Origin: a virus
Strand: one strand, 5' to 3'
Virus record (IMG/VR): IMGVR_UViG_3300034050_000451
Span: 1 to 64,000 of that record
DNA: 64,000 nt
Below are positions 1 through 64,000 of this stretch, piece after piece. A program made the position numbers and the translations under genes. The notes under the pieces were generated by a model, which had not been told where the DNA came from, did not search any database, and worked only from the letters and a program-made list of their open reading frames with translations. The first letter of the stretch is position 1. Every line of letters begins with the position of its first letter.

Positions 1-157
1 AAAAGGTATTTACTCTAAGTGTTTTATCCACTTCTATAAAAAGTATAGAACGAGCTTTAAGTTTACATAACTTTAATCTTTTTGTTTTAGTTGCGGTTCC
101 TTGTGAAACCGTTACATCAAAAATCTGTCCAGCGGGTACTCTATCAAAATTTATCAT
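1..157 (-). CDS. Partial hypothetical protein, cut by the window edge
   Basis: An open frame on the minus strand starts with ATG at 157 and runs off the left edge after 52 codons. The visible N-terminus (MINFDRVPAGQIFDV...) is basic and beta-strand-like and has no signal peptide. It lies downstream of a clear terminator and so probably belongs to another transcript. I do not recognise the family. The start is inferred from the lack of another in-frame ATG nearby. Confidence 0.5.
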   Translation of the reverse strand, partial: MINFDRVPAGQIFDVTVSQGTATKTKRLKLCKLKARSILFIEVDKTLRVNTF

Positions 158-210
158 ATCTTTTAGGGTTTTAAGTTATAACTCAAATATACAACAAATA
201 TTTGATAATT

Positions 211-245
211 CCAAATAAAAAAGGGAAAACTTTCGCTTTCCCTTT
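211..245 (-). terminator. Rho-independent terminator
   Basis: Inverted repeat with arms 220-228 and 237-245 (9 bp, AAAGGGAAA/TTTCCCTTT) around an 8-nt loop. Read on the minus strand it is followed at once by a run of Ts. It lies 25 nt past the stop of the gene at 270-869 and closes the leftward lysis/surface transcript. Confidence 0.85.
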
Positions 246-269
246 AAATTATTGATATTCAATGTGTTA

Positions 270-869
270 TTAAACAATATCTTTCGATTCTATTAATGTA
301 TATGTAAACGATTTACCATGTATTGCACCTGATTTTCTCGTAATAACCATAAATTCTTCAAAATCAGCTGCTTTTTTGAATACTTGACATCCTTCAGACC
401 AATTTTCAACATAAGTTGAATCTGCTCCAGCTTTGTGGATGTTGATACCAAAGATACCTTCTTGGATTTTGGTTTCATCATAGTTCATATCTCTATTAGC
501 ATCTCTATAAACCTTAACCGGCTTTTGTTGTTTAAGTGCTTCGTATTTACCTTGATGTAATCCCAATGTATGTGAACCTCTATATTGACCCGGAACTAAA
601 CGAGCAACTCCAGCTGCATTATGATATTCTTTAACTCCCTTTGTACCAGGGTCGGTTGTGTTTACCCATTCTTTGTAAATCCAATTACCACCATCTTTAT
701 ATGATACTGAAATTGCATCATCAAATACGTTAGTAACCTTTGTACCGGTTGATGAATTTCTGATACCTACGATGTTTAAATCAAATCCTTTGTTAGAAGC
801 ATCTTCAAACCAAACGTATCCTTTTGATTTAACTGCTTTTTCAATTTGTTCTTTTGTGTACTTTGCCAT
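270..869 (-). CDS. L,D-transpeptidase-like (YkuD-type) cell-wall protein
   Basis: 199 aa with no signal peptide. The C-terminal half carries H145 followed by S158-E-G-C161 (IHKAG...NWSEGCQVF), resembling the His plus S-x-G-C catalytic signature of YkuD L,D-transpeptidases, where the Cys attacks the peptidoglycan stem peptide. The spacing is slightly shorter than usual and Glu replaces the common His/Asn before Gly-Cys, so enzymatic activity is inferred, not certain. It is the last gene before a strong terminator and has a TATATTTATA promoter-like box about 20 nt upstream of its ATG. Proximity to the endolysin and holin suggests a role in wall remodelling or lysis. It could instead be a conserved phage structural protein with this fold. 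Confidence 0.55.
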   Translation of the reverse strand: MAKYTKEQIEKAVKSKGYVWFEDASNKGFDLNIVGIRNSSTGTKVTNVFDDAISVSYKDGGNWIYKEWVNTTDPGTKGVKEYHNAAGVARLVPGQYRGSHTLGLHQGKYEALKQQKPVKVYRDANRDMNYDETKIQEGIFGINIHKAGADSTYVENWSEGCQVFKKAADFEEFMVITRKSGAIHGKSFTYTLIESKDIV

Positions 870-888
870 AATTTTTTTATTCTGTTTT

Positions 889-900
889 TATAAATATAAC
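889..900 (-). promoter_or_regulatory. TATATTTATA promoter-like box
   Basis: Minus-strand TTATATTTATA lies 19 nt before the ATG at 869. It matches a box found ahead of many other transcription units in this window and resembles the Bacteroidota -7 element TAnnTTTG with A in the last position. Confidence 0.45.
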
Positions 901-901
901 A

Positions 902-2575
902 TTAGTACGAAATTGTTGTACTATTAGAATAACCGGTATTAATTAAGTAGTAATTTGAACTTCCACCACTTGTTGGATTATTTATTATAATTGAGGATGT
1001 TCCTATATAGGTAGGGCGTAAATCAGTAGTTGATGAATTTATTATATTATATTGTGATTGGGTAAATAATCTAACATTTGGTAAAGAATTTTCCCATATA
1101 GATTTCATCCCAACTTTTTTCATATGAATATAATAAACATCAGATACAGTTACTTCACCATCATTATTTACATCGTACTTATAATAATCTAATCCATTAA
1201 ATGAATTACTAATAACTTTGTACATTATAGAATTAATATCACTGGTACTTAGTTGTGTTGTAGGTGTTGGAATATCATATTGAATATACCATTCGGTTGC
1301 TGGATTGGTTGATTGAGAAAATGAATAATATCCAGAAGAGTTAGTATAAACTGTTTGATGTAAAACCCATGGAGTAAAATCGTTAATATAATCAAATTCT
1401 ATAACATAAGGTAAAGATGTATTTCCTAAATCATTCCATTTACCACCTGTAACAAATTGTGTATAATCTTCACTGGGTGAGTTATTAGGTTCTCCGGAAT
1501 TCCAATTTGTGTATTGATTTAATTTATATCGATATGCATATAAGTTATATGTTCTATCAATTTCATCGGCTGTTATAGCTCTATTGAATATTTGATAATC
1601 ACCTAATCTAAAATTACCATAAGCTCCAGAACCCATATTAGTAACATCACTTAATCCAAATGCGAAATATTGTCCGTTTCCCGAATACACATACGGAACA
1701 TCTCTAGTAAAATTAGTACTTCCAAAATTTACATTATTTAAATATCCTTTCATTGATGCCCCATCATAAGTAATAGAAACCAAATGCCAAGCGTTTAATG
1801 TAATAGATGTACTTAATTGAGTAATTCCACTACCATTCCAAAATCCAACTCTAAGGGTATTACTTCCAGTGATTTCCATTATTGATTCATGCCAACCTGA
1901 TGTAGGACTACCAACACCTAATTCCGATGATATAACTCCATTTCCGGTTGGATATATCCAAGCCATTATAGTTATTTTATTATTCGAAAATTTGGATGCT
2001 AAATTATTTGTTATTGCGTATTGATTAGTTCCATTGAATGTTAAATATTTCCCACCAGTACTTGAGTATGATGGTGTATTGTATAATGTAGAATTAATAC
2101 CAGATACAATATCAGTTAGTGTGGTTCCTGATGTATAAGAAGAAACATCATAATCAGCAACCAATCCATCAGTTACTTTAGTTTCTGTCCAACGAAATCC
2201 ACCAGCTGCTTCCGAATAAGTATATCCAGAAACTCTATCTTGATAATATCCAATCCAACCAGATGGCCATGTATTAAATAAGAAATTGTTCTCAGCTGAA
2301 TTAGATACGGTAGCTAAGTGACCTCCCATATTTTCACAAGCAACCTTTGCATTAGTCCAAGTCATTGAACCAGTAGAACGATAGTAAGAGTGTCCGTTAT
2401 AATTGGTTTGTGATGTAAACCCAGTAAGAGTTGGTGTAGTACGTTTATATAATTTTACAGCAACATTTTGAGCTGGTAATCCACCCGCATTATACATATA
2501 ACCCGAATATGTAAATGTTTGAGCAAATACAATATTGGATATTATTAATAATAACAGGGTGAGATATCTTCTCAT
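902..2575 (-). CDS. Secreted C-type lectin with inserted LamG domain and dockerin-like module
   Basis: Start chosen at ATG 2575, one base after the upstream stop, because it begins directly with a signal peptide (MRRYLTLLLLIISNIVFAQ). A longer frame to 2596 would bury it. A short beta domain follows, then the first half of a C-type lectin domain (W..A...C...GGHLATV, WIGYY). A concanavalin/LamG-type domain then interrupts it (GLVADYD, FNGTNQY, AWIYP, HLVSITYDG), after which the lectin resumes with W-N-S-G-E-P-N-N and KWNDLG. Near the C-terminus lies a dockerin/EF-hand-like stretch (DVNNDGEVTVSDVYYI) also found in the protein at 5722-7626. No C-terminal sorting tag is visible. Inferred role: secreted carbohydrate-binding surface protein. 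Confidence 0.7.
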   Translation of the reverse strand: MRRYLTLLLLIISNIVFAQTFTYSGYMYNAGGLPAQNVAVKLYKRTTPTLTGFTSQTNYNGHSYYRSTGSMTWTNAKVACENMGGHLATVSNSAENNFLFNTWPSGWIGYYQDRVSGYTYSEAAGGFRWTETKVTDGLVADYDVSSYTSGTTLTDIVSGINSTLYNTPSYSSTGGKYLTFNGTNQYAITNNLASKFSNNKITIMAWIYPTGNGVISSELGVGSPTSGWHESIMEITGSNTLRVGFWNGSGITQLSTSITLNAWHLVSITYDGASMKGYLNNVNFGSTNFTRDVPYVYSGNGQYFAFGLSDVTNMGSGAYGNFRLGDYQIFNRAITADEIDRTYNLYAYRYKLNQYTNWNSGEPNNSPSEDYTQFVTGGKWNDLGNTSLPYVIEFDYINDFTPWVLHQTVYTNSSGYYSFSQSTNPATEWYIQYDIPTPTTQLSTSDINSIMYKVISNSFNGLDYYKYDVNNDGEVTVSDVYYIHMKKVGMKSIWENSLPNVRLFTQSQYNIINSSTTDLRPTYIGTSSIIINNPTSGGSSNYYLINTGYSNSTTISY

Positions 2576-2576
2576 A

Positions 2577-3026
2577 TTACATTTGGTTAATAGCACTTAT
2601 TAATGATTTTTTTAATGCAGCTGAAAACGCTGATTTTTCAAATGGAATATTTTCATCTTGCAATTCAATAAATGTAGATTTTACATCAGTCTTACTTTCA
2701 CCAATTCCAGTATATACTTTACCATTAATAATTAAATCAACAGTCACAATAGTAACTTTTCTTTTCTTTTCAAATGGTCCAATTGAAATACTTGTTGTAG
2801 GTGCCTCAATACTCTTAACAACAACCATTACTGATTCACCATCTTCACATATACTATATTTTTCAGATAGAATTTCTTCAGTTATTTGTTTAACACCTAA
2901 TGTAAATCTTTTAGGATTTATATTTTCAATTTTAGCAAGACTCTCTACATTTTTAACAGTGTAGCATTTTTGTCCATAAGTTAATGATGTGATTAACATC
3001 AAAGATAGTAATAATAATTTTTTCAT
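2577..3026 (-). CDS. Small secreted protein, possibly CsgG-module partner
   Basis: 149 aa from ATG 3026, which lies one base after the upstream stop and begins with a signal peptide (MKKLLLLSLMLITSLTYGQ). The track-length frame starts 8 codons earlier. The mature part is a mixed alpha/beta domain with a conserved-looking VxVxLIINGKVYTGIGESKTDVK stretch, quoted only as a pattern, and a C-terminal amphipathic helix. The layout loosely recalls the nucleotide-binding-like fold of CsgG/LpoB-type periplasmic proteins, but I cannot assign it. It is translationally coupled between the lectin and the barrel-like gene. Confidence 0.55.
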   Translation of the reverse strand: MKKLLLLSLMLITSLTYGQKCYTVKNVESLAKIENINPKRFTLGVKQITEEILSEKYSICEDGESVMVVVKSIEAPTTSISIGPFEKKRKVTIVTVDLIINGKVYTGIGESKTDVKSTFIELQDENIPFEKSAFSAALKKSLISAINQM

Positions 3027-3027
3027 T

Positions 3028-4245
3028 TTATAAAAGTGCTTTAGCACCAAGTAATACTTGGTAGTTTATAGCATCACTCTTAAATTGTTGAACACCACTA
3101 AAACTGATGTTCATTTTAAATTTCTGAGTTAGCTTGTAATCAATTGCAACAAATGGAACTGCTAATAGTCCCGATTGATACCACATGCCTTCATAATAAT
3201 ATACAAATGGTGAATATACTGTAACAAACATCAATGTAGTACTCATTTTTTTTCCTACATCGAAATTACCAACAACTCCGCCTAAAGTTGATAAACTTTG
3301 GAATTTGGATTCACCAATATTACCAGTAGTATAATTTACTCCCAACGTTGCTGTTATTTTTTTTATTTTATACGATTCCATTATCGATGTTGTATTAAAA
3401 TAATCCTTTTCAAAATTCAACATAGATGAATTTGCAACTATTGATGTTAAGTTTTTACGTCTCCAAGCTGCAAATAGTGTTATACAAGAATTATCAATTG
3501 CAGTAGTATAATTTACCAAAGCCCCTTTAGCAAATGTATTCTCAGTATTTGATGTGATAAAACTCATATTAATTTTAAGTTGTTGTGGTTCATTACCAGA
3601 AGCACTTGATATAGTAACAATATCACCAGTCATCATAATATTACCACGTTTAACAGCTGCTACTTTAGCTTTAACCTGAGATGAATTAGATGATGAAGAT
3701 GATACAGCCTCTTCAGCTTTTTCTTCACCTGTTTTTTCTTCCGATTCTCCTTTTGATTTAGTTGATTGCGATGAACTACCAGATGTACCATTTTTATCAT
3801 CTGATTTATTGCCGTTAGATGCGACTTTTTCATTACTCTGAACTGTACCTTGTATTGCTGAACCAGCTGCTCCACTTATAGATGAAAGTGATGACATGGT
3901 TGACATAACGCTTGTTAACACTGCTATATTATTAGCTGCAACCGTTACATTTAAATTGGTACTTTGTGCTATACCAACACCACCACAAGGGCCGGAACCT
4001 TGCGGATTACTCGCATTAACTTGATTAATCCAACTTTCTAATGCACCGGATTGTAATTGTGTTTGAGTAAAACTTTGAATTTGCCCAGAATATATTAATG
4101 ATACGCTACCATTTGGGCTATTAATAAAAATATCTTTGGATTTTAAGGTACATGGGTCTGTAAATGTATATGAGAACCCTTGTCCTAACACCACCATAGT
4201 AGAGAACAAAAAACTTATTGTTATTAAAAGTTTTTTAATTTTCAT
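3028..4245 (-). CDS. Exported protein with low-complexity linker and beta-barrel-like C-terminus
   Basis: About 405 aa from ATG 4245, chosen because the signal peptide (MKIKKLLITISFLFSTMVVLGQ) starts there. The reading frame overlaps the end of the upstream holin-like gene by 11 bp. Order: signal peptide, a domain with paired cysteines (DPCTL..., GSGPCGG), an Ala/Ser-rich helix, a charged Ser/Lys/Glu-rich linker at about 145-195, then roughly 200 aa of alternating hydrophobic and polar beta strands rich in aromatic residues, ending in LLGAKALL. The last part reads like an outer-membrane barrel. Family not recognised; role inferred from its position beside the CsgG-like gene. Confidence 0.55.
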   Translation of the reverse strand: MKIKKLLITISFLFSTMVVLGQGFSYTFTDPCTLKSKDIFINSPNGSVSLIYSGQIQSFTQTQLQSGALESWINQVNASNPQGSGPCGGVGIAQSTNLNVTVAANNIAVLTSVMSTMSSLSSISGAAGSAIQGTVQSNEKVASNGNKSDDKNGTSGSSSQSTKSKGESEEKTGEEKAEEAVSSSSSNSSQVKAKVAAVKRGNIMMTGDIVTISSASGNEPQQLKINMSFITSNTENTFAKGALVNYTTAIDNSCITLFAAWRRKNLTSIVANSSMLNFEKDYFNTTSIMESYKIKKITATLGVNYTTGNIGESKFQSLSTLGGVVGNFDVGKKMSTTLMFVTVYSPFVYYYEGMWYQSGLLAVPFVAIDYKLTQKFKMNISFSGVQQFKSDAINYQVLLGAKALL

Positions 4246-4597
4246 CTTGCGAATCCAATGTATTAGATAAAGATACGCCATCCTCTTCATCTACCTTTTG
4301 GATTAACATTTTGTCTCTATCTTCAGAGTTGAACCAATAATCTATAACTTTATTTAAGTTACCAACAAAGGCACCTAATAAAATTAATAACATTTCTTTC
4401 CAGTCTTGTCCAATTTCTACACCAAAAAATACACCAGAGTTGATTCCAACAATAATTAAGGTAAATAACCCTAATATAATTGCGGTAATTCTCCAACGAT
4501 TATTTTGCATTTGTTGCAACATAAAATAGAAACGATTTTTATCATCTACTTTAACATAATCAGATTTACCACCGAAAAATTCACTTATTTTGCCCAT
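4235..4597 (-). CDS. Putative holin (two-TM membrane protein)
   Basis: 120 aa. A basic, polar N-terminus is followed by a hydrophobic helix (WRITAIILGLFTLIIVGI), a short loop, and a second one (MLLILLGAFVGNLNKVIDYWF), then a charged C-tail. This topology, and the LLGAFVG...DYWF motif before a charged tail, resembles phage holins in which the last helix is followed by a charged segment. The GH19 endolysin gene is about 4 kb upstream in the same transcription direction. It overlaps the next gene by 11 bp. A non-lytic membrane protein is the main alternative. Confidence 0.5.
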   Translation of the reverse strand: MGKISEFFGGKSDYVKVDDKNRFYFMLQQMQNNRWRITAIILGLFTLIIVGINSGVFFGVEIGQDWKEMLLILLGAFVGNLNKVIDYWFNSEDRDKMLIQKVDEEDGVSLSNTLDSQDEN

Positions 4598-4602
4598 TAT
4601 AT

Positions 4603-5322
4603 TTAACTTTTAAATATTCCCTTTTTAATCATTTTTGAAACAACTCTAGATGCTCCAGTTTCAAGAGCTTTCTTAGTTGATATACCAATAGTTGATTGGT
4701 TAAATTTAATGTCATCAACACCATCTAATAATGATGCAGTTTTAACTGTACTTGCTTCACCCAAACCACTACCGGTAATAATTTCACCAGTTTCAGCATC
4801 AACGAATCTAACCTGTAAACCCAAACGAGTTGTTTGAGTTGTTTTTGAACCATCAGTCATTTTGATTTGTTCATCTTCGGATACTGAAAAGTCATATACC
4901 TCAATATAAACGAAGTATTTTGCTAAAATAACATTACCCTTCACTTCTATCTTATTACTTGATATACCCTTATCAGATGCCTTATCCTGTGCAATCATTT
5001 TTTGTTTAATCTCCTCACGGTCCTCAGTAAACTTAAATCTATCTGTTGACTCTAAGAATTCTAAAACAATATTAGCAACACCAAGCCCAACTCTCTTATC
5101 CTTTAACTCAGGATACATTTCGTAAAGTTCTTCGTTAATACCAATTTTTAAAACTTGAATTGGTAAAACGATATCACCATCATAGTCACCTACAACTGCA
5201 ATAGATTGTTTTTTTTCAAAATCAGCTTTATATTCTTCGGTTTTAATAGTTCCAATTGTTTGTGCATTACTAACAATAGAAAATAATAAAATTGAAGAAA
5301 TTATTAATATTAATTTTTTCAT
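4603..5322 (-). CDS. CsgG-like outer-membrane secretion channel protein
   Basis: 239 aa with a signal peptide (MKKLILIISSILLFSIVSNAQ) lacking a lipobox cysteine, unlike E. coli CsgG, which is a lipoprotein. The body follows the CsgG/HfaB pattern: GVGVA-like GLGVANIVLEFLESTDRFKF, a REEI segment, a central strand-rich part (the region that forms the barrel hairpins in CsgG), LQVRFVDAETGEII followed by GxGxA, and a C-terminal helix with KKALETGASRVVSKM. CsgG forms a nonameric pore that exports curli subunits. Stop and start of neighbours are 1-5 nt apart, so it is co-translated with the small membrane protein upstream and the holin-like gene downstream. A CsgG-like gene in a phage lysis region is unexpected. 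Confidence 0.7.
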   Translation of the reverse strand: MKKLILIISSILLFSIVSNAQTIGTIKTEEYKADFEKKQSIAVVGDYDGDIVLPIQVLKIGINEELYEMYPELKDKRVGLGVANIVLEFLESTDRFKFTEDREEIKQKMIAQDKASDKGISSNKIEVKGNVILAKYFVYIEVYDFSVSEDEQIKMTDGSKTTQTTRLGLQVRFVDAETGEIITGSGLGEASTVKTASLLDGVDDIKFNQSTIGISTKKALETGASRVVSKMIKKGIFKS

Positions 5323-5323
5323 A

Positions 5324-5647
5324 TTACCAAGAATCCTCTTCTTTTGGTTTAGCAGGTGCTGCAGCTGGTGCAGGTTTTTCTACAATTGTTTTTTCTTTAA
5401 TAATTGTATTTGTACCACCCGATTGTTTTTGTTGATTAGTGTTATTATTTTGTAGATTGATAATTACAGGTGCAGCTGGAGCAGCTTGTTCTGTTTTAGT
5501 TTCTTCTTTATCATCTCCACCATTAAATAGAGTTGTTGTAACCCAAGTTCCACCTGCTAATACAGCAGTTGATAGAGTTCCAATAATTGTTTTCTTTAAA
5601 CCTGACCAAGTTCCTTCTGATTCGGGTGCGTTTGTTTCTTCTGACAT
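5324..5647 (-). CDS. Small single-TM protein with Pro/Ala-rich tail
   Basis: 107 aa. An acidic N-terminus is followed by one hydrophobic segment (TIIGTLSTAVLAGGTWVTTTLF) and then a long hydrophilic tail rich in Gln/Asn, Lys/Glu and Ala/Pro, ending in DSW. No signal-peptidase site is evident, so it probably stays anchored with the tail in the periplasm or cytoplasm. The layout would suit a spanin-like or accessory lysis protein, but there is no specific motif. One base separates its stop from the ATG of the CsgG-like gene. Confidence 0.5.
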   Translation of the reverse strand: MSEETNAPESEGTWSGLKKTIIGTLSTAVLAGGTWVTTTLFNGGDDKEETKTEQAAPAAPVIINLQNNNTNQQKQSGGTNTIIKEKTIVEKPAPAAAPAKPKEEDSW

Positions 5648-5693
5648 AGTATTGTTTTTTTGTTTAATTTGTTTTGAGTTGATTATAACAATT

Positions 5694-5717
5694 ATGAGGT
5701 CACATTTGTAACCTCAT
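5694..5717 (-). terminator. Hairpin after the T9SS-tagged gene
   Basis: A 10-bp stem (ATGAGGTTAC/GTGACCTCAT with one G-T pair) closes a 4-nt loop and begins 4 nt past the stop at 5722. The following minus-strand tract is only moderately T-rich, so it may be a weak terminator or an mRNA-stabilising hairpin. Confidence 0.45.
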
Positions 5718-5721
5718 ATTA

Positions 5722-7626
5722 TTATCTTAATATAATTTTTTTCGATAGGTTATTGGTAGTTTTTCTAAGAACTGCAACATAAACACCTGGAATTAAGTTA
5801 CCTAAACTAACTTGGTATTGGTAATTACCTTCAGGCATATTATCATTTACTACTACCCTATATTCAATACCATTAAGACCATATACTGATAACCTAACCG
5901 GTCCAAATTCTTTAACTTCAAATTTTACGTTAACATAATCATCAGTTGGGTTAGGGAATATTTGCATACCCTCTATTTCATCAATAGTAACATTTGCCAT
6001 TCTAAATACCTGTATAATACCATTTGTAGGTGTGATACTTAAATCAACACATTGATTGTTACCAGCGTATTTGTTAGTAGTCCAAAGAGGACTTGTACTC
6101 CATTGGTCTTGAGGTCTTTTTGCAATAAATTTTAAAGTTACAACATCATCACCATCTCTTAATGGTTTTATATGTGTACCACTAATATCATATCCACCCC
6201 AAGAAATTTCATTATTATTAGTATTCAAATATGTTAACCAACTTGAAGTAGCTGATTTCGATTCAATTCCTTTAAATTCCAATAGAGTATCGTTGTATTT
6301 TAATCCAAATTGTAATGAACCAACCTCAGTACCATTTGTTAATACCTTTACAGGTATATTAACTAAATTACCTTCCTGAACTGATAATGTTGGAACATTT
6401 ACTTCAATTGAAGTTGTTGGAAAATCATATTCTACCCTAGCATCAATTACATTGTAAATTTGAGATGGAACGCCAGGTTGTGGTCCTACTAAAACCTCAA
6501 TTGGAGTAATACGTGCCATACGATATCCCGTTCCATTTGCATCACCCGGTACTAATACATAGAATGTAACCGAATCAGGTTGTCCAGCAACAATATTAAA
6601 CGTAAAGTTAGTTACACCAGGAATTGTTGATGTATAATTGGTTGTTGAGCCATTAATAGTAGTATATTCAGATTGTGTAAAGAATTTTACATTTTGAACA
6701 CTATTAGGCCATGCGGTGAATCTACCAGAAATTCTACCAAATATACCATATGCATCCGATATACTTAAACCATTATCACCATTAACATCCGATGCGTAAA
6801 AATCAAATCCAGTTGGTGCTTGTGTACCTAATACATAATCTTGTACTCTTTGTGCATCTGCCGTAGATATTACATTACCAACTGATAACGTATCTCCCTG
6901 TATTTTTAATCTAACATCATAACCAGTTGTATCAATTGCAATTGCATTAAATGCAAAGTCACCATTTATATCAGTCATATCAGTTGTAACCTGAGTCCAA
7001 GCTCCACTTGGTCTAAGTTTCTTTTCTAAAGCTACAGTTAAATTCTTAGCAGCTGTTCCAGTTACGTTCTTAAATTTACCATGATAAGACATTGTTTGAG
7101 GTATAATATTACCACCAAAGTTTTGTAATGTAAGTGCGTTATCCATACCATTTTGCTTTGATGCAATTGCTGGATAAGTTACCGCTCCAAATGACATATC
7201 AGCAATAGTTGATAATGATGCAAATCCAGCTACGTGAGTTAATTTCAACTGAACAATTGGTCCATTTGGAATTTCAAAAGTAGATGAACTACCAGTATAA
7301 GTCATTGTGACAGTTACATAACCAGCAGCCGGATTATCAACATATTTTAGGTTCTGAGAAAATGTTGTATTCAATGTAGTAAGTGTGTCTACCCCAGTGA
7401 AAGCTTGTGTATCATAATAAACTCTAAACTGAAATGCTGTTATATCAGTTGTTGTATTGTTGTAAAAACATAGTCCTACATTAGTATAACCTTCAGCTAC
7501 CGTACCAGCTAAATAATTTGAATCAAGTGTTATAAAAACACCAGAAGTTGTTGGCGTTGGGCAAGTTTGTGAATACCCAAAGATTGGTACTAATGATACC
7601 AGCAGTAAAAATAATAGTTTTTTCAT
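5722..7626 (-). CDS. Secreted cohesin/dockerin-like protein with T9SS C-terminal sorting domain
   Basis: 634 aa. Signal peptide (MKKLLFLLLVSLVPIFGYSQ), a cohesin-like beta domain at about 25-150, a carboxypeptidase-regulatory-like segment (GDFAFNAIAIDTTGYDVRL), a dockerin/EF-hand-like stretch (SDVNGDNGLSISDAYGIF) with the same downstream NVKFFTQSEY pattern as the lectin at 902-2575, and a second cohesin-like domain at about 405-500. The last 80 residues match the type A T9SS sorting domain: QIFPNPTDDYVNVKF, then L.VYGLNG, PEGNYQYQVSLGNL, PGVYVAVL and KKIILR. In Bacteroidota this tag sends proteins through the Por system to the cell surface. A phage gene carrying it implies display or secretion by the infected host. 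Confidence 0.75.
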   Translation of the reverse strand: MKKLLFLLLVSLVPIFGYSQTCPTPTTSGVFITLDSNYLAGTVAEGYTNVGLCFYNNTTTDITAFQFRVYYDTQAFTGVDTLTTLNTTFSQNLKYVDNPAAGYVTVTMTYTGSSSTFEIPNGPIVQLKLTHVAGFASLSTIADMSFGAVTYPAIASKQNGMDNALTLQNFGGNIIPQTMSYHGKFKNVTGTAAKNLTVALEKKLRPSGAWTQVTTDMTDINGDFAFNAIAIDTTGYDVRLKIQGDTLSVGNVISTADAQRVQDYVLGTQAPTGFDFYASDVNGDNGLSISDAYGIFGRISGRFTAWPNSVQNVKFFTQSEYTTINGSTTNYTSTIPGVTNFTFNIVAGQPDSVTFYVLVPGDANGTGYRMARITPIEVLVGPQPGVPSQIYNVIDARVEYDFPTTSIEVNVPTLSVQEGNLVNIPVKVLTNGTEVGSLQFGLKYNDTLLEFKGIESKSATSSWLTYLNTNNNEISWGGYDISGTHIKPLRDGDDVVTLKFIAKRPQDQWSTSPLWTTNKYAGNNQCVDLSITPTNGIIQVFRMANVTIDEIEGMQIFPNPTDDYVNVKFEVKEFGPVRLSVYGLNGIEYRVVVNDNMPEGNYQYQVSLGNLIPGVYVAVLRKTTNNLSKKIILR

Positions 7627-7704
7627 CCGTTTTATATAATGTTTCCTATAAATATGTAGCGATTACAATTTTATCTAACTTTTTTAAATATTTATTGATA
7701 AAAT
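7627..7704. promoter_or_regulatory. Divergent promoter region
   Basis: This 78-bp AT-rich gap separates the leftward T9SS-tagged gene from the only rightward gene. On the minus strand CATATTTATA (7647-7656) lies 20 nt before the ATG at 7626. The plus strand of the same element reads TATAAATA and could serve the rightward gene at 7705. Confidence 0.45.
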
Positions 7705-8160
7705 ATGAAACTGATTCTACTTTTAATTAATTTTTTATTTGTGTTTGATTGTTACTCACAAATTAAAATCGATGATGTTGGTGATAATTGGAAAGCAAAG
7801 GTAGCTACTTCATTATCACTAATAAAACAAGTTGACCCTAATAAATATGAATTAATTAATGATGTATGTAAACATATCACCTATTGGGATGGTGATTTTT
7901 CAACAACAGAAGATTCAGTTACCATAATGATATCCCAAAAAGATATGAGGTTTAATTCAATAAATAACATAGCAGCTATATTAGTGCATGAATCTAAACA
8001 TTTATTTTATTTAAAGCATAACATAAAATTACCTCCGAATTATGAGGAAATATTAGCATATCATTATGAATTGGAATTCCTATCAAAAATACCTAATGTA
8101 GAACCTTGGTTGGTTAACAACGCACTTAAGAATATAGAATATTATGGTTTAGTTAAATAA
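7705..8160 (+). CDS. Secreted HExxH metallopeptidase-like protein
   Basis: 151 aa, the only convincing plus-strand gene. An N-terminal signal peptide (MKLILLLINFLFVFDCYSQ) is followed by a small helical domain with the zincin motif H95-E-S-K-H99 preceded by hydrophobic residues (AAILVHESKHLFYL), and downstream acidic residues E114/E115 in NYEEILAYHYE that could supply the third zinc ligand as in gluzincins. The protein is small for a peptidase, and substrate and activity are unknown. It converges on the endolysin gene (13 bp apart) and diverges from the T9SS-tagged gene. The opposite strand suggests separate control or recent acquisition. A signal-peptide-bearing accessory (moron-type) role is an inference. 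Confidence 0.7.
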   Translation: MKLILLLINFLFVFDCYSQIKIDDVGDNWKAKVATSLSLIKQVDPNKYELINDVCKHITYWDGDFSTTEDSVTIMISQKDMRFNSINNIAAILVHESKHLFYLKHNIKLPPNYEEILAYHYELEFLSKIPNVEPWLVNNALKNIEYYGLVK

Positions 8161-8173
8161 ACCAACCCCCATA

Positions 8174-8995
8174 TTACTTTAATAAGTTATAGTATTCTTT
8201 GAAGTGTTTGATTCTATCAGCTAATCCAATAGTACCACCATTTACTCTTTTAGTTACCGATGTTACAGTAGCATCATCAAAACCTTTATCACAAATAGAC
8301 CAAAGTTTATTTGAATCAAAGAAAAATGCAGCAGAAGCTAATGGATATTTAGTTGCTACCAAATCAGGATTTGCAACAGTATCTTCACCAATGAATTTAG
8401 CGAAGTTAGTATAGTTAGATTTACCAGTTAATTGAATATAACCACGTCCACGAAATTTAAATCCGTCTTTAGATGCTTCATCACCATTACCCATTCTTGA
8501 TGCGTAAACTTTAGATGCAATCTTTTCAGGGTTTCTAGCATATGCAGCTGCAGTTGTTGAATTAAAGTATTTTCCGAAGATTTTTACTAATCCATCTGCT
8601 GAATAGTTAACATTCTCAGTAACGGCTTTGAATCCACCACTTTCGTGTCCACATTGTGCTAAGAAATGAGCTAATCTTAGAGGAGTTGTAATATTGAATT
8701 TAGAAGCAGTGTCTGGAATTTGAGCAATTACAGAATCAGGAACGTGTCCTTTAAGAGCTGCCAATTTAAATGAAGATGCTGGTACAGCAACAGAAGGAGT
8801 TGGAGTACTTGCACCCAATCCCATCTTTTCCCAAGTAGCATCACCAACGATACCATCAGCAGTTAATCCATTTTTTGTTTGCCAAGCTTTTACAGCTGAT
8901 TCAGTACCAGCACCAAAAACTCCATCAGCGGTTAAACCTAATTTTGCTTGTAATTTTTTTACATTTTCGTTATTATCACCTTTTTTAACTAACAT
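8174..8995 (-). CDS. Endolysin: peptidoglycan-binding domain plus GH19 chitinase-like domain
   Basis: 273 aa. Residues 1-60 form a PG_binding_1 domain (VKKLQAKLGLTADGVFGAGT...AVKAWQ...GIVGDATW). A Thr/Pro linker leads to a GH19-type lysozyme domain: RLAHFLAQCGHESGGFKAVTEN with probable catalytic E118, NYSADGL, MGNGDE, and FRGRGYIQLTG. This domain order is common in phage endolysins that cleave the glycan strand of peptidoglycan. There is no signal peptide, so release through a holin is expected; the two-TM protein at 4235-4597 is a candidate. Confidence 0.9.
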   Translation of the reverse strand: MLVKKGDNNENVKKLQAKLGLTADGVFGAGTESAVKAWQTKNGLTADGIVGDATWEKMGLGASTPTPSVAVPASSFKLAALKGHVPDSVIAQIPDTASKFNITTPLRLAHFLAQCGHESGGFKAVTENVNYSADGLVKIFGKYFNSTTAAAYARNPEKIASKVYASRMGNGDEASKDGFKFRGRGYIQLTGKSNYTNFAKFIGEDTVANPDLVATKYPLASAAFFFDSNKLWSICDKGFDDATVTSVTKRVNGGTIGLADRIKHFKEYYNLLK

Positions 8996-9017
8996 AGTAT
9001 ATTATTTTATTTAATTG

Positions 9018-9413
9018 TTATTTTTTAAAATGACCGGAATCTATAATTTTAAAGTCATTTCCATTTCTATCTATCATTTGGTAGTGAGCTTCTATCAACC
9101 CAAACCATTCATCTATATGATTTAATACTTGAGTTGCAGTAAAATCTGAACAACTATATAAATCAAATTGGAACATTGGTGGATTATCATTATCCCAAAC
9201 GTGAATACTAGCATGCGATGTTGCTAATGTTACTGTTCCCGTTATTCCTTCGTTGCCCGGTTCGTTAACATAAACCGATGTAGGACCGGCAACTACTTTC
9301 ATTCCTACTTTATTAACTAATTCACTAAACCAAACGTTTAGTATTTTTTCCGTTTGAGGTGGAGTTTTAATGCTTCCCTTTACAAGTAAATGTAAATGAT
9401 TTGGTATAAACAT
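9018..9413 (-). CDS. speD: S-adenosylmethionine decarboxylase-like (SpeD-type) protein
   Basis: 131 aa, the usual length of bacterial-type SpeD proenzymes. It shows NHLHLLVKG near the N-terminus and the signature LATSHASIHVWD followed by FDLYSC. Aligned to the family, S66 would be the serine converted to pyruvoyl, H71 the processing His and C88 the catalytic Cys, with near-normal spacing (5 and 22). The residue before the processing serine is Thr, not the usual Glu. SpeD makes decarboxylated AdoMet for spermidine synthesis; relatives are known in cyanophages as auxiliary metabolic genes, and some homologues use other amino-acid substrates. No partner aminopropyltransferase is visible in the window. 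Confidence 0.75.
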   Translation of the reverse strand: MFIPNHLHLLVKGSIKTPPQTEKILNVWFSELVNKVGMKVVAGPTSVYVNEPGNEGITGTVTLATSHASIHVWDNDNPPMFQFDLYSCSDFTATQVLNHIDEWFGLIEAHYQMIDRNGNDFKIIDSGHFKK

Positions 9414-9439
9414 TTTAGATATTCCTTATTGTTTTTTTG

Positions 9440-9835
9440 TTATTTAAATTCTATAACCTCAAATACTCTAGTTTGTATTCGTTTTGTACCATCTGTATTG
9501 GTAAGTATTATTGAGTTCTTAAATTTGGCCCAATCCAACATAAATTTGTTATCCAATACTCCATTATTTTCTTCTTTCACCAATTGGTTTAAAGCATTAA
9601 TTGTGTATAAGGTATTTGATTCTTTTTTTCTATGAATAAGAATTGTATCCTCTAATGGATATGTTGGTTTATATTCGGTATTGATATTGTACGTTATGTA
9701 CAATTCGGATAAATCAGTTTTGTTCTGTAAAATATAAATATAATTATAGACAATAACGTATGTCTCTCTTATATTTTGTAGAGTTTGTTGTAATCCATCT
9801 TTCGTTGTAAATGTACACAATAATTGTGTTTTCAT
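9440..9835 (-). CDS. Conserved small T4-like-phage protein of unknown function
   Basis: 131 aa, soluble, no signal peptide. It begins MKTQLLCTFTTKDGL and contains VYNYIYILQN, a DTILIHRKKESNTLYTINALN segment (quoted here in part), and DWAKFKNSIILT near the end. I associate this arrangement with a small conserved family in T4-like phages of marine hosts, but I know no function for it. It is 26 nt upstream of the SpeD-like gene and probably co-transcribed with it. Confidence 0.6.
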   Translation of the reverse strand: MKTQLLCTFTTKDGLQQTLQNIRETYVIVYNYIYILQNKTDLSELYITYNINTEYKPTYPLEDTILIHRKKESNTLYTINALNQLVKEENNGVLDNKFMLDWAKFKNSIILTNTDGTKRIQTRVFEVIEFK

Positions 9836-9872
9836 ATATTAGTTTTTATTATAAAGGGGGTTATTAATCCCA

Positions 9873-9884
9873 TATAAATATAAA
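9873..9884 (-). promoter_or_regulatory. TATATTTATA promoter-like box
   Basis: Minus-strand TTTATATTTATA sits 37 nt before the ATG at 9835, in the gap after the stop at 9905. It matches the recurring box and would start the transcript carrying the conserved protein and the SpeD-like gene. Confidence 0.45.
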
Positions 9885-9904
9885 ATTAAATTTCAAAGGT
9901 TATT

Positions 9905-11914
9905 TTATGATTTGTAAACTTCATCATTTGCTGTTTTCAATACTTTAGCAAATCGTTTATCCAATGTCATTTCAAATTTAATCTGTCCACCATACCCAAC
10001 ACCATCTTCTCTAACTTTAATTTCAGCCAATGGAATTATCTTTCCACCCACTTCAGCTTGATATCCTAAAAATGGAGGAGGACCTGTTTCAGCACTCAAC
10101 TTTTCTTTTATCATATCGTAATCAGATGTTCCAAATATGTTTTTCATAATAGCTTTATCTAATGAATTTGAACCAATTGCCATAGATTCTTCACCATCAG
10201 AAACAGCTTTGAGTGGAAATTCAGAACGAATCTCATTTAACATACCTTCTTTCATTTTTGGATTTTCCGTAATTGCCTTTATTGCATTTGATTGGAATTC
10301 TTTATGGATTTTATCATTTTCCATAATATATTGTTTAGCTATATCATTTCCACCATCTGCTAATGTTTTAATACTTGCTAATATCACTTTAGATTTAGCT
10401 CTACTTCCTTTACCTTTAATAAGGTCATTTAATGCATCTGCAAATGTAGTTCCCTTTTCATCAAATATAGTTTTTAACTTTACAGACTCATCTGAACCAC
10501 TAGCTAATAATTTTTCAATTTCTGATTTTAGGTTTGTACCAGTTTCACTTAATCTAGCTCTTTGATTTTCTTTATAAACATTTTGGTTTATGTTATCTGG
10601 TAAATCAGAATCCCATTCCATAAATTTACCAGCACCAGAATTTAAAAAGTTTACTTCAGTTGATTTTTTCAAAGAAACCTCATCTAATATCTCATCACCA
10701 TTTTCAGTTTTTATCTTAATATACATATCAGTTGAGAATCCTTTGTTTTTACCATAATCTGATAATCCCAATGATTCAACATCATCTTTAGTATCCCAAG
10801 CAGTTGCAACTATTTTTGAGTTTGGGTATTCTTTTGTAATTCTATTTAAAATAGCCTGTCTATTATTTCTAGCGGATTGAATCCAACTCTTTGTTATAAT
10901 ACGACTTCCTTCAGTTTTTAATTTTGGATTGTTTTTTATTAACTCAGCCTCATGCGTTGATAATGAATCAGTAAATTCATTAAATTCATCAGCATTCATA
11001 GATGTACCCATCATCGTCATTAACTCACCGGCCTGTGCAGATATTTGGCCTTGTCCTCCAGGTAAATCACTATAATGTGTCCATTTTGTACCATCTCCAG
11101 TTGGTTTTGTATTCATCATTCTTTCCAATGCAGTTAAATACTTTTTAGGAAATTTAGGATTTTCAATTAATGATGCTGGTAACTTATATGGTTGAGGTGG
11201 AATCGGATTTGCTATTTTTTTATTTTTAATATCAAATTCCTCATCGCTTGGTTGAATACTTTTATTAAACTCCTCACTTTCAATTGAATTTATTTTAGTA
11301 AGTGTTTTATCTTTACCAGCTATTTCTCTCTTAGGAGATGCCATTTCTTTTTCAGCAGTATCCTTAGTTGGTTGATACGCAGGGTCATTAGGTGATAACC
11401 CAGCTCTATATGAATCACCACCCTGTCCAGCAAATACAGCAGGTTGTGGTGGTTCCGCTTCAGCAGGTGCTTCGCCAGCCTTTCCAGCTTCAACATCAGC
11501 TTTATCTTCCTTTTCTTTTTCTATATTTCTATTAGGTTGTCCTTCACCACCTAATTCATTATTTATTTTTTCTCTTTCAGGTGTTCCATCAGCAGGTAAT
11601 GCTCTTTCAGCCGCTTCTCTACCAGGTTGGTCTTTAGCTAATCTAAGTAATGAACCAACTAAACCTTCTTTATCCTTACCATCTCTATCTTTGTATTTAA
11701 CGGTCTTATTAAGTGCGGGTGATGAATAGTGTTTCTCTTCACTAGCTTCAGTAAGATTTTGAATAAGTTCATTTTTTATATGAGTATATCCCCACTCATC
11801 TAATATCTCAGATATAAGATAAATGTGTGATTGTTTACTCAATATAGGATAACCTTCATCGGAACGATAGGCTAACTCATGCAATAAGTCTAAAAGGAAG
11901 TCGTTTTTCTCCAT
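9905..11914 (-). CDS. Large protein with low-complexity linker, possible nuclease-like core
   Basis: 669 aa from ATG 11914 (MEKNDFLLDLLHELAYRSDEG). A longer frame back to 12004 would overlap the upstream gene by 53 bp and is less likely. Residues 1-60 are helical. About 90-240 is charged and Pro/Ala/Glu-rich (AEAPAEAEPPQPAVF). The C-terminal 400 aa is mixed alpha/beta. The pattern STDMYIKI followed by DEVSLKKSTEVNFLNSG has a D...xExxxK look that could be a PD-(D/E)xK-like or structural motif; this is weak. A late GYQAEVGGKIIPLAEIKV segment is beta-rich. I do not recognise the family. A promoter-like box overlaps the upstream stop. Confidence 0.55.
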   Translation of the reverse strand: MEKNDFLLDLLHELAYRSDEGYPILSKQSHIYLISEILDEWGYTHIKNELIQNLTEASEEKHYSSPALNKTVKYKDRDGKDKEGLVGSLLRLAKDQPGREAAERALPADGTPEREKINNELGGEGQPNRNIEKEKEDKADVEAGKAGEAPAEAEPPQPAVFAGQGGDSYRAGLSPNDPAYQPTKDTAEKEMASPKREIAGKDKTLTKINSIESEEFNKSIQPSDEEFDIKNKKIANPIPPQPYKLPASLIENPKFPKKYLTALERMMNTKPTGDGTKWTHYSDLPGGQGQISAQAGELMTMMGTSMNADEFNEFTDSLSTHEAELIKNNPKLKTEGSRIITKSWIQSARNNRQAILNRITKEYPNSKIVATAWDTKDDVESLGLSDYGKNKGFSTDMYIKIKTENGDEILDEVSLKKSTEVNFLNSGAGKFMEWDSDLPDNINQNVYKENQRARLSETGTNLKSEIEKLLASGSDESVKLKTIFDEKGTTFADALNDLIKGKGSRAKSKVILASIKTLADGGNDIAKQYIMENDKIHKEFQSNAIKAITENPKMKEGMLNEIRSEFPLKAVSDGEESMAIGSNSLDKAIMKNIFGTSDYDMIKEKLSAETGPPPFLGYQAEVGGKIIPLAEIKVREDGVGYGGQIKFEMTLDKRFAKVLKTANDEVYKS

Positions 11915-11943
11915 AATTTCTGATTCTCTGAAACAATATTTTA

Positions 11944-11953
11944 TATAAATATT
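11944..11953 (-). promoter_or_regulatory. TATATTTATA-like box overlapping a stop codon
   Basis: Minus-strand AATATTTATA overlaps the stop of the PolA-like gene at 11952 and is 29 nt before the ATG at 11914. It matches the recurring box with one difference. Confidence 0.35.
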
Positions 11954-13217
11954 AAAGTTTCGAGTAATCAGTTCCCCAGCTAGCATTAATGGGGAATCCA
12001 CCACCTTCAGCTATCTCTTTTAACTTTTTAGCTTGAGATACATCGGAATTAGCAGGATATGAAAATAAGAATGAATCGTATGTGTATAGGGAAAGTTCTA
12101 TATCGGTATCTTTGATAAATTCCAATATTTTAGCTACCCTTTCCATATTTAATTCGGTTTCGGTCGCTTGAAGTAGGTAGTTGAACAATTTTTGCGGATT
12201 GTTTCCTTCAATCCAATCTAAGGGGATTCTCCTATGTTGTGTTTGAAGATATCCAGCTTTGGTACTCTTATCCCACAACTTCTCAATGAACTCCTTAACA
12301 CCCTTATAATAAGGTATTTGCTCAAACTCCTCAGGTATACCACCATATAGTAATTGGAACGTAATTCCTTTACCCTCACCATACTCACAACCATATTGGT
12401 CAGCTAACCATTGGTGTACGGATGTTTTGGGTAATTCGTAACCAATCAACTTACCAATAATACGTGGATGATACGCATCATAATCCATTTGTAGGAATAT
12501 GTGGTTTGGTTTTGGGATAAACACCTCTCTCGTACCATCGGATTTGTTTAGGGCAGAGAAGTTGATTCCACCAAATCGGTTGGATGGACGGGATGTAATG
12601 GTGTATGGGTTGTATTGGGTGTAAACGATATCGTTGTGTAAATGTTTAGAAGCTTGAGGCCATCTATCAAGAAATTTTTCCCTATCGACCCGAACACCAA
12701 AATGTTCTATATCTGAAAGAAGGGGAATCATCGAATCTCCAACCCAATCATTCTCTATACCAATAGTAAAAGTAGAAGATATCACTCTAAGATACTCACC
12801 CCATTTCATAATAGGTGCTATCTTGCCCAAATTATCTCGTATACCTCTTCGGGTATAGTGAGTTATAAATGGTTGGTCCTCAAAACCTATCGGATATAAT
12901 TTATTGTGTTGAAAAAATGCATCAGATTGTAAATCATTTAGGTTTTGTAAACCCAAATTACATTGAAGTAATCCCTTTTTGTTGATTACCCATTTTGCTT
13001 CCTTAGAAGTAGTCAAATCAATCGTAGGAGTCTTACAATCAATATGGTTAAATGGTACAATAAAGTCCTTATCATCAAATCTAACATATAGAAATGATAA
13101 TTTGTTATGTATAGGATGCTTTTCCAAATCAGACCATATTGGAATGATTATGGATGTCTTAGTATTCCATAAATTTAAAAACTCCGTTACTTCAGTTTGT
13201 GACTCTACTATAACCAT
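11952..13217 (-). CDS. Compact family-A DNA-polymerase-like protein
   Basis: 421 aa against about 600-900 for full PolA enzymes. Residues 160-182 carry the thumb-type pattern LLSDIEHFGVRVDREKF. Residues 206-225 (TITSRPSNRFGGINFSALNK) match the PolA TGRxSS..PNxQN region. Motif A has D245 (LQMDYDAYHPRII), motif B is GKGITFQLLYGG with K283, F287 and Y291, and motif C is LYTYDSFLF with D381. Pol I has Glu after the motif A and motif C aspartates (DYSQIE, HDE); here these positions are His and Ser, and the motif B arginine is Tyr. The N-terminal 150 residues look like a reduced exonuclease domain without a clear acidic active site. It sits between a glycosyltransferase and virion genes, not with replication genes. 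Confidence 0.65.
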   Translation of the reverse strand: MVIVESQTEVTEFLNLWNTKTSIIIPIWSDLEKHPIHNKLSFLYVRFDDKDFIVPFNHIDCKTPTIDLTTSKEAKWVINKKGLLQCNLGLQNLNDLQSDAFFQHNKLYPIGFEDQPFITHYTRRGIRDNLGKIAPIMKWGEYLRVISSTFTIGIENDWVGDSMIPLLSDIEHFGVRVDREKFLDRWPQASKHLHNDIVYTQYNPYTITSRPSNRFGGINFSALNKSDGTREVFIPKPNHIFLQMDYDAYHPRIIGKLIGYELPKTSVHQWLADQYGCEYGEGKGITFQLLYGGIPEEFEQIPYYKGVKEFIEKLWDKSTKAGYLQTQHRRIPLDWIEGNNPQKLFNYLLQATETELNMERVAKILEFIKDTDIELSLYTYDSFLFSYPANSDVSQAKKLKEIAEGGGFPINASWGTDYSKL

Positions 13218-13221
13218 CCTA

Positions 13222-13229
13222 CAAATATA
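13222..13229 (-). promoter_or_regulatory. TATATTTG box adjacent to a start codon
   Basis: Minus-strand TATATTTG is an exact match to the Bacteroidota -7 consensus TAnnTTTG. It lies only 4 nt before the ATG at 13217, so a transcript from it would have almost no leader. Confidence 0.4.
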
Positions 13230-13235
13230 CGAAAA

Positions 13236-14213
13236 TTATTTGAATTTACCAAATTTATTAGATATTTGTTTTATTTTAAAGATATAATTTGAAAAATAGT
13301 GCTGATGTGCTGATGTTATACTACCTTCATTAAAATTTCCATCTAATTTAGGTAGATATATGTTGGATTGAAATCCTTCAGTTCTTAAATAGTCAACTTT
13401 ATCTCTGATATGGAATATATCGTTCCACAAATCAGTTCCATTTACTTTTAAACCAGTATCAGTTACCCTACCTTCATTATGTACTCTAGCATAAGTCAAA
13501 ATTCGTTTTATTGAAGTGTGTGCTAATCCTAAATAATCTAAACTACCCATAACTTCCAAATCATCAACGAAATTAGAAGTTACATCAAATTTATCGATTA
13601 CTTTTAGTAAAGATGAGGTTCTCATTACATATGTGTGATAAATGCACATAATATTTGCTTTACTACAATGAATTATAGATGTAAAATGCTTTGGTTCATC
13701 ATAATAGTTAGTTGTCCAACTCCAAGGATGAGTCCAAGGGTGATTATTAGGAATTGTATATGCTGTCCATAAATCTCTTGTCTTTGGGGCCTCTAATGGA
13801 GTTTGAGTTTGATTTATTTGTTGTAATGTAGTATTCTCAAAGAATACAGCTGAACCATATGAGAAATCTAACTCAGTATGTTGTGTATATGTGTTTGATA
13901 AGTACTCTAATGTATCTTCTGCCAATAAATCATCATCATCCAATCGTACAATCAATTCACCATTAGCAAGTTTTACTCCAATTTTCCAAGAATTCTTAAA
14001 TAAATCGTATGGAGTATTTGATGTGTGGTATAAAACATCATTTTTAGGATTTTGTGATTTAAAATCTTTATAAATGTTAAAATTAACATCAGATGCTGAA
14101 TCATCAAAAATAATAACCTCCCAATTCGTATGAGATTGAAGTTGGACAGATGCCAATGCTTCTTTTAATAAATCAGGTCGGTTGTATGTACGAACTATAA
14201 CACTTATTTTCAC
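13236..14213 (-). CDS. Family 2 glycosyltransferase
   Basis: 325 aa, GT-A fold. The N-terminus KISVIVRTYNRPDLLKEAL with WEVIIFDDSASD is typical of GT2 enzymes, and the metal/nucleotide-sugar motif is GELIVRLDDDDLLAEDTLEYL (D-D-D-D core). The start codon is GTG at 14213; no in-frame ATG lies close upstream. The acceptor-side C-terminal half is not assignable. Phage GT2 proteins modify DNA bases, virion proteins or host surface glycans; the location among baseplate and fibre genes favours a virion or surface target, by inference only. A TATATTTG box lies 19 nt upstream of the GTG. Confidence 0.85.
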   Translation of the reverse strand: MKISVIVRTYNRPDLLKEALASVQLQSHTNWEVIIFDDSASDVNFNIYKDFKSQNPKNDVLYHTSNTPYDLFKNSWKIGVKLANGELIVRLDDDDLLAEDTLEYLSNTYTQHTELDFSYGSAVFFENTTLQQINQTQTPLEAPKTRDLWTAYTIPNNHPWTHPWSWTTNYYDEPKHFTSIIHCSKANIMCIYHTYVMRTSSLLKVIDKFDVTSNFVDDLEVMGSLDYLGLAHTSIKRILTYARVHNEGRVTDTGLKVNGTDLWNDIFHIRDKVDYLRTEGFQSNIYLPKLDGNFNEGSITSAHQHYFSNYIFKIKQISNKFGKFK

Positions 14214-14232
14214 TATTGCACAATTTTATATA

Positions 14233-14240
14233 CAAATATA
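14233..14240 (-). promoter_or_regulatory. TATATTTG promoter-like box
   Basis: Minus-strand TATATTTG, an exact Bacteroidota -7 element, lies 19 nt before the GTG start of the glycosyltransferase in the 32-bp gap after the baseplate operon. The position suits a host-type promoter. Confidence 0.5.
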
Positions 14241-14245
14241 TGAAA

Positions 14246-14617
14246 TTATTTTGAATTATCCAAATTATATTTAATAAATTGTATAAGATTTGGTAAATAT
14301 AGTGCTATCTTTGGTAATTTAAGTGATGTTAATTTAAGTGATGATGAATTTGAAGCTTTAATCTCTTCTTTAGTTCCTGTTAATCTCCAATCTAATGAAG
14401 CAACAGTATAAAAACTATTAGAAGCGTATTTCATCATAGCACTTTGTTTAACTTCATATATAGGTGAATCAAAATCATTTGCCTTTTGTAAAAAGTATCT
14501 GGTTATATACCCTTTTTTATAATCAAAATCACTTGGTTCCGGTAAATGCGTAACTACCCTTACCGGCCTATACTCTAATGGTAATTTAATTATATTTTTA
14601 TATCTATCCAAATTCAT
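14246..14617 (-). CDS. Conserved baseplate-operon protein of unknown function
   Basis: 123 aa, soluble. The pattern DFDYKKGYITRYFLQKANDFDSPIYEV followed by SFYTVASLDWRLTG (quoted in part) looks like a small beta-rich structural domain. It starts 3 nt after the stop of the hub-like gene and is the last member of the leftward baseplate operon. I suspect a baseplate wedge or hub accessory, but know no named relative. Confidence 0.5.
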   Translation of the reverse strand: MNLDRYKNIIKLPLEYRPVRVVTHLPEPSDFDYKKGYITRYFLQKANDFDSPIYEVKQSAMMKYASNSFYTVASLDWRLTGTKEEIKASNSSSLKLTSLKLPKIALYLPNLIQFIKYNLDNSK

Positions 14618-14620
14618 ATT

Positions 14621-16816
14621 TTATCGCTTTGGTCTATATCCACCAGTAACTTCAGTTGTCCATACCATACCTTCGATTGTATGCTTTACAGATAACACTT
14701 GGAAAAATCCACTATTATATGCAGATGGAATTCCATTTACTTTAAATTTATCACCCCTCTTAATACCACTTATACCATGTATTGAAAATGAAAAATTAAT
14801 CGGCATTAATGGAGCTGTTCCCTTTTCTTCGGTATTTTTTCCAGTTTTAAATGCTGAAAATATGGATGAGTCATTAAATGCACCTAAATAACATATATCA
14901 TATAAATCCAATCCATCTAATGTACTTTGCTCAGTATGTTCAACTTTAGGATAAAATGATAATTTACCTAATATTAAATTTAAATTAGCTTCTTTAGCAT
15001 CTTCCGTATCCATTGTTGGAATTTTAGGAGGTGGGTCTTTCTTTTTCATTTTAACCTTTATCATATCCGTTTTACTACTAAATAAAGCTTTTGGTATATG
15101 TTTAGTATCCCCATTTAAACTCTGACCTAGTCTACTTCCTATAATTTGGTTCATTTTTGCTCCACTAATATCCAAATCAAGACTAGCTTCCATAAAAATA
15201 GAATCAGGACCAGTTAATTGAAATGTATATGGGGTAGATGGTGTACTATTTGTTATACAATTAGTTTCAAATACTCTTAATTCTGTAGTTGTTTCATTTA
15301 CAGCATGCTCTACTAATTGGAAATCCCACATACCATTTACAGCAGATGATATTCCATTTAAAATTTGATAAAGTGCATCTTTAATAAAAAAGTTTTTAGT
15401 ATCCATTACACCTTTTGCAAAATCAAAATTTATATACAAATCATGCAAATATCCCCACTCTTCTGGGTTTTTAGTAATAGTATCTGCACCATTTGTTTGT
15501 TTTTGATTTAATGGACCTGAGTTTGGAAATTCTACTACTCCACCAACCCTATTATCAGTAACAGTTGCAGCGCTGATTAATGCATTTATATTAGGTAATA
15601 CATCTGAAATTCCTGCTAATTTCATAGCTGGTGTACTTTTATTTGGTATAAATAATTTAGTAGAATCAATACTATACATATGTTTAAATGCAGAACATGC
15701 AGTATCTTTTGTATTTAATATAAACGAAATTATTTTAGAATCTTCACCATTTAAAGTATATCCCTCTACACCAATTGCATTAAATATTTCCATTAATGCA
15801 CTAAATCTTATAAATTTTTGCTCAGATACAATTTTAGTTCCTTTTGGAAATGAAACTTTTTCACCACCAACAAGTAGTTTACTTTCAGCAAATGTAATAC
15901 CAAATAAACTTTTACCATCAGTTGAATCATTAACCATCCCAGATACCTCTTCATCAAATCCTATAAAATTATTTACATCAGATAAAGAATCTTGCAAAGC
16001 TTTTACATGAGCTGTTTGTCTTGTACCAGGAAGTGAATTATAACACTTCATCCATCTTTGTTTACCAAGAGCAGCTTCACCAGCAGTTTCTATATCATTT
16101 TCACCATAAATAGGTTCGCTTGCTAATGTACCTTCATCACCATCCTTTTGAACACCAGTTTCAGATGTAACTAAATACGATGGTAACTCTGTATATCCCG
16201 TACATTTGCCACTAATAATCCATTTATCACCATCTATACTAATACTTCCACCAGTATTAAATCCTAAGTAGTTATCGTATTCATAACCTCCCGTTTTTCT
16301 TTGTGCATCAGTTTTTTGAAATGATTGAAATGATGATACAGTTGCCGCATTTAATCCAACCAATCCACCAACTCCAGCAGCAGTGTTCCAACCCCATTCA
16401 ATGAATATGGAATAACCCGGTTCTAAGAAATATTTAGATAATTCCTCCATTTGCGATTTACTAAAACAAGTAATTGAAAATGTTGCTTTTCTAGAAAGAT
16501 TTCCTGCACCTTCATCAATTTCTAATGAAGTTACAATAGCAGCAGGTCTTTGAGGTCCACTACTACCACCACCAACAGCAGATTTACCATCCCAACGAGT
16601 TCCAATAATACCAGATGAATTAGAGCTACCATAAATACCAGCAGCATCAAATAGTTTTACATTTGGATTTGAATACATTGTTAAACCCGGACTTGCTCCA
16701 GATGTTAATCTAACCCACGCGTTTAAACCTGATACTTTAAATGAATTACCCTTTCTACCATCTAACTTGGATGTAATTCCACTTTTTATTTGAGAGAAAT
16801 TTGGAAATGTTGACAT
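14621..16816 (-). CDS. Baseplate hub protein (gp27/VgrG-like architecture)
   Basis: 731 aa. After a Gly/Ser-rich N-terminus comes a segment seen in myovirus hub proteins: ITCFSKSQMEELSKYFLEPGYSIFIEWGW (pattern: a strand, then E-L-x-K-Y-F-x-x-P-G-x-S...E-W-G-W). The C-terminus reads GDKFKVNGIPSAYNSGFF, then QVLSVKHTIEG and WTTEV, the usual end of gp27/gpD-like hub domains, where the last strand carries the W-T-T motif. It is preceded by a LysM-type protein and followed by a small protein, all within 4 nt, which fits a baseplate module. It would sit at the tube tip, between tail tube and spike. No spike domain is fused. Confidence 0.65.
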   Translation of the reverse strand: MSTFPNFSQIKSGITSKLDGRKGNSFKVSGLNAWVRLTSGASPGLTMYSNPNVKLFDAAGIYGSSNSSGIIGTRWDGKSAVGGGSSGPQRPAAIVTSLEIDEGAGNLSRKATFSITCFSKSQMEELSKYFLEPGYSIFIEWGWNTAAGVGGLVGLNAATVSSFQSFQKTDAQRKTGGYEYDNYLGFNTGGSISIDGDKWIISGKCTGYTELPSYLVTSETGVQKDGDEGTLASEPIYGENDIETAGEAALGKQRWMKCYNSLPGTRQTAHVKALQDSLSDVNNFIGFDEEVSGMVNDSTDGKSLFGITFAESKLLVGGEKVSFPKGTKIVSEQKFIRFSALMEIFNAIGVEGYTLNGEDSKIISFILNTKDTACSAFKHMYSIDSTKLFIPNKSTPAMKLAGISDVLPNINALISAATVTDNRVGGVVEFPNSGPLNQKQTNGADTITKNPEEWGYLHDLYINFDFAKGVMDTKNFFIKDALYQILNGISSAVNGMWDFQLVEHAVNETTTELRVFETNCITNSTPSTPYTFQLTGPDSIFMEASLDLDISGAKMNQIIGSRLGQSLNGDTKHIPKALFSSKTDMIKVKMKKKDPPPKIPTMDTEDAKEANLNLILGKLSFYPKVEHTEQSTLDGLDLYDICYLGAFNDSSIFSAFKTGKNTEEKGTAPLMPINFSFSIHGISGIKRGDKFKVNGIPSAYNSGFFQVLSVKHTIEGMVWTTEVTGGYRPKR

Positions 16817-16819
16817 AAC

Positions 16820-17110
16820 TTATTGATTAAAATTGTTGCTTATCTCTATATAATTTGTAGGTATTCTTAATACAGTTCCATCTTGAATTCCAAATGGTGC
16901 ATCATGTATATTATTAGCAGATGCAATTATCCACCAAAGTGATGCATCTTCATAGTATTGATATGCTAGAGTATCAAATCTATCATCTGATTCAGTAACT
17001 ACATAGATATCAGTATCACTTAATGGAATATCAGGGTATATCTTTGAACGATATACTCGTCTACCATCATTAGTATTTCTGATTTCTGTATTTTCGTATC
17101 TACTTGCCAT
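16820..17110 (-). CDS. LysM-like baseplate protein (gp53/tail protein X type)
   Basis: 96 aa. Pattern VVTESDDRFDTLAYQYYEDASLWWIIASANNI followed by DGTVLRIP matches the LysM-like fold used by tail protein X and the C-terminal part of T4 gp53: D-R-x-D-x-L-A...YYxDxxLWWxIAxAN...G..LRIP. These small proteins link the baseplate inner ring to wedges. Its length is about half of T4 gp53. It lies between the tube-cap-like protein and the hub. Confidence 0.75.
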   Translation of the reverse strand: MASRYENTEIRNTNDGRRVYRSKIYPDIPLSDTDIYVVTESDDRFDTLAYQYYEDASLWWIIASANNIHDAPFGIQDGTVLRIPTNYIEISNNFNQ

Positions 17111-17121
17111 ATACTTTTATT

Positions 17122-18696
17122 TTATTTATATGCATATTTTGATTTGTTATAAGTTGTTGATTTACTTTCAATTAGTGTCATACTAATAGCAACATCAACT
17201 ATCATTGGCAATACCATACCTTTTTTAATTTCCCAAGGATAATTATCATCAATTGTATATGATAATGAATCTATAAATGCCTCTTTACCTTTATATAAGT
17301 TACCCACTGTAAAATACATTAAAGGTGGTGTAACAGATAACCCAGAATATGCAGTTGGATAAGTCATACCAGTCAACGCATCTAATTTTTTCCAAGCAAT
17401 TGTATGTTCAGCTTCATTTAAAGAAAATACTTTAAAATTAAAACTAACACTACGTTCAATTCCAGTATATGTATAATAATTAAATGGTGAACCTATAAAT
17501 TTATTAGAATCCCAACTTGGTGACATTGTTTCAGTTAATGCGGTAATTGTACCTCTAAATTGAACAAGCTTTTTATCAGCTACTGATTGAAATCTTAAAG
17601 CAACAAAATCAGCATCTTCATTTTTTGCATTTACATCCAATTCATTTATTATATCCCTATTGGTGTACATACCACGCTTATCAGTTTCTAAAAATGTAGT
17701 CTTATCCCACTTAGATTGTTTTTTAGATTCTGAGAATTTTTTTATTTTATCAGGTTCTTTTGAGAATATAATTGGTTTGAATTCTAATTCCTGCTTATAT
17801 GATAAATCATTTCTATCTTTAGGTGTATCTCCTTCTGGAAATATTGTTTTAGTATAAGATGCACCTTTTGCATCAAGCTGTCCATTTTCAGGTTTAGTTG
17901 ATGGAGTTGCATCTTTATCAAATCCATAATTAGTTGAAACAACTCCAAAAAAATCAGTACTGGTTTTAGTAAATCCAGTAACACTACCCTTTACAATTAC
18001 AGTTCCTTCTGTTTTTAATCCAGTACGTTCCGAACCTCCAAATAGTTTATTTCTAAGCGCATCTTTACCAAGTTTTATAGCGGCTCCTAATGCTTGTTTA
18101 CCAATAGTTTTTAAATTACCACCACCTAAACCTTTTAGTAACTTACCTAATAATGAACCTTCGGCTGATTTTTTAATTGCAGCTAAATCATTCATTCTAT
18201 CTTGAACCAATCCTAAATTTATTTTTTCAGTACCAAGCGTTCCACCTGCCATCAATTTACCAACTACATAAGTTGGAGTTGCTCCTATTGGAATACCTAA
18301 TTTAGAATTTACACTATCTCTTAATTTTGAAACCTTTCCACCAATCTTACCGCTATCACTCAATTCACCCGATGTAGCTGATTTCATAGCATCCAACATT
18401 GGTGTAGTTCTTAGTGTAATTCTCGTTAGTTCATTACCATATATTACAGGTGTTGATAATCCTCTGATTATACGAACTCCTGTCAACTCTTCTTCTAATA
18501 AAGTTTCACTTCTTCTTACACCAATTACTTTTCTTAATAATCTTGCAGCTGCAAATCCAGTATTATTTACTAATAAATCAGTAGTAGATATCCTAATATC
18601 TTTACTATTTCGTACATCATAAGCAACGGCAGCAGTTTTACCATCCTGAGATGCTAATTGTTTACTTTTAAATAATTCTTCTAATGTTTGTGCCAT
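17122..18696 (-). CDS. Baseplate/tube-cap-like structural protein
   Basis: 524 aa, no signal peptide. The N-terminal half is basic and helix-rich with Gly-Lys stretches. The C-terminal 170 aa is beta-rich: ALRFQSVADKKLVQFRG, SWDSNKFIGSPFNYYTYTGIERS (in part), PLMYFTVGNLY, and DNYPWEIKKGMVLPM. It starts one nucleotide after the tape-measure stop, as T4 genes 48/54 follow gene 29, so a tube-cap or tube-initiator role is likely by synteny. The fit to gp48 or gp54 cannot be decided by eye, and the protein is longer than both. Confidence 0.55.
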   Translation of the reverse strand: MAQTLEELFKSKQLASQDGKTAAVAYDVRNSKDIRISTTDLLVNNTGFAAARLLRKVIGVRRSETLLEEELTGVRIIRGLSTPVIYGNELTRITLRTTPMLDAMKSATSGELSDSGKIGGKVSKLRDSVNSKLGIPIGATPTYVVGKLMAGGTLGTEKINLGLVQDRMNDLAAIKKSAEGSLLGKLLKGLGGGNLKTIGKQALGAAIKLGKDALRNKLFGGSERTGLKTEGTVIVKGSVTGFTKTSTDFFGVVSTNYGFDKDATPSTKPENGQLDAKGASYTKTIFPEGDTPKDRNDLSYKQELEFKPIIFSKEPDKIKKFSESKKQSKWDKTTFLETDKRGMYTNRDIINELDVNAKNEDADFVALRFQSVADKKLVQFRGTITALTETMSPSWDSNKFIGSPFNYYTYTGIERSVSFNFKVFSLNEAEHTIAWKKLDALTGMTYPTAYSGLSVTPPLMYFTVGNLYKGKEAFIDSLSYTIDDNYPWEIKKGMVLPMIVDVAISMTLIESKSTTYNKSKYAYK

Positions 18697-18697
18697 A

Positions 18698-21600
18698 TTA
18701 TATTGCGTATGAATTACTTCCTACCTTATTTACCACTCTACCAATTGCGGCTGATACTTTTGTTCCATCCATATAAACACCAACCTTACCAGAACTAAGG
18801 TCAGCTCTTAAACCTTTAATTTCATCTAATAATGCGGTATCACCACCTTCAGCACCGGCTCCTTCTCCACCACCCATTCCTAACATTGAACCAACACCAA
18901 CTGCTATTGCTCCAACAGCAGCTACAGCCATTAAACCAGGCAATGCAGCTATACCAGCTACACCTACTAAAGTCAATGCTCCAGCTAATCCTACTAACGC
19001 AAGAGATAGAGCGGCTATTGGTGCAATGTATTGGAACATTTCTCCAATAACACTACCAACCGTTGACATTGCCGTTATAACACTTGTCAATCCACCACCT
19101 AATGTAGCTAGTGAAGTAGTTATTAAACTTAATCCAGTACCAACCAACATTATACCAGCTCCCACAAGAAGTAAACCAGGTGCGGCAATTAAACCGGCTA
19201 ATCCGAATCCCATCAATGCTAACGATAATGTACCTAATGAAAGTGATAACATAGCAATCGGTCCAGCATATTCAAACATTCCACTCAATACACTTCCTAT
19301 TTGTGGAAGTATTCCTAACACACTTCCTAATCCACCACTTAATGTAGTAAGTGCAGTTGATATTAGTGTTAATCCAGCACCAACCATCATTATACCAGCT
19401 CCCACAAGAAGTAAACCAGGTGCGGCTATTAAACCAGCCATACCAAATCCTATCAATGCGAATGATAGTACCCCCAATGAAAGTGATAACATAGCCATTG
19501 GTCCTACAAATGCGAATATACCAGCCAATACATCTCCGATTTGTGATATTGATGATATTACACTTCCCATAGAACCACCAATTGCGTTAAATCCAGCTGC
19601 GGCAACTAATAAACCAGCACCCAATGTCATCATTGCAATTCCTAATCCAGCTAATGCTAATAAACCAGCTCCAAATATAAATGCTCCTGCACCAGTCATC
19701 ATTAATGAACCTAATGCGAATGCAGCTGCTCCAAATATTACTAAACCAGCTCCAGCTGCTATTACTGAACCAATGTCCAATCCACTTATTAAACTCATTG
19801 CGTATGCAAATGGTACTAATGCTAATCCTAATATTGCTACTGCCAATGCTCCTTTTATCATATCACCTTGTGCTTTTCCTAATACATAAGCAATTGCGGC
19901 CAAACCAGCTACCCCAACTAAACCCTTTCCAACATCTTCCCACTTAACAGTTGCAAATTCTTGGAATGCTTTAGCTGCTACATATAATGCGGCTGCCATA
20001 ATTAACATAGCTGCGGCTCCTTTAATTAAATCATTTGCCTTAATACCCTTACCCATTTTACCCATCTTATCCCCAGCATCGGTATCCGGTGTTTTTATAC
20101 TTTTTGCTTTATCACCAACACCAGCTAAAAGTTTATCTTTAGCTCCACCAGCAACAGCATCAGTAGCACCCCCACCAAATAAACCAGCTACTTTTTGTGC
20201 ACCCATCTTAACTAAGTTCTTTAAGAAATCAGCTGATTTAGTAACTATACCACCCATATCGATGCCCAATGATTTAAACCCTTGGCCAAGTTGACCACTC
20301 ATTGTAATCATCCCACCAAGCCCCTCTAATCCAGTACCTAAATATTTATTTAATCCCATGTTAAGGGTTTCCCCCATAGCACTAAACGTTTCATTTACAG
20401 CAGCACCCATTGTATTGGCATTCTCTTGGTTTGTAGCCATTTTTTCCAATTCTGCAACCGAAACTCCTAATAAATCAGCGGATGCTTTCTTTTGGAAGTA
20501 ATCCATTTTGTTGAATGCTTCAATACCACCTAATGCACTTAAGGTTTCATTCATTGCACCTTGCATATCACCTTCATATGCTAATGCTCTAGCTCTATCT
20601 AAGTTGATATCTTTACCAAGCATTGCACCTAATTCTAATTCCTTAGTAATAGATGATTCGAAATCCAATAGGTTATCAGCAACACCACTAATGGTACTCA
20701 TATTTACACCTAATTTCTTAGCGTATCCTGCTGCTTGTAATATATTTTTACCACCATCTTTTCCAAATAATGCAAACTCTTCAGCTGAACCAGCTAAATC
20801 TGCCATTAAATCGGCAGGTATAATTCCATTTTGGTTTGCAAACTCCTGAGTGGTTTTAATCATATTTGCTGCTATTTCGGTTGAACCACCATTCAACCTT
20901 GCAAATGAACCCATTAATCCAACTGCTTCGGTATTTGTTATACCCATATTAGCAGCTATTAACCCAACATTAGCTTGTGTTTGGAATGTTGCAGCAGATA
21001 CATCTCCGAATTCAGATGCTAATGATTTTACAGTACTAGCAGTATCTTCAAATATAAATCCTAATGCAGTTGCGGATGTAGTTGAAGAGTTCAATCCTTG
21101 TGAGAATGATTGCCCCAACTCTTTATTCATATCACCAAATTTATTGGCGAACGCACCAGTTGCAATTACTAATGCTCCAATAGCTGCTTGAGGTCTTAGT
21201 AAAAATGTTGTTAAGGTTGAACCTAATGCTCCTATTTTTTTCTTTATAGCATCAAACGCAGTTGCCTGTTCTTCTAATATATCTTTTTGTTCTTGTGTTA
21301 GAGATGCCATATCCCTTGCAGCTACAACCTGAGATTCAATGGATGCTTCTATTTGCCCTTGAATACTTAGAAATTGTTTAGCTACATTAGTTCTCTTATC
21401 CAATGCATTAACTTGCTCTTGAATTTGGTCACTAATTGAATTTAATTTATCTTCTAATTCAGCTTTTTGAACAATATCATCAGCGGTTAGTTGAGCTAAC
21501 TCTTTTGCTATCGATGATTGTTCGTTATATTGTGATAATATATCAGTTACAATATCAGATGATGTTTTATTTCTTTCAGAAATTTCACTACCTCTTGCTA

Positions 21601-21907
21601 ATTGGTCTGATACACTAGTTGCTATATCTCTTTGTAATATCGCTTGAGTTCGCATTTCATTAGAAACAGCTGAGTATATTGTACCCAACGATTTAGCTTC
21701 TTGCTCTAATGTAACAGCACCCTGTACTGTTTTATTTTGATTATCAACAAATGTCTTTAAAGTACCTACTATTCCCTCTAATCTACTTTTTAATTTAATA
21801 TAAGTTTCATCCAACTTAGCGGCATCTTTTCCCTGCTCAAGCTGAATTTGCTTAATTTGTTTTAGTATCTCAACTCTTTCTTTAAGTAGACTGTTGCTAT
21901 CTGCCAT
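18698..21907 (-). CDS. Tail tape-measure protein
   Basis: 1069 aa. Residues 1-250 are helical and coiled-coil-like (Gln/Glu/Lys-rich). Residues 250-600 include short hydrophobic stretches and LGVSVAELEKMA-type helices seen in tape measures. From about 640 on there are many Gly/Ala-rich hydrophobic helices, including three copies of an 80-aa unit (AAPGLLLVGAGIMxVGxGLxLI...). The C-terminus is hydrophilic (LLDEIKGLRADLSSGKVGVYMDGTKVSAAI in part). The length would set a tail of roughly 150 nm by the usual ~1.5 angstrom per residue rule. It is translated with the 64-aa protein upstream. Confidence 0.85.
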   Translation of the reverse strand: MADSNSLLKERVEILKQIKQIQLEQGKDAAKLDETYIKLKSRLEGIVGTLKTFVDNQNKTVQGAVTLEQEAKSLGTIYSAVSNEMRTQAILQRDIATSVSDQLARGSEISERNKTSSDIVTDILSQYNEQSSIAKELAQLTADDIVQKAELEDKLNSISDQIQEQVNALDKRTNVAKQFLSIQGQIEASIESQVVAARDMASLTQEQKDILEEQATAFDAIKKKIGALGSTLTTFLLRPQAAIGALVIATGAFANKFGDMNKELGQSFSQGLNSSTTSATALGFIFEDTASTVKSLASEFGDVSAATFQTQANVGLIAANMGITNTEAVGLMGSFARLNGGSTEIAANMIKTTQEFANQNGIIPADLMADLAGSAEEFALFGKDGGKNILQAAGYAKKLGVNMSTISGVADNLLDFESSITKELELGAMLGKDINLDRARALAYEGDMQGAMNETLSALGGIEAFNKMDYFQKKASADLLGVSVAELEKMATNQENANTMGAAVNETFSAMGETLNMGLNKYLGTGLEGLGGMITMSGQLGQGFKSLGIDMGGIVTKSADFLKNLVKMGAQKVAGLFGGGATDAVAGGAKDKLLAGVGDKAKSIKTPDTDAGDKMGKMGKGIKANDLIKGAAAMLIMAAALYVAAKAFQEFATVKWEDVGKGLVGVAGLAAIAYVLGKAQGDMIKGALAVAILGLALVPFAYAMSLISGLDIGSVIAAGAGLVIFGAAAFALGSLMMTGAGAFIFGAGLLALAGLGIAMMTLGAGLLVAAAGFNAIGGSMGSVISSISQIGDVLAGIFAFVGPMAMLSLSLGVLSFALIGFGMAGLIAAPGLLLVGAGIMMVGAGLTLISTALTTLSGGLGSVLGILPQIGSVLSGMFEYAGPIAMLSLSLGTLSLALMGFGLAGLIAAPGLLLVGAGIMLVGTGLSLITTSLATLGGGLTSVITAMSTVGSVIGEMFQYIAPIAALSLALVGLAGALTLVGVAGIAALPGLMAVAAVGAIAVGVGSMLGMGGGEGAGAEGGDTALLDEIKGLRADLSSGKVGVYMDGTKVSAAIGRVVNKVGSNSYAI
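18870..19600 (-). repeat. 240-bp tandem repeats within the tape-measure gene
   Basis: Three copies of an 80-codon unit have a 240-bp period; the equivalent point falls at about 19021, 19261 and 19501. Parts are nearly identical at the DNA level, for example around 19150-19190 and 19390-19430. Recent in-frame duplication of membrane-like helices is likely. Confidence 0.7.
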
Positions 21908-21913
21908 AATTTA

Positions 21914-22108
21914 TTATAAATCCTTAAGAATTTTCTCTAACTCTTTGATTTCTTTTTCAATGGTTGTTAATCTGGCAGTAACGTGAGTAGGAACTCCTTT
22001 CTTTTTGGCTTGTTGTATAAACCTGTCTTGAGTACCCTTTTGAAGGTCATCTAAAAAACGATTTATGAATCCAACAATTGAACCTTCGTTTAAATTTTTC
22101 TTTCCCAT
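21914..22108 (-). CDS. Small coiled-coil protein before the tape measure
   Basis: 64 aa, basic, starting MGKKNLNEGSIVGFINRF and ending with a heptad-like helix (RLTTIEKEIKELEKILKDL). It is the first gene after a strong terminator, has its own promoter-like box and sits 6 nt before the tape-measure ATG. Probable tail-assembly accessory; I recognise no family. Confidence 0.6.
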   Translation of the reverse strand: MGKKNLNEGSIVGFINRFLDDLQKGTQDRFIQQAKKKGVPTHVTARLTTIEKEIKELEKILKDL

Positions 22109-22132
22109 AATAATTTATGTTATTCGTACTCC

Positions 22133-22144
22133 TATAAATATAAA
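22133..22144 (-). promoter_or_regulatory. TATATTTATA promoter-like box of the tape-measure operon
   Basis: Minus-strand TTTATATTTATA lies 24 nt before the ATG at 22108 and directly after the terminator at 22144-22183. Its location between a terminator and an operon start is the best support in the window that this recurring box is a promoter. Confidence 0.55.
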
Positions 22145-22183
22145 GATAAAAAAAAGTGAGGATTATCTTTTAATCCTCACTTT
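22144..22183 (-). terminator. Strong Rho-independent terminator
   Basis: A perfect 13-bp stem (arms 22153-22165 and 22171-22183, TAATCCTCACTTT type) with a 5-nt loop is followed on the minus strand by eight Ts. The upstream arm overlaps the last codons of the frameshifted extension of the gp26-like gene. Confidence 0.9.
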
Positions 22184-22369
22184 CGATTGTTGTTGTGCTT
22201 TTTTATGTTCTTCGGATTCTTTCTTTTTTAACTCAATTAATTTGTTAAAATAGAATTTTCTCCATTGTGATGGCATGAAATACACATCATTCCAGCTGAA
22301 TCCATTACCATAATTAACCAACTCCCAAATTTGAGTATGGAGTTGAATACTATAATCACTCGGTAGGGT
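22163..22369 (-). CDS. Frameshifted C-terminal extension of the gp26-like protein
   Basis: An open frame of 68 codons in the +1 frame (equivalently -2) relative to the gene at 22356-23129. It has no usable start codon in its early part, but a protein-like sequence: TLPSDYSIQLHTQIWEL, then NGFSWNDVYFMPSQWRKF and a charged helix. The MP-x-x-x-R-x-F/Y pattern with a following Lys/Glu-rich helix resembles the C-terminal domains of tail-assembly chaperones and T4-type gp26/gp51-related proteins. It ends with TAA at 22163 inside the terminator. The overlap with the upstream frame falls on seven Ts. A +1 slip there would give a 321-aa product. An assembly error in the homopolymer is the main alternative. 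Confidence 0.65.
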   Translation of the reverse strand, partial: TLPSDYSIQLHTQIWELVNYGNGFSWNDVYFMPSQWRKFYFNKLIELKKKESEEHKKAQQQSKVRIKR

Positions 22370-23129
22370 AAAAAAAGTTTATCCCAAATGGGATATCTAG
22401 CGCCTCCGTTTCGCCTGTTACATCTGATGTGAAATCAAATTTTAAATCCATATCCGGACTTAACTCCTTAACATATTTTCTAAATGCCTTAGTATCCAAT
22501 GCAAGGAATCCATTTTGAATCCAGCTTGTAACAAACCCTTTATCTTCATTTCCATCAACAGATTGTATCATATATTTCAAACGAGTAGTAACATCAAATG
22601 TTTTTTCTCCCTTTCCTTTATATAATCTTTCTAATGCTTGAATTTCTTTTGTAATTTCAGTTTCATCACCGTGTGTTAGTAATTTAAATACCAACTCTTT
22701 ACCTGATTTTGGTAATTTGAATTTATATCTATTTTCACCATTTAATAGAGATTCATTAACATCTTTAGTTTTCACCTTAGATAAATCAATTGTTACTGAT
22801 TGTTTTTCCAATGTAAATGGGTCAGTAATTTCAACAGTATAATCAGCCCCATAACCTAATACTCTTGTTGCCATTAAAATTGCGTTTTTATCTCCAATAA
22901 ATACATCGTTGATATTAACACCTTCTTCAACAACAATAGATTCGAATAATTTATCCAATACCACACCTTTTTTAATTAAAGTTTGTGATGCAAGGATATC
23001 TTCTTCTCTAGCTGTCATGTATTTGATTTCAATGTTACCCTTTCTTAATGGGTGTTTTTCGGGATACACTAACCCCTTTGATGGTAAATCAATAATTTCC
23101 GTTGGGAAATCGAATTTAGTATTGCTCAT
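22356..23129 (-). CDS. T4 gp26-like baseplate hub / tail-assembly protein
   Basis: 257 aa. The N-terminus PTEIIDLPSKGLVYPEKHPL and the segment IEIKYMTAREEDILASQTLIKKG are characteristic of the T4 baseplate family that contains gp26, as is the central NAILMATRVLGYGADYTVEI. The rest is alpha/beta and ends GINFFYPTE. The position directly between tube and tape measure is where tail-assembly chaperones sit in many phages. The frame stops four codons after a run of seven Ts, where a shift would add 68 residues. The terminal part is therefore likely made in two forms. Confidence 0.75.
   Translation of the reverse strand: MSNTKFDFPTEIIDLPSKGLVYPEKHPLRKGNIEIKYMTAREEDILASQTLIKKGVVLDKLFESIVVEEGVNINDVFIGDKNAILMATRVLGYGADYTVEITDPFTLEKQSVTIDLSKVKTKDVNESLLNGENRYKFKLPKSGKELVFKLLTHGDETEITKEIQALERLYKGKGEKTFDVTTRLKYMIQSVDGNEDKGFVTSWIQNGFLALDTKAFRKYVKELSPDMDLKFDFTSDVTGETEALDIPFGINFFYPTE
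22370..22376 (-). other. Candidate programmed frameshift site (T7 run)
   Basis: Minus-strand AAC TTT TTT TAC: the seven Ts allow the Phe tRNA on the second TTT to re-pair one base downstream (+1) or two bases upstream (-2) with full matching. Both lead into the 68-codon extension. The new frame is closed just upstream of the run by a TAA, so the shift must occur between that stop and the frame-0 TGA. Confidence 0.6.
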
Positions 23130-23151
23130 AATTAACCTTTATTTGTTTGTA

Positions 23152-23163
23152 TATAAATATATA
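23152..23163 (-). promoter_or_regulatory. TATATTTATA promoter-like box
   Basis: Minus-strand TATATATTTATA lies 22 nt before the ATG at 23129 and just past the terminator of the tube gene, again in a terminator-promoter arrangement. Confidence 0.55.
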
Positions 23164-23177
23164 CTTTTTGAAAAATT

Positions 23178-23214
23178 AAAAAAAAAGAGAGATTCTTAAT
23201 AAAAGAACCTCTCT
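23178..23214 (-). terminator. Strong Rho-independent terminator after the tail-tube gene
   Basis: Arms 23186-23197 and 23203-23214 form an 11-of-12 bp stem (AGAGAGGTTCTT/AAGAATCTCTCT, one mismatch) with a 5-nt loop, followed on the minus strand by nine Ts. It lies 27 nt past the tube stop codon. Confidence 0.9.
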
Positions 23215-23240
23215 AATTAATGTAATTATTGATTTTTATT

Positions 23241-23729
23241 TTAGAATTCTAAAATTGCGTAATCATAAGCCAATGTCAATTCGATATCAGCTGCATCGTT
23301 TGAATCAAATGATAAATCTCCGAAGTTAGCAGATACAATAAATGCTCCTTTTAACTTCCATTGTTCGATTTTATCACCAACAGGCCCTAGCATATAGAAA
23401 TCGATGTCCTTTTTATAGAAATCGGCGTAACCTTTTCTACCAGTTAACGATTCATATCCTAAACGAACCCATTCCATTACTTGTTGTGCTCCAGATGGAA
23501 CGATTGGGTCATACAATGTTATTGTAATGTCCTGCCATTCTCCCTTACCTTGCAATTTGCGATAAGTGTTGATATGGTCTAGTTTAACCGGTTCGAAAGT
23601 GATAGATGGTCTAGCCGCTGATTTTATTAAGTAAGATTGAATTCCGTCAATCTCCATAATATAGCGGTTCTTCATCTTCGGTTCGAAGTTGGTAAACATC
23701 ATTTGTGAAAATTCTAATACTTCTGCCAT
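23241..23729 (-). CDS. gp19: Tail tube protein (T4 gp19-like)
   Basis: 162 aa, the usual length for gp19. Pattern: NFEPKMKNRYIMEIDGIQSYLIKSAARPSI (in part), a LQGKGEWQDITITLYDPI strand pair, MEWVRLGYESLTGRKGYADFYKKD, and a C-terminal strand block ADIELTLAYDYAIL. This protein polymerises as the inner tail tube under the sheath. It has an unusually good ribosome-binding site for this window (AGGAG, 7 nt before the ATG) and its own terminator. Confidence 0.93.
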   Translation of the reverse strand: MAEVLEFSQMMFTNFEPKMKNRYIMEIDGIQSYLIKSAARPSITFEPVKLDHINTYRKLQGKGEWQDITITLYDPIVPSGAQQVMEWVRLGYESLTGRKGYADFYKKDIDFYMLGPVGDKIEQWKLKGAFIVSANFGDLSFDSNDAADIELTLAYDYAILEF

Positions 23730-23736
23730 GTTTTAT

Positions 23737-23741
23737 CTCCT
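23737..23741 (-). promoter_or_regulatory. Shine-Dalgarno sequence of the tube gene
   Basis: Minus-strand AGGAG lies 7 nt before the ATG at 23729. Most other genes in the window lack such a site, so it stands out and fits a highly translated virion subunit. Confidence 0.6.
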
Positions 23742-23748
23742 ATTATAC

Positions 23749-23760
23749 TAATAAATATTA
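23749..23760 (-). promoter_or_regulatory. Variant promoter-like box before the tube gene
   Basis: Minus-strand TAATATTTATTA lies 19 nt before the ATG at 23729. It is an imperfect version of the TATATTTATA box and may start a separate tube transcript. Confidence 0.35.
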
Positions 23761-23781
23761 GTTATTTTTTTATTTGTTAAT

Positions 23782-26118
23782 TTATGCTGAGAAACTTGCT
23801 CCAGTAGGTAAGATATTGAAATCAATTACAATAAATTCAGCAGTTTTTGCTGGTTGTAAGAATATCTGTCCTGCTAAAATGTTTCTATCTACTACATCAG
23901 GTGTGTTGTTAGATTCATCCATAACTACTTTGAATGCGTATAAACCTTGTCTTTGTTGAATTCCTTCTAAGTAAGGTTGTACAGTGTTGATAAATCTACC
24001 ACGAGTTGCTGCGGTATTTTGTTCGAACACTAAGAATCTAGAAGTAGATGCGATATACTTTTTAACGGTAATCAATAATCTTCTTACGTTGATTCTATCC
24101 AATGCTGATGCTTTATCTTGCAACGTTTTTTGTCCAAATGCTACAATACCTTGCCCAGGGAAAGAAGCGATTGGGTTTACTTTGTTTTCATATAAAGTAT
24201 CTCTTTCAGAATGTGTTAATCTATTAAGAACTGAAACAGCTCCTACGATTCCTCCTCTATTCAAACCAGCAGGTGCGAACCATTCAGCCGCAATAGCGTC
24301 ATTTGATGCGTACACAGCAGGTAACAATACTGATGGTGGAACACTTATTAATTTGTTAGTGTTTGAATCAACCATCTTAACCCAAGGGTAGTAAGTACCA
24401 GCGTAGTTTGAATCAACTGCTGCTGCCTGAGTAGTAGCTTGTGCTATTGTATCAGGTGCTGCGTTAAAATCAGCGATGTAGAAACAATCTTGTCTAGCTT
24501 CAACCATATCAATTACTTTAGTAGTAACCGGAGTGTGTAATCTTCTAATAACACCCGGAGTTACAACCATATTGATATCATATTCATCAGCGTTTGAAAT
24601 TGCGTTGATTGCTTTAGAGTATGCCTCATATCCACTAGCTACAGAAGTTGATAAATCAAATCCCTGTGAGTTAGCTGCTGATATTGCCGTTCCTAAGTTA
24701 ATTGGAGTTGCCGGAGATTGTCCGTTAAATCCACCTTGGAAACCTAATATAAATTGTCTCTTAGCCATATCAGTTGAATCAGAACCACTCATTACATAAG
24801 TAAGTTGAGAATCAAATCCGAAATCTACGTTTGCTCCAATTTTAGTAGTTGGTAATGGTGCCAAATAATTAGCGTTATCTAATTTAATACCAATTGTTTC
24901 GAAATCAAAACCAGCAAAATAAATTGGTGAACCAGCAGTATTATCTACTGAACCAGTTTGGAAAACAACAGCAGGTATCCATTCGGCCTGTGTTGTTGTT
25001 GTTGTTTCAATTGGATTAGTATAAGCTCCATGTCCAAATGGTGCTGCTGATACAGGGTATGAACCTTGCTCTTTAACTTCTACTCTAATATATTTTGAGT
25101 TATTCAACCAATCACCATATTCAGTAATTTTACCAGTTGAATCAATTGTCATAAATCTATCACCAATTACTCTAGCTATAAAGTTAGGAGATGCAGGGTC
25201 TAAGTTTACGTTGTTAAATGTTTCTAATACTGATTTTCTCTTATCAGTATCATTGTATGCTCTTACAGATACAGAGAATGTAGAGTAATCAGTTGCTCCA
25301 TCTTCACCAGCTGCTTTCACATTAGAAATACCGATTTTAAATCTTGTGTTTTCGTTGTTACCATATCCTAATGTATGGAAACGGAATAATTCATATCTCT
25401 CACCAGAAATAAGTTGTGATTTTACATAAGGAGTTTGTGCAGGAGATGCTCCAGCTTGCGAAGGTGCTCCTAATCCTAAATCAGTACCACCAAATACTTG
25501 AGATGGTAATGCAATTGCTACAACTGCTCCAGCAGGATTGCTTGTATTGTAATTAAATGCAGATGCTTCATTTTCAAAGTATGAATAAACATATCCATCT
25601 TTTGAACCAAATGGTGATTCACCAAATACATCACTTACATCATTAGTTGCCGATGGAACTAAAGATGATGATACAAAACCAATACCAGAACCAGAAACTA
25701 CAAATGAACCAGATATAGTTAATGATGGTGTTACAGTAAATGGACCAAATCCTACTTCAGCATCACCATTGTTGGTTGAGTGAATAGTAGAGATTAATTT
25801 CTTACCAGCAGAACCACTAGCAACTAAACCAATTGGTGTAGCTTGTGTATATCCTCCGGTATCCATTACCCTTACAACAGTCACAGTACCTGCTTCTCTT
25901 AAATAGTTTTGAACCGCATACTCTGTGTAGTATGTTCCATCAGGTGTTCCGAAAATGTTTTCGAATTCTGATTGTGTTCTTACGATTGTGGGAACAAACG
26001 CAGGTCCTTGTTTGAAAGGTCCTATAAACGCTGCTCCAATTTCTCCGATACCCTGAGCCAAGAACGATAAATCGTTTTCTCTTGTGAATACTCCGGGTGA
26101 TACAATTCTTTCTGCCAT
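23782..26118 (-). CDS. gp18: Contractile tail sheath protein (T4 gp18-like)
   Basis: 778 aa, somewhat longer than T4 gp18 (659 aa). The start RIVSPGVFTRENDLSFLAQGIGEIGAAF (in part) and GPAFVPTIVRTQSEFENIFG are typical. The conserved C-terminal domain reads FPGQGIVAFGQKTLQDKASALDRINVRR (in part), ending in LAGQIFLQPAKTAEFIVIDFN. Variable beta domains lie at about 100-450. The sheath subunits contract to drive the tube through the envelope. GGAGA 8 nt before the ATG is a good ribosome-binding site. The tube gene follows after 52 bp. Confidence 0.96.
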   Translation of the reverse strand: MAERIVSPGVFTRENDLSFLAQGIGEIGAAFIGPFKQGPAFVPTIVRTQSEFENIFGTPDGTYYTEYAVQNYLREAGTVTVVRVMDTGGYTQATPIGLVASGSAGKKLISTIHSTNNGDAEVGFGPFTVTPSLTISGSFVVSGSGIGFVSSSLVPSATNDVSDVFGESPFGSKDGYVYSYFENEASAFNYNTSNPAGAVVAIALPSQVFGGTDLGLGAPSQAGASPAQTPYVKSQLISGERYELFRFHTLGYGNNENTRFKIGISNVKAAGEDGATDYSTFSVSVRAYNDTDKRKSVLETFNNVNLDPASPNFIARVIGDRFMTIDSTGKITEYGDWLNNSKYIRVEVKEQGSYPVSAAPFGHGAYTNPIETTTTTQAEWIPAVVFQTGSVDNTAGSPIYFAGFDFETIGIKLDNANYLAPLPTTKIGANVDFGFDSQLTYVMSGSDSTDMAKRQFILGFQGGFNGQSPATPINLGTAISAANSQGFDLSTSVASGYEAYSKAINAISNADEYDINMVVTPGVIRRLHTPVTTKVIDMVEARQDCFYIADFNAAPDTIAQATTQAAAVDSNYAGTYYPWVKMVDSNTNKLISVPPSVLLPAVYASNDAIAAEWFAPAGLNRGGIVGAVSVLNRLTHSERDTLYENKVNPIASFPGQGIVAFGQKTLQDKASALDRINVRRLLITVKKYIASTSRFLVFEQNTAATRGRFINTVQPYLEGIQQRQGLYAFKVVMDESNNTPDVVDRNILAGQIFLQPAKTAEFIVIDFNILPTGASFSA

Positions 26119-26126
26119 ATTTTATT

Positions 26127-26131
26127 TCTCC
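26127..26131 (-). promoter_or_regulatory. Shine-Dalgarno sequence of the sheath gene
   Basis: Minus-strand GGAGA lies 8 nt before the ATG at 26118, parallel to the site before the tube gene. Confidence 0.55.
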
Positions 26132-26166
26132 AATAAGTTTAGTTTGATTATAATATCAAATACACA

Positions 26167-26178
26167 TATAAATATAAA
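26167..26178 (-). promoter_or_regulatory. TATATTTATA promoter-like box of the sheath gene
   Basis: Minus-strand TTTATATTTATA lies 48 nt before the ATG at 26118 and just past the hairpin that follows the 3927-aa fibre gene. A second copy at 26235-26244 lies before that hairpin and is less easily explained as a promoter. Confidence 0.45.
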
Positions 26179-26204
26179 GAAAAATCCCAAAACATAAATT
26201 TTGG
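26178..26204 (-). terminator. Terminator after the 3927-aa fibre gene
   Basis: Arms 26187-26192 and 26199-26204 (CCAAAA/TTTTGG) with a 6-nt loop are followed on the minus strand by ATTTTTCTTT. A longer outer pairing between CCCAA and TTGGG is possible. The stem is short, so strength is uncertain. Confidence 0.55.
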
Positions 26205-26245
26205 TTGTATGATTGGGAGTTTTTCTTCTTTTATATAAATATCAA

Positions 26246-29200
26246 TTATTTTATCAAAGATTTAATCATTTCTTTTAATTCATCAATTTGTTTTTGCTGA
26301 GAATTGATTATTTCGGTTTGTTCTTTAATACCTTCAACTAAAAGAGGAACTACTTTAGCGTAGTTTACAGTTAAGTAATCTTCTCCAGATTTGGAACCTA
26401 CAATATTATTATTTTTATCAGTTTCCGTATCAAATGGTGCTAATGTCACAATTTCAGGTAAAACTTCTTGTACTTCTTGTGCTGATAAACCTAATTGTCT
26501 TTTTTCGTTTTTGTATCCGAATGATTTTGCTAAATCATTTTCAACATAATAGAATCCATTCAATTTAGAGATTTTATCTAAAGCGTTTTCAATAGAACCA
26601 ACTTTAGTTTTTAATCTTTCATCAGAGTAGTATGCAATAACATCACCCTGTGCGTAAACCCAGTTATAAGAATAAACATAATCATAGTTTGTTCTATTCA
26701 ATCTGGAAGTACCATTCGGAGCCAAATAATATGCAGTATCACTGTTGTGGTAATATACGTTACCATATACTCTATTATTGAAATATGCAATAGGGTTACC
26801 ACTCTCTCGTCCGATATATGCTACGGAAACTGACTGGCCAGTAGTATTATCATGTATTCTTACATATGAGTTTGCATTATTATCATTTGAATCTAATCTT
26901 AAGTTGATATCATTAAATGAGTTAATACTCATCGAATCACTAAACGAACCATTTAAATCAGTAGATGCGATACCATGATTTGAATAAGTGTCATAATTCG
27001 CGTTCCAGTCAAATGACATGTATGCCGTTTTATGGAATGAATTTGACCAAGTACCATATCCCTGTGCTCTACCTTTATTAGTATCTGAACCGAAGTATGT
27101 TGTATCAGTTATGGTTGTATTGAAACGAGATGTTGATGCAAAATCACCATAGTATCCAGAGTTATTACCATCGTAATATATACCACCATAAACTGTACCT
27201 GTTCCGAAATTTGAATAACCAGAATAGTTGTTTGAATTTAGATATCTAACCCATCCGCTGAAACTTCCTCCGGTAATATTTCTTTGATAAATTTCATTTG
27301 CATTATCTTCCCATCCATATGCCAATTGAGTTCCCCAATAGTTACTTGAGTTTGCATGTCTCATATTTACCTGGAACCACCAAGTTCCAGATGGACCACC
27401 ATTATATTTATCTTCACCAAACGTAAATGAACTTATTGGAGTTCGATTGAAATCTGAAACCCAGTTTCCTTCTCCATAACCACTCATATCATTATGAGCT
27501 TTTAATGCAGTCTTAGTTATATTTAAACGAGATGTTGATGCTGGGTCTGCATAATATGCACTATCAGCCGAATCATAATAAATTCCAGCATACATTGCTC
27601 CACTATTTCCATCATTCACATCAAGCATAGGTACAGTTCTCCAAGTACCAGCATTTGGCCAAGATTGACGGAATCGTAAATTTCCAATTGGACCACCTAC
27701 CAACTGCCAACCATATGCACTATTGTATGCATTGGTGTAGTGATATGCTTGAGTACCTACCCAATGTGAAGTACCAGATGGTTGATTTGATGGGTTTGAC
27801 CAAGAATCAATGAATCCACTACCCCATGTCATCATAGTGTTGAAGTCAGTTGTACCCCAACCCATACTTCCAACCCAATAATTAGAGTCGCCCGTATGAA
27901 TAAATCTTGGGATATTGTATTTCCATGTTCCTTTGGTTCCTTCTACTGTTCTTGCGGTAAATCCATTAACGCTGGTGCTTCTATCACCTGCATAATTACC
28001 ATAGTATCCAGTATCATCATTATCATAGAATATAGGTGCCTGAACTGAAGTTCTGAACCAACCACGTGATGATATTGCCGCAAAAGTTGTACCATAGTTC
28101 ATTACCAATAAACCGTGGTCATTTAAGAATCCAGCTTGTCCTCCAGCATTAGGATGTGACCAAGATAATCCATATAAGTTACCAGTACCAGTACCATCAA
28201 TTGCTAATTTATATGCATTACCCATTGCAAATATACCCTGATATCTAACAGATGTATAAACACCTACAATTGATTGTCCATAGTTGTTATCTAAGTAAAG
28301 GTTTTCATTTCCATCAATTCGGATACCACCATTTGCTACTACATATGATAATCTAGCAGTTCCATTAGGGTCTAAATAATATGCAGTATTTGCATAATCA
28401 TAGTAAAGATTAGCTCTTAAATTTTTATTACCACCACCAGGTCCAATGTAAACATCACCACCATCATAATAGTTTAATTCTAACGGGTCACTACCTCTAC
28501 CATTTACAGTATCAGCATATACGTTTCTACCAATGAAACCATAACTCGTATCTCCCGCCCAATATAAATTATCATAATTAATAGCGTTTATACGAGATGT
28601 TGATGCAAAATCACCATAGTATCCCGTATTATCCGAATCATAAAATATTGGTGCTCTTAATGAGTTACCACCCGTAGCGTAGTTGTTAAATAATACGGTA
28701 TTATTTGGATACATTTCCATATTAGTAACTCTAGTACCAGATGTATTTGTATTATAGAAATACAAATCACCACCATCACTAAATCTCATATATGCCTGTC
28801 CGTGTGCGGTATTTATTCTACCAAATCCGTTTGGTGAACCATTATTATTAGTTACGTTATATCCAAATCCACCCCAGTTCCACGTTACACCAGGTTCAGA
28901 TACCCACATTCTTAAATTAATTTCACCTGCACCAGCACCATTGTTTCCAGACAATAATCTAACTCCAATTTGAGAATCCCCATGTCCACCATTTACTTGA
29001 AATGTACCATATAAGTAAGTGTTACTATTGGGGTTCATATAATATGTAGTATCATCTATATCATAGAATATAGTAGCTCTTGATGAACCATATGCGTAAT
29101 GATTACCAGCAGTATCATATCCACCAACTGTTCTACCGGCAGTTTCAGAATACATATGGAATGCATCAGTACTACCTAACAATTGAGTTGATGTACGTTT

Positions 29201-32200
29201 ACCAACATACCAACTACTACCACTACCACCAATATAACGAACCATTGCTTCCCATCCGTTACCAGGGTTTATAGTAAGGTAGGTATGTTTAGCTCCAGTT
29301 AAATTTAAATTATAAAAATTAGATGTTGATGCAGGGTCTGCATAATATCCTGAATCATTTCTATCATAATATATAGTACCATAAATTGGACCTGCTCCAT
29401 CTAATGTGCCACCATTCATATTGATACCACCATACAACCAGTTATAACCAGCTGAATAGATACCAGATGGATGCCAAGATGCGTTTCCAGTTCCACCTAC
29501 GTTACCATTACCTTGATATGAATAAGTTTGTAGAGTATTTAGGTTTGATGCACCATCACCATTTATATAATACGCAGTGTTGGTATCATAATAAATTGGT
29601 GCCCTCATATCCGTATCAGCTCTAAATGTAGGAGCGTATGTATTAGATAATCTAATTTCAGGCGTTATTGCAGTTTGGACTGTACCAAATGATGTTACTA
29701 CTGCTATATTCCAATTTCTAGATTGTGAATCAGCGTTTGAACTTCTAAATCCAGATGTAAAATCAATAACACTAACTACCGGATAACTCCATCCAGTATT
29801 TGTTTCACCTATCCAAACACAATCAACTCCGTCCTGATTACCAAATCTTACAGTATGTGCAGTTGCACTTGCTCCACCTATAAAAGTAGCAGATGAGTTA
29901 TAACCACCTTGGTCATAAGCATAATTACCTAATAGATATTCTGATGTTTGGTTAGTAGAGTAATTATAAATTCGAACCTTCATAGTCCACATAGGGTTAT
30001 TTCCCCTAAATGGTAATTTAATTCTAATAGCTCCAGTAGAACCATCTGATGAAAATGCTGCTCCTTGTGGTGCAGTTATTCGTGTCACAACGTTTGGTGA
30101 TGATGATGAATAACCATCACTACTAAATGCTCCACCTGAATGAACAGTTCCACCTATTCTTAAAGAAATTCCAGTTGTATTAGGGTCTAAATAATACCCA
30201 CTATCATTGTAATCTCTAAATAATGTACCTCTTACTTCTTCAGATGCCACAATTCTAGATGAAATTGCTGCTCTAAATGTACCATTATTGATAATCAATA
30301 AACCGTGGTCATTAAGATTATTAGCTCCACCTAATCCACCTGCGTTTGGATGTGACCAACCAATACCATACATATTTGCCGTTGATGTACCTGCCGTATT
30401 TGGTTTGTATGAATCACCCATAGCAAATACCAATTGTAATCTCTCTGCTGAATAGTTACCAACTATACCTTTTCCGAAATCATCAAATACAATATTTCTA
30501 GCATATGTAATTCTAGTAGTATCTCTCGTATCATGGTAGTGAATTAGGGAATCAGTTCCAGCGAATCTACTATATCTATAAACATTATATCCAGAATCCC
30601 AATACCAATGGTCACCATACCAAGATGATGAATCTTCTCCAAAATAGAAATGAGAATCACCACTATCGGTTGCACCAACTCTTAAAGTATCATTAATATG
30701 AGTTTCATCAGCGTTACCATTTCCTAAATAAGTGTATCCATTTACATATAAATTATTAGTTACCCTAACATGTGCATCACCAGTACCAATTGAGAATATA
30801 AGCGTACCTAAATCTTCAGTATCATAAAAACGAATACCACCATATCCAGGTTGTGCACCCATACGGATACCAGTATGCCATCTTAAATCTAATTTAGTAT
30901 ATGAACCACCATAACCTTCTATATTAGTACCTATGTAATAGTTATCATTTGCATCAGAGTTACCTCCTCCAAAATGTAATCTAGCAGAACCTACTGAATT
31001 GTATGCGTTATTACTAAAGTTACCACCAATTACAACTCTTCCCGCAGTTTGTAAATCATTTAGGTTTGATGTTGATGCTCCATCTATATAATAATTAGTA
31101 TTATTTGCATCATAATAAATTGCTGCAAATAAGTTACCACTACCTCTATTATATCCAAATGCGGGTACAAGGTTTCCATTTAGATAAAGGTCATTTACGT
31201 TCATATAGAAATTACCTCTATCCGTATAGATATGAGCATATGAACTATTTGCAGGTCCTATTTGTATGTATCCAACGTCTGTAGTAAATCTAACACCCCA
31301 ATCACCAGCTCCAGATAATGTAGAATTATTTGCAGATGTACCCAATCTAATTGCGTTTAGTACAGAAGTAGATGCAGGGTCTAAGTAATATCCAGTATTA
31401 TTTTCATCATAGAATGCATATGCGTACATATTGTTAGCAACCAAATTTTCATATGATGTACCCGGATTATTTCTTATTGAAATTCTACCACTTGCTTCCA
31501 TTGTAATATTGGATGCAACTACACCACTCCAATGGAAACCAATTGATGGTGCGTATGCAATGGCCGAACCATTTGCACCACTAGCACCTGCTTCTCTAAT
31601 TTGAAAATGTTGTTGATATGATGTTCCAGCGGTTACACTATATACAGGCGATGCTGCATCAAATGCAATTCCATTCATACGAGATGTTCCTGCTGGATTT
31701 GTATAATACCCAGTATTATCAGAATCGTAGAATATAGGTGAACGCATGTTCCCAGTTGCAGTCAATTCACCACTTTGGTTACCATAAATTACGTTACTAC
31801 CACCTGAATTTCTCCAAATCCAGTCTCCAGCAGCTTGGAAATACCAATTATTAGAATGATATTGAATCTTACCACTAAATTCACCATCCCATGTAGATGA
31901 ATCACTTCTCCAACTACCAACAGTTCTTAACGATGTTGTTGATGTAGGGTCTAAATAATATGATGTATTATTCGAATCATAGAATATAGGTGCTCTAAAA
32001 CTTGCTGCTGCAGTAGCAACACCACTATCATTTACACTAAACTCAACAGTAGTCCAAGCATTATCTACTACTTCTAAATATCTACCTGCACCACCACCTA
32101 ATTGTACAGTTAATACACCGGCTGCTCTATCAGATGCTCTACCAATCCAAGCCTCACCAGTATTAGTTTGAGAATTATTAAATGTACCAACTTGAATTCT

Positions 32201-35200
32201 ACCCTGTAAATTAGCAGAAATTCCATTTGCTCCATTAGATGGGTCTATATAATATGATGTATTATCCGAATCGTAGAATGTTGGTGCAGCAATACCGAAT
32301 TGACCTGAAGTTGGATATACAATACTATCTGCCGTAAAATCGGAAATGTTAGTTGCAGAAGGTGATGTGTTAATATAAACCGCACCAATTGCACTATTTG
32401 TATTGGTAGTAATACTTCGTGTAGTTCTAATAAGAGCATCAACTGATGAGTAATATCTAACATCAACATATACAGGAATGTATCTATGGTCACCACTTAC
32501 AACTACTTCAGAACCAATAGTTACTTGGAAGTGATTTGAACCTATACCATTTGCTTCAACTAATTGAACTGATGCTGCAGAAACATATCCATAAGAAACT
32601 ATATATCTTTTTCTTAAACCTTTATCGTAGTAATTTTCCGAAAGTTCAACTTCAAATAAACCAACAGAGTTCCAATCATTAAAATCAATACCAATTCGTG
32701 CAACTTCAAATCTTCTAGCTTGAGTTGCAGATGCACCTAAGTTATTGATTCCAAAATATTTATAATCACCGATTTGGAAATCATTACCTAAATTTATTGT
32801 ACCATTTACAGTAAGAGTTCCAGCAATATTTAAGTTATTAAGAACAGATGTACTATTTCCATCAATTCTATATGTTGTATCATCCGAATCATAGAAAATT
32901 GGAGAACGCATATCACCTGTTGTTGATATGGTAGTATCCCCACTATGCCACAATCTTCTACCAGTACCCCAAGTTGCAGAATCAAATGCTTGTCTTGAGA
33001 ACCATAGGTTATCACCATACTTATCTCCAACAATTGCGTAACTTTGTTTAACATCACCACCATTATAAGTTGACATCCATAGAACATCATTCCAACTTCC
33101 ACCAAATCCAAGGTTTCCGTTACTAAGCATGGCTACCTTTAACTTACCAGCTCCGAATGTAGCTGAGTTAGGTTTTTCAGTTCCCCCAGATGAATAATGT
33201 CCTCCTAAAAAAGAACCAGCAATATTTCCAGTAGAAGTATATATTCTATGGTCATAATATGTCCCTTGTTGACCATCTAATAAATCTGCATCTAATCCAG
33301 AACCAGCACCATCTGTACTACCTGTCCAAACTTTTTCATTTTCCCAATAAAGAATACCATCAGTACGCATTTCCAAATACTTACCAACAACACCACTAAT
33401 GTGAAAAGCAATACCAGTGGTTGTAGTGCTATATGATTCAGTCCATAAAGCAGCGGTAGTATAATTGTTGTTTGTTTGTGCTTTTCTAAACTGCCCTCTT
33501 ACTGATACTATTTCATTTATATTTGAAGTACTAGCTGCATCTAAATAGTATGCGGTATTATCTGAATCATAAAATATTGGTGTTCTCATGCTTTCAGCTG
33601 AGAAGAATCTACCATTTGTAAACATTGAGTGTCTTATACTCCAAGAAGTACTATCAACGCCAGATGCAAAATAATGTTGTATATCACCACTACCATCCAT
33701 ATGTCTTAACCACATATTATTGGATATAGTATTTCTAAATGTCATAGATGGATACTGTCCTCTAATATTTATTGCACCATCATTAGGAGTAGTGTTAGCC
33801 CAGTTATTTACTAATTGGATATGGCTAAGTACAGAAAGTCCAGCAGGATTTGTATAATATGCAGTATTATCCGTATCATAGAATATAGGTGCCCTCATAT
33901 CTACTTCAGATGCAATCCTTACATTAGAATACCAACCACCATTTGTTAAATTAAGATAAAAATTATTTTCACCTAAGTAATACGCGTTTGATGCTCTAAA
34001 ATTAGTACCTCTTATCGTAGAAAAAGTAACATCATCCGTTGTACGAATGTTTTGGTTCATTAAATGAACTTCAGTTGAACCTTGTCCAGTATCTATCGAT
34101 GTACCACTTATTGTACCATCTGCTATAAAATTACCAGTTCTTAATGTTGGAGTTTTAGTGGATGTTACAGTACCAAATGATGTTGTTTCAAATGATAGAG
34201 CCCAATCACCATCCCATTGAGATACAGCGAAGTTTGAATGTCCACCAATAAACTCAGTAACAACTATTTTAGGGTATGACCAAGTTGTTGCTAATTCACC
34301 GATGAATATTGTACAATAAGTACCATCATGTGCAAATCTAACAGTATATGCAGGTGCCCCAGCTGCCCCAGCAACACTTGCATTTGTATTAATCCAAGAT
34401 GTTGATGGTGAATAATTATATCCACCCATTGAGTATTCCCAATAAGTATCTCCACTATAATTGTAAATACGAACTTTTAACTCCATCATAGTGTTTGTCC
34501 ACGATTGAGGAAGTCGTATCTTTATTGCTCCAGTTACGGATGATGTACTATTATTTAATGTACCTCCATTTGGATATGTTATTTTTAATACACTACCTTG
34601 CTCTTGTGCGAAAGCATTAGCATTTATATAATTTAATCGAGATATATCATTATTAATAAAATATGTAGTGCCACCACCTACATAAATTGTATTACCAGTT
34701 ATATTTGCAAAAGTTACACTATCAGTAGTTCTAACATTTTGGTTCATCAAATGAACTTCGGTTAATCCTTGCCCAGTATTAACTTGAGCTGCTACTAAAT
34801 TACCAGCTAATGTTAATGAGTTTAAGTTTGAAGTACCGGTGTTTAAATAATAAGTTGTATCGAATAAATACATTGTATCAATTCTATCCAACAATAAGTT
34901 ACCAGTTTGTGCTGAGTTTGCTGTAAAAACATTACCCCCTACACCCAATACAATTCTCTTAGATGCGTTTATGAATTTTAATCCTGCCCAACTATTATAA
35001 TCCCAATCATTATTATCAGTAAAACGTAAAGATGATAAGTTTCTCCAAATGGTTTCACCAGTTGAGATACTTGTCATTGTCAATCCATTTGCTGCAAAAT
35101 AATAATCATTACCTGTTGTTGTAAGATTTAGTCTAGCAAATGTTATAGTATCAGATGTACGAACGTTTTGGTTCATCAAATGAACTTCAGTTAATCCTTG

Positions 35201-38029
35201 CCCAGTATCTATTTGAGTACCATATAAATTACCAGCAGATTGTAAATCAGAATCAGCGTACCATCTATCAGTTGATTCGTTCCAATAAAATTGTTTTGTT
35301 GCTGCGTTTCCTCTCTTAACTTCTATACCAGCATTTTCAGTTGGTGCAGTTGCTGCTCCAATATCTGCATTTAATGTAATGATATTATCACCTACATTAA
35401 GAGTTGTTGTATTAATATATGTTGTTGTACCACTTACAGTAAGGTCACCACTAATTGTAGCGTTACCAGTTACTGCTAATGTAGTACCATCGAATCTTAA
35501 ATTACTTTCAACGGTTGCGTTTGGTGCAGTTCCGTTTAATGTGATTACACCATTATCAGTTGTACCAGTTAATGCTAATACACCAGATGAACCAGATGTT
35601 CCACTACTACCAGATGTTCCACTCGTTCCAGAAGTTCCACTCGTTCCAGAAGTTCCACTTGAACCAGACGAACCAGAAGTTCCACTACTTCCAGATGTTC
35701 CACTACTTCCACTAGTCCCAGATGAACCACCACTACCAGCAGTACCCCTTGTTCCAGAAGTTCCACTACTTCCACTTGTCCCAGAAGTTCCACTACTTCC
35801 ACTTGTCCCAGAAGTTCCACTACTTCCAGAAGAACCAGATGTTCCACTCGTTCCAGATGTTCCACTACTTCCAGAAGAACCACTTGAACCACCACTACCA
35901 GCAGTACCTCTTGTTCCAGAAGTTCCGCTTGTACCAGATGTTCCAGAAGTTCCGCTTGTGCCAGATGTTCCAGACGAACCACTACTTCCAGATGTACCAC
36001 CAGTTCCAGCAGTTCCACCTGTACCACTACTTCCTATTAATCCATTTATTCCACTCGTTCCAGATGTTCCAGATGTTCCACTACTTCCAGAAGAACCAGA
36101 TGTTCCAGAAGAACCACTACTTCCACTTGTCCCAGAAGAACCTGAAGTTCCACTCGTTCCACTTGTACCAGATGAACCACTACTTCCAGATGAACCAGAC
36201 GTTCCACCCGTACCAGCCGTTGAATTTGTACCTGATGAACCGCTAGTTCCAGAGGTTCCAGAAGAACCACTACTTCCAGAGGTTCCGCTACTACCGCTAC
36301 TCCCAGACGAACCTGATGTACCACCATCTCCAACAACTCCATCTATACCACTCGTTCCAGAAGTACCACGAGTACCACTTGTTCCAGAAGTTCCCGAGCT
36401 TCCACTTGAACCACTACTACCACTTGAACCAGATATTCCAGATGTTCCAGATGTTCCAGAAGAACCAGAAGAACCAGACGAACCAGATATCCCACTAGTC
36501 CCAGAAGTTCCTGAAGTTCCCGAAGTTCCTCTTGTTCCAGAAGTACCACTCGTTCCCGATGAACCAGATGAACCAGATGTTCCACTACTTCCACTTGAAC
36601 CACTACTTCCGCTTGTTGCGGATGTACCACCACTTCCGCTTGTTGCTGATGTTCCAGACGAACCACTTATTCCAGAAGAACCCGATGTTCCAGATGAACC
36701 AGAGGTTCCAGAAGAACCAGAGGTACCACGTGTACCACTTGTACCAGATGTTCCACCACTTCCAGATGTTCCGCTTGAACCGAATCCACTTGAACCAGAT
36801 GAACCTGAAGTTCCACTTGTTCCAGAAGTTCCAGATGTACCGCTACTTCCACTACTTCCACTACTTCCGCTTGTACCAGATGTCCCAGAAGTTCCAGATG
36901 AACCACTAGTTCCTCTCGTACCACTACTTCCGCTTGTACCAGATGAACCACCACTACCAGATGTTCCACCACTACCAGATGTTCCACTTGTCCCAGATGT
37001 TCCACTACTTCCACTTGAACCACTACTTCCACTTGAACCACTAGCTCCAGAAGAACCACTACTACCACTTGTCCCAGAAGTACCACTTGTCCCAGACGTA
37101 CCTGAAGTACCTGAAGTACCACTCGTACCTGATGTACCAGCCGTACCAGCCGCAGGTTCCCATATCAATCCAGTCCAACGATATATGTTAGTATCTGAAG
37201 TGTTATAATATATTTCACCAACTTTACCAGATACTGGGTTTGATGTATATGATGGTATTTGTATTGTATCTTTAACTCTTAACGAACCAGTAAATTCATG
37301 CGTATCCGAAGATTGGTCACCAAATTTATTGGAACCAGATGAAAATATTATTGATGAAGATATGTATGTTGTTTTTAATTCAGTTGCGGTAATTGTACCT
37401 GCTACATTTAAACTTTTTAAAGTTGTTGTACCATCTACATTTAAATTACCAGCTATTTGAGCAGAACCACTAACTCCTAAATATTTTTCAGTTACGATTC
37501 CTACATTTACTTCTAATCCTTTATTAGGAGAAATGGTTGCGGTTGCTGAACCTGATTTTAATCGATTAATATCACCAATCGATGCCGCTGATATATTTGT
37601 TATGTTTGAACCATCTCCAGCTAAGAAAGATGCCGATACCGTTCCAGTAGTTAATAAAGAACCGGTTATATCAGTATTAACATTTATAGAAAGTTTATTA
37701 TTTGATATTCTAGCTGTCCCATCTCCACTTTGAATTTTAGATTGTGCATCTGCGGTTAATCCTTCAAATGGAATTTTGGTTAAATTTGAACCATCACCAC
37801 TAAATGAACCAGAGAATGAGCCGGAAAATTGAGAACCAACAAATTTACTACCACTAAAAGCAGAACCAGTATATGATGATGCCAAAACACCATTAGTAAC
37901 TGATAATTTAGTGTTGATATCTAACGATGCCGTTGATACCGTTAATTGCTGTACTCCGTTTACATCAACCGATAGTAAACTTTGACTGACCTGATTAATA
38001 CCATTTGGATTCTTACCTGCGTACTTCAT
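26246..38029 (-). CDS. Giant tail fibre with collagen-like tract, YD repeats and S74 chaperone
   Basis: 3927 aa. N-terminal GSFSGSF...GDGSNLT repeats (1-290) may attach it to the tail. A (G-T/S-S)n collagen-like tract covers about 293-816. A small domain with GTTDNGVITLNG, shared with the 3994-aa fibre, follows. TGQGLTEVHLMNQNVRT occurs three times. From about 1380 to 3770 there are 18 copies of a motif of the form APIFYDSDNTAYYLDPxxTS separated by variable beta domains. The last 126 aa is a peptidase S74 intramolecular chaperone with S3802-D-E-R-L-K3807, the Ser-Lys pair at the self-cleavage site, then GLSAQEVQEVLPE and a terminal coiled coil. Expected: trimeric fibre, chaperone released after folding. 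Confidence 0.85.
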   Translation of the reverse strand: MKYAGKNPNGINQVSQSLLSVDVNGVQQLTVSTASLDINTKLSVTNGVLASSYTGSAFSGSKFVGSQFSGSFSGSFSGDGSNLTKIPFEGLTADAQSKIQSGDGTARISNNKLSINVNTDITGSLLTTGTVSASFLAGDGSNITNISAASIGDINRLKSGSATATISPNKGLEVNVGIVTEKYLGVSGSAQIAGNLNVDGTTTLKSLNVAGTITATELKTTYISSSIIFSSGSNKFGDQSSDTHEFTGSLRVKDTIQIPSYTSNPVSGKVGEIYYNTSDTNIYRWTGLIWEPAAGTAGTSGTSGTSGTSGTSGTSGTSGTSGSSGSSGASGSSGSSGSSGSSGTSGTSGTSGSGGTSGSGGSSGTSGSSGTRGTSGSSGTSGTSGTSGSSGSSGSSGTSGTSGTSGTSGSSGSSGFGSSGTSGSGGTSGTSGTRGTSGSSGTSGSSGTSGSSGISGSSGTSATSGSGGTSATSGSSGSSGSSGTSGSSGSSGTSGTSGTRGTSGTSGTSGTSGISGSSGSSGSSGTSGTSGISGSSGSSGSSGSSGTSGTSGTRGTSGTSGIDGVVGDGGTSGSSGSSGSSGTSGSSGSSGTSGTSGSSGTNSTAGTGGTSGSSGSSGSSGTSGTSGTSGSSGTSGSSGSSGTSGSSGSSGTSGTSGTSGINGLIGSSGTGGTAGTGGTSGSSGSSGTSGTSGTSGTSGTSGTSGTRGTAGSGGSSGSSGSSGTSGTSGTSGSSGSSGTSGTSGSSGTSGTSGSSGTSGTRGTAGSGGSSGTSGSSGTSGSSGTSGSSGSSGTSGTSGTSGTSGTSGSSGTSGSSGVLALTGTTDNGVITLNGTAPNATVESNLRFDGTTLAVTGNATISGDLTVSGTTTYINTTTLNVGDNIITLNADIGAATAPTENAGIEVKRGNAATKQFYWNESTDRWYADSDLQSAGNLYGTQIDTGQGLTEVHLMNQNVRTSDTITFARLNLTTTGNDYYFAANGLTMTSISTGETIWRNLSSLRFTDNNDWDYNSWAGLKFINASKRIVLGVGGNVFTANSAQTGNLLLDRIDTMYLFDTTYYLNTGTSNLNSLTLAGNLVAAQVNTGQGLTEVHLMNQNVRTTDSVTFANITGNTIYVGGGTTYFINNDISRLNYINANAFAQEQGSVLKITYPNGGTLNNSTSSVTGAIKIRLPQSWTNTMMELKVRIYNYSGDTYWEYSMGGYNYSPSTSWINTNASVAGAAGAPAYTVRFAHDGTYCTIFIGELATTWSYPKIVVTEFIGGHSNFAVSQWDGDWALSFETTSFGTVTSTKTPTLRTGNFIADGTISGTSIDTGQGSTEVHLMNQNIRTTDDVTFSTIRGTNFRASNAYYLGENNFYLNLTNGGWYSNVRIASEVDMRAPIFYDTDNTAYYTNPAGLSVLSHIQLVNNWANTTPNDGAINIRGQYPSMTFRNTISNNMWLRHMDGSGDIQHYFASGVDSTSWSIRHSMFTNGRFFSAESMRTPIFYDSDNTAYYLDAASTSNINEIVSVRGQFRKAQTNNNYTTAALWTESYSTTTTGIAFHISGVVGKYLEMRTDGILYWENEKVWTGSTDGAGSGLDADLLDGQQGTYYDHRIYTSTGNIAGSFLGGHYSSGGTEKPNSATFGAGKLKVAMLSNGNLGFGGSWNDVLWMSTYNGGDVKQSYAIVGDKYGDNLWFSRQAFDSATWGTGRRLWHSGDTTISTTGDMRSPIFYDSDDTTYRIDGNSTSVLNNLNIAGTLTVNGTINLGNDFQIGDYKYFGINNLGASATQARRFEVARIGIDFNDWNSVGLFEVELSENYYDKGLRKRYIVSYGYVSAASVQLVEANGIGSNHFQVTIGSEVVVSGDHRYIPVYVDVRYYSSVDALIRTTRSITTNTNSAIGAVYINTSPSATNISDFTADSIVYPTSGQFGIAAPTFYDSDNTSYYIDPSNGANGISANLQGRIQVGTFNNSQTNTGEAWIGRASDRAAGVLTVQLGGGAGRYLEVVDNAWTTVEFSVNDSGVATAAASFRAPIFYDSNNTSYYLDPTSTTSLRTVGSWRSDSSTWDGEFSGKIQYHSNNWYFQAAGDWIWRNSGGSNVIYGNQSGELTATGNMRSPIFYDSDNTGYYTNPAGTSRMNGIAFDAASPVYSVTAGTSYQQHFQIREAGASGANGSAIAYAPSIGFHWSGVVASNITMEASGRISIRNNPGTSYENLVANNMYAYAFYDENNTGYYLDPASTSVLNAIRLGTSANNSTLSGAGDWGVRFTTDVGYIQIGPANSSYAHIYTDRGNFYMNVNDLYLNGNLVPAFGYNRGSGNLFAAIYYDANNTNYYIDGASTSNLNDLQTAGRVVIGGNFSNNAYNSVGSARLHFGGGNSDANDNYYIGTNIEGYGGSYTKLDLRWHTGIRMGAQPGYGGIRFYDTEDLGTLIFSIGTGDAHVRVTNNLYVNGYTYLGNGNADETHINDTLRVGATDSGDSHFYFGEDSSSWYGDHWYWDSGYNVYRYSRFAGTDSLIHYHDTRDTTRITYARNIVFDDFGKGIVGNYSAERLQLVFAMGDSYKPNTAGTSTANMYGIGWSHPNAGGLGGANNLNDHGLLIINNGTFRAAISSRIVASEEVRGTLFRDYNDSGYYLDPNTTGISLRIGGTVHSGGAFSSDGYSSSSPNVVTRITAPQGAAFSSDGSTGAIRIKLPFRGNNPMWTMKVRIYNYSTNQTSEYLLGNYAYDQGGYNSSATFIGGASATAHTVRFGNQDGVDCVWIGETNTGWSYPVVSVIDFTSGFRSSNADSQSRNWNIAVVTSFGTVQTAITPEIRLSNTYAPTFRADTDMRAPIYYDTNTAYYINGDGASNLNTLQTYSYQGNGNVGGTGNASWHPSGIYSAGYNWLYGGINMNGGTLDGAGPIYGTIYYDRNDSGYYADPASTSNFYNLNLTGAKHTYLTINPGNGWEAMVRYIGGSGSSWYVGKRTSTQLLGSTDAFHMYSETAGRTVGGYDTAGNHYAYGSSRATIFYDIDDTTYYMNPNSNTYLYGTFQVNGGHGDSQIGVRLLSGNNGAGAGEINLRMWVSEPGVTWNWGGFGYNVTNNNGSPNGFGRINTAHGQAYMRFSDGGDLYFYNTNTSGTRVTNMEMYPNNTVLFNNYATGGNSLRAPIFYDSDNTGYYGDFASTSRINAINYDNLYWAGDTSYGFIGRNVYADTVNGRGSDPLELNYYDGGDVYIGPGGGNKNLRANLYYDYANTAYYLDPNGTARLSYVVANGGIRIDGNENLYLDNNYGQSIVGVYTSVRYQGIFAMGNAYKLAIDGTGTGNLYGLSWSHPNAGGQAGFLNDHGLLVMNYGTTFAAISSRGWFRTSVQAPIFYDNDDTGYYGNYAGDRSTSVNGFTARTVEGTKGTWKYNIPRFIHTGDSNYWVGSMGWGTTDFNTMMTWGSGFIDSWSNPSNQPSGTSHWVGTQAYHYTNAYNSAYGWQLVGGPIGNLRFRQSWPNAGTWRTVPMLDVNDGNSGAMYAGIYYDSADSAYYADPASTSRLNITKTALKAHNDMSGYGEGNWVSDFNRTPISSFTFGEDKYNGGPSGTWWFQVNMRHANSSNYWGTQLAYGWEDNANEIYQRNITGGSFSGWVRYLNSNNYSGYSNFGTGTVYGGIYYDGNNSGYYGDFASTSRFNTTITDTTYFGSDTNKGRAQGYGTWSNSFHKTAYMSFDWNANYDTYSNHGIASTDLNGSFSDSMSINSFNDINLRLDSNDNNANSYVRIHDNTTGQSVSVAYIGRESGNPIAYFNNRVYGNVYYHNSDTAYYLAPNGTSRLNRTNYDYVYSYNWVYAQGDVIAYYSDERLKTKVGSIENALDKISKLNGFYYVENDLAKSFGYKNEKRQLGLSAQEVQEVLPEIVTLAPFDTETDKNNNIVGSKSGEDYLTVNYAKVVPLLVEGIKEQTEIINSQQKQIDELKEMIKSLIK
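26700..33890 (-). repeat. 18 copies of a YDSDNTxYYxDP repeat in the fibre
   Basis: Each copy has the form [AS]PIFYDSDNT[AGS]YY[LT][DN]P followed by xSTSxLNxxxxxG. Copies are separated by 60-250 residues of divergent beta sequence, suggesting a repeated stalk unit with exchangeable inserted domains. Confidence 0.8.
35583..37150 (-). repeat. Collagen-like (Gly-Thr/Ser-Ser)n tract of the 3927-aa fibre
   Basis: About 520 residues of Gly-X-Y triplets where X is Thr or Ser and Y is almost always Ser, with sporadic GIDG, GINGLIG and GTNSTAG breaks. Proline is absent, unlike animal collagen. The opposite strand is open over most of this stretch, a by-product of the repeat. Confidence 0.9.
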
Positions 38030-38041
38030 TAATCTTTATAT

Positions 38042-38374
38042 TTATGTAATTTCTAATACTGATACTACAACATCAGCTGATGTGTTCACCGATGATGTTA
38101 CAGTAATAGAGTCATTTGCTTCTAATACTACTTTTTGGTCACCACCTACTAAAATAGTTGATGAACCTTGTGGAATTAATACTCCTTTAATTAAATATTT
38201 TGTTACCCCAGCTGAGTTATCAGTTATCTGAACATCAACGTTGATGTTTTGAGCAACAATATTTGCTACACTAACCCCAATTACCGTTGCAACAGCATTG
38301 GATGGAGTCGTATAAACACTTAAACCACCCGTTCCGGCTGGTCCTTTAACACTATTTTTAAATGTATTTGCCAT
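38042..38374 (-). CDS. Small virion protein of the VYTxPS type
   Basis: 110 aa, beta-rich. The pattern LSVYTTPSNAVATVIGVSVAN, then KYLIKGVLIPQGSSTILVGGDQK, VLEANDSITVTSS and VVVSVLEI matches small structural proteins I associate with T4-like phages. The same fold appears split around an insertion in the protein at 52111-52971. It lies 12 nt before the ATG of the 3927-aa fibre and may be a fibre-associated decoration or adaptor. Confidence 0.6.
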   Translation of the reverse strand: MANTFKNSVKGPAGTGGLSVYTTPSNAVATVIGVSVANIVAQNINVDVQITDNSAGVTKYLIKGVLIPQGSSTILVGGDQKVVLEANDSITVTSSVNTSADVVVSVLEIT

Positions 38375-38385
38375 ATTTTATTTTT

Positions 38386-38706
38386 TTATCCCAATGCAAT
38401 CGCAAATGCTATCGCTGAATCCAATACATTTACACCATCCACATTAAATGAACCGCCTTGTAAATCTATCGAACCAGAAACCGCAATAGAGCCACTTGAT
38501 ACCAATACATATTGAGTAGTATTACCTTTATCATACCCTAATCGTAAACTATCTTTTACACTTAGGTTAGTAAATTCAGCAGTTGTTACTTCAATATCTC
38601 CCTTAAAGGAACCAGTAAAACTTCCAGTAAATGAACCACTTAGGGTTGCATATGCGGAAGGTGCTTGGTTAATTGAGCCCGAAAAACTTGGTGCATCTAT
38701 TCTCAT
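38386..38706 (-). CDS. Small fibre-like protein with GSFTGSF repeats
   Basis: 106 aa. A Ser/Gly/Phe segment (LSGSFTGSFTGSFKGD) like the N-terminus of the two giant fibres is followed by beta strands with GSIAVSGSIDLQGGSF and a hydrophobic C-terminus (VLDSAIAFAIALG). Probably a short fibre module or connector. It has a TATATTTATA box 26 nt upstream of the ATG. Confidence 0.55.
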   Translation of the reverse strand: MRIDAPSFSGSINQAPSAYATLSGSFTGSFTGSFKGDIEVTTAEFTNLSVKDSLRLGYDKGNTTQYVLVSSGSIAVSGSIDLQGGSFNVDGVNVLDSAIAFAIALG

Positions 38707-38732
38707 TTGCTATTTATTCCATTCTTTATAGG

Positions 38733-38744
38733 TATAAATATAAA
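38733..38744 (-). promoter_or_regulatory. TATATTTATA promoter-like box
   Basis: Minus-strand TTTATATTTATA in the 51-bp gap between the stop at 38758 and the ATG at 38706. It would drive the two small virion proteins and the 3927-aa fibre. Confidence 0.5.
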
Positions 38745-38757
38745 CAAATTTCTTTTA

Positions 38758-39210
38758 CTACATTGGTTTAGCCGGCCAGCTTAAATTATATGGATTTTGT
38801 TGAGATGTTACATCTCTTAAAGATTGTCTATATGTTTGCCACTCAACTAAAGTAGTACCACTTATAGGTGAGTCTTGAAATTGGGTCCAATCTGATTGTG
38901 CTAATAAAGCATCTCTCATAATTCTAATTTCTACCCATTTTTCTTCAAGTTTTACTGAAATTTCTGATTCAGTTGCATCGGTTATATTCCAAACTTGAAT
39001 ATATGATGAATCGGATAGGATTGGAGTACCTTCCTCTATGTTTTTTGTATAATCATCAGTATATTCAGTAGCTTCTACATAATATACATCAAATGATTCT
39101 AATACCTCATTAGTTAACACCGCAGGGAAACTTGTATTTGGATTTTCCAATTTAAGTTCACTAATTGTGTAAGGATATCTTATATTTCCGTTTTCTAATT
39201 TTAAATACAT
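38758..39210 (-). CDS. Tail-fibre-assembly / tail chaperone type protein
   Basis: 150 aa. The C-terminal half, RDALLAQSDWTQFQDSPI...WQTYRQSLRDVT...NPYNLSWPAKP, matches the Phage_tail_APC-type pattern (R-D-x-L-L-x-x-S-D-W-T-Q...W-x-x-Y-R-Q-x-L-R-D...W-P). Such small proteins assist fibre or tail-tip assembly. The N-terminal half has a beta-rich IRYPYTISELKLENP stretch, also common in these proteins. It is placed directly downstream of the LRR protein and the 3994-aa fibre, which fits an assembly role. Confidence 0.7.
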   Translation of the reverse strand: MYLKLENGNIRYPYTISELKLENPNTSFPAVLTNEVLESFDVYYVEATEYTDDYTKNIEEGTPILSDSSYIQVWNITDATESEISVKLEEKWVEIRIMRDALLAQSDWTQFQDSPISGTTLVEWQTYRQSLRDVTSQQNPYNLSWPAKPM

Positions 39211-39217
39211 ATCTTTA

Positions 39218-40096
39218 TTATTTCCAATTTACAGGTATTGATGCGTAATTTGTAATTCCAGTACAATTGTTAAATGCGTTTGTACCTAATGGTTCAGGTG
39301 ACCTAGACCAAAGTGCTTCAACAGTTCCCCAACTAGCTGAACCATTGGTTATGGAACTCATATTAAATATATTCGTAAATACCGTAACATTTGGATTATA
39401 TGAAAATGTTGGTATATTTGTTAACGCTCTATTATTTCTAAATGTAGATGAAAAGTTAATTACTTGTGTATTATATCTGAATAATTCATTTGGTACACTC
39501 ACTAATGATGTACATGCGTTAAAAGTTGAGTTAAATGATGTTACTAAAGTACATTCATCAAATAAATTGTTTGGAACTGATGTTATTCTTGTAAATGAAA
39601 ATGTATCTATAAAATCCAATACTATTGGAGAATAACTAAATAAATCAGATGGGATTGATGTTATACCAGTACCCCTAAATGTATTGTTAAATTGAGTTAT
39701 TCTACTTAAACCAATTGCACCACCAGGTATTGATGTTATATTTGTACATCCATAAAAGTTAATACTTCTTAATCCAACATTTCCCCAATCAAGTATCGCA
39801 GTATATAATACTCTATATGTACTATTATCAACCCTAAATCCAGGTAGTGAACCAATTACAGATACCGTATATGTACCAGCGGTTGCATATGTATGAAATC
39901 TATTAATATCAGTTACACTTTCTATAATAGGTGATGAATTACCATCACCCCATCCTACTTGAACTTTTGGTTGAGTACCACCAACAGTTACTAAAGGTAA
40001 TTCAAATAATTGCCCAGCACCAACTGTTAGTTGGAATTGAAATGGTAGTACCTCACTACCACCGGCTGCTGTTACTAATCTTCTTGCTATACTCAT
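39218..40096 (-). CDS. PKD-like plus BspA-type leucine-rich-repeat protein
   Basis: 292 aa. The first 100 residues include VGWGDGNSSPIIESV and HTYATAGTYTVSVIG, a PKD-like beta domain (W-G-D-G; Y-x-x-A-G-T-Y-x-V). Then come about six repeats of 23-27 residues of the form TSIPxxLFxxxxxVxxFxxTFxxC, as in BspA/DUF285 surface repeats. Such domains bind proteins or glycans. The start is 7 nt after the stop of the 3994-aa fibre. There is no signal peptide, so it is most likely virion-borne. Confidence 0.7.
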   Translation of the reverse strand: MSIARRLVTAAGGSEVLPFQFQLTVGAGQLFELPLVTVGGTQPKVQVGWGDGNSSPIIESVTDINRFHTYATAGTYTVSVIGSLPGFRVDNSTYRVLYTAILDWGNVGLRSINFYGCTNITSIPGGAIGLSRITQFNNTFRGTGITSIPSDLFSYSPIVLDFIDTFSFTRITSVPNNLFDECTLVTSFNSTFNACTSLVSVPNELFRYNTQVINFSSTFRNNRALTNIPTFSYNPNVTVFTNIFNMSSITNGSASWGTVEALWSRSPEPLGTNAFNNCTGITNYASIPVNWK

Positions 40097-40103
40097 AACT
40101 TTC

Positions 40104-43100
40104 TTAACTTAAATTTGCTGCGGATAAGAATCCATAATATGTTGTTCCACCATCATAAGTATAGAATACTAAAATATCAGTTCCATTTGCAGTTAACGCA
40201 GGTGCTATACCACCAGCCCAATCTACTGATGCCGGCCATGTTGTTGTAAAGTTACCACCATTCACATAAACCAACGTAAATCCAAATCCCTGAGGAGATG
40301 ATGGTGGGTTTGAGAATGTGTAAGTAACATTTGCATTAGCCGTATATCTAAAATTATTTGCAGTTGTTAAATTAATTGTTACACTTCCACCCGTACCTAA
40401 ATTAGAAAATAATTCTCTAAAGTTAGGTGTATAAACTGATGTATTTGCAGTTACATTATTTCCAGTTATATTACCTGATATAGTTGCGTTACCCGTTACA
40501 TCTAATAAAGTACCATCATAAGTAAGTCCACTTTCAGCTGTAATATTGGGTGATGACCCATTTAGTGTAAGAACTCCGTTATTAGTAGTTCCAGTAATTG
40601 TAGCCGATATCCCAGATGAACCAGATGTACCAGATGAACCACCATCACCAGTAATACCAGATGTACCACTTAAACCACTTGAACCACTTGAACCAGCCAT
40701 TCCAGATGTTCCAGATGAACCACTACTTCCAAATAAAGTTCCATCTAAACCAGATGTACCTGCGGTTCCAGATGAACCATTTGTACCCAATCCAGATGAA
40801 CCCGATGTACCAGATGTACCGGATGAACCAAATAAAGTTCCATCCTGCCCAGATGTTCCAGAAGTACCATTAGTACCTAATCCAGATGTACCATTAGTAC
40901 CTAATCCAGATGTACCAGAAGTACCACTACTTCCGAATAAAGTTCCATCTTGTCCACTTGTTCCAGATGAACCATTTGTTCCAATGCCAGATGTTCCATT
41001 ACTTCCACTTACTCCGCTTGTTCCAGAAGAACCACTACTTCCAAATAAAGTTCCATCTTGTCCACTTGTCCCAGATGTTCCAGCAGTACCCGTTATACCA
41101 GATGTACCATCAGTACCAATACCAGATGTTCCCGATGTTCCAGAAGAACCAAATAAAGTTCCATCCTGTCCAGATGTTCCCGAAGTACCAGCGGTGCCCG
41201 TTATACCAGAAGTACCAGATGAGCCACTTTCACCACTTGTACCAGAAGTACCTGATGAACCAAATAATGTTCCATCTTGTCCAGAAGTACCTGATGTTCC
41301 ATTCGTACCAACTCCAGATGTTCCAGAAGAACCACTTTCACCTGATGTTCCGCTTGTACCAGACGAACCAAATAAAGTTCCATCTTGTCCAGAAGTACCC
41401 GATGTTCCATTAGTTCCAACACCAGATGTTCCAGACGAACCACTTTCACCTGATGTACCAGATGTTCCAGATGAACCGAATAAAGTTCCATCTTGCCCAG
41501 AAGTACCTGATGTTCCATTTGTACCTAACCCAGAAGTACCAGATGAACCACTTTCACCTGATGTTCCAGATGTACCAGATGAACCGAATAACGTACCATC
41601 CTGTCCACTTGTTCCAGAAGTACCATTTGTACCTAACCCAGATGTTCCTGATGAACCACTTTCACCACTTGTACCAGATGTTCCAGACGAACCGAATAAA
41701 GTTCCATCTTGTCCAGAAGTACCTGATGTTCCATTTGTCCCAATACCACTTGTACCAGATGAACCACTTTCACCACTTGTCCCAGATGTTCCACTACTTC
41801 CAAATAAAGTTCCATCTTGTCCACTAGTCCCAGAGGTTCCGTTTGTACCTAAACCAGAAGTACCTGATGAACCACTTTGACCACTTGTTCCAGATGTTCC
41901 ACTACTTCCAAATAAAGTTCCATCTTGTCCGCTTGTTCCAGAGGTTCCGTTTGTACCTAAACCAGAAGTACCTGATGAACCACTTTGACCTGATGTACCA
42001 GATGTACCACTACTTCCAAATAAAGTTCCATCTTGTCCGCTTGTTCCAGACGTACCAGCAGTTCCACTACTTCCGCTTGTTCCAGATGAACCAGATGTAC
42101 CAGATGTACCAGCAGTTCCATTACTTCCAAAGAATGTTCCATCTTGTCCGCTTGTTCCAGAAGTTCCAGATGTACCACTTGAACCGGATGTACCATTAGT
42201 ACCAACACCAGATGTTCCAGAGGTTCCAGATGAACCAAAGAATGTTCCATCTTGTCCGCTTGTTCCAGAAGTTCCAGATGTACCGCTTGAACCACTCAAA
42301 CCACTTGTTCCACTACTTCCACTTGTACCAGAAGTACCCGATGAACCAGAAGAACCGAAGAATGTTCCATCAACTCCACTTGTTCCAGAAGTTCCACTAC
42401 TTCCCGATGTTCCAGTTGAACCAGAAGAACCCGAAGTACCACTACTTCCAAATAAAGTTCCATCTAAACCAGATGTACCTGCGGTTCCAGATGTTCCAGA
42501 TGTACCACTTGAACCAGATGTACCACTACTTCCACTACTTCCACTTGTCCCAGAAGTTCCACTAATTCCCGATGAACCAGACGTACCATTAGTACCAGAT
42601 GAACCAGATGAACCACTTGTACCAGACGAACCTGAAGTTCCATTTAAACCTGAAGTTCCAGATGTACCATTTGAACCAGATAAACCACTTGTTCCAGATG
42701 TACCATATGAACCAGATGTACCATCCGTTCCAGTTGAACCAGAAGTTCCACTACTTCCACTCGTTCCATCAACTCCACTTGTTCCAGATGAACCAGATGA
42801 ACCAGATGTACCATCCGTTCCCGTTGAACCACTTGAACCAGAAGTTCCACTACTTCCACTCGTTCCATTCGAACCACTTGTCCCACTTGTCCCAGAAGAA
42901 CCAGAAGTACCAGAAGTTCCACTACTACCAGTTGAACCAGAAGAACCAGAAGTACCACTACTTCCTGATGTACCATTCGAACCACTCGTACCACTTGTTC
43001 CAGAAGAACCACTTGTCCCATCCGTTCCCGTTGAACCACTTGTTCCAGATGTTCCACTACTTCCGCTTGTTCCATTTGAACCACTCGTACCACTTGTCCC

Positions 43101-46100
43101 AGAAGAACCACTACTTCCCGATGTACCATCAGTACCGGTTGAACCAGATGAACCAGAAGTACCACTACTTCCACTCGTTCCGTTTGTACCAGAGGTTCCA
43201 GATGTTGCACTTGTTCCAGATGTACCTGATGTTCCACTCGTTCCCGATGTTCCAGAAGAACCAGATGTTCCAGATGAACCATTCTCACCACTAGTTCCAG
43301 AAGTTCCAGAAGTTCCCGATGTACCACTTGTCCCAGATGTACCAGAAGTGCCAGAAGTTCCCGATGTACCAGATGTACCCGATGTTCCATCTAATCCGCT
43401 TGTTCCACTTGAACCAGAAGTACCATCAACTCCACTTGTCCCGCTTGAACCAGAAGTTCCAGATGAACCACTTTCACCGCTCGTACCACTCGTACCAGAA
43501 GAACCACTACTTCCACTCGTTCCACTCGTTCCAGACGAACCAGATGAACCAGATGAACCAGAAGAACCCGATGTCCCACTACTTCCACTACTTCCTGATG
43601 AACCCGATGTTCCACTACTTCCACTACTTCCACTTGAACCACTACTACCACTTGAACCAGAAGTTCCACTACTACCACTCGTTCCAGAGGTACCAGAAGT
43701 ACCACTACTTCCACTTGTTCCAGAAGAACCAGAGGTTCCACTTGTCCCAGAAGAACCTGAAGTTCCACTCGTACCAGATGTTCCACTACTACCAGAAGTA
43801 CCAGATGTACCAGAAGTTCCGTTTTTATCAACAATTTCAATAATTCCAATCATTGATGAATGAACTGCACATTGATAAACAATATTGTTTGGTGCATCTT
43901 CAGGTACTCTATATGCTATTAAATCAGTTGTTCCAGCTAATCCATTTAATGGGTCATTATTTATTGTACCATCTACAACTGAAGTATTACCGCTTGATAA
44001 TCTTAATGCAAATGGGTGTGATGCTGAAACTCCACTTACATCAAAGTAAAATAATTCACCTCTTACTAATGTTAAGGTTGGGAATGTAGCATCATCATAT
44101 CCATCAAATGCATAATTGAATCCATCATTAATTACTTCGAAAAGTCTACCACCTTCTCTACCAGATGTTCCAGAAGAACCAGAAGTGCCCGATGTTCCCG
44201 AAGAACCAGATGTACCAGTAGTACCACTTGAACCAGACGTTCCACTCGTACCACTACTTCCACTTGAACCACTTGTTCCAGATGAACCTGATGAACCAGA
44301 GGTTCCAGACGAACCTGATGTTCCTGAAGAACCACTACTTCCACTACTTCCACTCGTTCCGCTTGTTCCAGATGAACCAGACGAACCTGATGAACCAGAG
44401 GTTCCACTACTTCCACTACTTCCGCTTGAACCACTACTTCCGCTTGAACCAGATGTTCCAGATGAACCACTACTACCACTTGAACCACTTGAACCAGATG
44501 TTCCAGAAGAACCACTTGAACCAGATGTTCCAGAAGAACCACTACTTCCAGAAGAACCAGATGTTCCACTACTTCCAGATGTTGCTGAAGTACCAGACGT
44601 TCCAGATGTTCCACTTGTCCCACTTGTTCCAGATGAACCACTACTTCCACTACTTCCAGAAGTACCAGACGTTCCAGATGTTCCAGATGTTGCTGAAGTA
44701 CCAGACGTTCCAGATGTTCCACTTGTTCCACTTGTCCCAGATGAACCAGACGTACCATTTGTTCCAGATGTACCTGATGTTCCAGATGTACCTGATGTTC
44801 CACTCGTACCAGAAGTTCCACTACTTCCACTCGTTCCACTCGTTCCGCTTGTTCCAGATGTACCACCAGTTCCAGATGTACCACCAGTTCCAGATGTACC
44901 ATCTACTCCACTCGTACCAACAGCTGCATCGATTGATTGTTGTTCTAATCTTCCAGTTGTTGGGTTATAGGTAACCACTAAATTTGTTGAACCTAATGGT
45001 AAATTTTGTATGAATGTACTACCAGTTACAATTAAACTACCCGATACATTTAAACTTCCCGTTAGTGCAGCATAACCTTCAAATGGGAAACCAGTACCAC
45101 TTCCACCACCAACTGCGTTTAATGCGTATTCGGCTATTGATGCAAATGATGATGAGAACACATACATTGATGCGGTTTGAGATGATAGTAAATCACCATC
45201 ACCAGTACCACCGCCACCTAAGATAGTTACTAATATACCATCAGAACCAGAATCAATTACACTTACACCAGAACCAGTAAAGTTAATTTTTCCAGTTTCA
45301 GTTTGTACTAACGAACTTGTATAGTAAATGAATAAATCAGTTCCACCACTACCAGCTTCACCAGCATTTAATGCGTAAGATGCAGTAAGAGCGAAAGATG
45401 AACTCAACACCGTCATAGATGATGTTTGTTCGTTTCTTACAAAGTTTTGTAAATCGTTTAATAATGCAAGAGATGCCGAATCAATACCAGCTACATTTAA
45501 TGCAGTATCAGCAGTTTCTGCTGAAATTGCTCTAGACGCTGATGGTACAATTCCAATTACGTTGTTACCACTAATTGCTCCACTTATTTTTGAACCACCA
45601 CTACCAACTACTACAACTCCAGAAGTTAAACCACTAAATACTACTCTAACTCTATCACTGTCCAATGGTATGATAGCTTGAGGTATAATCATTCCATTTG
45701 TACCAGCTTCATAAACTTGTACGATTGGATAATCAACATCAAAGTTGTGTACAACCGTTACTTCAGTTACATTTGTAAATGGTTCTGCGGTTGTTGGTGT
45801 ACTCTCAGGTACAGGTACATATTTAGAACGGGCCGCATCATAGATAAGAATATCTCTATCTTCAGCATCACCCTCTCCATAGTATCCACCATAGAATGAA
45901 CCGGTAATTTGTCCACCATAAATTACAGGTGCGTATATATTTTTTTCAACACTTAAGTTTCCACTAACTGATGCGGATGCGTTAACAACTAATCCAAAGT
46001 TTGGTGAAAGTACCGTTGTAAATGAACCACTTTGTAAAAGTGAAGTTTCAAATGATAAGTTAGCTATATTGATGTTAGTCAATCCACTACCATCTCCAAC

Positions 46101-49100
46101 AAATGATGAACCAGAAGATAAAATAACACTTCCACCAGTTACAAATAATCCACCACTTACACTAAGTGAACCAGATATAGATGTTTTTGTACCAACCTCA
46201 AATCCTTTATCAGGTGAAATTACCGCCTGAGTTGAACCAGATATAATTCTATCTAATTGAAGGTCTTGTAATGCGTTTGCAGGAATGTTAAATAATCCAC
46301 TACCATCTCCATCAAATCGAGATGCTGTTATTGGAACGTTTACATCTAATTTTAATGGGTCAATAATTGCTATACCAGAGCCAGAGTTAATTTTTACTAA
46401 TTGTAAATCTTCAAGTGCTTCTAATGGAATATTGAATAACCCACTACCATCACCACTAAATAAAGATGCCGATATTGAACCACTAATATCAACTGAACCC
46501 GTAAACTCAGAACCACTTCGTGCGGATTCTACTTTAAATCCAAAATTAGGTGAAACTGAAGCCGTTACTGAACCAGATGAAATTCTTGGAGATGCTGCAG
46601 CGGTTACGTTTGTGATAAAAGTACCATCACCAAATATAAATTTGTTTACATATATTGATTCAGATACATAAACTGAACCACTAAATTCGGATTTAATTGC
46701 TCTTAATGTAGTACCATCTAAAACTCTAAAGTGGCCATCAGTAGATACCGAAGCAGTAACGGAACCAGTGTAAATTCTAGAAGTATCAATTGCCAAATTA
46801 GCAATATCAATATTTGTCAATCCACTACCATCTCCAGTATAAATACCATCAATAGTTATTGAACCAGATACATCAATTGAACCAGTAAATTTAGAACCAC
46901 TATCCAAAGATTCAACTTTGAATCCTTCAGTTGGTGTTACGGATGCCGTAACTGAACCACTCACTAAACGATATACATCAAATGATAAGTTAGCAAGTGA
47001 AATATTAGTTAATCCACCACCATCTCCAAAGAATGAACCAGAGAATGAACCAGATAATTCATTTGCTTTTACAATACTTGAACTTATAGTTTGGGTTACA
47101 TATAAACTTCCACTTACATCAACTGAACCAGTAAATTCAGAACCACTTTCAGCTGATACTACTACAAATCCAAAATCAGGTGTTACTGATGCGGTTACAC
47201 TACCACTTTTAATTTCAGTTGAAATAAGTGCTTCAATTGCTTCAGTAGAAAGTGCGGTTAGTGGGATATTAAATAAGTTTTCACCACTACCACTAAATGA
47301 TGAACCACTAACAACCTCAATATTACCACTTACAAAAAGTGAACCACTAAATGTAGAACCACTTTCGATTGAAGTTACAACAAATCCGTTATCAGGTGTT
47401 ACTGATGCGGTAACTGAACCACTTGCGATTAAGTTTGATAAAAGTGCATCAGGCGTTAATGCTGCTCTTGGTATATCGAACAATCTAGCACCACTACCAC
47501 TAAACGATGAACCACTACTTAATTCTACTCCACCACTTACAAATAATGAACCTGTAAATTGTGAACCACTATCAATTGATTCTACTTTAAATCCAAACTC
47601 ATTCGAAACTGATGCCGTTACACTACCACTAGCCAATATTCCACTTTGGATTGCCAATAGTGAATTAATTGCATCTTGTGCATCAGGTGAAAATGCTGAT
47701 ATTGGGATATTGAATAAATCAGCTCCACTACCACTAAATGTTGAACCACTATTTATAGAAACACCACCACTTACAAAAAGTGAACCACTAAATGTAGAAC
47801 CACTTTCGATTGAAGTTACAACAAATCCGTTATTAGGGTTAACCGATGCCGTTACACTTCCACTAGCAATTAATGTTGCTGCTTCAGTAAGTGCTGATTG
47901 TGGGATATTAAATAATCCACTACCATCACCAGTGATTACACCATCAACAGTCAAAGAACCAGTTATTTTAACCGAACCAGTCATTTGTTGTATATCTGTC
48001 AATGAATCACCAAATATATTTGAACCAGAAGAATAAATTACTTCCGAATTTATAAACGTTACATTTATTTCTGTTGCGTTGATTGCCCCAGCTACATTTA
48101 AATCACCATCAATAGATGCGGATGTATTAACAACTAATCCTAAATTTGGTGAAATAGATGCAGTAGCAGAACCACTAGCAATTCTATTTGAATCTCCAGT
48201 TAAATTAGAAAAAGGAATATCGAATAAATTTCTACCACTACCACTAAATGAACCAGTTACTAATTCTATATTACCAAAGAATTTTGAACCACTTTCAATT
48301 GATGTTACAACAAATCCAGTATTTGGTGCTACTGATGCGGTAACTGAACCAGATGTAATAGTTGTACTAATAAGTGCATCAGGTGTTAGTGCTGTTCTTG
48401 GTATGTTAAATAATTTTGCACCACTACCAGAGAAAGAACCAGTTACCAATTGAACATCACCAAAGAAAGTTGAACCACTTACAACTGATGTTACAATAAA
48501 TCCATTTTGAGGGTGAGTTGATGCGGTAACCGAACCACTAAATATTTTAGAAGTATCTAAATCAGAAATTGCTGATTTTGGTATATCAAATAATCTTGCA
48601 CCACTACCAGAGAAAGAACCAGTTGCTAATTGAATATCACCAAAGAAAGTTGAACCACTTTGATATGATATAACAACAAACCCAGTATTTGGTGCTACCG
48701 ATGCAGTTACACTTCCACTTACAATGAATGATGAAAGTAACGCATCTTCAGTTAATGCTGAACGGGGGATATTTGTTAACCCCTCACCACTACCACTAAA
48801 GTATCCACTACCAGATAGAATTTTTACTTGCCCTAATACTTTAACAGAACCAGTAAATTGTGAACCACTATCCAATGATTCTACTTTGAATCCAAAATTA
48901 GGAGATACTGATGCAGTAACAGACCCACTTTGGATACGAGTTGATGCAATTACCTCTTCAGCAAATGCAGATAAAGGAATATTAGTTAATCCAGCTCCAC
49001 TACCACTAAAGAATGAACCAATATTAGCTTGTATGTTTCCATTTGCTATGATATCATCATTAGATACAATACCATTATTTGCTATTATATTACCATAGAA

Positions 49101-52088
49101 AGTTGAACCACTTTTGAAAGAATCAACTACAAAACCATTCTCATTTGAAACAGATGCAGTTATTTCACCATCTTGGATAATAGATATTTGAATATTAGTA
49201 ATTTGAGAACCATCTCCTGCAAAATTACCTCTAAATTCAGATGCAGTTACAAATGTATTAACTCTAACAGAACCAGTAAATTGTGAACCATATGCCTGAG
49301 ATGTAACTATAAATCCATTAGAATCATCAACTGAGGCAGTTACATTACCATCGGTAATTACAGGTATAGTTATATTTGTTAATCCACTACCATCACCTCT
49401 AAATAAAGATGCTGATACCGAACCAGATACATCTATTGAACCAGTAAATTCCGAACCACTTTGAGCCGAATTTACTACAAATCCAATATTAGGAGATACC
49501 GATGCCGTTACTGAACCTGATTTTATTTCAGTTGAAATAAGTGCATCTTCAGTTAATGCCGAACGAGGTATGTTTAATAACCCCTGCCCACTACCACTAA
49601 AGAATGAACCAGTTAATGCTTGAATAATACCACCACCACTTACAAATAATGAACCACTTACATTTACAGACCCAGTAACATAAACTGAACCTTTAAATGT
49701 AGAACCACTTAATGGTGATGTTACTACAAATCCATTTATATTATCAACAGATGCAGTTACTTGCCCATCTGCTATGAAATTTCTATTAATTACCTCTTCA
49801 GATAATGCTGATAATGGAATATTAAATAATCCCTCACCACTACCAGAGTAAAATGAACCAGATTTAAGAGTTACACTACCACTTACATCAATTGAACCAG
49901 TAAATTCAGAACCAAATTGTGCAGATTCTACTTTAAATCCAAAATTACTTCCAACAGAAGCCGTTACTGAACCGGTTGCTATCCTAGTAGCTTGAGCTAC
50001 TTGTTCAGCTAATGCAGATAATGGAATATTAAATAAACCAGCACCACTACCACTAAACATTGATGCAGTTACAGTTCCCCTTACATTAAGGTTATCTCTA
50101 AGTCTAACCGAACCTGTAAATTCCGAACCACTTGCAACTGAAATTACTTGAAATCCATTTTGTGGAGTTACCGATGCGGTAACTGAACCACTTGCTATTA
50201 TATTTGATAATTGTGCATCCGGTGTTAATGCTGCTCTTGGTATATTGAATAAACCAGCACCACTACCAGTAAACATCGATGCGGTTACATTACCAGCTAC
50301 TATAAGATTATCTCTAAATCTAACTGAACCACTAAATTGTGAACCACTTTGGATTGAAGTTACTACAAATCCAGCTTTAGGGTCAACGGATGCCGTTACA
50401 CTTCCACTTGTTATTAAATTTGATAATAATGCATCCGGTGTTAATGCTGCCCTAGGAATATCAAATAAACCAGCACCACTACCACTAAACATTGATGCGG
50501 ATACGTTTCCACTAACATCAACTGAACCTGTAAACTCAGAACCACTTTGTTGTGATTCAACTCTGAATCCAAAGTTTGGAGAAACAGACGCTGTTACTGA
50601 ACCCGATGATATAAATGTACTCAATAATGCATCAGGTGTTAATGCTGCTCTCGGAATATTAAATAAACCAGCACCACTACCACTAAAAATTGAACCACTA
50701 TTTATAGAAATACCACCACTTACAAATAATGAACCTGTAAATTGTGAACCGCTTTCGATTGAAGTTACAACAAATCCAGACTTAGGGTCAACCGATGCGG
50801 TTACACTTCCACTACTAATTAATGGTGATACAAGTGCATCAGGCGTTAAAGCTGCTCTCGGAATATTAAATAAACCAGCACCACTACCACTAAACATTGA
50901 TGCAGTTACATTACCATCTACATATACCGATGAGCTAAACTCTGCTCTATTGGTACCCTCTAATCTAAATCCATAATTTGGATTAACCGATGCCGTTACA
51001 CTTCCACTACCAATTAATGGAGAAACCAATGCATCCGGTGTTAATGCTGCCCTTGGAATATCGAATAAACCAGCACCACTACCAGTAAACATCGATGCGG
51101 TTACATTACCAGCTACAAATAGTGAAGAACTAAATTCTGCTCTATTGGTACCTTCTAATCGAAACCCATAATTTGGATTAACCGATGCGGTGACCGAACC
51201 TGATGTAATAAATGCCGACAGAAGAGCGTCAGGCGTTAAAGCTGCCCTCGGAATATCAAATAAGTTAGCACCACTACCACTAAATGATGAACCACTAACA
51301 ATTTCTATGTTTCCACTCACAAAAAGTGAAGAACTGAACTCTGCTCTTGTAGTTCCTTCTAATCTAAACCCATAAGATTCATTAACGGATGCCGTAACAG
51401 CCCCATCAACGATTCTTGGTGATTCTGCTGCCGCAGGAAGGTTAAATAACTTACTACCATCACCCTCAAAGAAGGATGCTGAAGCTGTATTTGATATGTA
51501 AACGTTATTACTGAATCTACCCTCACCATTTACATCAAATGAACCTGTAACTGATACAGAACCAGTGAATTCTTGTAAATCTACTAATGAATTTCCAAAT
51601 CGGTTTGACCCAGATGAAAAAATAATTGAAGATGATATGATTTGAACCAATATTTCTCTTGCAACTATCCTATTATTAACATATAAGTCACCAGTAACCC
51701 TAACATCACCATTTATATCCATATCACCATCAAAAGATGATGATACATTTACTAAAAATCCGGTTTGTGGTGAAATTGATGCCGATGCTGAACCAGAAAT
51801 TAATCTAGAAGCATCTTTTACTAAGGGTAAATTGGTTAATCGTGAACCATCTCCTTGAAATGAACCACTAAATGAACCACTATACTCAGGAAATTGTAAT
51901 TTTGTTACAAATAAACGATTACCAAACTCATCAGATGCTAATAAAGCAACTGAACCGCTCGATAAACTACCACTAATAGGTACCCCTAAATTAGGTTCTG
52001 CTTCATTCAGTTGAAGAAACTCATATCTATCTTCAGAAACATTCTGAGGAAGCGTTACTTTTACCTTACCACTTAATAATTGACTCAT
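40104..52088 (-). CDS. Giant tail fibre with GSG/NIP repeats, collagen-like tracts and cupredoxin-like insert
   Basis: 3994 aa. Residues 1-2100 hold some 25-30 copies of a ~65-residue unit (SGSVTASVxPxxGFxV...GSxFxGS...GSGAxLFNIP). Small beta domains at 2100-2390 include EVTVVHNFDVDYPIVQVYE. A (G-S/T-S)n tract runs from about 2393 to 3826, interrupted at about 2644-2755 by a folded domain with ATFPTLTLVRGELFYFDV, HPF and YQCAVHSSMIG, which resembles a cupredoxin. Within the second tract, a 36-residue block containing DGTLFGSSG recurs about 17 times. The C-terminus (3827-3994) shares its GTTNNGVLTLNGSSP motif with the other fibre and ends in a beta domain. There is no S74 chaperone. It likely forms a very long trimeric fibre. 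Confidence 0.85.
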   Translation of the reverse strand: MSQLLSGKVKVTLPQNVSEDRYEFLQLNEAEPNLGVPISGSLSSGSVALLASDEFGNRLFVTKLQFPEYSGSFSGSFQGDGSRLTNLPLVKDASRLISGSASASISPQTGFLVNVSSSFDGDMDINGDVRVTGDLYVNNRIVAREILVQIISSSIIFSSGSNRFGNSLVDLQEFTGSVSVTGSFDVNGEGRFSNNVYISNTASASFFEGDGSKLFNLPAAAESPRIVDGAVTASVNESYGFRLEGTTRAEFSSSLFVSGNIEIVSGSSFSGSGANLFDIPRAALTPDALLSAFITSGSVTASVNPNYGFRLEGTNRAEFSSSLFVAGNVTASMFTGSGAGLFDIPRAALTPDALVSPLIGSGSVTASVNPNYGFRLEGTNRAEFSSSVYVDGNVTASMFSGSGAGLFNIPRAALTPDALVSPLISSGSVTASVDPKSGFVVTSIESGSQFTGSLFVSGGISINSGSIFSGSGAGLFNIPRAALTPDALLSTFISSGSVTASVSPNFGFRVESQQSGSEFTGSVDVSGNVSASMFSGSGAGLFDIPRAALTPDALLSNLITSGSVTASVDPKAGFVVTSIQSGSQFSGSVRFRDNLIVAGNVTASMFTGSGAGLFNIPRAALTPDAQLSNIIASGSVTASVTPQNGFQVISVASGSEFTGSVRLRDNLNVRGTVTASMFSGSGAGLFNIPLSALAEQVAQATRIATGSVTASVGSNFGFKVESAQFGSEFTGSIDVSGSVTLKSGSFYSGSGEGLFNIPLSALSEEVINRNFIADGQVTASVDNINGFVVTSPLSGSTFKGSVYVTGSVNVSGSLFVSGGGIIQALTGSFFSGSGQGLLNIPRSALTEDALISTEIKSGSVTASVSPNIGFVVNSAQSGSEFTGSIDVSGSVSASLFRGDGSGLTNITIPVITDGNVTASVDDSNGFIVTSQAYGSQFTGSVRVNTFVTASEFRGNFAGDGSQITNIQISIIQDGEITASVSNENGFVVDSFKSGSTFYGNIIANNGIVSNDDIIANGNIQANIGSFFSGSGAGLTNIPLSAFAEEVIASTRIQSGSVTASVSPNFGFKVESLDSGSQFTGSVKVLGQVKILSGSGYFSGSGEGLTNIPRSALTEDALLSSFIVSGSVTASVAPNTGFVVISYQSGSTFFGDIQLATGSFSGSGARLFDIPKSAISDLDTSKIFSGSVTASTHPQNGFIVTSVVSGSTFFGDVQLVTGSFSGSGAKLFNIPRTALTPDALISTTITSGSVTASVAPNTGFVVTSIESGSKFFGNIELVTGSFSGSGRNLFDIPFSNLTGDSNRIASGSATASISPNLGLVVNTSASIDGDLNVAGAINATEINVTFINSEVIYSSGSNIFGDSLTDIQQMTGSVKITGSLTVDGVITGDGSGLFNIPQSALTEAATLIASGSVTASVNPNNGFVVTSIESGSTFSGSLFVSGGVSINSGSTFSGSGADLFNIPISAFSPDAQDAINSLLAIQSGILASGSVTASVSNEFGFKVESIDSGSQFTGSLFVSGGVELSSGSSFSGSGARLFDIPRAALTPDALLSNLIASGSVTASVTPDNGFVVTSIESGSTFSGSLFVSGNIEVVSGSSFSGSGENLFNIPLTALSTEAIEALISTEIKSGSVTASVTPDFGFVVVSAESGSEFTGSVDVSGSLYVTQTISSSIVKANELSGSFSGSFFGDGGGLTNISLANLSFDVYRLVSGSVTASVTPTEGFKVESLDSGSKFTGSIDVSGSITIDGIYTGDGSGLTNIDIANLAIDTSRIYTGSVTASVSTDGHFRVLDGTTLRAIKSEFSGSVYVSESIYVNKFIFGDGTFITNVTAAASPRISSGSVTASVSPNFGFKVESARSGSEFTGSVDISGSISASLFSGDGSGLFNIPLEALEDLQLVKINSGSGIAIIDPLKLDVNVPITASRFDGDGSGLFNIPANALQDLQLDRIISGSTQAVISPDKGFEVGTKTSISGSLSVSGGLFVTGGSVILSSGSSFVGDGSGLTNINIANLSFETSLLQSGSFTTVLSPNFGLVVNASASVSGNLSVEKNIYAPVIYGGQITGSFYGGYYGEGDAEDRDILIYDAARSKYVPVPESTPTTAEPFTNVTEVTVVHNFDVDYPIVQVYEAGTNGMIIPQAIIPLDSDRVRVVFSGLTSGVVVVGSGGSKISGAISGNNVIGIVPSASRAISAETADTALNVAGIDSASLALLNDLQNFVRNEQTSSMTVLSSSFALTASYALNAGEAGSGGTDLFIYYTSSLVQTETGKINFTGSGVSVIDSGSDGILVTILGGGGTGDGDLLSSQTASMYVFSSSFASIAEYALNAVGGGSGTGFPFEGYAALTGSLNVSGSLIVTGSTFIQNLPLGSTNLVVTYNPTTGRLEQQSIDAAVGTSGVDGTSGTGGTSGTGGTSGTSGTSGTSGSSGTSGTSGTSGTSGTSGTSGTNGTSGSSGTSGTSGTSGTSGTSATSGTSGTSGTSGSSGSSGSSGTSGTSGTSGTSGTSATSGSSGTSGSSGSSGSSGTSGSSGSSGTSGSSGSSGSSGSSGTSGSSGSSGSSGSSGSSGTSGSSGSSGSSGTSGTSGSSGSSGSSGTSGSSGTSGSSGSSGTSGSSGSSGTSGTSGSSGTTGTSGSSGTSGTSGSSGTSGREGGRLFEVINDGFNYAFDGYDDATFPTLTLVRGELFYFDVSGVSASHPFALRLSSGNTSVVDGTINNDPLNGLAGTTDLIAYRVPEDAPNNIVYQCAVHSSMIGIIEIVDKNGTSGTSGTSGSSGTSGTSGTSGSSGTSGTSGSSGTSGSSGTSGTSGTSGSSGTSGSSGSSGSSGSSGSSGTSGSSGSSGSSGTSGSSGSSGSSGSSGTSGTSGSSGSSGTSGTSGESGSSGTSGSSGTSGVDGTSGSSGTSGLDGTSGTSGTSGTSGTSGTSGTSGTSGTSGTSGTSGENGSSGTSGSSGTSGTSGTSGTSGTSATSGTSGTNGTSGSSGTSGSSGSTGTDGTSGSSGSSGTSGTSGSNGTSGSSGTSGTSGSTGTDGTSGSSGTSGTSGSNGTSGSSGTSGSSGSTGSSGTSGTSGSSGTSGTSGSNGTSGSSGTSGSSGSTGTDGTSGSSGSSGTSGVDGTSGSSGTSGSTGTDGTSGSYGTSGTSGLSGSNGTSGTSGLNGTSGSSGTSGSSGSSGTNGTSGSSGISGTSGTSGSSGSSGTSGSSGTSGTSGTAGTSGLDGTLFGSSGTSGSSGSTGTSGSSGTSGTSGVDGTFFGSSGSSGTSGTSGSSGTSGLSGSSGTSGTSGTSGQDGTFFGSSGTSGTSGVGTNGTSGSSGTSGTSGTSGQDGTFFGSNGTAGTSGTSGSSGTSGSSGTAGTSGTSGQDGTLFGSSGTSGTSGQSGSSGTSGLGTNGTSGTSGQDGTLFGSSGTSGTSGQSGSSGTSGLGTNGTSGTSGQDGTLFGSSGTSGTSGESGSSGTSGIGTNGTSGTSGQDGTLFGSSGTSGTSGESGSSGTSGLGTNGTSGTSGQDGTLFGSSGTSGTSGESGSSGTSGLGTNGTSGTSGQDGTLFGSSGTSGTSGESGSSGTSGVGTNGTSGTSGQDGTLFGSSGTSGTSGESGSSGTSGVGTNGTSGTSGQDGTLFGSSGTSGTSGESGSSGTSGITGTAGTSGTSGQDGTLFGSSGTSGTSGIGTDGTSGITGTAGTSGTSGQDGTLFGSSGSSGTSGVSGSNGTSGIGTNGSSGTSGQDGTLFGSSGTSGTSGLGTNGTSGLGTNGTSGTSGQDGTLFGSSGTSGTSGSSGLGTNGSSGTAGTSGLDGTLFGSSGSSGTSGMAGSSGSSGLSGTSGITGDGGSSGTSGSSGISATITGTTNNGVLTLNGSSPNITAESGLTYDGTLLDVTGNATISGNITGNNVTANTSVYTPNFRELFSNLGTGGSVTINLTTANNFRYTANANVTYTFSNPPSSPQGFGFTLVYVNGGNFTTTWPASVDWAGGIAPALTANGTDILVFYTYDGGTTYYGFLSAANLS
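40605..43820 (-). repeat. Collagen-like (Gly-Thr/Ser-Ser)n tract, distal block
   Basis: About 1070 residues of Gly-X-Ser triplets, broken by DGTSG, GLGTNG, ESG and DGTLFGSSG inserts. The codons for Ser and Thr vary between copies, so the tract is conserved as protein more than as DNA. Confidence 0.9.
40720..42480 (-). repeat. About 17 copies of a 108-bp higher-order unit (DGTLFGSSG)
   Basis: The minus-strand codons for DGT-(L/F)-FGSSG recur at about 40727, 40830, 40937, 41044, 41151, 41262, 41370, 41478, 41587, 41695, 41806, 41911, 42019, 42130, 42238, 42358 and 42447, a spacing near 108 bp (36 codons) over most of the run. Confidence 0.85.
44150..44915 (-). repeat. Collagen-like (Gly-Thr/Ser-Ser)n tract, proximal block
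   Basis: About 250 residues of Gly-X-Ser triplets on the N-terminal side of the cupredoxin-like domain, starting GTSGVDGTSGTGG. Confidence 0.85.
46000..51850 (-). repeat. ~200-bp repeats encoding GSGxxLFNIP units
   Basis: The unit SGSVTASVxPxxGF...GSGAxLFNIPxxALTPDAL recurs roughly every 195-200 bp, most regularly between 50000 and 51400. Copies differ in DNA but keep the protein pattern, as expected for a beta-structured fibre shaft. Confidence 0.8.
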
Positions 52089-52110
52089 TTATGTTTTTTC
52101 AACTTAATTA

Positions 52111-52971
52111 TTACTCATTTGCACTTTCAAGAAGTGATAAAACTATTTTCAAATCGGTAGAACCTGAGAATAGTAATCCAAACTCTTGCTCTAATACTAA
52201 TTTACCAGCCACTACGGGTGAAAATGAATCACTTTTTGGGATAGGATAGTTCCTTACTAACTCTACCGCCTCTTGCGTTTCTCTCACCGGGTCATAAATA
52301 GTATCCGATATAACAGTAAATAGTTGAGAAATAATTTCTTGTGACCCAGTTTCTGCAATTAAACCATAATTGAATGATTGGGTGAAAATTGTTTGATAAA
52401 TTCTATCCACATTAACCGAACCAGTGATGGATTGGTTAATTAAAATTTGTTTTACTAATGTATCTGTATAATTAATTGCTTCGTAAGATGCCGTTACCTG
52501 TCCAGTTGGAACTAACGTTTCACCATTTTTATTATAAAATGATAAAGCTGCTTTATTTGTTCGGATAGTACCCCCATTTTGAATATCATAAACTACCGCA
52601 TTTACTGCAGTATCCACATATGCTTCATATCTAGATTGTGAAAATCCAAATGGAACTTCTGCTAAGTTATTATTGAAGTTAGTATAAGCTGCTACTTCTT
52701 TTTTCAAAAATGTTAAATTTTGTTCTAAAAGCGCTGATGCGCTATACATACTTCCGGTGTTGATAATTCCAGCAACTTGTGGTACTGGTATTTCTCTATT
52801 CGAAGCTAATTTAATTGTTACTTCTTCAGTTTGATTACCATTATTGGTAACTTGAGTCGATAGTATAATAGTAGATACACCACTCGGAGTGGTGTATACT
52901 TGGTCTTCTTCACCGGTTAGTGTCGTTACTACCGATTTGAATGCGTTAAGTGGTACAAATACGTCTGCCAT
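52111..52971 (-). CDS. Virion protein with split VYTxPS-type fold
   Basis: 286 aa. N-terminal QVYTTPSGVSTIILSTQVTN and a C-terminal VAGKLVLEQEFGLLFSGS...LKIVLSLLE correspond to the two halves of the fold seen whole at 38042-38374. Between them about 150 residues of mostly helical sequence are inserted (EAYVDTAVNAVVYDIQNGG, YDPVRETQEAVELVRNYP). The middle part has a weak likeness to the repeats of the neighbouring 2772-aa protein. It is placed between two giant virion proteins with gaps of 10 and 22 nt. Confidence 0.55.
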   Translation of the reverse strand: MADVFVPLNAFKSVVTTLTGEEDQVYTTPSGVSTIILSTQVTNNGNQTEEVTIKLASNREIPVPQVAGIINTGSMYSASALLEQNLTFLKKEVAAYTNFNNNLAEVPFGFSQSRYEAYVDTAVNAVVYDIQNGGTIRTNKAALSFYNKNGETLVPTGQVTASYEAINYTDTLVKQILINQSITGSVNVDRIYQTIFTQSFNYGLIAETGSQEIISQLFTVISDTIYDPVRETQEAVELVRNYPIPKSDSFSPVVAGKLVLEQEFGLLFSGSTDLKIVLSLLESANE

Positions 52972-52981
52972 AATTTTATTT

Positions 52982-55900
52982 TTATCCTTCTAATGCTAAT
53001 GAGAATGGTGTTACTAATGAGAACAATGAACGAGAGAATGTTCTACCTTGCAATGTTCCGGTTGCTTGATTAATTATAAGCCCCGTACCAATTTTAAAGT
53101 CACCAAGCTCGTTACCAGATGTAAAGTAAACTCTACCTCCAGCCAATTCGGTAATTTCTTTCGTTGGGTCAGCAACTCCAGCTCCACCCTGGTTAAAAGG
53201 TAATGCCTTATAAGTTACTCCAGCTCCAGAATAAGAAAAGTCATGTCCAGTAGTAATTATCAAAGAACCAAATTCTTCAACAGGAGCATTTCTCACTATT
53301 CTTTGGAATTGTGTTCTTAAATATCTATTAGTTTCAGCTGTTTCTTTCTTTTGTTCGTTTACAACTACTGCTGCTGAACCATATACCCCAGTATAATATG
53401 ATGATGCTGCTCTAACACTTCTTAGATTTCCACCATATAATAAATCCGTTGCTATTGCATCTACAATAAATCCAGTATCTCTATAACACTTTTCTTCATT
53501 ATAAACAAAGTTAGGAAATGCTCCAGCGGTATATGATATTGCGATTGATTGTAATGTTTTTTTACTTCCCCTTAATAAATCAACCGATAATTTTGTTTGG
53601 AATGATGGTCTTACTAATTGTTCTTTCAAAATTACCTTTTCAGCCATTCCCTTAGCAAAATCAATACCATCAATTGTTTGTGGTTTTTGTTTAGTTGTTG
53701 CTTCCGATGGAATATAGTAATAAAACGTTCCAGCCTTAATACTTCTTTCATTTCCACCATAAACTAAATCCGTTCTAGCTGCATCTATAATATACCCAAT
53801 ATCACGAGAACAACTTGCTTCATTATAATAAAATTCACTCCAAGATGATGAAAGATATTGAATTACTTCAGTTTGGATGAATCTTTTATTTCCAATTAAT
53901 AAATCAGCACCTACTAATACTGAAGCCGATGGTTGTACAAATTCTACATTTTGAATTACTTTTTGTGATAATCCACTTGCGTATATTATACCATCAACAG
54001 TTGGGTCCAATTGAGAAGTTGTTGAAGGAACTCCATTTTGAGTAGCCGCAGATGGGAATAGATAATAGAATGAACCAGCGGTTACACTTCTCTCATTTCC
54101 ACCATAATAAAGGTCAGTTGCAGCTGCATCAATTAAATAACCAACATCTCTCTTACACTTATCTTCATTATAATAAACACCACTCCAAGAAGATGATACA
54201 TAAGCGATTACCTCATTTTGGATAAACTCCTTATTATCTCTTAATAAATGCCAAGATGCAGATACTTCGTTTGAAGCAGTTACGAATTGAATATTTTGTG
54301 CTATTTTATTACTTAAACTAGCTGCGTATTTGATTCCATCTAATGTTTGATATAGTTGTGAACCAGTTGCCGCTGATGGGTATTCAAAATAGTATTTAGC
54401 ATTTACTACTGATGCTGATACTGAACCAAATAGTAAATCTTCAATTGCCCCACTTACAATTAATCCCACATCTCTACTACAACTAGCTTCATTGTATGCG
54501 AATCCACTCCAAGAAGAACTAATATATGCAATTACCTCATTTTGGATAAATGGTATATTTGATTTTATTAATGAATATGCTTGTAAAGTTCCAGAATCTA
54601 TTAACGATGCAGTATATTGAGAAATGGCTGGGAGTGAACCCGTTCCATTTGTTATAGTATTCATTACTAATCCAAATGATGAACTTAATGCGTTTAATAC
54701 ATTAATATTAGATGTACCTGCTCCACTTATTTGATTACTATTAGTAAATTTAATATTATTATTAGTATTTGAAGTTACAGTTGGTACTTGTAATATATTA
54801 TTTTGAATTAATTTGTTTATAATTGTTTTAACATATGATATTGCTTCAGTAGTTTCATTTAACTGAATAGTTGTAGCTTCAGATGGATATCTATAATAGT
54901 AATCAGCTGCTACAATACTTCTTTCGTTACCACCCCATAGTAAATCGGTTGCTATTGCATCTACAATGTAACCAACATCTCTTCTACACTTAGTTCTATT
55001 GTAAGTAAAGTATGGATATACTGAATCTATATAATAAATTACGTTTGTTTGTATTAATCCTTTATTATCTAATATTACATCATAATTTGCAATAGTTTCA
55101 GCACTTGCGGTTACTAATAAAGTATTTCTAACTATTTTATCAGCCAAACCAAATGCATGATTTACACCGGTGATTGTTTGGTCGGATTGAACCGAAGTAG
55201 CTTGTGATGGATATAAGTAATAAAACTCACCAGCAGTTACACTTCTTTCATTTCCACCATATAATACATCGGTTGCTACTGCATCTACAATATATCCTAC
55301 ATCTCTCTTACATTTAGATTCAATATATTCAAATCCACTCCAAGAAGAACTCATAAATGAAATTACTTCGTTTTGGATTAATAATTTGTTATCTAATAAT
55401 AAGTCATATGTAGTTTGTCTTTCTAATGAAGCAGTTACTAATGTTATATTATTAATTATTTTGTTAGTCAATCTTTGTGCGTATGTTACACCATCAACCG
55501 TTGGGTATAATTGAGCATCAACGCTTGGGGATGAACTTCCACTAACAGTTGCTGCTGATGGGAATAGGTAATAGAATGTTCCAGCGGTAATACTTCTTTC
55601 ATTTCCACCATAGTAGAAATCAGTTGCTACTGCATCTAAGATATATCCAACATCTCTACTACAACTTGCTTCGTTATATTGAAAATTACTCCAAGATGAA
55701 GAAATATATGAAATTACTTCATTTTGAATTAATGGTTTGTTATCGATTATTAAATTTGTTACACCAATGGTTTGTAATGAAGCAGTTACAAAGATATTAT
55801 TTTGTAATAACTGATTTACCATTCCTTTAGCGTAATTAATACCACTTAAAGTTGAATCTAATTGATTATTTTCAGATGGAACACCACCATTTGTTGCTCT

Positions 55901-58900
55901 TGATGGGAATAGATAATAGAATTCACCAGCTACTGAACTACGTTCATTTCCACCATATAAGGTATCAGTTGCTACTGCATCTAAAATATATCCAATATCA
56001 CGAGAACAACTTATATCATTGTATAATACACCACTCCAAGAAGATGATACATAAGAAACAACTTCCGATTGAATTAATGATTTATTTTCAACGATTAAAT
56101 CATATGCGTTTGTTCTACTATCAGGTGCTAATGCAAATTGATTATTTACAACAATATTTTGAACTAATCGTCTAGCATAATTAATACCATCCAATGTTGG
56201 GTATAATTGTGCTGCGGTTGTTGGAGATACACTACCACTAACAGTTGCAGATGATGGATATTTGTAATAGAATTCACCAGCGGTGTTACTTCTTTCATTT
56301 CCACCATATAATAAATCCGTAGAAACTGCATCAATTATATGTCCGATATCTCTTCTACATAATGATTCGTTATAATCGAATGTACTCCAAGAAGATGATA
56401 AGTAAGCGATAGTTTCACTCTTAACAAATTCTCTATTTTTTCTAATCAAATTATAAGATGCCGAAACCTCCATTGATGCGGTTTCAAAAATTATATTTTG
56501 AATTAATTTTTGTGTTAATTTACTTGCGTACTCAATACCATCTAATGTTTGGTTTATTTGAGTAGTTTCTGCTGCCGATGGGTATTCTAAATAATACTTA
56601 CCATTCACAATTGATGATGAAATAGTATTATATAATAAATCCTCAGCTGCTCCACTTACAATCAATCCAATATCTCTACTACAACTTGCTTCATTATATG
56701 AAGCCGTACTCCAAGAAGAAGATAAGTAAGATAAAGTTTCTATTTGAATAAATGGAATATTTTGCTTAATAATTTGATAAGCTGCTAATGTAGATGGTTG
56801 GGTTGAGGCCGCTCCATATAAACTAGCCGTAATATACGAACCACTGCCATTTGTAATGATTGTAGAAACGATTGATATCGAATTGGATACAAAGGTTACA
56901 TCTTCTAAACTAGCGCTTAAAGAGGCTGTAAATTGCTCTGTGCTACTAAACTTAGTTAATCCATTTATATTACTAATTTCAACCGGAATTGAACCAGTAC
57001 CATTTTTAATAATATTAATTATATTAGCAAAAGATGAACTTACGTTGTTAACCTGAGTTATACTTCCAGATTGTAATCCAATTATTTGAGGTACCGAAGT
57101 TACTTTAATTAAATCGTTAGTATTTTCAATTAATGCTGGAACTGAGCCCGTACCATTTGTTACTATATTAGTTACAATATTAAATGATGAACTTATAGTA
57201 TTTCTTAATGCCGATGATACCGCAAATGATGATGTATATTGTGATAGTTCACGTTTCTTAATTAATCCACTTACATTTGTAATTGTAGTTGGTAAATTAC
57301 TCACACCATTAAATAAAATATCAATTGTAGTTGCGAATGATGAACTTACTGATAATGATTCTGATATAGAAGCAGTATATATTGATTGAATTTGTGGTAT
57401 GTTAGTAACTTTAATATTATTAATAGTATTTGCTACAACCTCAAAATCACCCAATGATGGTATTTCAATATATCTTTGCGTATCTGAAATTGGTAACTCA
57501 TCAACAATATTAATAATTCCACTTGCTTCAATATCTTTACCATTTACATAGTATAAAGTATCAGGTGCATCGAATGGTACAATAAATGTTAAAGTTCCAA
57601 AGGTAACACCATTATTAGTTACACCTTTTGTATATTGATTTCTAAGACCTGGTTTTATATCAGTTTTAATATAAAATGGTCTAAAATCTAATTCAGTTGC
57701 ATTTACAATATTTAGTGAATTTACAGAGAATGTATAAAGTTCACCTCTCTTTAATGTTAAAGTAGGGTCTATACTACCATCTTCGATAGATGCAGTTAAT
57801 ACGTTATCAAATTTATTTAATTGATTTTCATTAAATAAATAATTTGCAGATTCAAATGCAATTACTTCATAATAAGTTGAGTATTCAGATGAACCACTTA
57901 AACTCAAACTTCCACTAATACCATATTTGATAATATCAGTTACAATTGAAAATGATGATGATACTTTTTGTATTTCAGTAGCACTAGCAGATATAGATGA
58001 TGTGATTTGTAAGCCATTACCAAATTTAATACCAGCTGCAGTATTTTTAACCAATTGAATTTCAGCAGGAATAGTTGTTCCAATAACAGTTGTTATTAAA
58101 TTACTTCCATATGAATTTTTAGGAATACCAACCGTTGAAATCGGAGCCCCATTTCTATCAGTTCCAATTGTTTGTTCGGTTGTAACTGAACTACCACTTT
58201 CAATTATTTTAATAATTGTATTAACGTTGTTAGAAATACTTTGAGTATTTGCGTTTGCTAACGTTGATTGAATTTGTGTTATACCACTAACATTTATTGG
58301 ATTATTTATATTCCAAATATAATCGTTTGAATTACCAACTATTGCCGATGGTATATAATCAGTTCCATATCTAATAATATCCTCAATAATACCAAATGAT
58401 TGTGATACTAATGTAACTTCAGTATTACTTGCAGATATAGATGATGTTACCGAATTAAATGCCGTAACTTTTATGTTACTATCAATATTTAATCCAATTT
58501 TTGGAGTTGGTAATATTTCTGATATTAAAATTTTATCGGTTAACGCATTTACATATTGAAGTGCATTTATTGTTTCAGTTAATTGAGTAGTATTTGCTAC
58601 TGATGGAAATAAGAAATAATATAATCCAGCAGTTTCAGTTCTTTCATTACCACCATACAATAAATCAGTTGTAATATTATCAACAATGTATCCAACATCT
58701 CTTCTACATTTAGCTTGGTTATAATCTAAATTAGGATATTGAGTATTGATATATGTAATAGTTTCAGTTTGAATTAAACTACGATTTTTTCTCATTAAAT
58801 CAACAGCCCCAATTACAGAATTAGATGCCGTTACAAATGTATCGTTGTTTAATAATTTTTCAGTTAATCGTTTAGCATATCTAATAGCATCTAATGTTTG

Positions 58901-61300
58901 ATTTAACTGAGTAGTTGTTGCCTCCGATGGATATCTAAAGTAGAATTGTCCAGCAGTTACACTTCGGTCGTTACCTTCATATTTTAAATCAGTTCCTACT
59001 GCATCTAAAATATATCCAATATCACGTGAACAACTTACCTCATTATATTCGAATTCAGACCAAGATGATGAAATATATGCAATGGTTTCTGCTCTAACAA
59101 AATCTTTGTTATTAAAAATAATATTATATCCATTATTAATATTAGCGGATGATGTTATGTATTGATTTCCTTTTAAAATATTTTGTGCAACACCACTTGC
59201 GTATTTAACCGCAGTTAATGTTGGTTCTAATTGAGTTGTAGTAGCTTCAGATGGATATAAGTAATAAAATCTTGCACTCTTTATAGATTCTTCATTTCCA
59301 CCATAAAGAATATCATATGCAGCTCCACTTACAATATATGAAATATCTCTCTTACAAGTTGTTTCATTATATGAAAACTCACTCCAAGACGAACTCATAT
59401 ATGCAATAGTTTCAGATTGTATAAATGGTATATTATTTATAAGTAAATTATATGCGTTTTGTTTTTCACTTGATGTGCTAGCATTTGAACTACTTGGTAT
59501 AATTGTAGGTAAATCACCAGTCCCATATTCAATAGTATCATACACAATTGAAAATGATGATGATACCGAATTTATTGTTTGTAAAGATGATGTTGTACCT
59601 GTTTGATATTGGTTTACATTACTAAATTTAAAACTAGCAGATGTATTACTTACAATATTTGGAGCTATACCACCAGCTACAATAGACATAATTGTATCAA
59701 AACTATTATTAGTTGTAGTAATTGTAGGTGAATCTACAGCTGAGGTTTTGTATTGAACAATATCAGTTGCTTGAATTGAATGAGATACATTTGATATACG
59801 AACATATGATTCGGTTGCAGGATTTCCTCTTTCAATTATATCATATAATATATTAAAATTAGTATCAACACTTGCAATATTTTGTAATGATGCGGTTGTT
59901 GATGAAGTATATTGATTTTCACCAGAAATATTGTAAACAGATTGCGATGAATATCCATTTATACTACTTTTTGCAATTAAACTTGGTTTATTTACAATTC
60001 CATTGTCAATAATTGAACTTATTAATTTAAAATCAGCTTTAACTATATCAGACACTTCATTCGAAGAATCTTCCGATAAAAAGTATTGTGGTAAAACATT
60101 AGGGTCAGTTACTCTAATTCCGTTTTCAGTATTTGGTACCAATGCAGGAATCGTAGATAATCCACCTTCAATAGTATTAACAATAATTGAGTAATTATCT
60201 TGTACATTTAAGAACGCATCAAAGTTACCACCACTACCCGTAATAAAACGTGAACCAGATGCGTACATACCATAATCACCAAATGAGGTGTTAGAGTTAA
60301 GTAATACCGCATGTCCACCATCGATAACTTTTACTGAATATGCTGAGAAGTTTGTGAAGAATGATACCAACTGAATGAATCCCCTTCCAACAACTTGACA
60401 ACCCACACCATTTGGTGCAACCTGTGTATATGCATCCAATACCATAGAGGCTAATGGAGAATCAGGATGGATTCTATTTCCATCTACGTTCAATCCACCA
60501 CCTCCAGCAGGAATATCCTCATACAGCTCAAGGAATGAGTTCTCCTGATTTGAAATCATAGAACAGTTCTGAACGTATGGTGATGTTGTAATAAATGCGT
60601 TTGGTGCGAATGCAATTGCGAATCCACTTTGAGAATCATCAACCGATGGATATACTCTCAAACCAGCAAATGTCATCTCAGCAAGATAACAACCACTATT
60701 TACCCAAAATAAATCTTCGTTTTCGTTTTTAGCAATAATTTTAGTTACCCTTAATCCAGCTCCCCAAACAGTTGTGTTTCTTGGAAGTTCAATTGGGTTT
60801 TCTTCTAAATAAGTACCCGCATCAACAGTGATTCTAAATCCACTAAAAAGAGAACCAGTTGGTAAACCATATCTACCATCATCACCCGGAGTTGCTAATT
60901 GAGCAGCTTTCTTAATAGTTCTTAATGGAAATTGCGGTGAAGTACCACTATTATTATCATTACCATTTGTAGATGATACATAGATAGTTGAATCACTTTT
61001 TGCAAAATCCTCAACTAATATTCCACCAAATCTTTGTGTATCAACCGATATATCAGAAAAAGATGCAGTTGCATCCAATCTACTTGCCGCATTGGCAAAT
61101 GATAATGCACCATCAATTTGTAATGACCCAGTAATTTCAACCGAACCAGTTATTCTTTGCTTATCCGAAGTACGAGTACCAATATCAATACTTTGTGATA
61201 CTAATAAAGAGCCAGATATAAATACAGAGTTGCCTACGGATATACTATCCCTAAACTGATTTACTTCTTCTATTTGTTTCTGTGGTATTAATCTAGCCAT
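52982..61300 (-). CDS. Giant virion protein: beta-helix plus 13 CxRD/GGN repeats
   Basis: 2772 aa. Residues 1-100 are fibre-like (VFISGSLLVSQSID). Residues 104-380 read as a pectate-lyase-type beta-helix: IYVSSTNGNDNNSGTSPQFP, then RTIKKA and VDAGTYLEENPIELP. From about 600 on, 13 copies of a ~100-aa unit occur: FIQxExIxYxSSSWSxFxYNExxCxRDxGYIvDAxxTDLLYGGNERS...YPSxATTTQL..T..., interspersed with shorter units (SSSFxIVxxIIxxGTGSLPxxI). At about 1143-1278 lies a cupredoxin-like domain without metal ligands. The C-terminus (GGRVYFTSGNELGDFKIGTGL, in part) is like that of T4-like-phage virion proteins. I expect a baseplate-peripheral or long-fibre component. Confidence 0.8.
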   Translation of the reverse strand: MARLIPQKQIEEVNQFRDSISVGNSVFISGSLLVSQSIDIGTRTSDKQRITGSVEITGSLQIDGALSFANAASRLDATASFSDISVDTQRFGGILVEDFAKSDSTIYVSSTNGNDNNSGTSPQFPLRTIKKAAQLATPGDDGRYGLPTGSLFSGFRITVDAGTYLEENPIELPRNTTVWGAGLRVTKIIAKNENEDLFWVNSGCYLAEMTFAGLRVYPSVDDSQSGFAIAFAPNAFITTSPYVQNCSMISNQENSFLELYEDIPAGGGGLNVDGNRIHPDSPLASMVLDAYTQVAPNGVGCQVVGRGFIQLVSFFTNFSAYSVKVIDGGHAVLLNSNTSFGDYGMYASGSRFITGSGGNFDAFLNVQDNYSIIVNTIEGGLSTIPALVPNTENGIRVTDPNVLPQYFLSEDSSNEVSDIVKADFKLISSIIDNGIVNKPSLIAKSSINGYSSQSVYNISGENQYTSSTTASLQNIASVDTNFNILYDIIERGNPATESYVRISNVSHSIQATDIVQYKTSAVDSPTITTTNNSFDTIMSIVAGGIAPNIVSNTSASFKFSNVNQYQTGTTSSLQTINSVSSSFSIVYDTIEYGTGDLPTIIPSSSNASTSSEKQNAYNLLINNIPFIQSETIAYMSSSWSEFSYNETTCKRDISYIVSGAAYDILYGGNEESIKSARFYYLYPSEATTTQLEPTLTAVKYASGVAQNILKGNQYITSSANINNGYNIIFNNKDFVRAETIAYISSSWSEFEYNEVSCSRDIGYILDAVGTDLKYEGNDRSVTAGQFYFRYPSEATTTQLNQTLDAIRYAKRLTEKLLNNDTFVTASNSVIGAVDLMRKNRSLIQTETITYINTQYPNLDYNQAKCRRDVGYIVDNITTDLLYGGNERTETAGLYYFLFPSVANTTQLTETINALQYVNALTDKILISEILPTPKIGLNIDSNIKVTAFNSVTSSISASNTEVTLVSQSFGIIEDIIRYGTDYIPSAIVGNSNDYIWNINNPINVSGITQIQSTLANANTQSISNNVNTIIKIIESGSSVTTEQTIGTDRNGAPISTVGIPKNSYGSNLITTVIGTTIPAEIQLVKNTAAGIKFGNGLQITSSISASATEIQKVSSSFSIVTDIIKYGISGSLSLSGSSEYSTYYEVIAFESANYLFNENQLNKFDNVLTASIEDGSIDPTLTLKRGELYTFSVNSLNIVNATELDFRPFYIKTDIKPGLRNQYTKGVTNNGVTFGTLTFIVPFDAPDTLYYVNGKDIEASGIINIVDELPISDTQRYIEIPSLGDFEVVANTINNIKVTNIPQIQSIYTASISESLSVSSSFATTIDILFNGVSNLPTTITNVSGLIKKRELSQYTSSFAVSSALRNTISSSFNIVTNIVTNGTGSVPALIENTNDLIKVTSVPQIIGLQSGSITQVNNVSSSFANIINIIKNGTGSIPVEISNINGLTKFSSTEQFTASLSASLEDVTFVSNSISIVSTIITNGSGSYITASLYGAASTQPSTLAAYQIIKQNIPFIQIETLSYLSSSWSTASYNEASCSRDIGLIVSGAAEDLLYNTISSSIVNGKYYLEYPSAAETTQINQTLDGIEYASKLTQKLIQNIIFETASMEVSASYNLIRKNREFVKSETIAYLSSSWSTFDYNESLCRRDIGHIIDAVSTDLLYGGNERSNTAGEFYYKYPSSATVSGSVSPTTAAQLYPTLDGINYARRLVQNIVVNNQFALAPDSRTNAYDLIVENKSLIQSEVVSYVSSSWSGVLYNDISCSRDIGYILDAVATDTLYGGNERSSVAGEFYYLFPSRATNGGVPSENNQLDSTLSGINYAKGMVNQLLQNNIFVTASLQTIGVTNLIIDNKPLIQNEVISYISSSWSNFQYNEASCSRDVGYILDAVATDFYYGGNERSITAGTFYYLFPSAATVSGSSSPSVDAQLYPTVDGVTYAQRLTNKIINNITLVTASLERQTTYDLLLDNKLLIQNEVISFMSSSWSGFEYIESKCKRDVGYIVDAVATDVLYGGNERSVTAGEFYYLYPSQATSVQSDQTITGVNHAFGLADKIVRNTLLVTASAETIANYDVILDNKGLIQTNVIYYIDSVYPYFTYNRTKCRRDVGYIVDAIATDLLWGGNERSIVAADYYYRYPSEATTIQLNETTEAISYVKTIINKLIQNNILQVPTVTSNTNNNIKFTNSNQISGAGTSNINVLNALSSSFGLVMNTITNGTGSLPAISQYTASLIDSGTLQAYSLIKSNIPFIQNEVIAYISSSWSGFAYNEASCSRDVGLIVSGAIEDLLFGSVSASVVNAKYYFEYPSAATGSQLYQTLDGIKYAASLSNKIAQNIQFVTASNEVSASWHLLRDNKEFIQNEVIAYVSSSWSGVYYNEDKCKRDVGYLIDAAATDLYYGGNERSVTAGSFYYLFPSAATQNGVPSTTSQLDPTVDGIIYASGLSQKVIQNVEFVQPSASVLVGADLLIGNKRFIQTEVIQYLSSSWSEFYYNEASCSRDIGYIIDAARTDLVYGGNERSIKAGTFYYYIPSEATTKQKPQTIDGIDFAKGMAEKVILKEQLVRPSFQTKLSVDLLRGSKKTLQSIAISYTAGAFPNFVYNEEKCYRDTGFIVDAIATDLLYGGNLRSVRAASSYYTGVYGSAAVVVNEQKKETAETNRYLRTQFQRIVRNAPVEEFGSLIITTGHDFSYSGAGVTYKALPFNQGGAGVADPTKEITELAGGRVYFTSGNELGDFKIGTGLIINQATGTLQGRTFSRSLFSLVTPFSLALEG
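53370..59430 (-). repeat. 13 copies of a ~100-aa CxRD/GGN unit
   Basis: Each copy has YNxxxCxRDxGyIvdAxxtDlxyGGNerS followed by a Tyr-rich strand and YPSxAT. In two copies (around 54480 and 56680) GGN is replaced and the preceding helix reads VSGAxEDLL, suggesting a subtype. The single Cys is present in all 13. Confidence 0.85.
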
Positions 61301-61680
61301 TATACTATTTGTGTAATTTTACCTTTAATTTCAAAATCAGTTCTAACTACGTCAGCCGGAACTCTTGTTATACTTTCAGTAAAGGTTATAGTTATAGAAG
61401 TATCATCAAATGTTACCGAATATCTATCGTTTGTTTGCTTCACTCCGTATAAATATACATCTAAATAATCCTTGGAATCTGCAACGATTAAATCTTCATA
61501 AACAAATCTAAAATCATCCAAATTTAAAGTAAATAGTTCACCATTTAAAGAAATTGATGTTGGAGTTGCCTCATAGATAAACGTATCTTTGATTACTTCC
61601 AACACAAAATTTTGAAAAGATTCTCTATCCCTCTTTGTAGTTATACTACCTATATCTATATTTGGTTTTAATCTAGCCAT
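61300..61680 (-). CDS. Small virion protein with shared C-terminal beta domain
   Basis: 126 aa beginning MARLKPNIDIGSITTKRDRES, with a helix and then a beta domain: YLDVYLYGVKQTNDRYSVTF, SITITFTESI, VVRTDFEIKGKITQIV. The last 60 residues match the ends of the next two upstream genes. Its stop overlaps the ATG of the 2772-aa protein, so the two are translationally coupled. The N-terminal MARLxP start resembles that protein's own, perhaps an anchoring motif. Confidence 0.6.
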   Translation of the reverse strand: MARLKPNIDIGSITTKRDRESFQNFVLEVIKDTFIYEATPTSISLNGELFTLNLDDFRFVYEDLIVADSKDYLDVYLYGVKQTNDRYSVTFDDTSITITFTESITRVPADVVRTDFEIKGKITQIV

Positions 61681-62054
61681 TAATTAATATTTTCTAAATC
61701 ACCTTCTATTTTTACTTCATCATTAGATTCAAATGCCCAAGGTTGTCCATAATTTGGGTCATTTGTATTTTCAATTGTTGTTGGGAAATTTGTTCTTATA
61801 AATTTTATGTGAAAATCATTTCCAACTTGTTCAAATTGATAATCTCTTGCGGCAATAAATCCACCCCATACAAATACATCAAATCTAGCAGCAGTTCTTC
61901 TTTTATCAGCAACTCTACTATCTAATGTTTTTAATCTACAATTTGTAGCTTTCCATATCCAATATAATGAATGTACCAAATCAACGGGTTCCAAAATGAA
62001 TTCATTTGGTTCGTTAACTTCTTTCATTATATTTTTAAGAGTCTTTATGTTCAT
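61680..62054 (-). CDS. Small virion protein with shared C-terminal beta domain
   Basis: 124 aa. A helical N-terminus (VDLVHSLYWIWKATNCRLKTLD) is followed by RFDVFVWGGFIAARDYQFEQ, FHIKFIRTNFP and SNDEVKIEGDLENIN, the same strand order as its two neighbours. Start and stop overlap the adjoining genes by 1-4 nt. Probable neck, tail-completion or fibre-attachment protein; no named relative recognised. Confidence 0.55.
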   Translation of the reverse strand: MNIKTLKNIMKEVNEPNEFILEPVDLVHSLYWIWKATNCRLKTLDSRVADKRRTAARFDVFVWGGFIAARDYQFEQVGNDFHIKFIRTNFPTTIENTNDPNYGQPWAFESNDEVKIEGDLENIN

Positions 62055-63133
62055 AGTTGTTCAAATTTTCCTACAATATCCACTTCATCATTTATATCAA
62101 TATCAAATCCTAATGTATTATTAAATGTAAAAACGATTTCATTTGTAGTTCCGTTAAAAGAATAACTATAAGTTGATGCTGGTTTAAATTCTGAATTAAC
62201 ATAAACTCTAAACCAATTTAAAGTATCAAACGAACCAATTAGTTCATTTGGTAATATTGGTTTTCTAACATTTGTTAATTTAACAACACCTCTATTTACC
62301 CCACCAGTTATACCTACAAATTGTGCTGCTTGAGAACCCCTTATAGCAACAAAATCTATAACAAACTGATATTCATTATATATGTTAGGATTGGTGAACA
62401 TAGTACCACTTAAATCCGTTTCTACACCCCATACAACTTTCTTTGGTGTGAATGATTTTTTAACAACTGGTGCCTCATCACGAGTTTCAGGAAGTAAATA
62501 TGCATTTACCACCATTGTGAATGTTGTTCTTATAATTCTTTCCGAACCCTCTCCAACTTCTTGTTGATTATCAAACGAATCAATACGAGTTCTAAATTTG
62601 AATCCATTTTCAGTTCCCCAATATCTATCAGTTGCGTATTGAAATTGTTCAACAATTTTATTCATATGCTCGGTGAATGATGACCACACCATTACCTCAT
62701 AAGTTACTGTTACATAGTCGGGTACCGAAACTTCATATTGTTCATATGCGGGTTTTGTACCACTTTGTAATGAAAATCGTTCGTATCTATTTGTTTTAGA
62801 GTATCTTACATAAGCAGGTAACGTATTAACATCTTTGAATTGAGCCATAGCGGCATCTCTTTCAATAGAGTTTCGTTTGAACATTACTAATGGTATTTGA
62901 ATCTTACCTCTAGCATCTCTCAAATACCCATCTACTCTAGCGTTTTTCCAACGTTCTGCATTACCATATATAAGTGGTACTTTAACCGCATTACCATTTT
63001 CTTCCACATCAGGAATAATGGTATCTACCATATACTCAGCTATGGTAGTATCTATATCAATAAGTTTTACACCTTTAGTGAACTCTTTAGATATCGAACG
63101 CTGTAAACCTCTATTTGTTTCTTTTTTATTCAT
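62051..63133 (-). CDS. T4-like-phage head-tail region structural protein
   Basis: 360 aa. Motifs VKVPLIYGNAERWKNARVDG and YLRDARGKIQIPLVMFKRNS, then TDRYWGTENGFKFRTRIDSF and RTTFTMVVNAYLLPET, recall a conserved virion protein found next to neck genes in T4-like phages outside the enterobacterial group. The C-terminal 60 residues (WFRVYVNSEFKPASTYSYSF...DINDEVDIVGKF) repeat the beta domain of the two downstream genes. A tail-terminator or sheath-stabiliser role (gp15/gp3-like) is possible but not shown. Confidence 0.55.
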   Translation of the reverse strand: MNKKETNRGLQRSISKEFTKGVKLIDIDTTIAEYMVDTIIPDVEENGNAVKVPLIYGNAERWKNARVDGYLRDARGKIQIPLVMFKRNSIERDAAMAQFKDVNTLPAYVRYSKTNRYERFSLQSGTKPAYEQYEVSVPDYVTVTYEVMVWSSFTEHMNKIVEQFQYATDRYWGTENGFKFRTRIDSFDNQQEVGEGSERIIRTTFTMVVNAYLLPETRDEAPVVKKSFTPKKVVWGVETDLSGTMFTNPNIYNEYQFVIDFVAIRGSQAAQFVGITGGVNRGVVKLTNVRKPILPNELIGSFDTLNWFRVYVNSEFKPASTYSYSFNGTTNEIVFTFNNTLGFDIDINDEVDIVGKFEQL

Positions 63134-63588
63134 TAGATATCTCTCATTTCAGTTTGTATAGAACTTCTACGTGTCATAAATGTAGAACATATAATTGAGA
63201 ATTTTTCTCCAGTCTGTCCACCAATTAATTGGTCCTCTCTTACATTATCAATTTCAAAGTATGCATTATTATGAGAAATAATATCTCCAATTTCTGGATA
63301 GAATCCCTTTCCCTCTAATGTGAAACGATTAAAACGGAATTGTACAGTCTGTCCACTATCTGGTCCAAATCCTTCATACGAAATACCAGTATCATCTCTC
63401 TCAATTACAGCAGTACATTGTGTTCCTTGAAAATACGATTTATTTAAAGATTCCCCATACAAATTTGTTTTCATATCAGAAATGACAAGTTTGTATAGAA
63501 CTACAGTTGTTTCAATAACTGCATCTACCAATTCTCTTGATATTCCTTCAAAAAATCGGATATCTCTATCTAATGCAAATCTTGGCAT
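63133..63588 (-). CDS. Neck (head-tail connector) type protein
   Basis: 151 aa. Sequence features: DRDIRFFEGISRELVDAVIETTVVLYKL (in part), KTNLYGESLNKSYFQG, ISYEGFGPDSGQTVQFRF and FYPEIGDIISHNNAYFEIDNV. The order (D/E-rich helix, TNLYGES, a GPDS...F.F strand pair, PEIGDII...YFEIDN) recalls neck proteins of T4-like phages (gp13/gp14 region). It shares its first base with the last base of the 360-aa gene and is probably translated with it. Confidence 0.6.
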   Translation of the reverse strand: MPRFALDRDIRFFEGISRELVDAVIETTVVLYKLVISDMKTNLYGESLNKSYFQGTQCTAVIERDDTGISYEGFGPDSGQTVQFRFNRFTLEGKGFYPEIGDIISHNNAYFEIDNVREDQLIGGQTGEKFSIICSTFMTRRSSIQTEMRDI

Positions 63589-63589
63589 A

Positions 63590-64000
63590 TTATCCTACAT
63601 ATATTAGTAATGGAATTTTTTTCAACATCTCTTGCTGATGTTCTGATTCCTGAGCCTTAACTTCGAATTGGTTTTTTCTACTCAACTCCTCTAAGTTTTC
63701 TCTCAATTGTTCCATTAAATTATCCTTTTCAGTTTGAGCTTCAGCTCTTAGAGCAGCACCATCTAATGAAATTTCAGAACCTGGAATTGGAACTGAACTA
63801 TATTTTTCTCTAATTGCTCCTAATAATTCCTTAGCAAGAGCAAGTGTATATTTTCTAATCCATTGTCTACCAACATCATTTATACTTTCATATTGAATAA
63901 AACTATATCCAATATTAGCATAATCAGAAACTACATTTGGCTTTACCTTTGTAGAATTGGTTACAAATTCATCGGATACAAAATATTCAAAATATAATTT
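63590..64000 (-). CDS. Partial virion protein, C-terminal 136 residues
   Basis: An open minus-strand frame enters from the right edge and ends with TAA at 63590, 1 nt before the next ATG. The visible part reads ESINDVGRQWIRKYTLALAK and ELLGAIREKYSSVPIPGSEI, then GAALRAEAQTEKDNLMEQLR and a helix ending KKIPLLIYVG. This LAKELLGxIRxKYSxxPxPG...LxxEAxxEKxxLxEQLRxxL arrangement is familiar from large structural proteins beside the neck genes in T4-like phages of marine bacteria. The N-terminus lies outside the window. Confidence 0.6.
   Translation of the reverse strand, partial: KLYFEYFVSDEFVTNSTKVKPNVVSDYANIGYSFIQYESINDVGRQWIRKYTLALAKELLGAIREKYSSVPIPGSEISLDGAALRAEAQTEKDNLMEQLRENLEELSRKNQFEVKAQESEHQQEMLKKIPLLIYVG

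Follow-up and report, generated by a model that had tools for sequence, protein, structure and literature searches.

The first gene of a compact minus-strand operon in the window (the first 64 kb of a 270,865-bp virus record) encodes a scaffold protein with an N-terminal signal peptide, cohesin and dockerin-like modules, and a type A C-terminal sorting domain (CTD) of the type IX secretion system (T9SS). Our analysis suggests that a cohesin/dockerin-like lectin scaffold is probably displayed on the infected cell by way of the host Sec and T9SS pathways, together with a CsgG-like channel, a reading that we hold with moderate confidence. An earlier sequence-only reading of the scaffold ORF had proposed that the phage places this protein by means of the host T9SS. 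Such surface delivery is well supported by the sequence, the matches of the modeled fold, conservation, and a natural exchange between mutually exclusive anchors. Given the operon, with its CsgG-fold, lectin, and lysis genes, and the existence of a lipoprotein variant, the single tagged protein of that reading would become one part of a multi-gene surface apparatus.

The Pfam model Por_Secre_tail (PF18962) matched residues 556-632 of the scaffold at 38.1 bits (gathering cut-off, 27), and TIGR04183 (T9SS type A sorting domain) matched residues 556-633 of 634 at 26.6 bits (cut-off, 23). The type A tag claimed in the sequence-only reading, which had suggested a search with a sorting-domain model as a check, was thus recovered by both models above their cut-offs. 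The tag is the sole PF18962 match across the whole virus record. A chance match was considered and ruled out, as the curated cut-offs were passed and all 34 CTD-bearing relatives matched PF18962. The Sec signal peptide (MKKLLFLLLVSLVPIFGYSQ), also claimed there, is evident by eye in the sequence and forms a helix in the model; the relatives also carry one. The claim of cohesin/dockerin-like domains held in part: Cohesin (PF00963) matched residues 407-540 at 43.2 bits (cut-off, 24.1), and a second cohesin stretch was also counted by the Pfam scan, but Dockerin_1 matched residues 252-292 at 19.3 bits, under the Pfam cut-off of 22.9. The lectin protein encoded further along the operon gave a dockerin match of 13.1 bits against the same cut-off. 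Because these scores are below the cut-off, we call the modules of both proteins dockerin-like only. Dockerin matches reached an E-value of 0.01 in just 11 of 41 scaffold relatives and 3 of 29 lectin relatives; the Ca-loop-like motif of the scaffold module is kept in the relatives, and a 160-aa dockerin-like module is common to the scaffold and the lectin protein.

An AlphaFold2 model of the scaffold, built with an input alignment of 41 relatives, showed separate domains: a beta-sandwich at residues 30-175, then a small all-beta module (179-243), two helices (255-266 and 289-299) in the region of the dockerin match, and a cohesin at 421-522 followed by a low-confidence or disordered linker at 525-551. 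The sorting tag was predicted as a separate domain of exactly seven strands (residues 554-633; pLDDT, ~66-86). Published type A CTDs are seven-stranded sandwiches in which the motifs set the fold and one Lys near the C-terminus is almost invariant and functionally important (PMC10994853); this Lys is present in the window tag (SKKIILR). A Foldseek search of the PDB with the scaffold returned, at the top, a cohesin construct and cohesin-bearing scaffoldin pieces of Clostridium thermocellum, followed by many cohesins, and the N-terminal sandwich matched cohesins and cohesin-X-dockerin scaffoldin fragments. When the profile of the scaffold family was compared with the PDB, the best match in the tag region was 8glk_D (named Endonuclease I; E 2e-4), which we read as the substrate NucA's CTD in the T9SS translocon complex of F. 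johnsoniae (PMC10994853).

Table 1. Positions in the window of the scaffold and its parts, the other operon genes, and the adjoining endolysin gene
Feature	Position	Strand	Basis
T9SS-tagged scaffold, 634 aa	5722..7626	(-)	signal peptide, cohesin-like, X/transthyretin-like, dockerin-like, cohesin, CTD
Sec signal peptide MKKLLFLLLVSLVPIFGYS, scaffold residues 1-19	7570..7626	(-)	sequence; helix 2-15 in AlphaFold model
N-terminal cohesin-like beta-sandwich, residues 30-175	7102..7539	(-)	AlphaFold pLDDT ~90, Foldseek
Dockerin-like module, residues 250-300, one intact Ca-loop-like motif SDVNGDNGLSISDAYGIF	6727..6879	(-)	sub-threshold Dockerin_1, two helices
C-terminal cohesin domain, residues 407-540	6007..6408	(-)	PF00963
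T9SS type A C-terminal sorting domain, residues 556-632	5731..5961	(-)	PF18962, TIGR04183, seven strands
s107, small membrane protein, Pro/Ala-rich tail	5324..5647	(-)	conserved operon position; holin-like at best
c239, CsgG-fold outer-membrane channel-type protein, 239 aa	4603..5322	(-)	Foldseek
h120, membrane protein, two hydrophobic stretches	4235..4597	(-)	holin-like by look only
t420, exported, low-complexity middle, outer-membrane-protein-like C-terminal part	3028..4245	(-)	alignment
e157, exported small relative of the CsgG-fold protein, 157 aa	2577..3026	(-)	hhalign
Lectin protein: signal peptide, C-type lectin, LamG, dockerin-like C-terminal module	902..2575	(-)	Pfam
l199, lysis-type protein	270..869	(-)	phrog_33083 endolysin E 4e-12, phrog_3000 E 1e-36
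Endolysin (PG-binding + GH19), adjoins operon	8174..8995	(-)	Pfam, lysis families

Seven same-strand genes follow the scaffold gene with gaps of -11 to 74 bp, giving the order T9SS scaffold, small membrane protein, CsgG-fold protein, second membrane protein, outer-membrane-like protein, CsgG paralogue, C-type lectin, and lysis-type gene. Signal peptides are found on all of the products except l199 and the small membrane proteins s107 and h120. The family matches of the membrane genes are weak (s107 with the 'hol-like' phrog_2658, E 0.0027). The model of c239, moderately confident (pLDDT, 65), had CsgG in all of its top 16 Foldseek matches to the PDB, near full length, with a best E-value of 4e-9 and a TM score of ~0.5. 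Neither a Pfam HMM search nor two PDB profile sequence searches gave a CsgG match for c239, so its likeness to CsgG is one of compared folds. It is 70-88% identical among relatives, many of which carry a lipobox-like LSC; the window c239 has no lipobox. The e157 protein aligned with the c239 family at an hhalign probability of 92% (pairwise E 5e-7), and its matches to ribosomal S1 were taken as chance. For t420, the PDB offered no useful match, and the gene is kept in all complete loci of both lineages described below (49/49 with the tag and 26/26 with a lipoprotein). The lectin protein, which has no CTD, matched Lectin_C at 38.0 bits and Laminin_G_3 at 56.7 bits in Pfam.

The same 64 kb also holds genes for the tail sheath, tail tube, baseplate hub, and endolysin, and the window is therefore phage DNA. 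A host or prophage-flanking origin of the region, which the sequence-only reading had named, beside the lack of a model match, as grounds for refuting it, was ruled out by the placement in a virus record, the tail genes, and synteny with a cultured phage. Several other ORFs of the window were recorded. On the plus strand, 7705-8160 encodes a small exported protein with a metalloprotease-like motif (HESKHLFYLKH), and in 42 of 81 loci a relative of it adjoins the cassette. A Glycosyl transferase family 2 gene (13236-14213, minus strand; 66 bits), possibly serving another surface-changing function, lies between the tail and lysis genes, and a 421-aa ORF in the tail/lysis region (11952-13217, minus strand) gave a weak, sub-cut-off match to DNA polymerase family A (21.5 bits). 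Two minus-strand tail-fibre-like ORFs of 3,927 and 3,994 aa (26246-38029 and 40104-52088) contain very long collagen-like Gly-Thr/Ser-Ser repeats (GTSGSSG); the first ends in SDERLKTKVGSIENALDKISKLNGFYY, which resembles an S74 intramolecular chaperone.

With the CsgG-fold protein as anchor, two scans found 158 and 147 viral contigs, and the best 80 of each were taken. The eight-gene block is common to at least 65 related viral contigs, and the order of the cassette is conserved in more than 100 metagenomic phage contigs. PF18962 matched 34 of the 41 scaffold relatives scanned, namely all of those bearing a CTD, the other seven being N-terminal halves that lack it. Among 65 tagged loci, the motifs PxP and GxY were present in 64 and 65, respectively, and the near-C-terminal Lys in 63, with Arg in the other two. 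A strict signal-peptide pattern fitted 50 of the 65 scaffolds; by eye, the other 15 start with evident, polar-interrupted signal peptides. Each of 11 large tag-lineage records (117-308 kb, immuto included) contained exactly one sorting domain, located in this operon.

Immuto, a cultured phage of Flavobacterium, carries this gene set as gp013-gp019, mostly annotated as hypothetical. Its scaffold consists of two proteins, each with a signal peptide: gp014, the N-terminal half with the dockerin-like module, matches residues 1-367 of the window scaffold, and gp015, with the cohesin and a CTD above the sorting-domain cut-off, matches residues 405-607. Their fusion in the window scaffold fits two proteins acting together. 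The sequence-only reading had also suggested a survey of phages for the tag; a generic CTD query matched eight records of an annotated phage collection, four of them immuto, and no phage of that collection except immuto had the cassette. UniProt contains a 636-aa homologue, 50% identical, from an uncultured Caudovirales phage (A0A6J5M064), automatically named 'Secretion system C-terminal sorting domain'; we found no study of its operon or function in the open-access literature searched.

A second lineage keeps the cohesin scaffold, the CsgG-fold protein, e157, and t420; its scaffold has no tag, and the next gene encodes a lipoprotein of ~120 aa. Among 108 distinct loci, 65 had the tag, 37 the lipoprotein, and none both, 5 were cut by contig ends, and 1 (L083) had neither, in a classification whose CTD and lipoprotein models drew on sequences from the same sets and could miss weak outliers; independent Pfam results agreed with it. 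In L083 (6907-7640), an in-frame TGA lies within the cohesin part of a cohesin-CTD gene and the frame continues through an intact sorting domain, reflecting either a sequencing error or a broken gene. The lipoprotein family aligned with the CTD at an hhalign probability of 87% (E 4e-6, a pairwise and not a database value), and some lipoproteins weakly matched the Pfam sorting-domain model. One of them, on the L128 contig (G012:C1:19881-20081), reached 17.3 bits with the T9SS sorting-domain model and might connect the two anchors in evolution. All 37 lipoproteins have a lipobox, and in 33 at least two acidic residues come right after the Cys (e.g. CSDLEQFE), closely resembling SDDFE, which in F. 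johnsoniae was deduced to direct lipoproteins to the surface (PMC5080379). In a tree of the CsgG-fold protein, for which the tool warned of long branches, the anchor type switched at least two times. The lectin gene is limited to the tag lineage (45/49 complete loci, versus 0/26 in the lipoprotein lineage). Since the tag is kept in every complete locus of its lineage, occurs once per tested genome, and is swapped for the lipoprotein but never accompanied by it, surface delivery is likely the selected trait. GIY-YIG homing endonuclease-like ORFs were seen by eye inside four lipoprotein-lineage cassettes (L123:3894-4460, L124:7204-7800, L150:2094-2690, and L154:6972-7559); the one scanned, that of L123, had no Pfam match.

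The window virus appears to be a large virus of Bacteroidota (Flavobacterium-type) bacteria. Immuto infects Flavobacterium sp. LMO8. Only one of the viral contigs, L094, is binned, and of 61 genomes from the genus of its bin (Flavobacterium), 60 had SprA above the cut-off. This contig was the only find of the CsgG-fold gene in a scan of 84,980 species, and searching 300 other genomes of the bin's family gave no copy of the phage-type gene; the operon therefore appears to live in phages that are not usually resident in chromosomes.

We propose that the scaffold would cross the inner membrane via Sec and that its CTD would then be taken up by the host T9SS (SprA/PorV), so that the scaffold either stays on the surface or is set free. 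PorV is known to take proteins with a type A CTD away from the translocon, after which they are set free or attached to the cell surface (PMC10994853, PMC12618676). The cohesins of the scaffold and the dockerin-like modules of the scaffold and the lectin protein would join the parts, holding the C-type lectin/LamG protein at the surface, and the CsgG-fold protein, e157, and t420 may form a companion outer-membrane channel or anchor that helps other parts out or anchors them. Late in infection, surface glycans and receptors would most likely be covered or rearranged, keeping other phages and progeny off the cell or its debris. We infer that the scaffold is actually secreted, that its cohesins bind dockerin-like partners, and that the CsgG-fold protein acts as a channel. 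The purpose (masking, exclusion, aggregation, or lysis) we likewise infer, preferring receptor masking, then lysis, then aggregation, then T9SS competition; that the surface apparatus serves masking is a tentative guess. The uses suggested in the sequence-only reading (a surface mask, a superinfection-exclusion factor, or a decoy) are each possible.

A lysis module is an unlikely alternative. As infection ends, the outer membrane would be opened or weakened by a CsgG-fold pore together with t420 and the small membrane proteins, the scaffold and lectin being surface parts. In 48 of 81 loci, an endolysin gene lies no more than 8 kb from the cassette, often straight after the lectin gene, l199 and the endolysin match lysis families, and Buchholz et al. 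suggested that the CsgG of a marine methylophage acts in lysis (PMC9004378). However, lysis has no need of a T9SS-tagged cohesin scaffold with a lectin, the membrane genes match families weakly, and the immuto cassette lies several kb from the annotated endolysin, beside nucleotide-metabolism genes. Somewhat less likely still is adhesion or aggregation ('sibling capture'), in which the displayed lectin would stick infected cells to one another or to particles so that progeny meet hosts. The C-type lectin and LamG domains fit this idea, which has been raised for the curli modules of pelagiphages (PMC7029224), but the lipoprotein lineage retains the scaffold and channel without the lectin, and no sign of fibre subunits was seen.

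Ig-like domains are common on virions, and the cassette and the tail genes share a strand in the window; the scaffold and lectin might thus be virion parts, their CTD-like domain a mere beta-sandwich for assembly. We consider this improbable, because the exported parts carry Sec signal peptides, the immuto cassette does not adjoin structural genes, and the CTD retains T9SS motifs and is exchanged for a lipoprotein rather than a virion part. It is equally improbable that the phage CTD occupies SprA/PorV and blocks the export of host receptors or adhesins. The single tagged protein per phage and the CTD-like fold of the lipoprotein variant would suit such jamming, but the large conserved passenger on the tag would then be needless, and overproduced type A cargo was exported well by the T9SS (PMC12618676). 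That a host gene was picked up by chance, with no phage use, is disfavored as extremely improbable: the domains are of bacterial kinds, but their order is conserved in more than 100 contigs with operon spacing, and the channel gene is missing from the 300 genomes of the family.

Phage cargo of the T9SS has been reported earlier. Bellas et al. 2020 (PMC7468147) described genes for type A cargo in Cryophage and proposed that the host T9SS exports the products, perhaps serving exclusion or competition. Its sorting domains are like that of the scaffold, but they sit on the products of three highly variable genes (endoglucanase, GH39, and PA14) of one phage (PMC7468147), whereas here one conserved scaffold with cohesin/dockerin-like parts occurs in a fixed operon of many phages with a CsgG-fold protein. 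The gut phages of the crAss-BACON group also have sorting domains on proteins; their BACON repeats lie beside head genes, and no such operon has been described for them (PMC6949934). Pelagiphage and methylophage curli (type VIII secretion) modules resemble the window in combining a CsgG channel operon with exported partners, but they comprise CsgF and curli-repeat proteins and belong to phages of Proteobacteria (PMC7029224, PMC9004378, PMC9599517). In contrast, the cassette proteins of the window and immuto had no Pfam match to CsgF, CsgE, or curlin repeats, and the cassette has a T9SS or lipoprotein anchor, a cohesin scaffold, and a lectin. The scaffold folds match pieces of multimodular CipA and many cohesins of cellulosome scaffoldins, and the immuto gp014/gp015 layout is that of an adaptor plus an anchored cohesin, as in those scaffoldins. 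Unlike them, the phage scaffold has degenerate dockerin-like modules, a T9SS or lipoprotein anchor, and a lectin instead of enzymes, and is encoded by a phage. In the open-access literature searched, we found no paper on the operon, its spread, or the anchor swap, no relevant paper on cohesin/dockerin proteins in phages, and no virion or secretome data for immuto.

The tag of earlier single T9SS-tagged phage proteins was not shown to be kept by selection. Because the scaffold here bears a host surface tag that is replaced by a lipid-anchored similar fold in relatives lacking the tag, the virus probably covers the cell that it infects in a sugar-binding coat. We tentatively regard the operon as a new trans-envelope display system of Bacteroidota phages, in which a CsgG-fold core and a cohesin scaffold would present a lectin coat and the exit of the scaffold would have switched during evolution between the host T9SS and the host surface-lipoprotein route. 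Phage immuto on Flavobacterium sp. LMO8 provides a cultured model for surface delivery. These findings suggest that Bacteroidota phages may remodel the surface of the infected cell with a self-assembling lectin scaffold.
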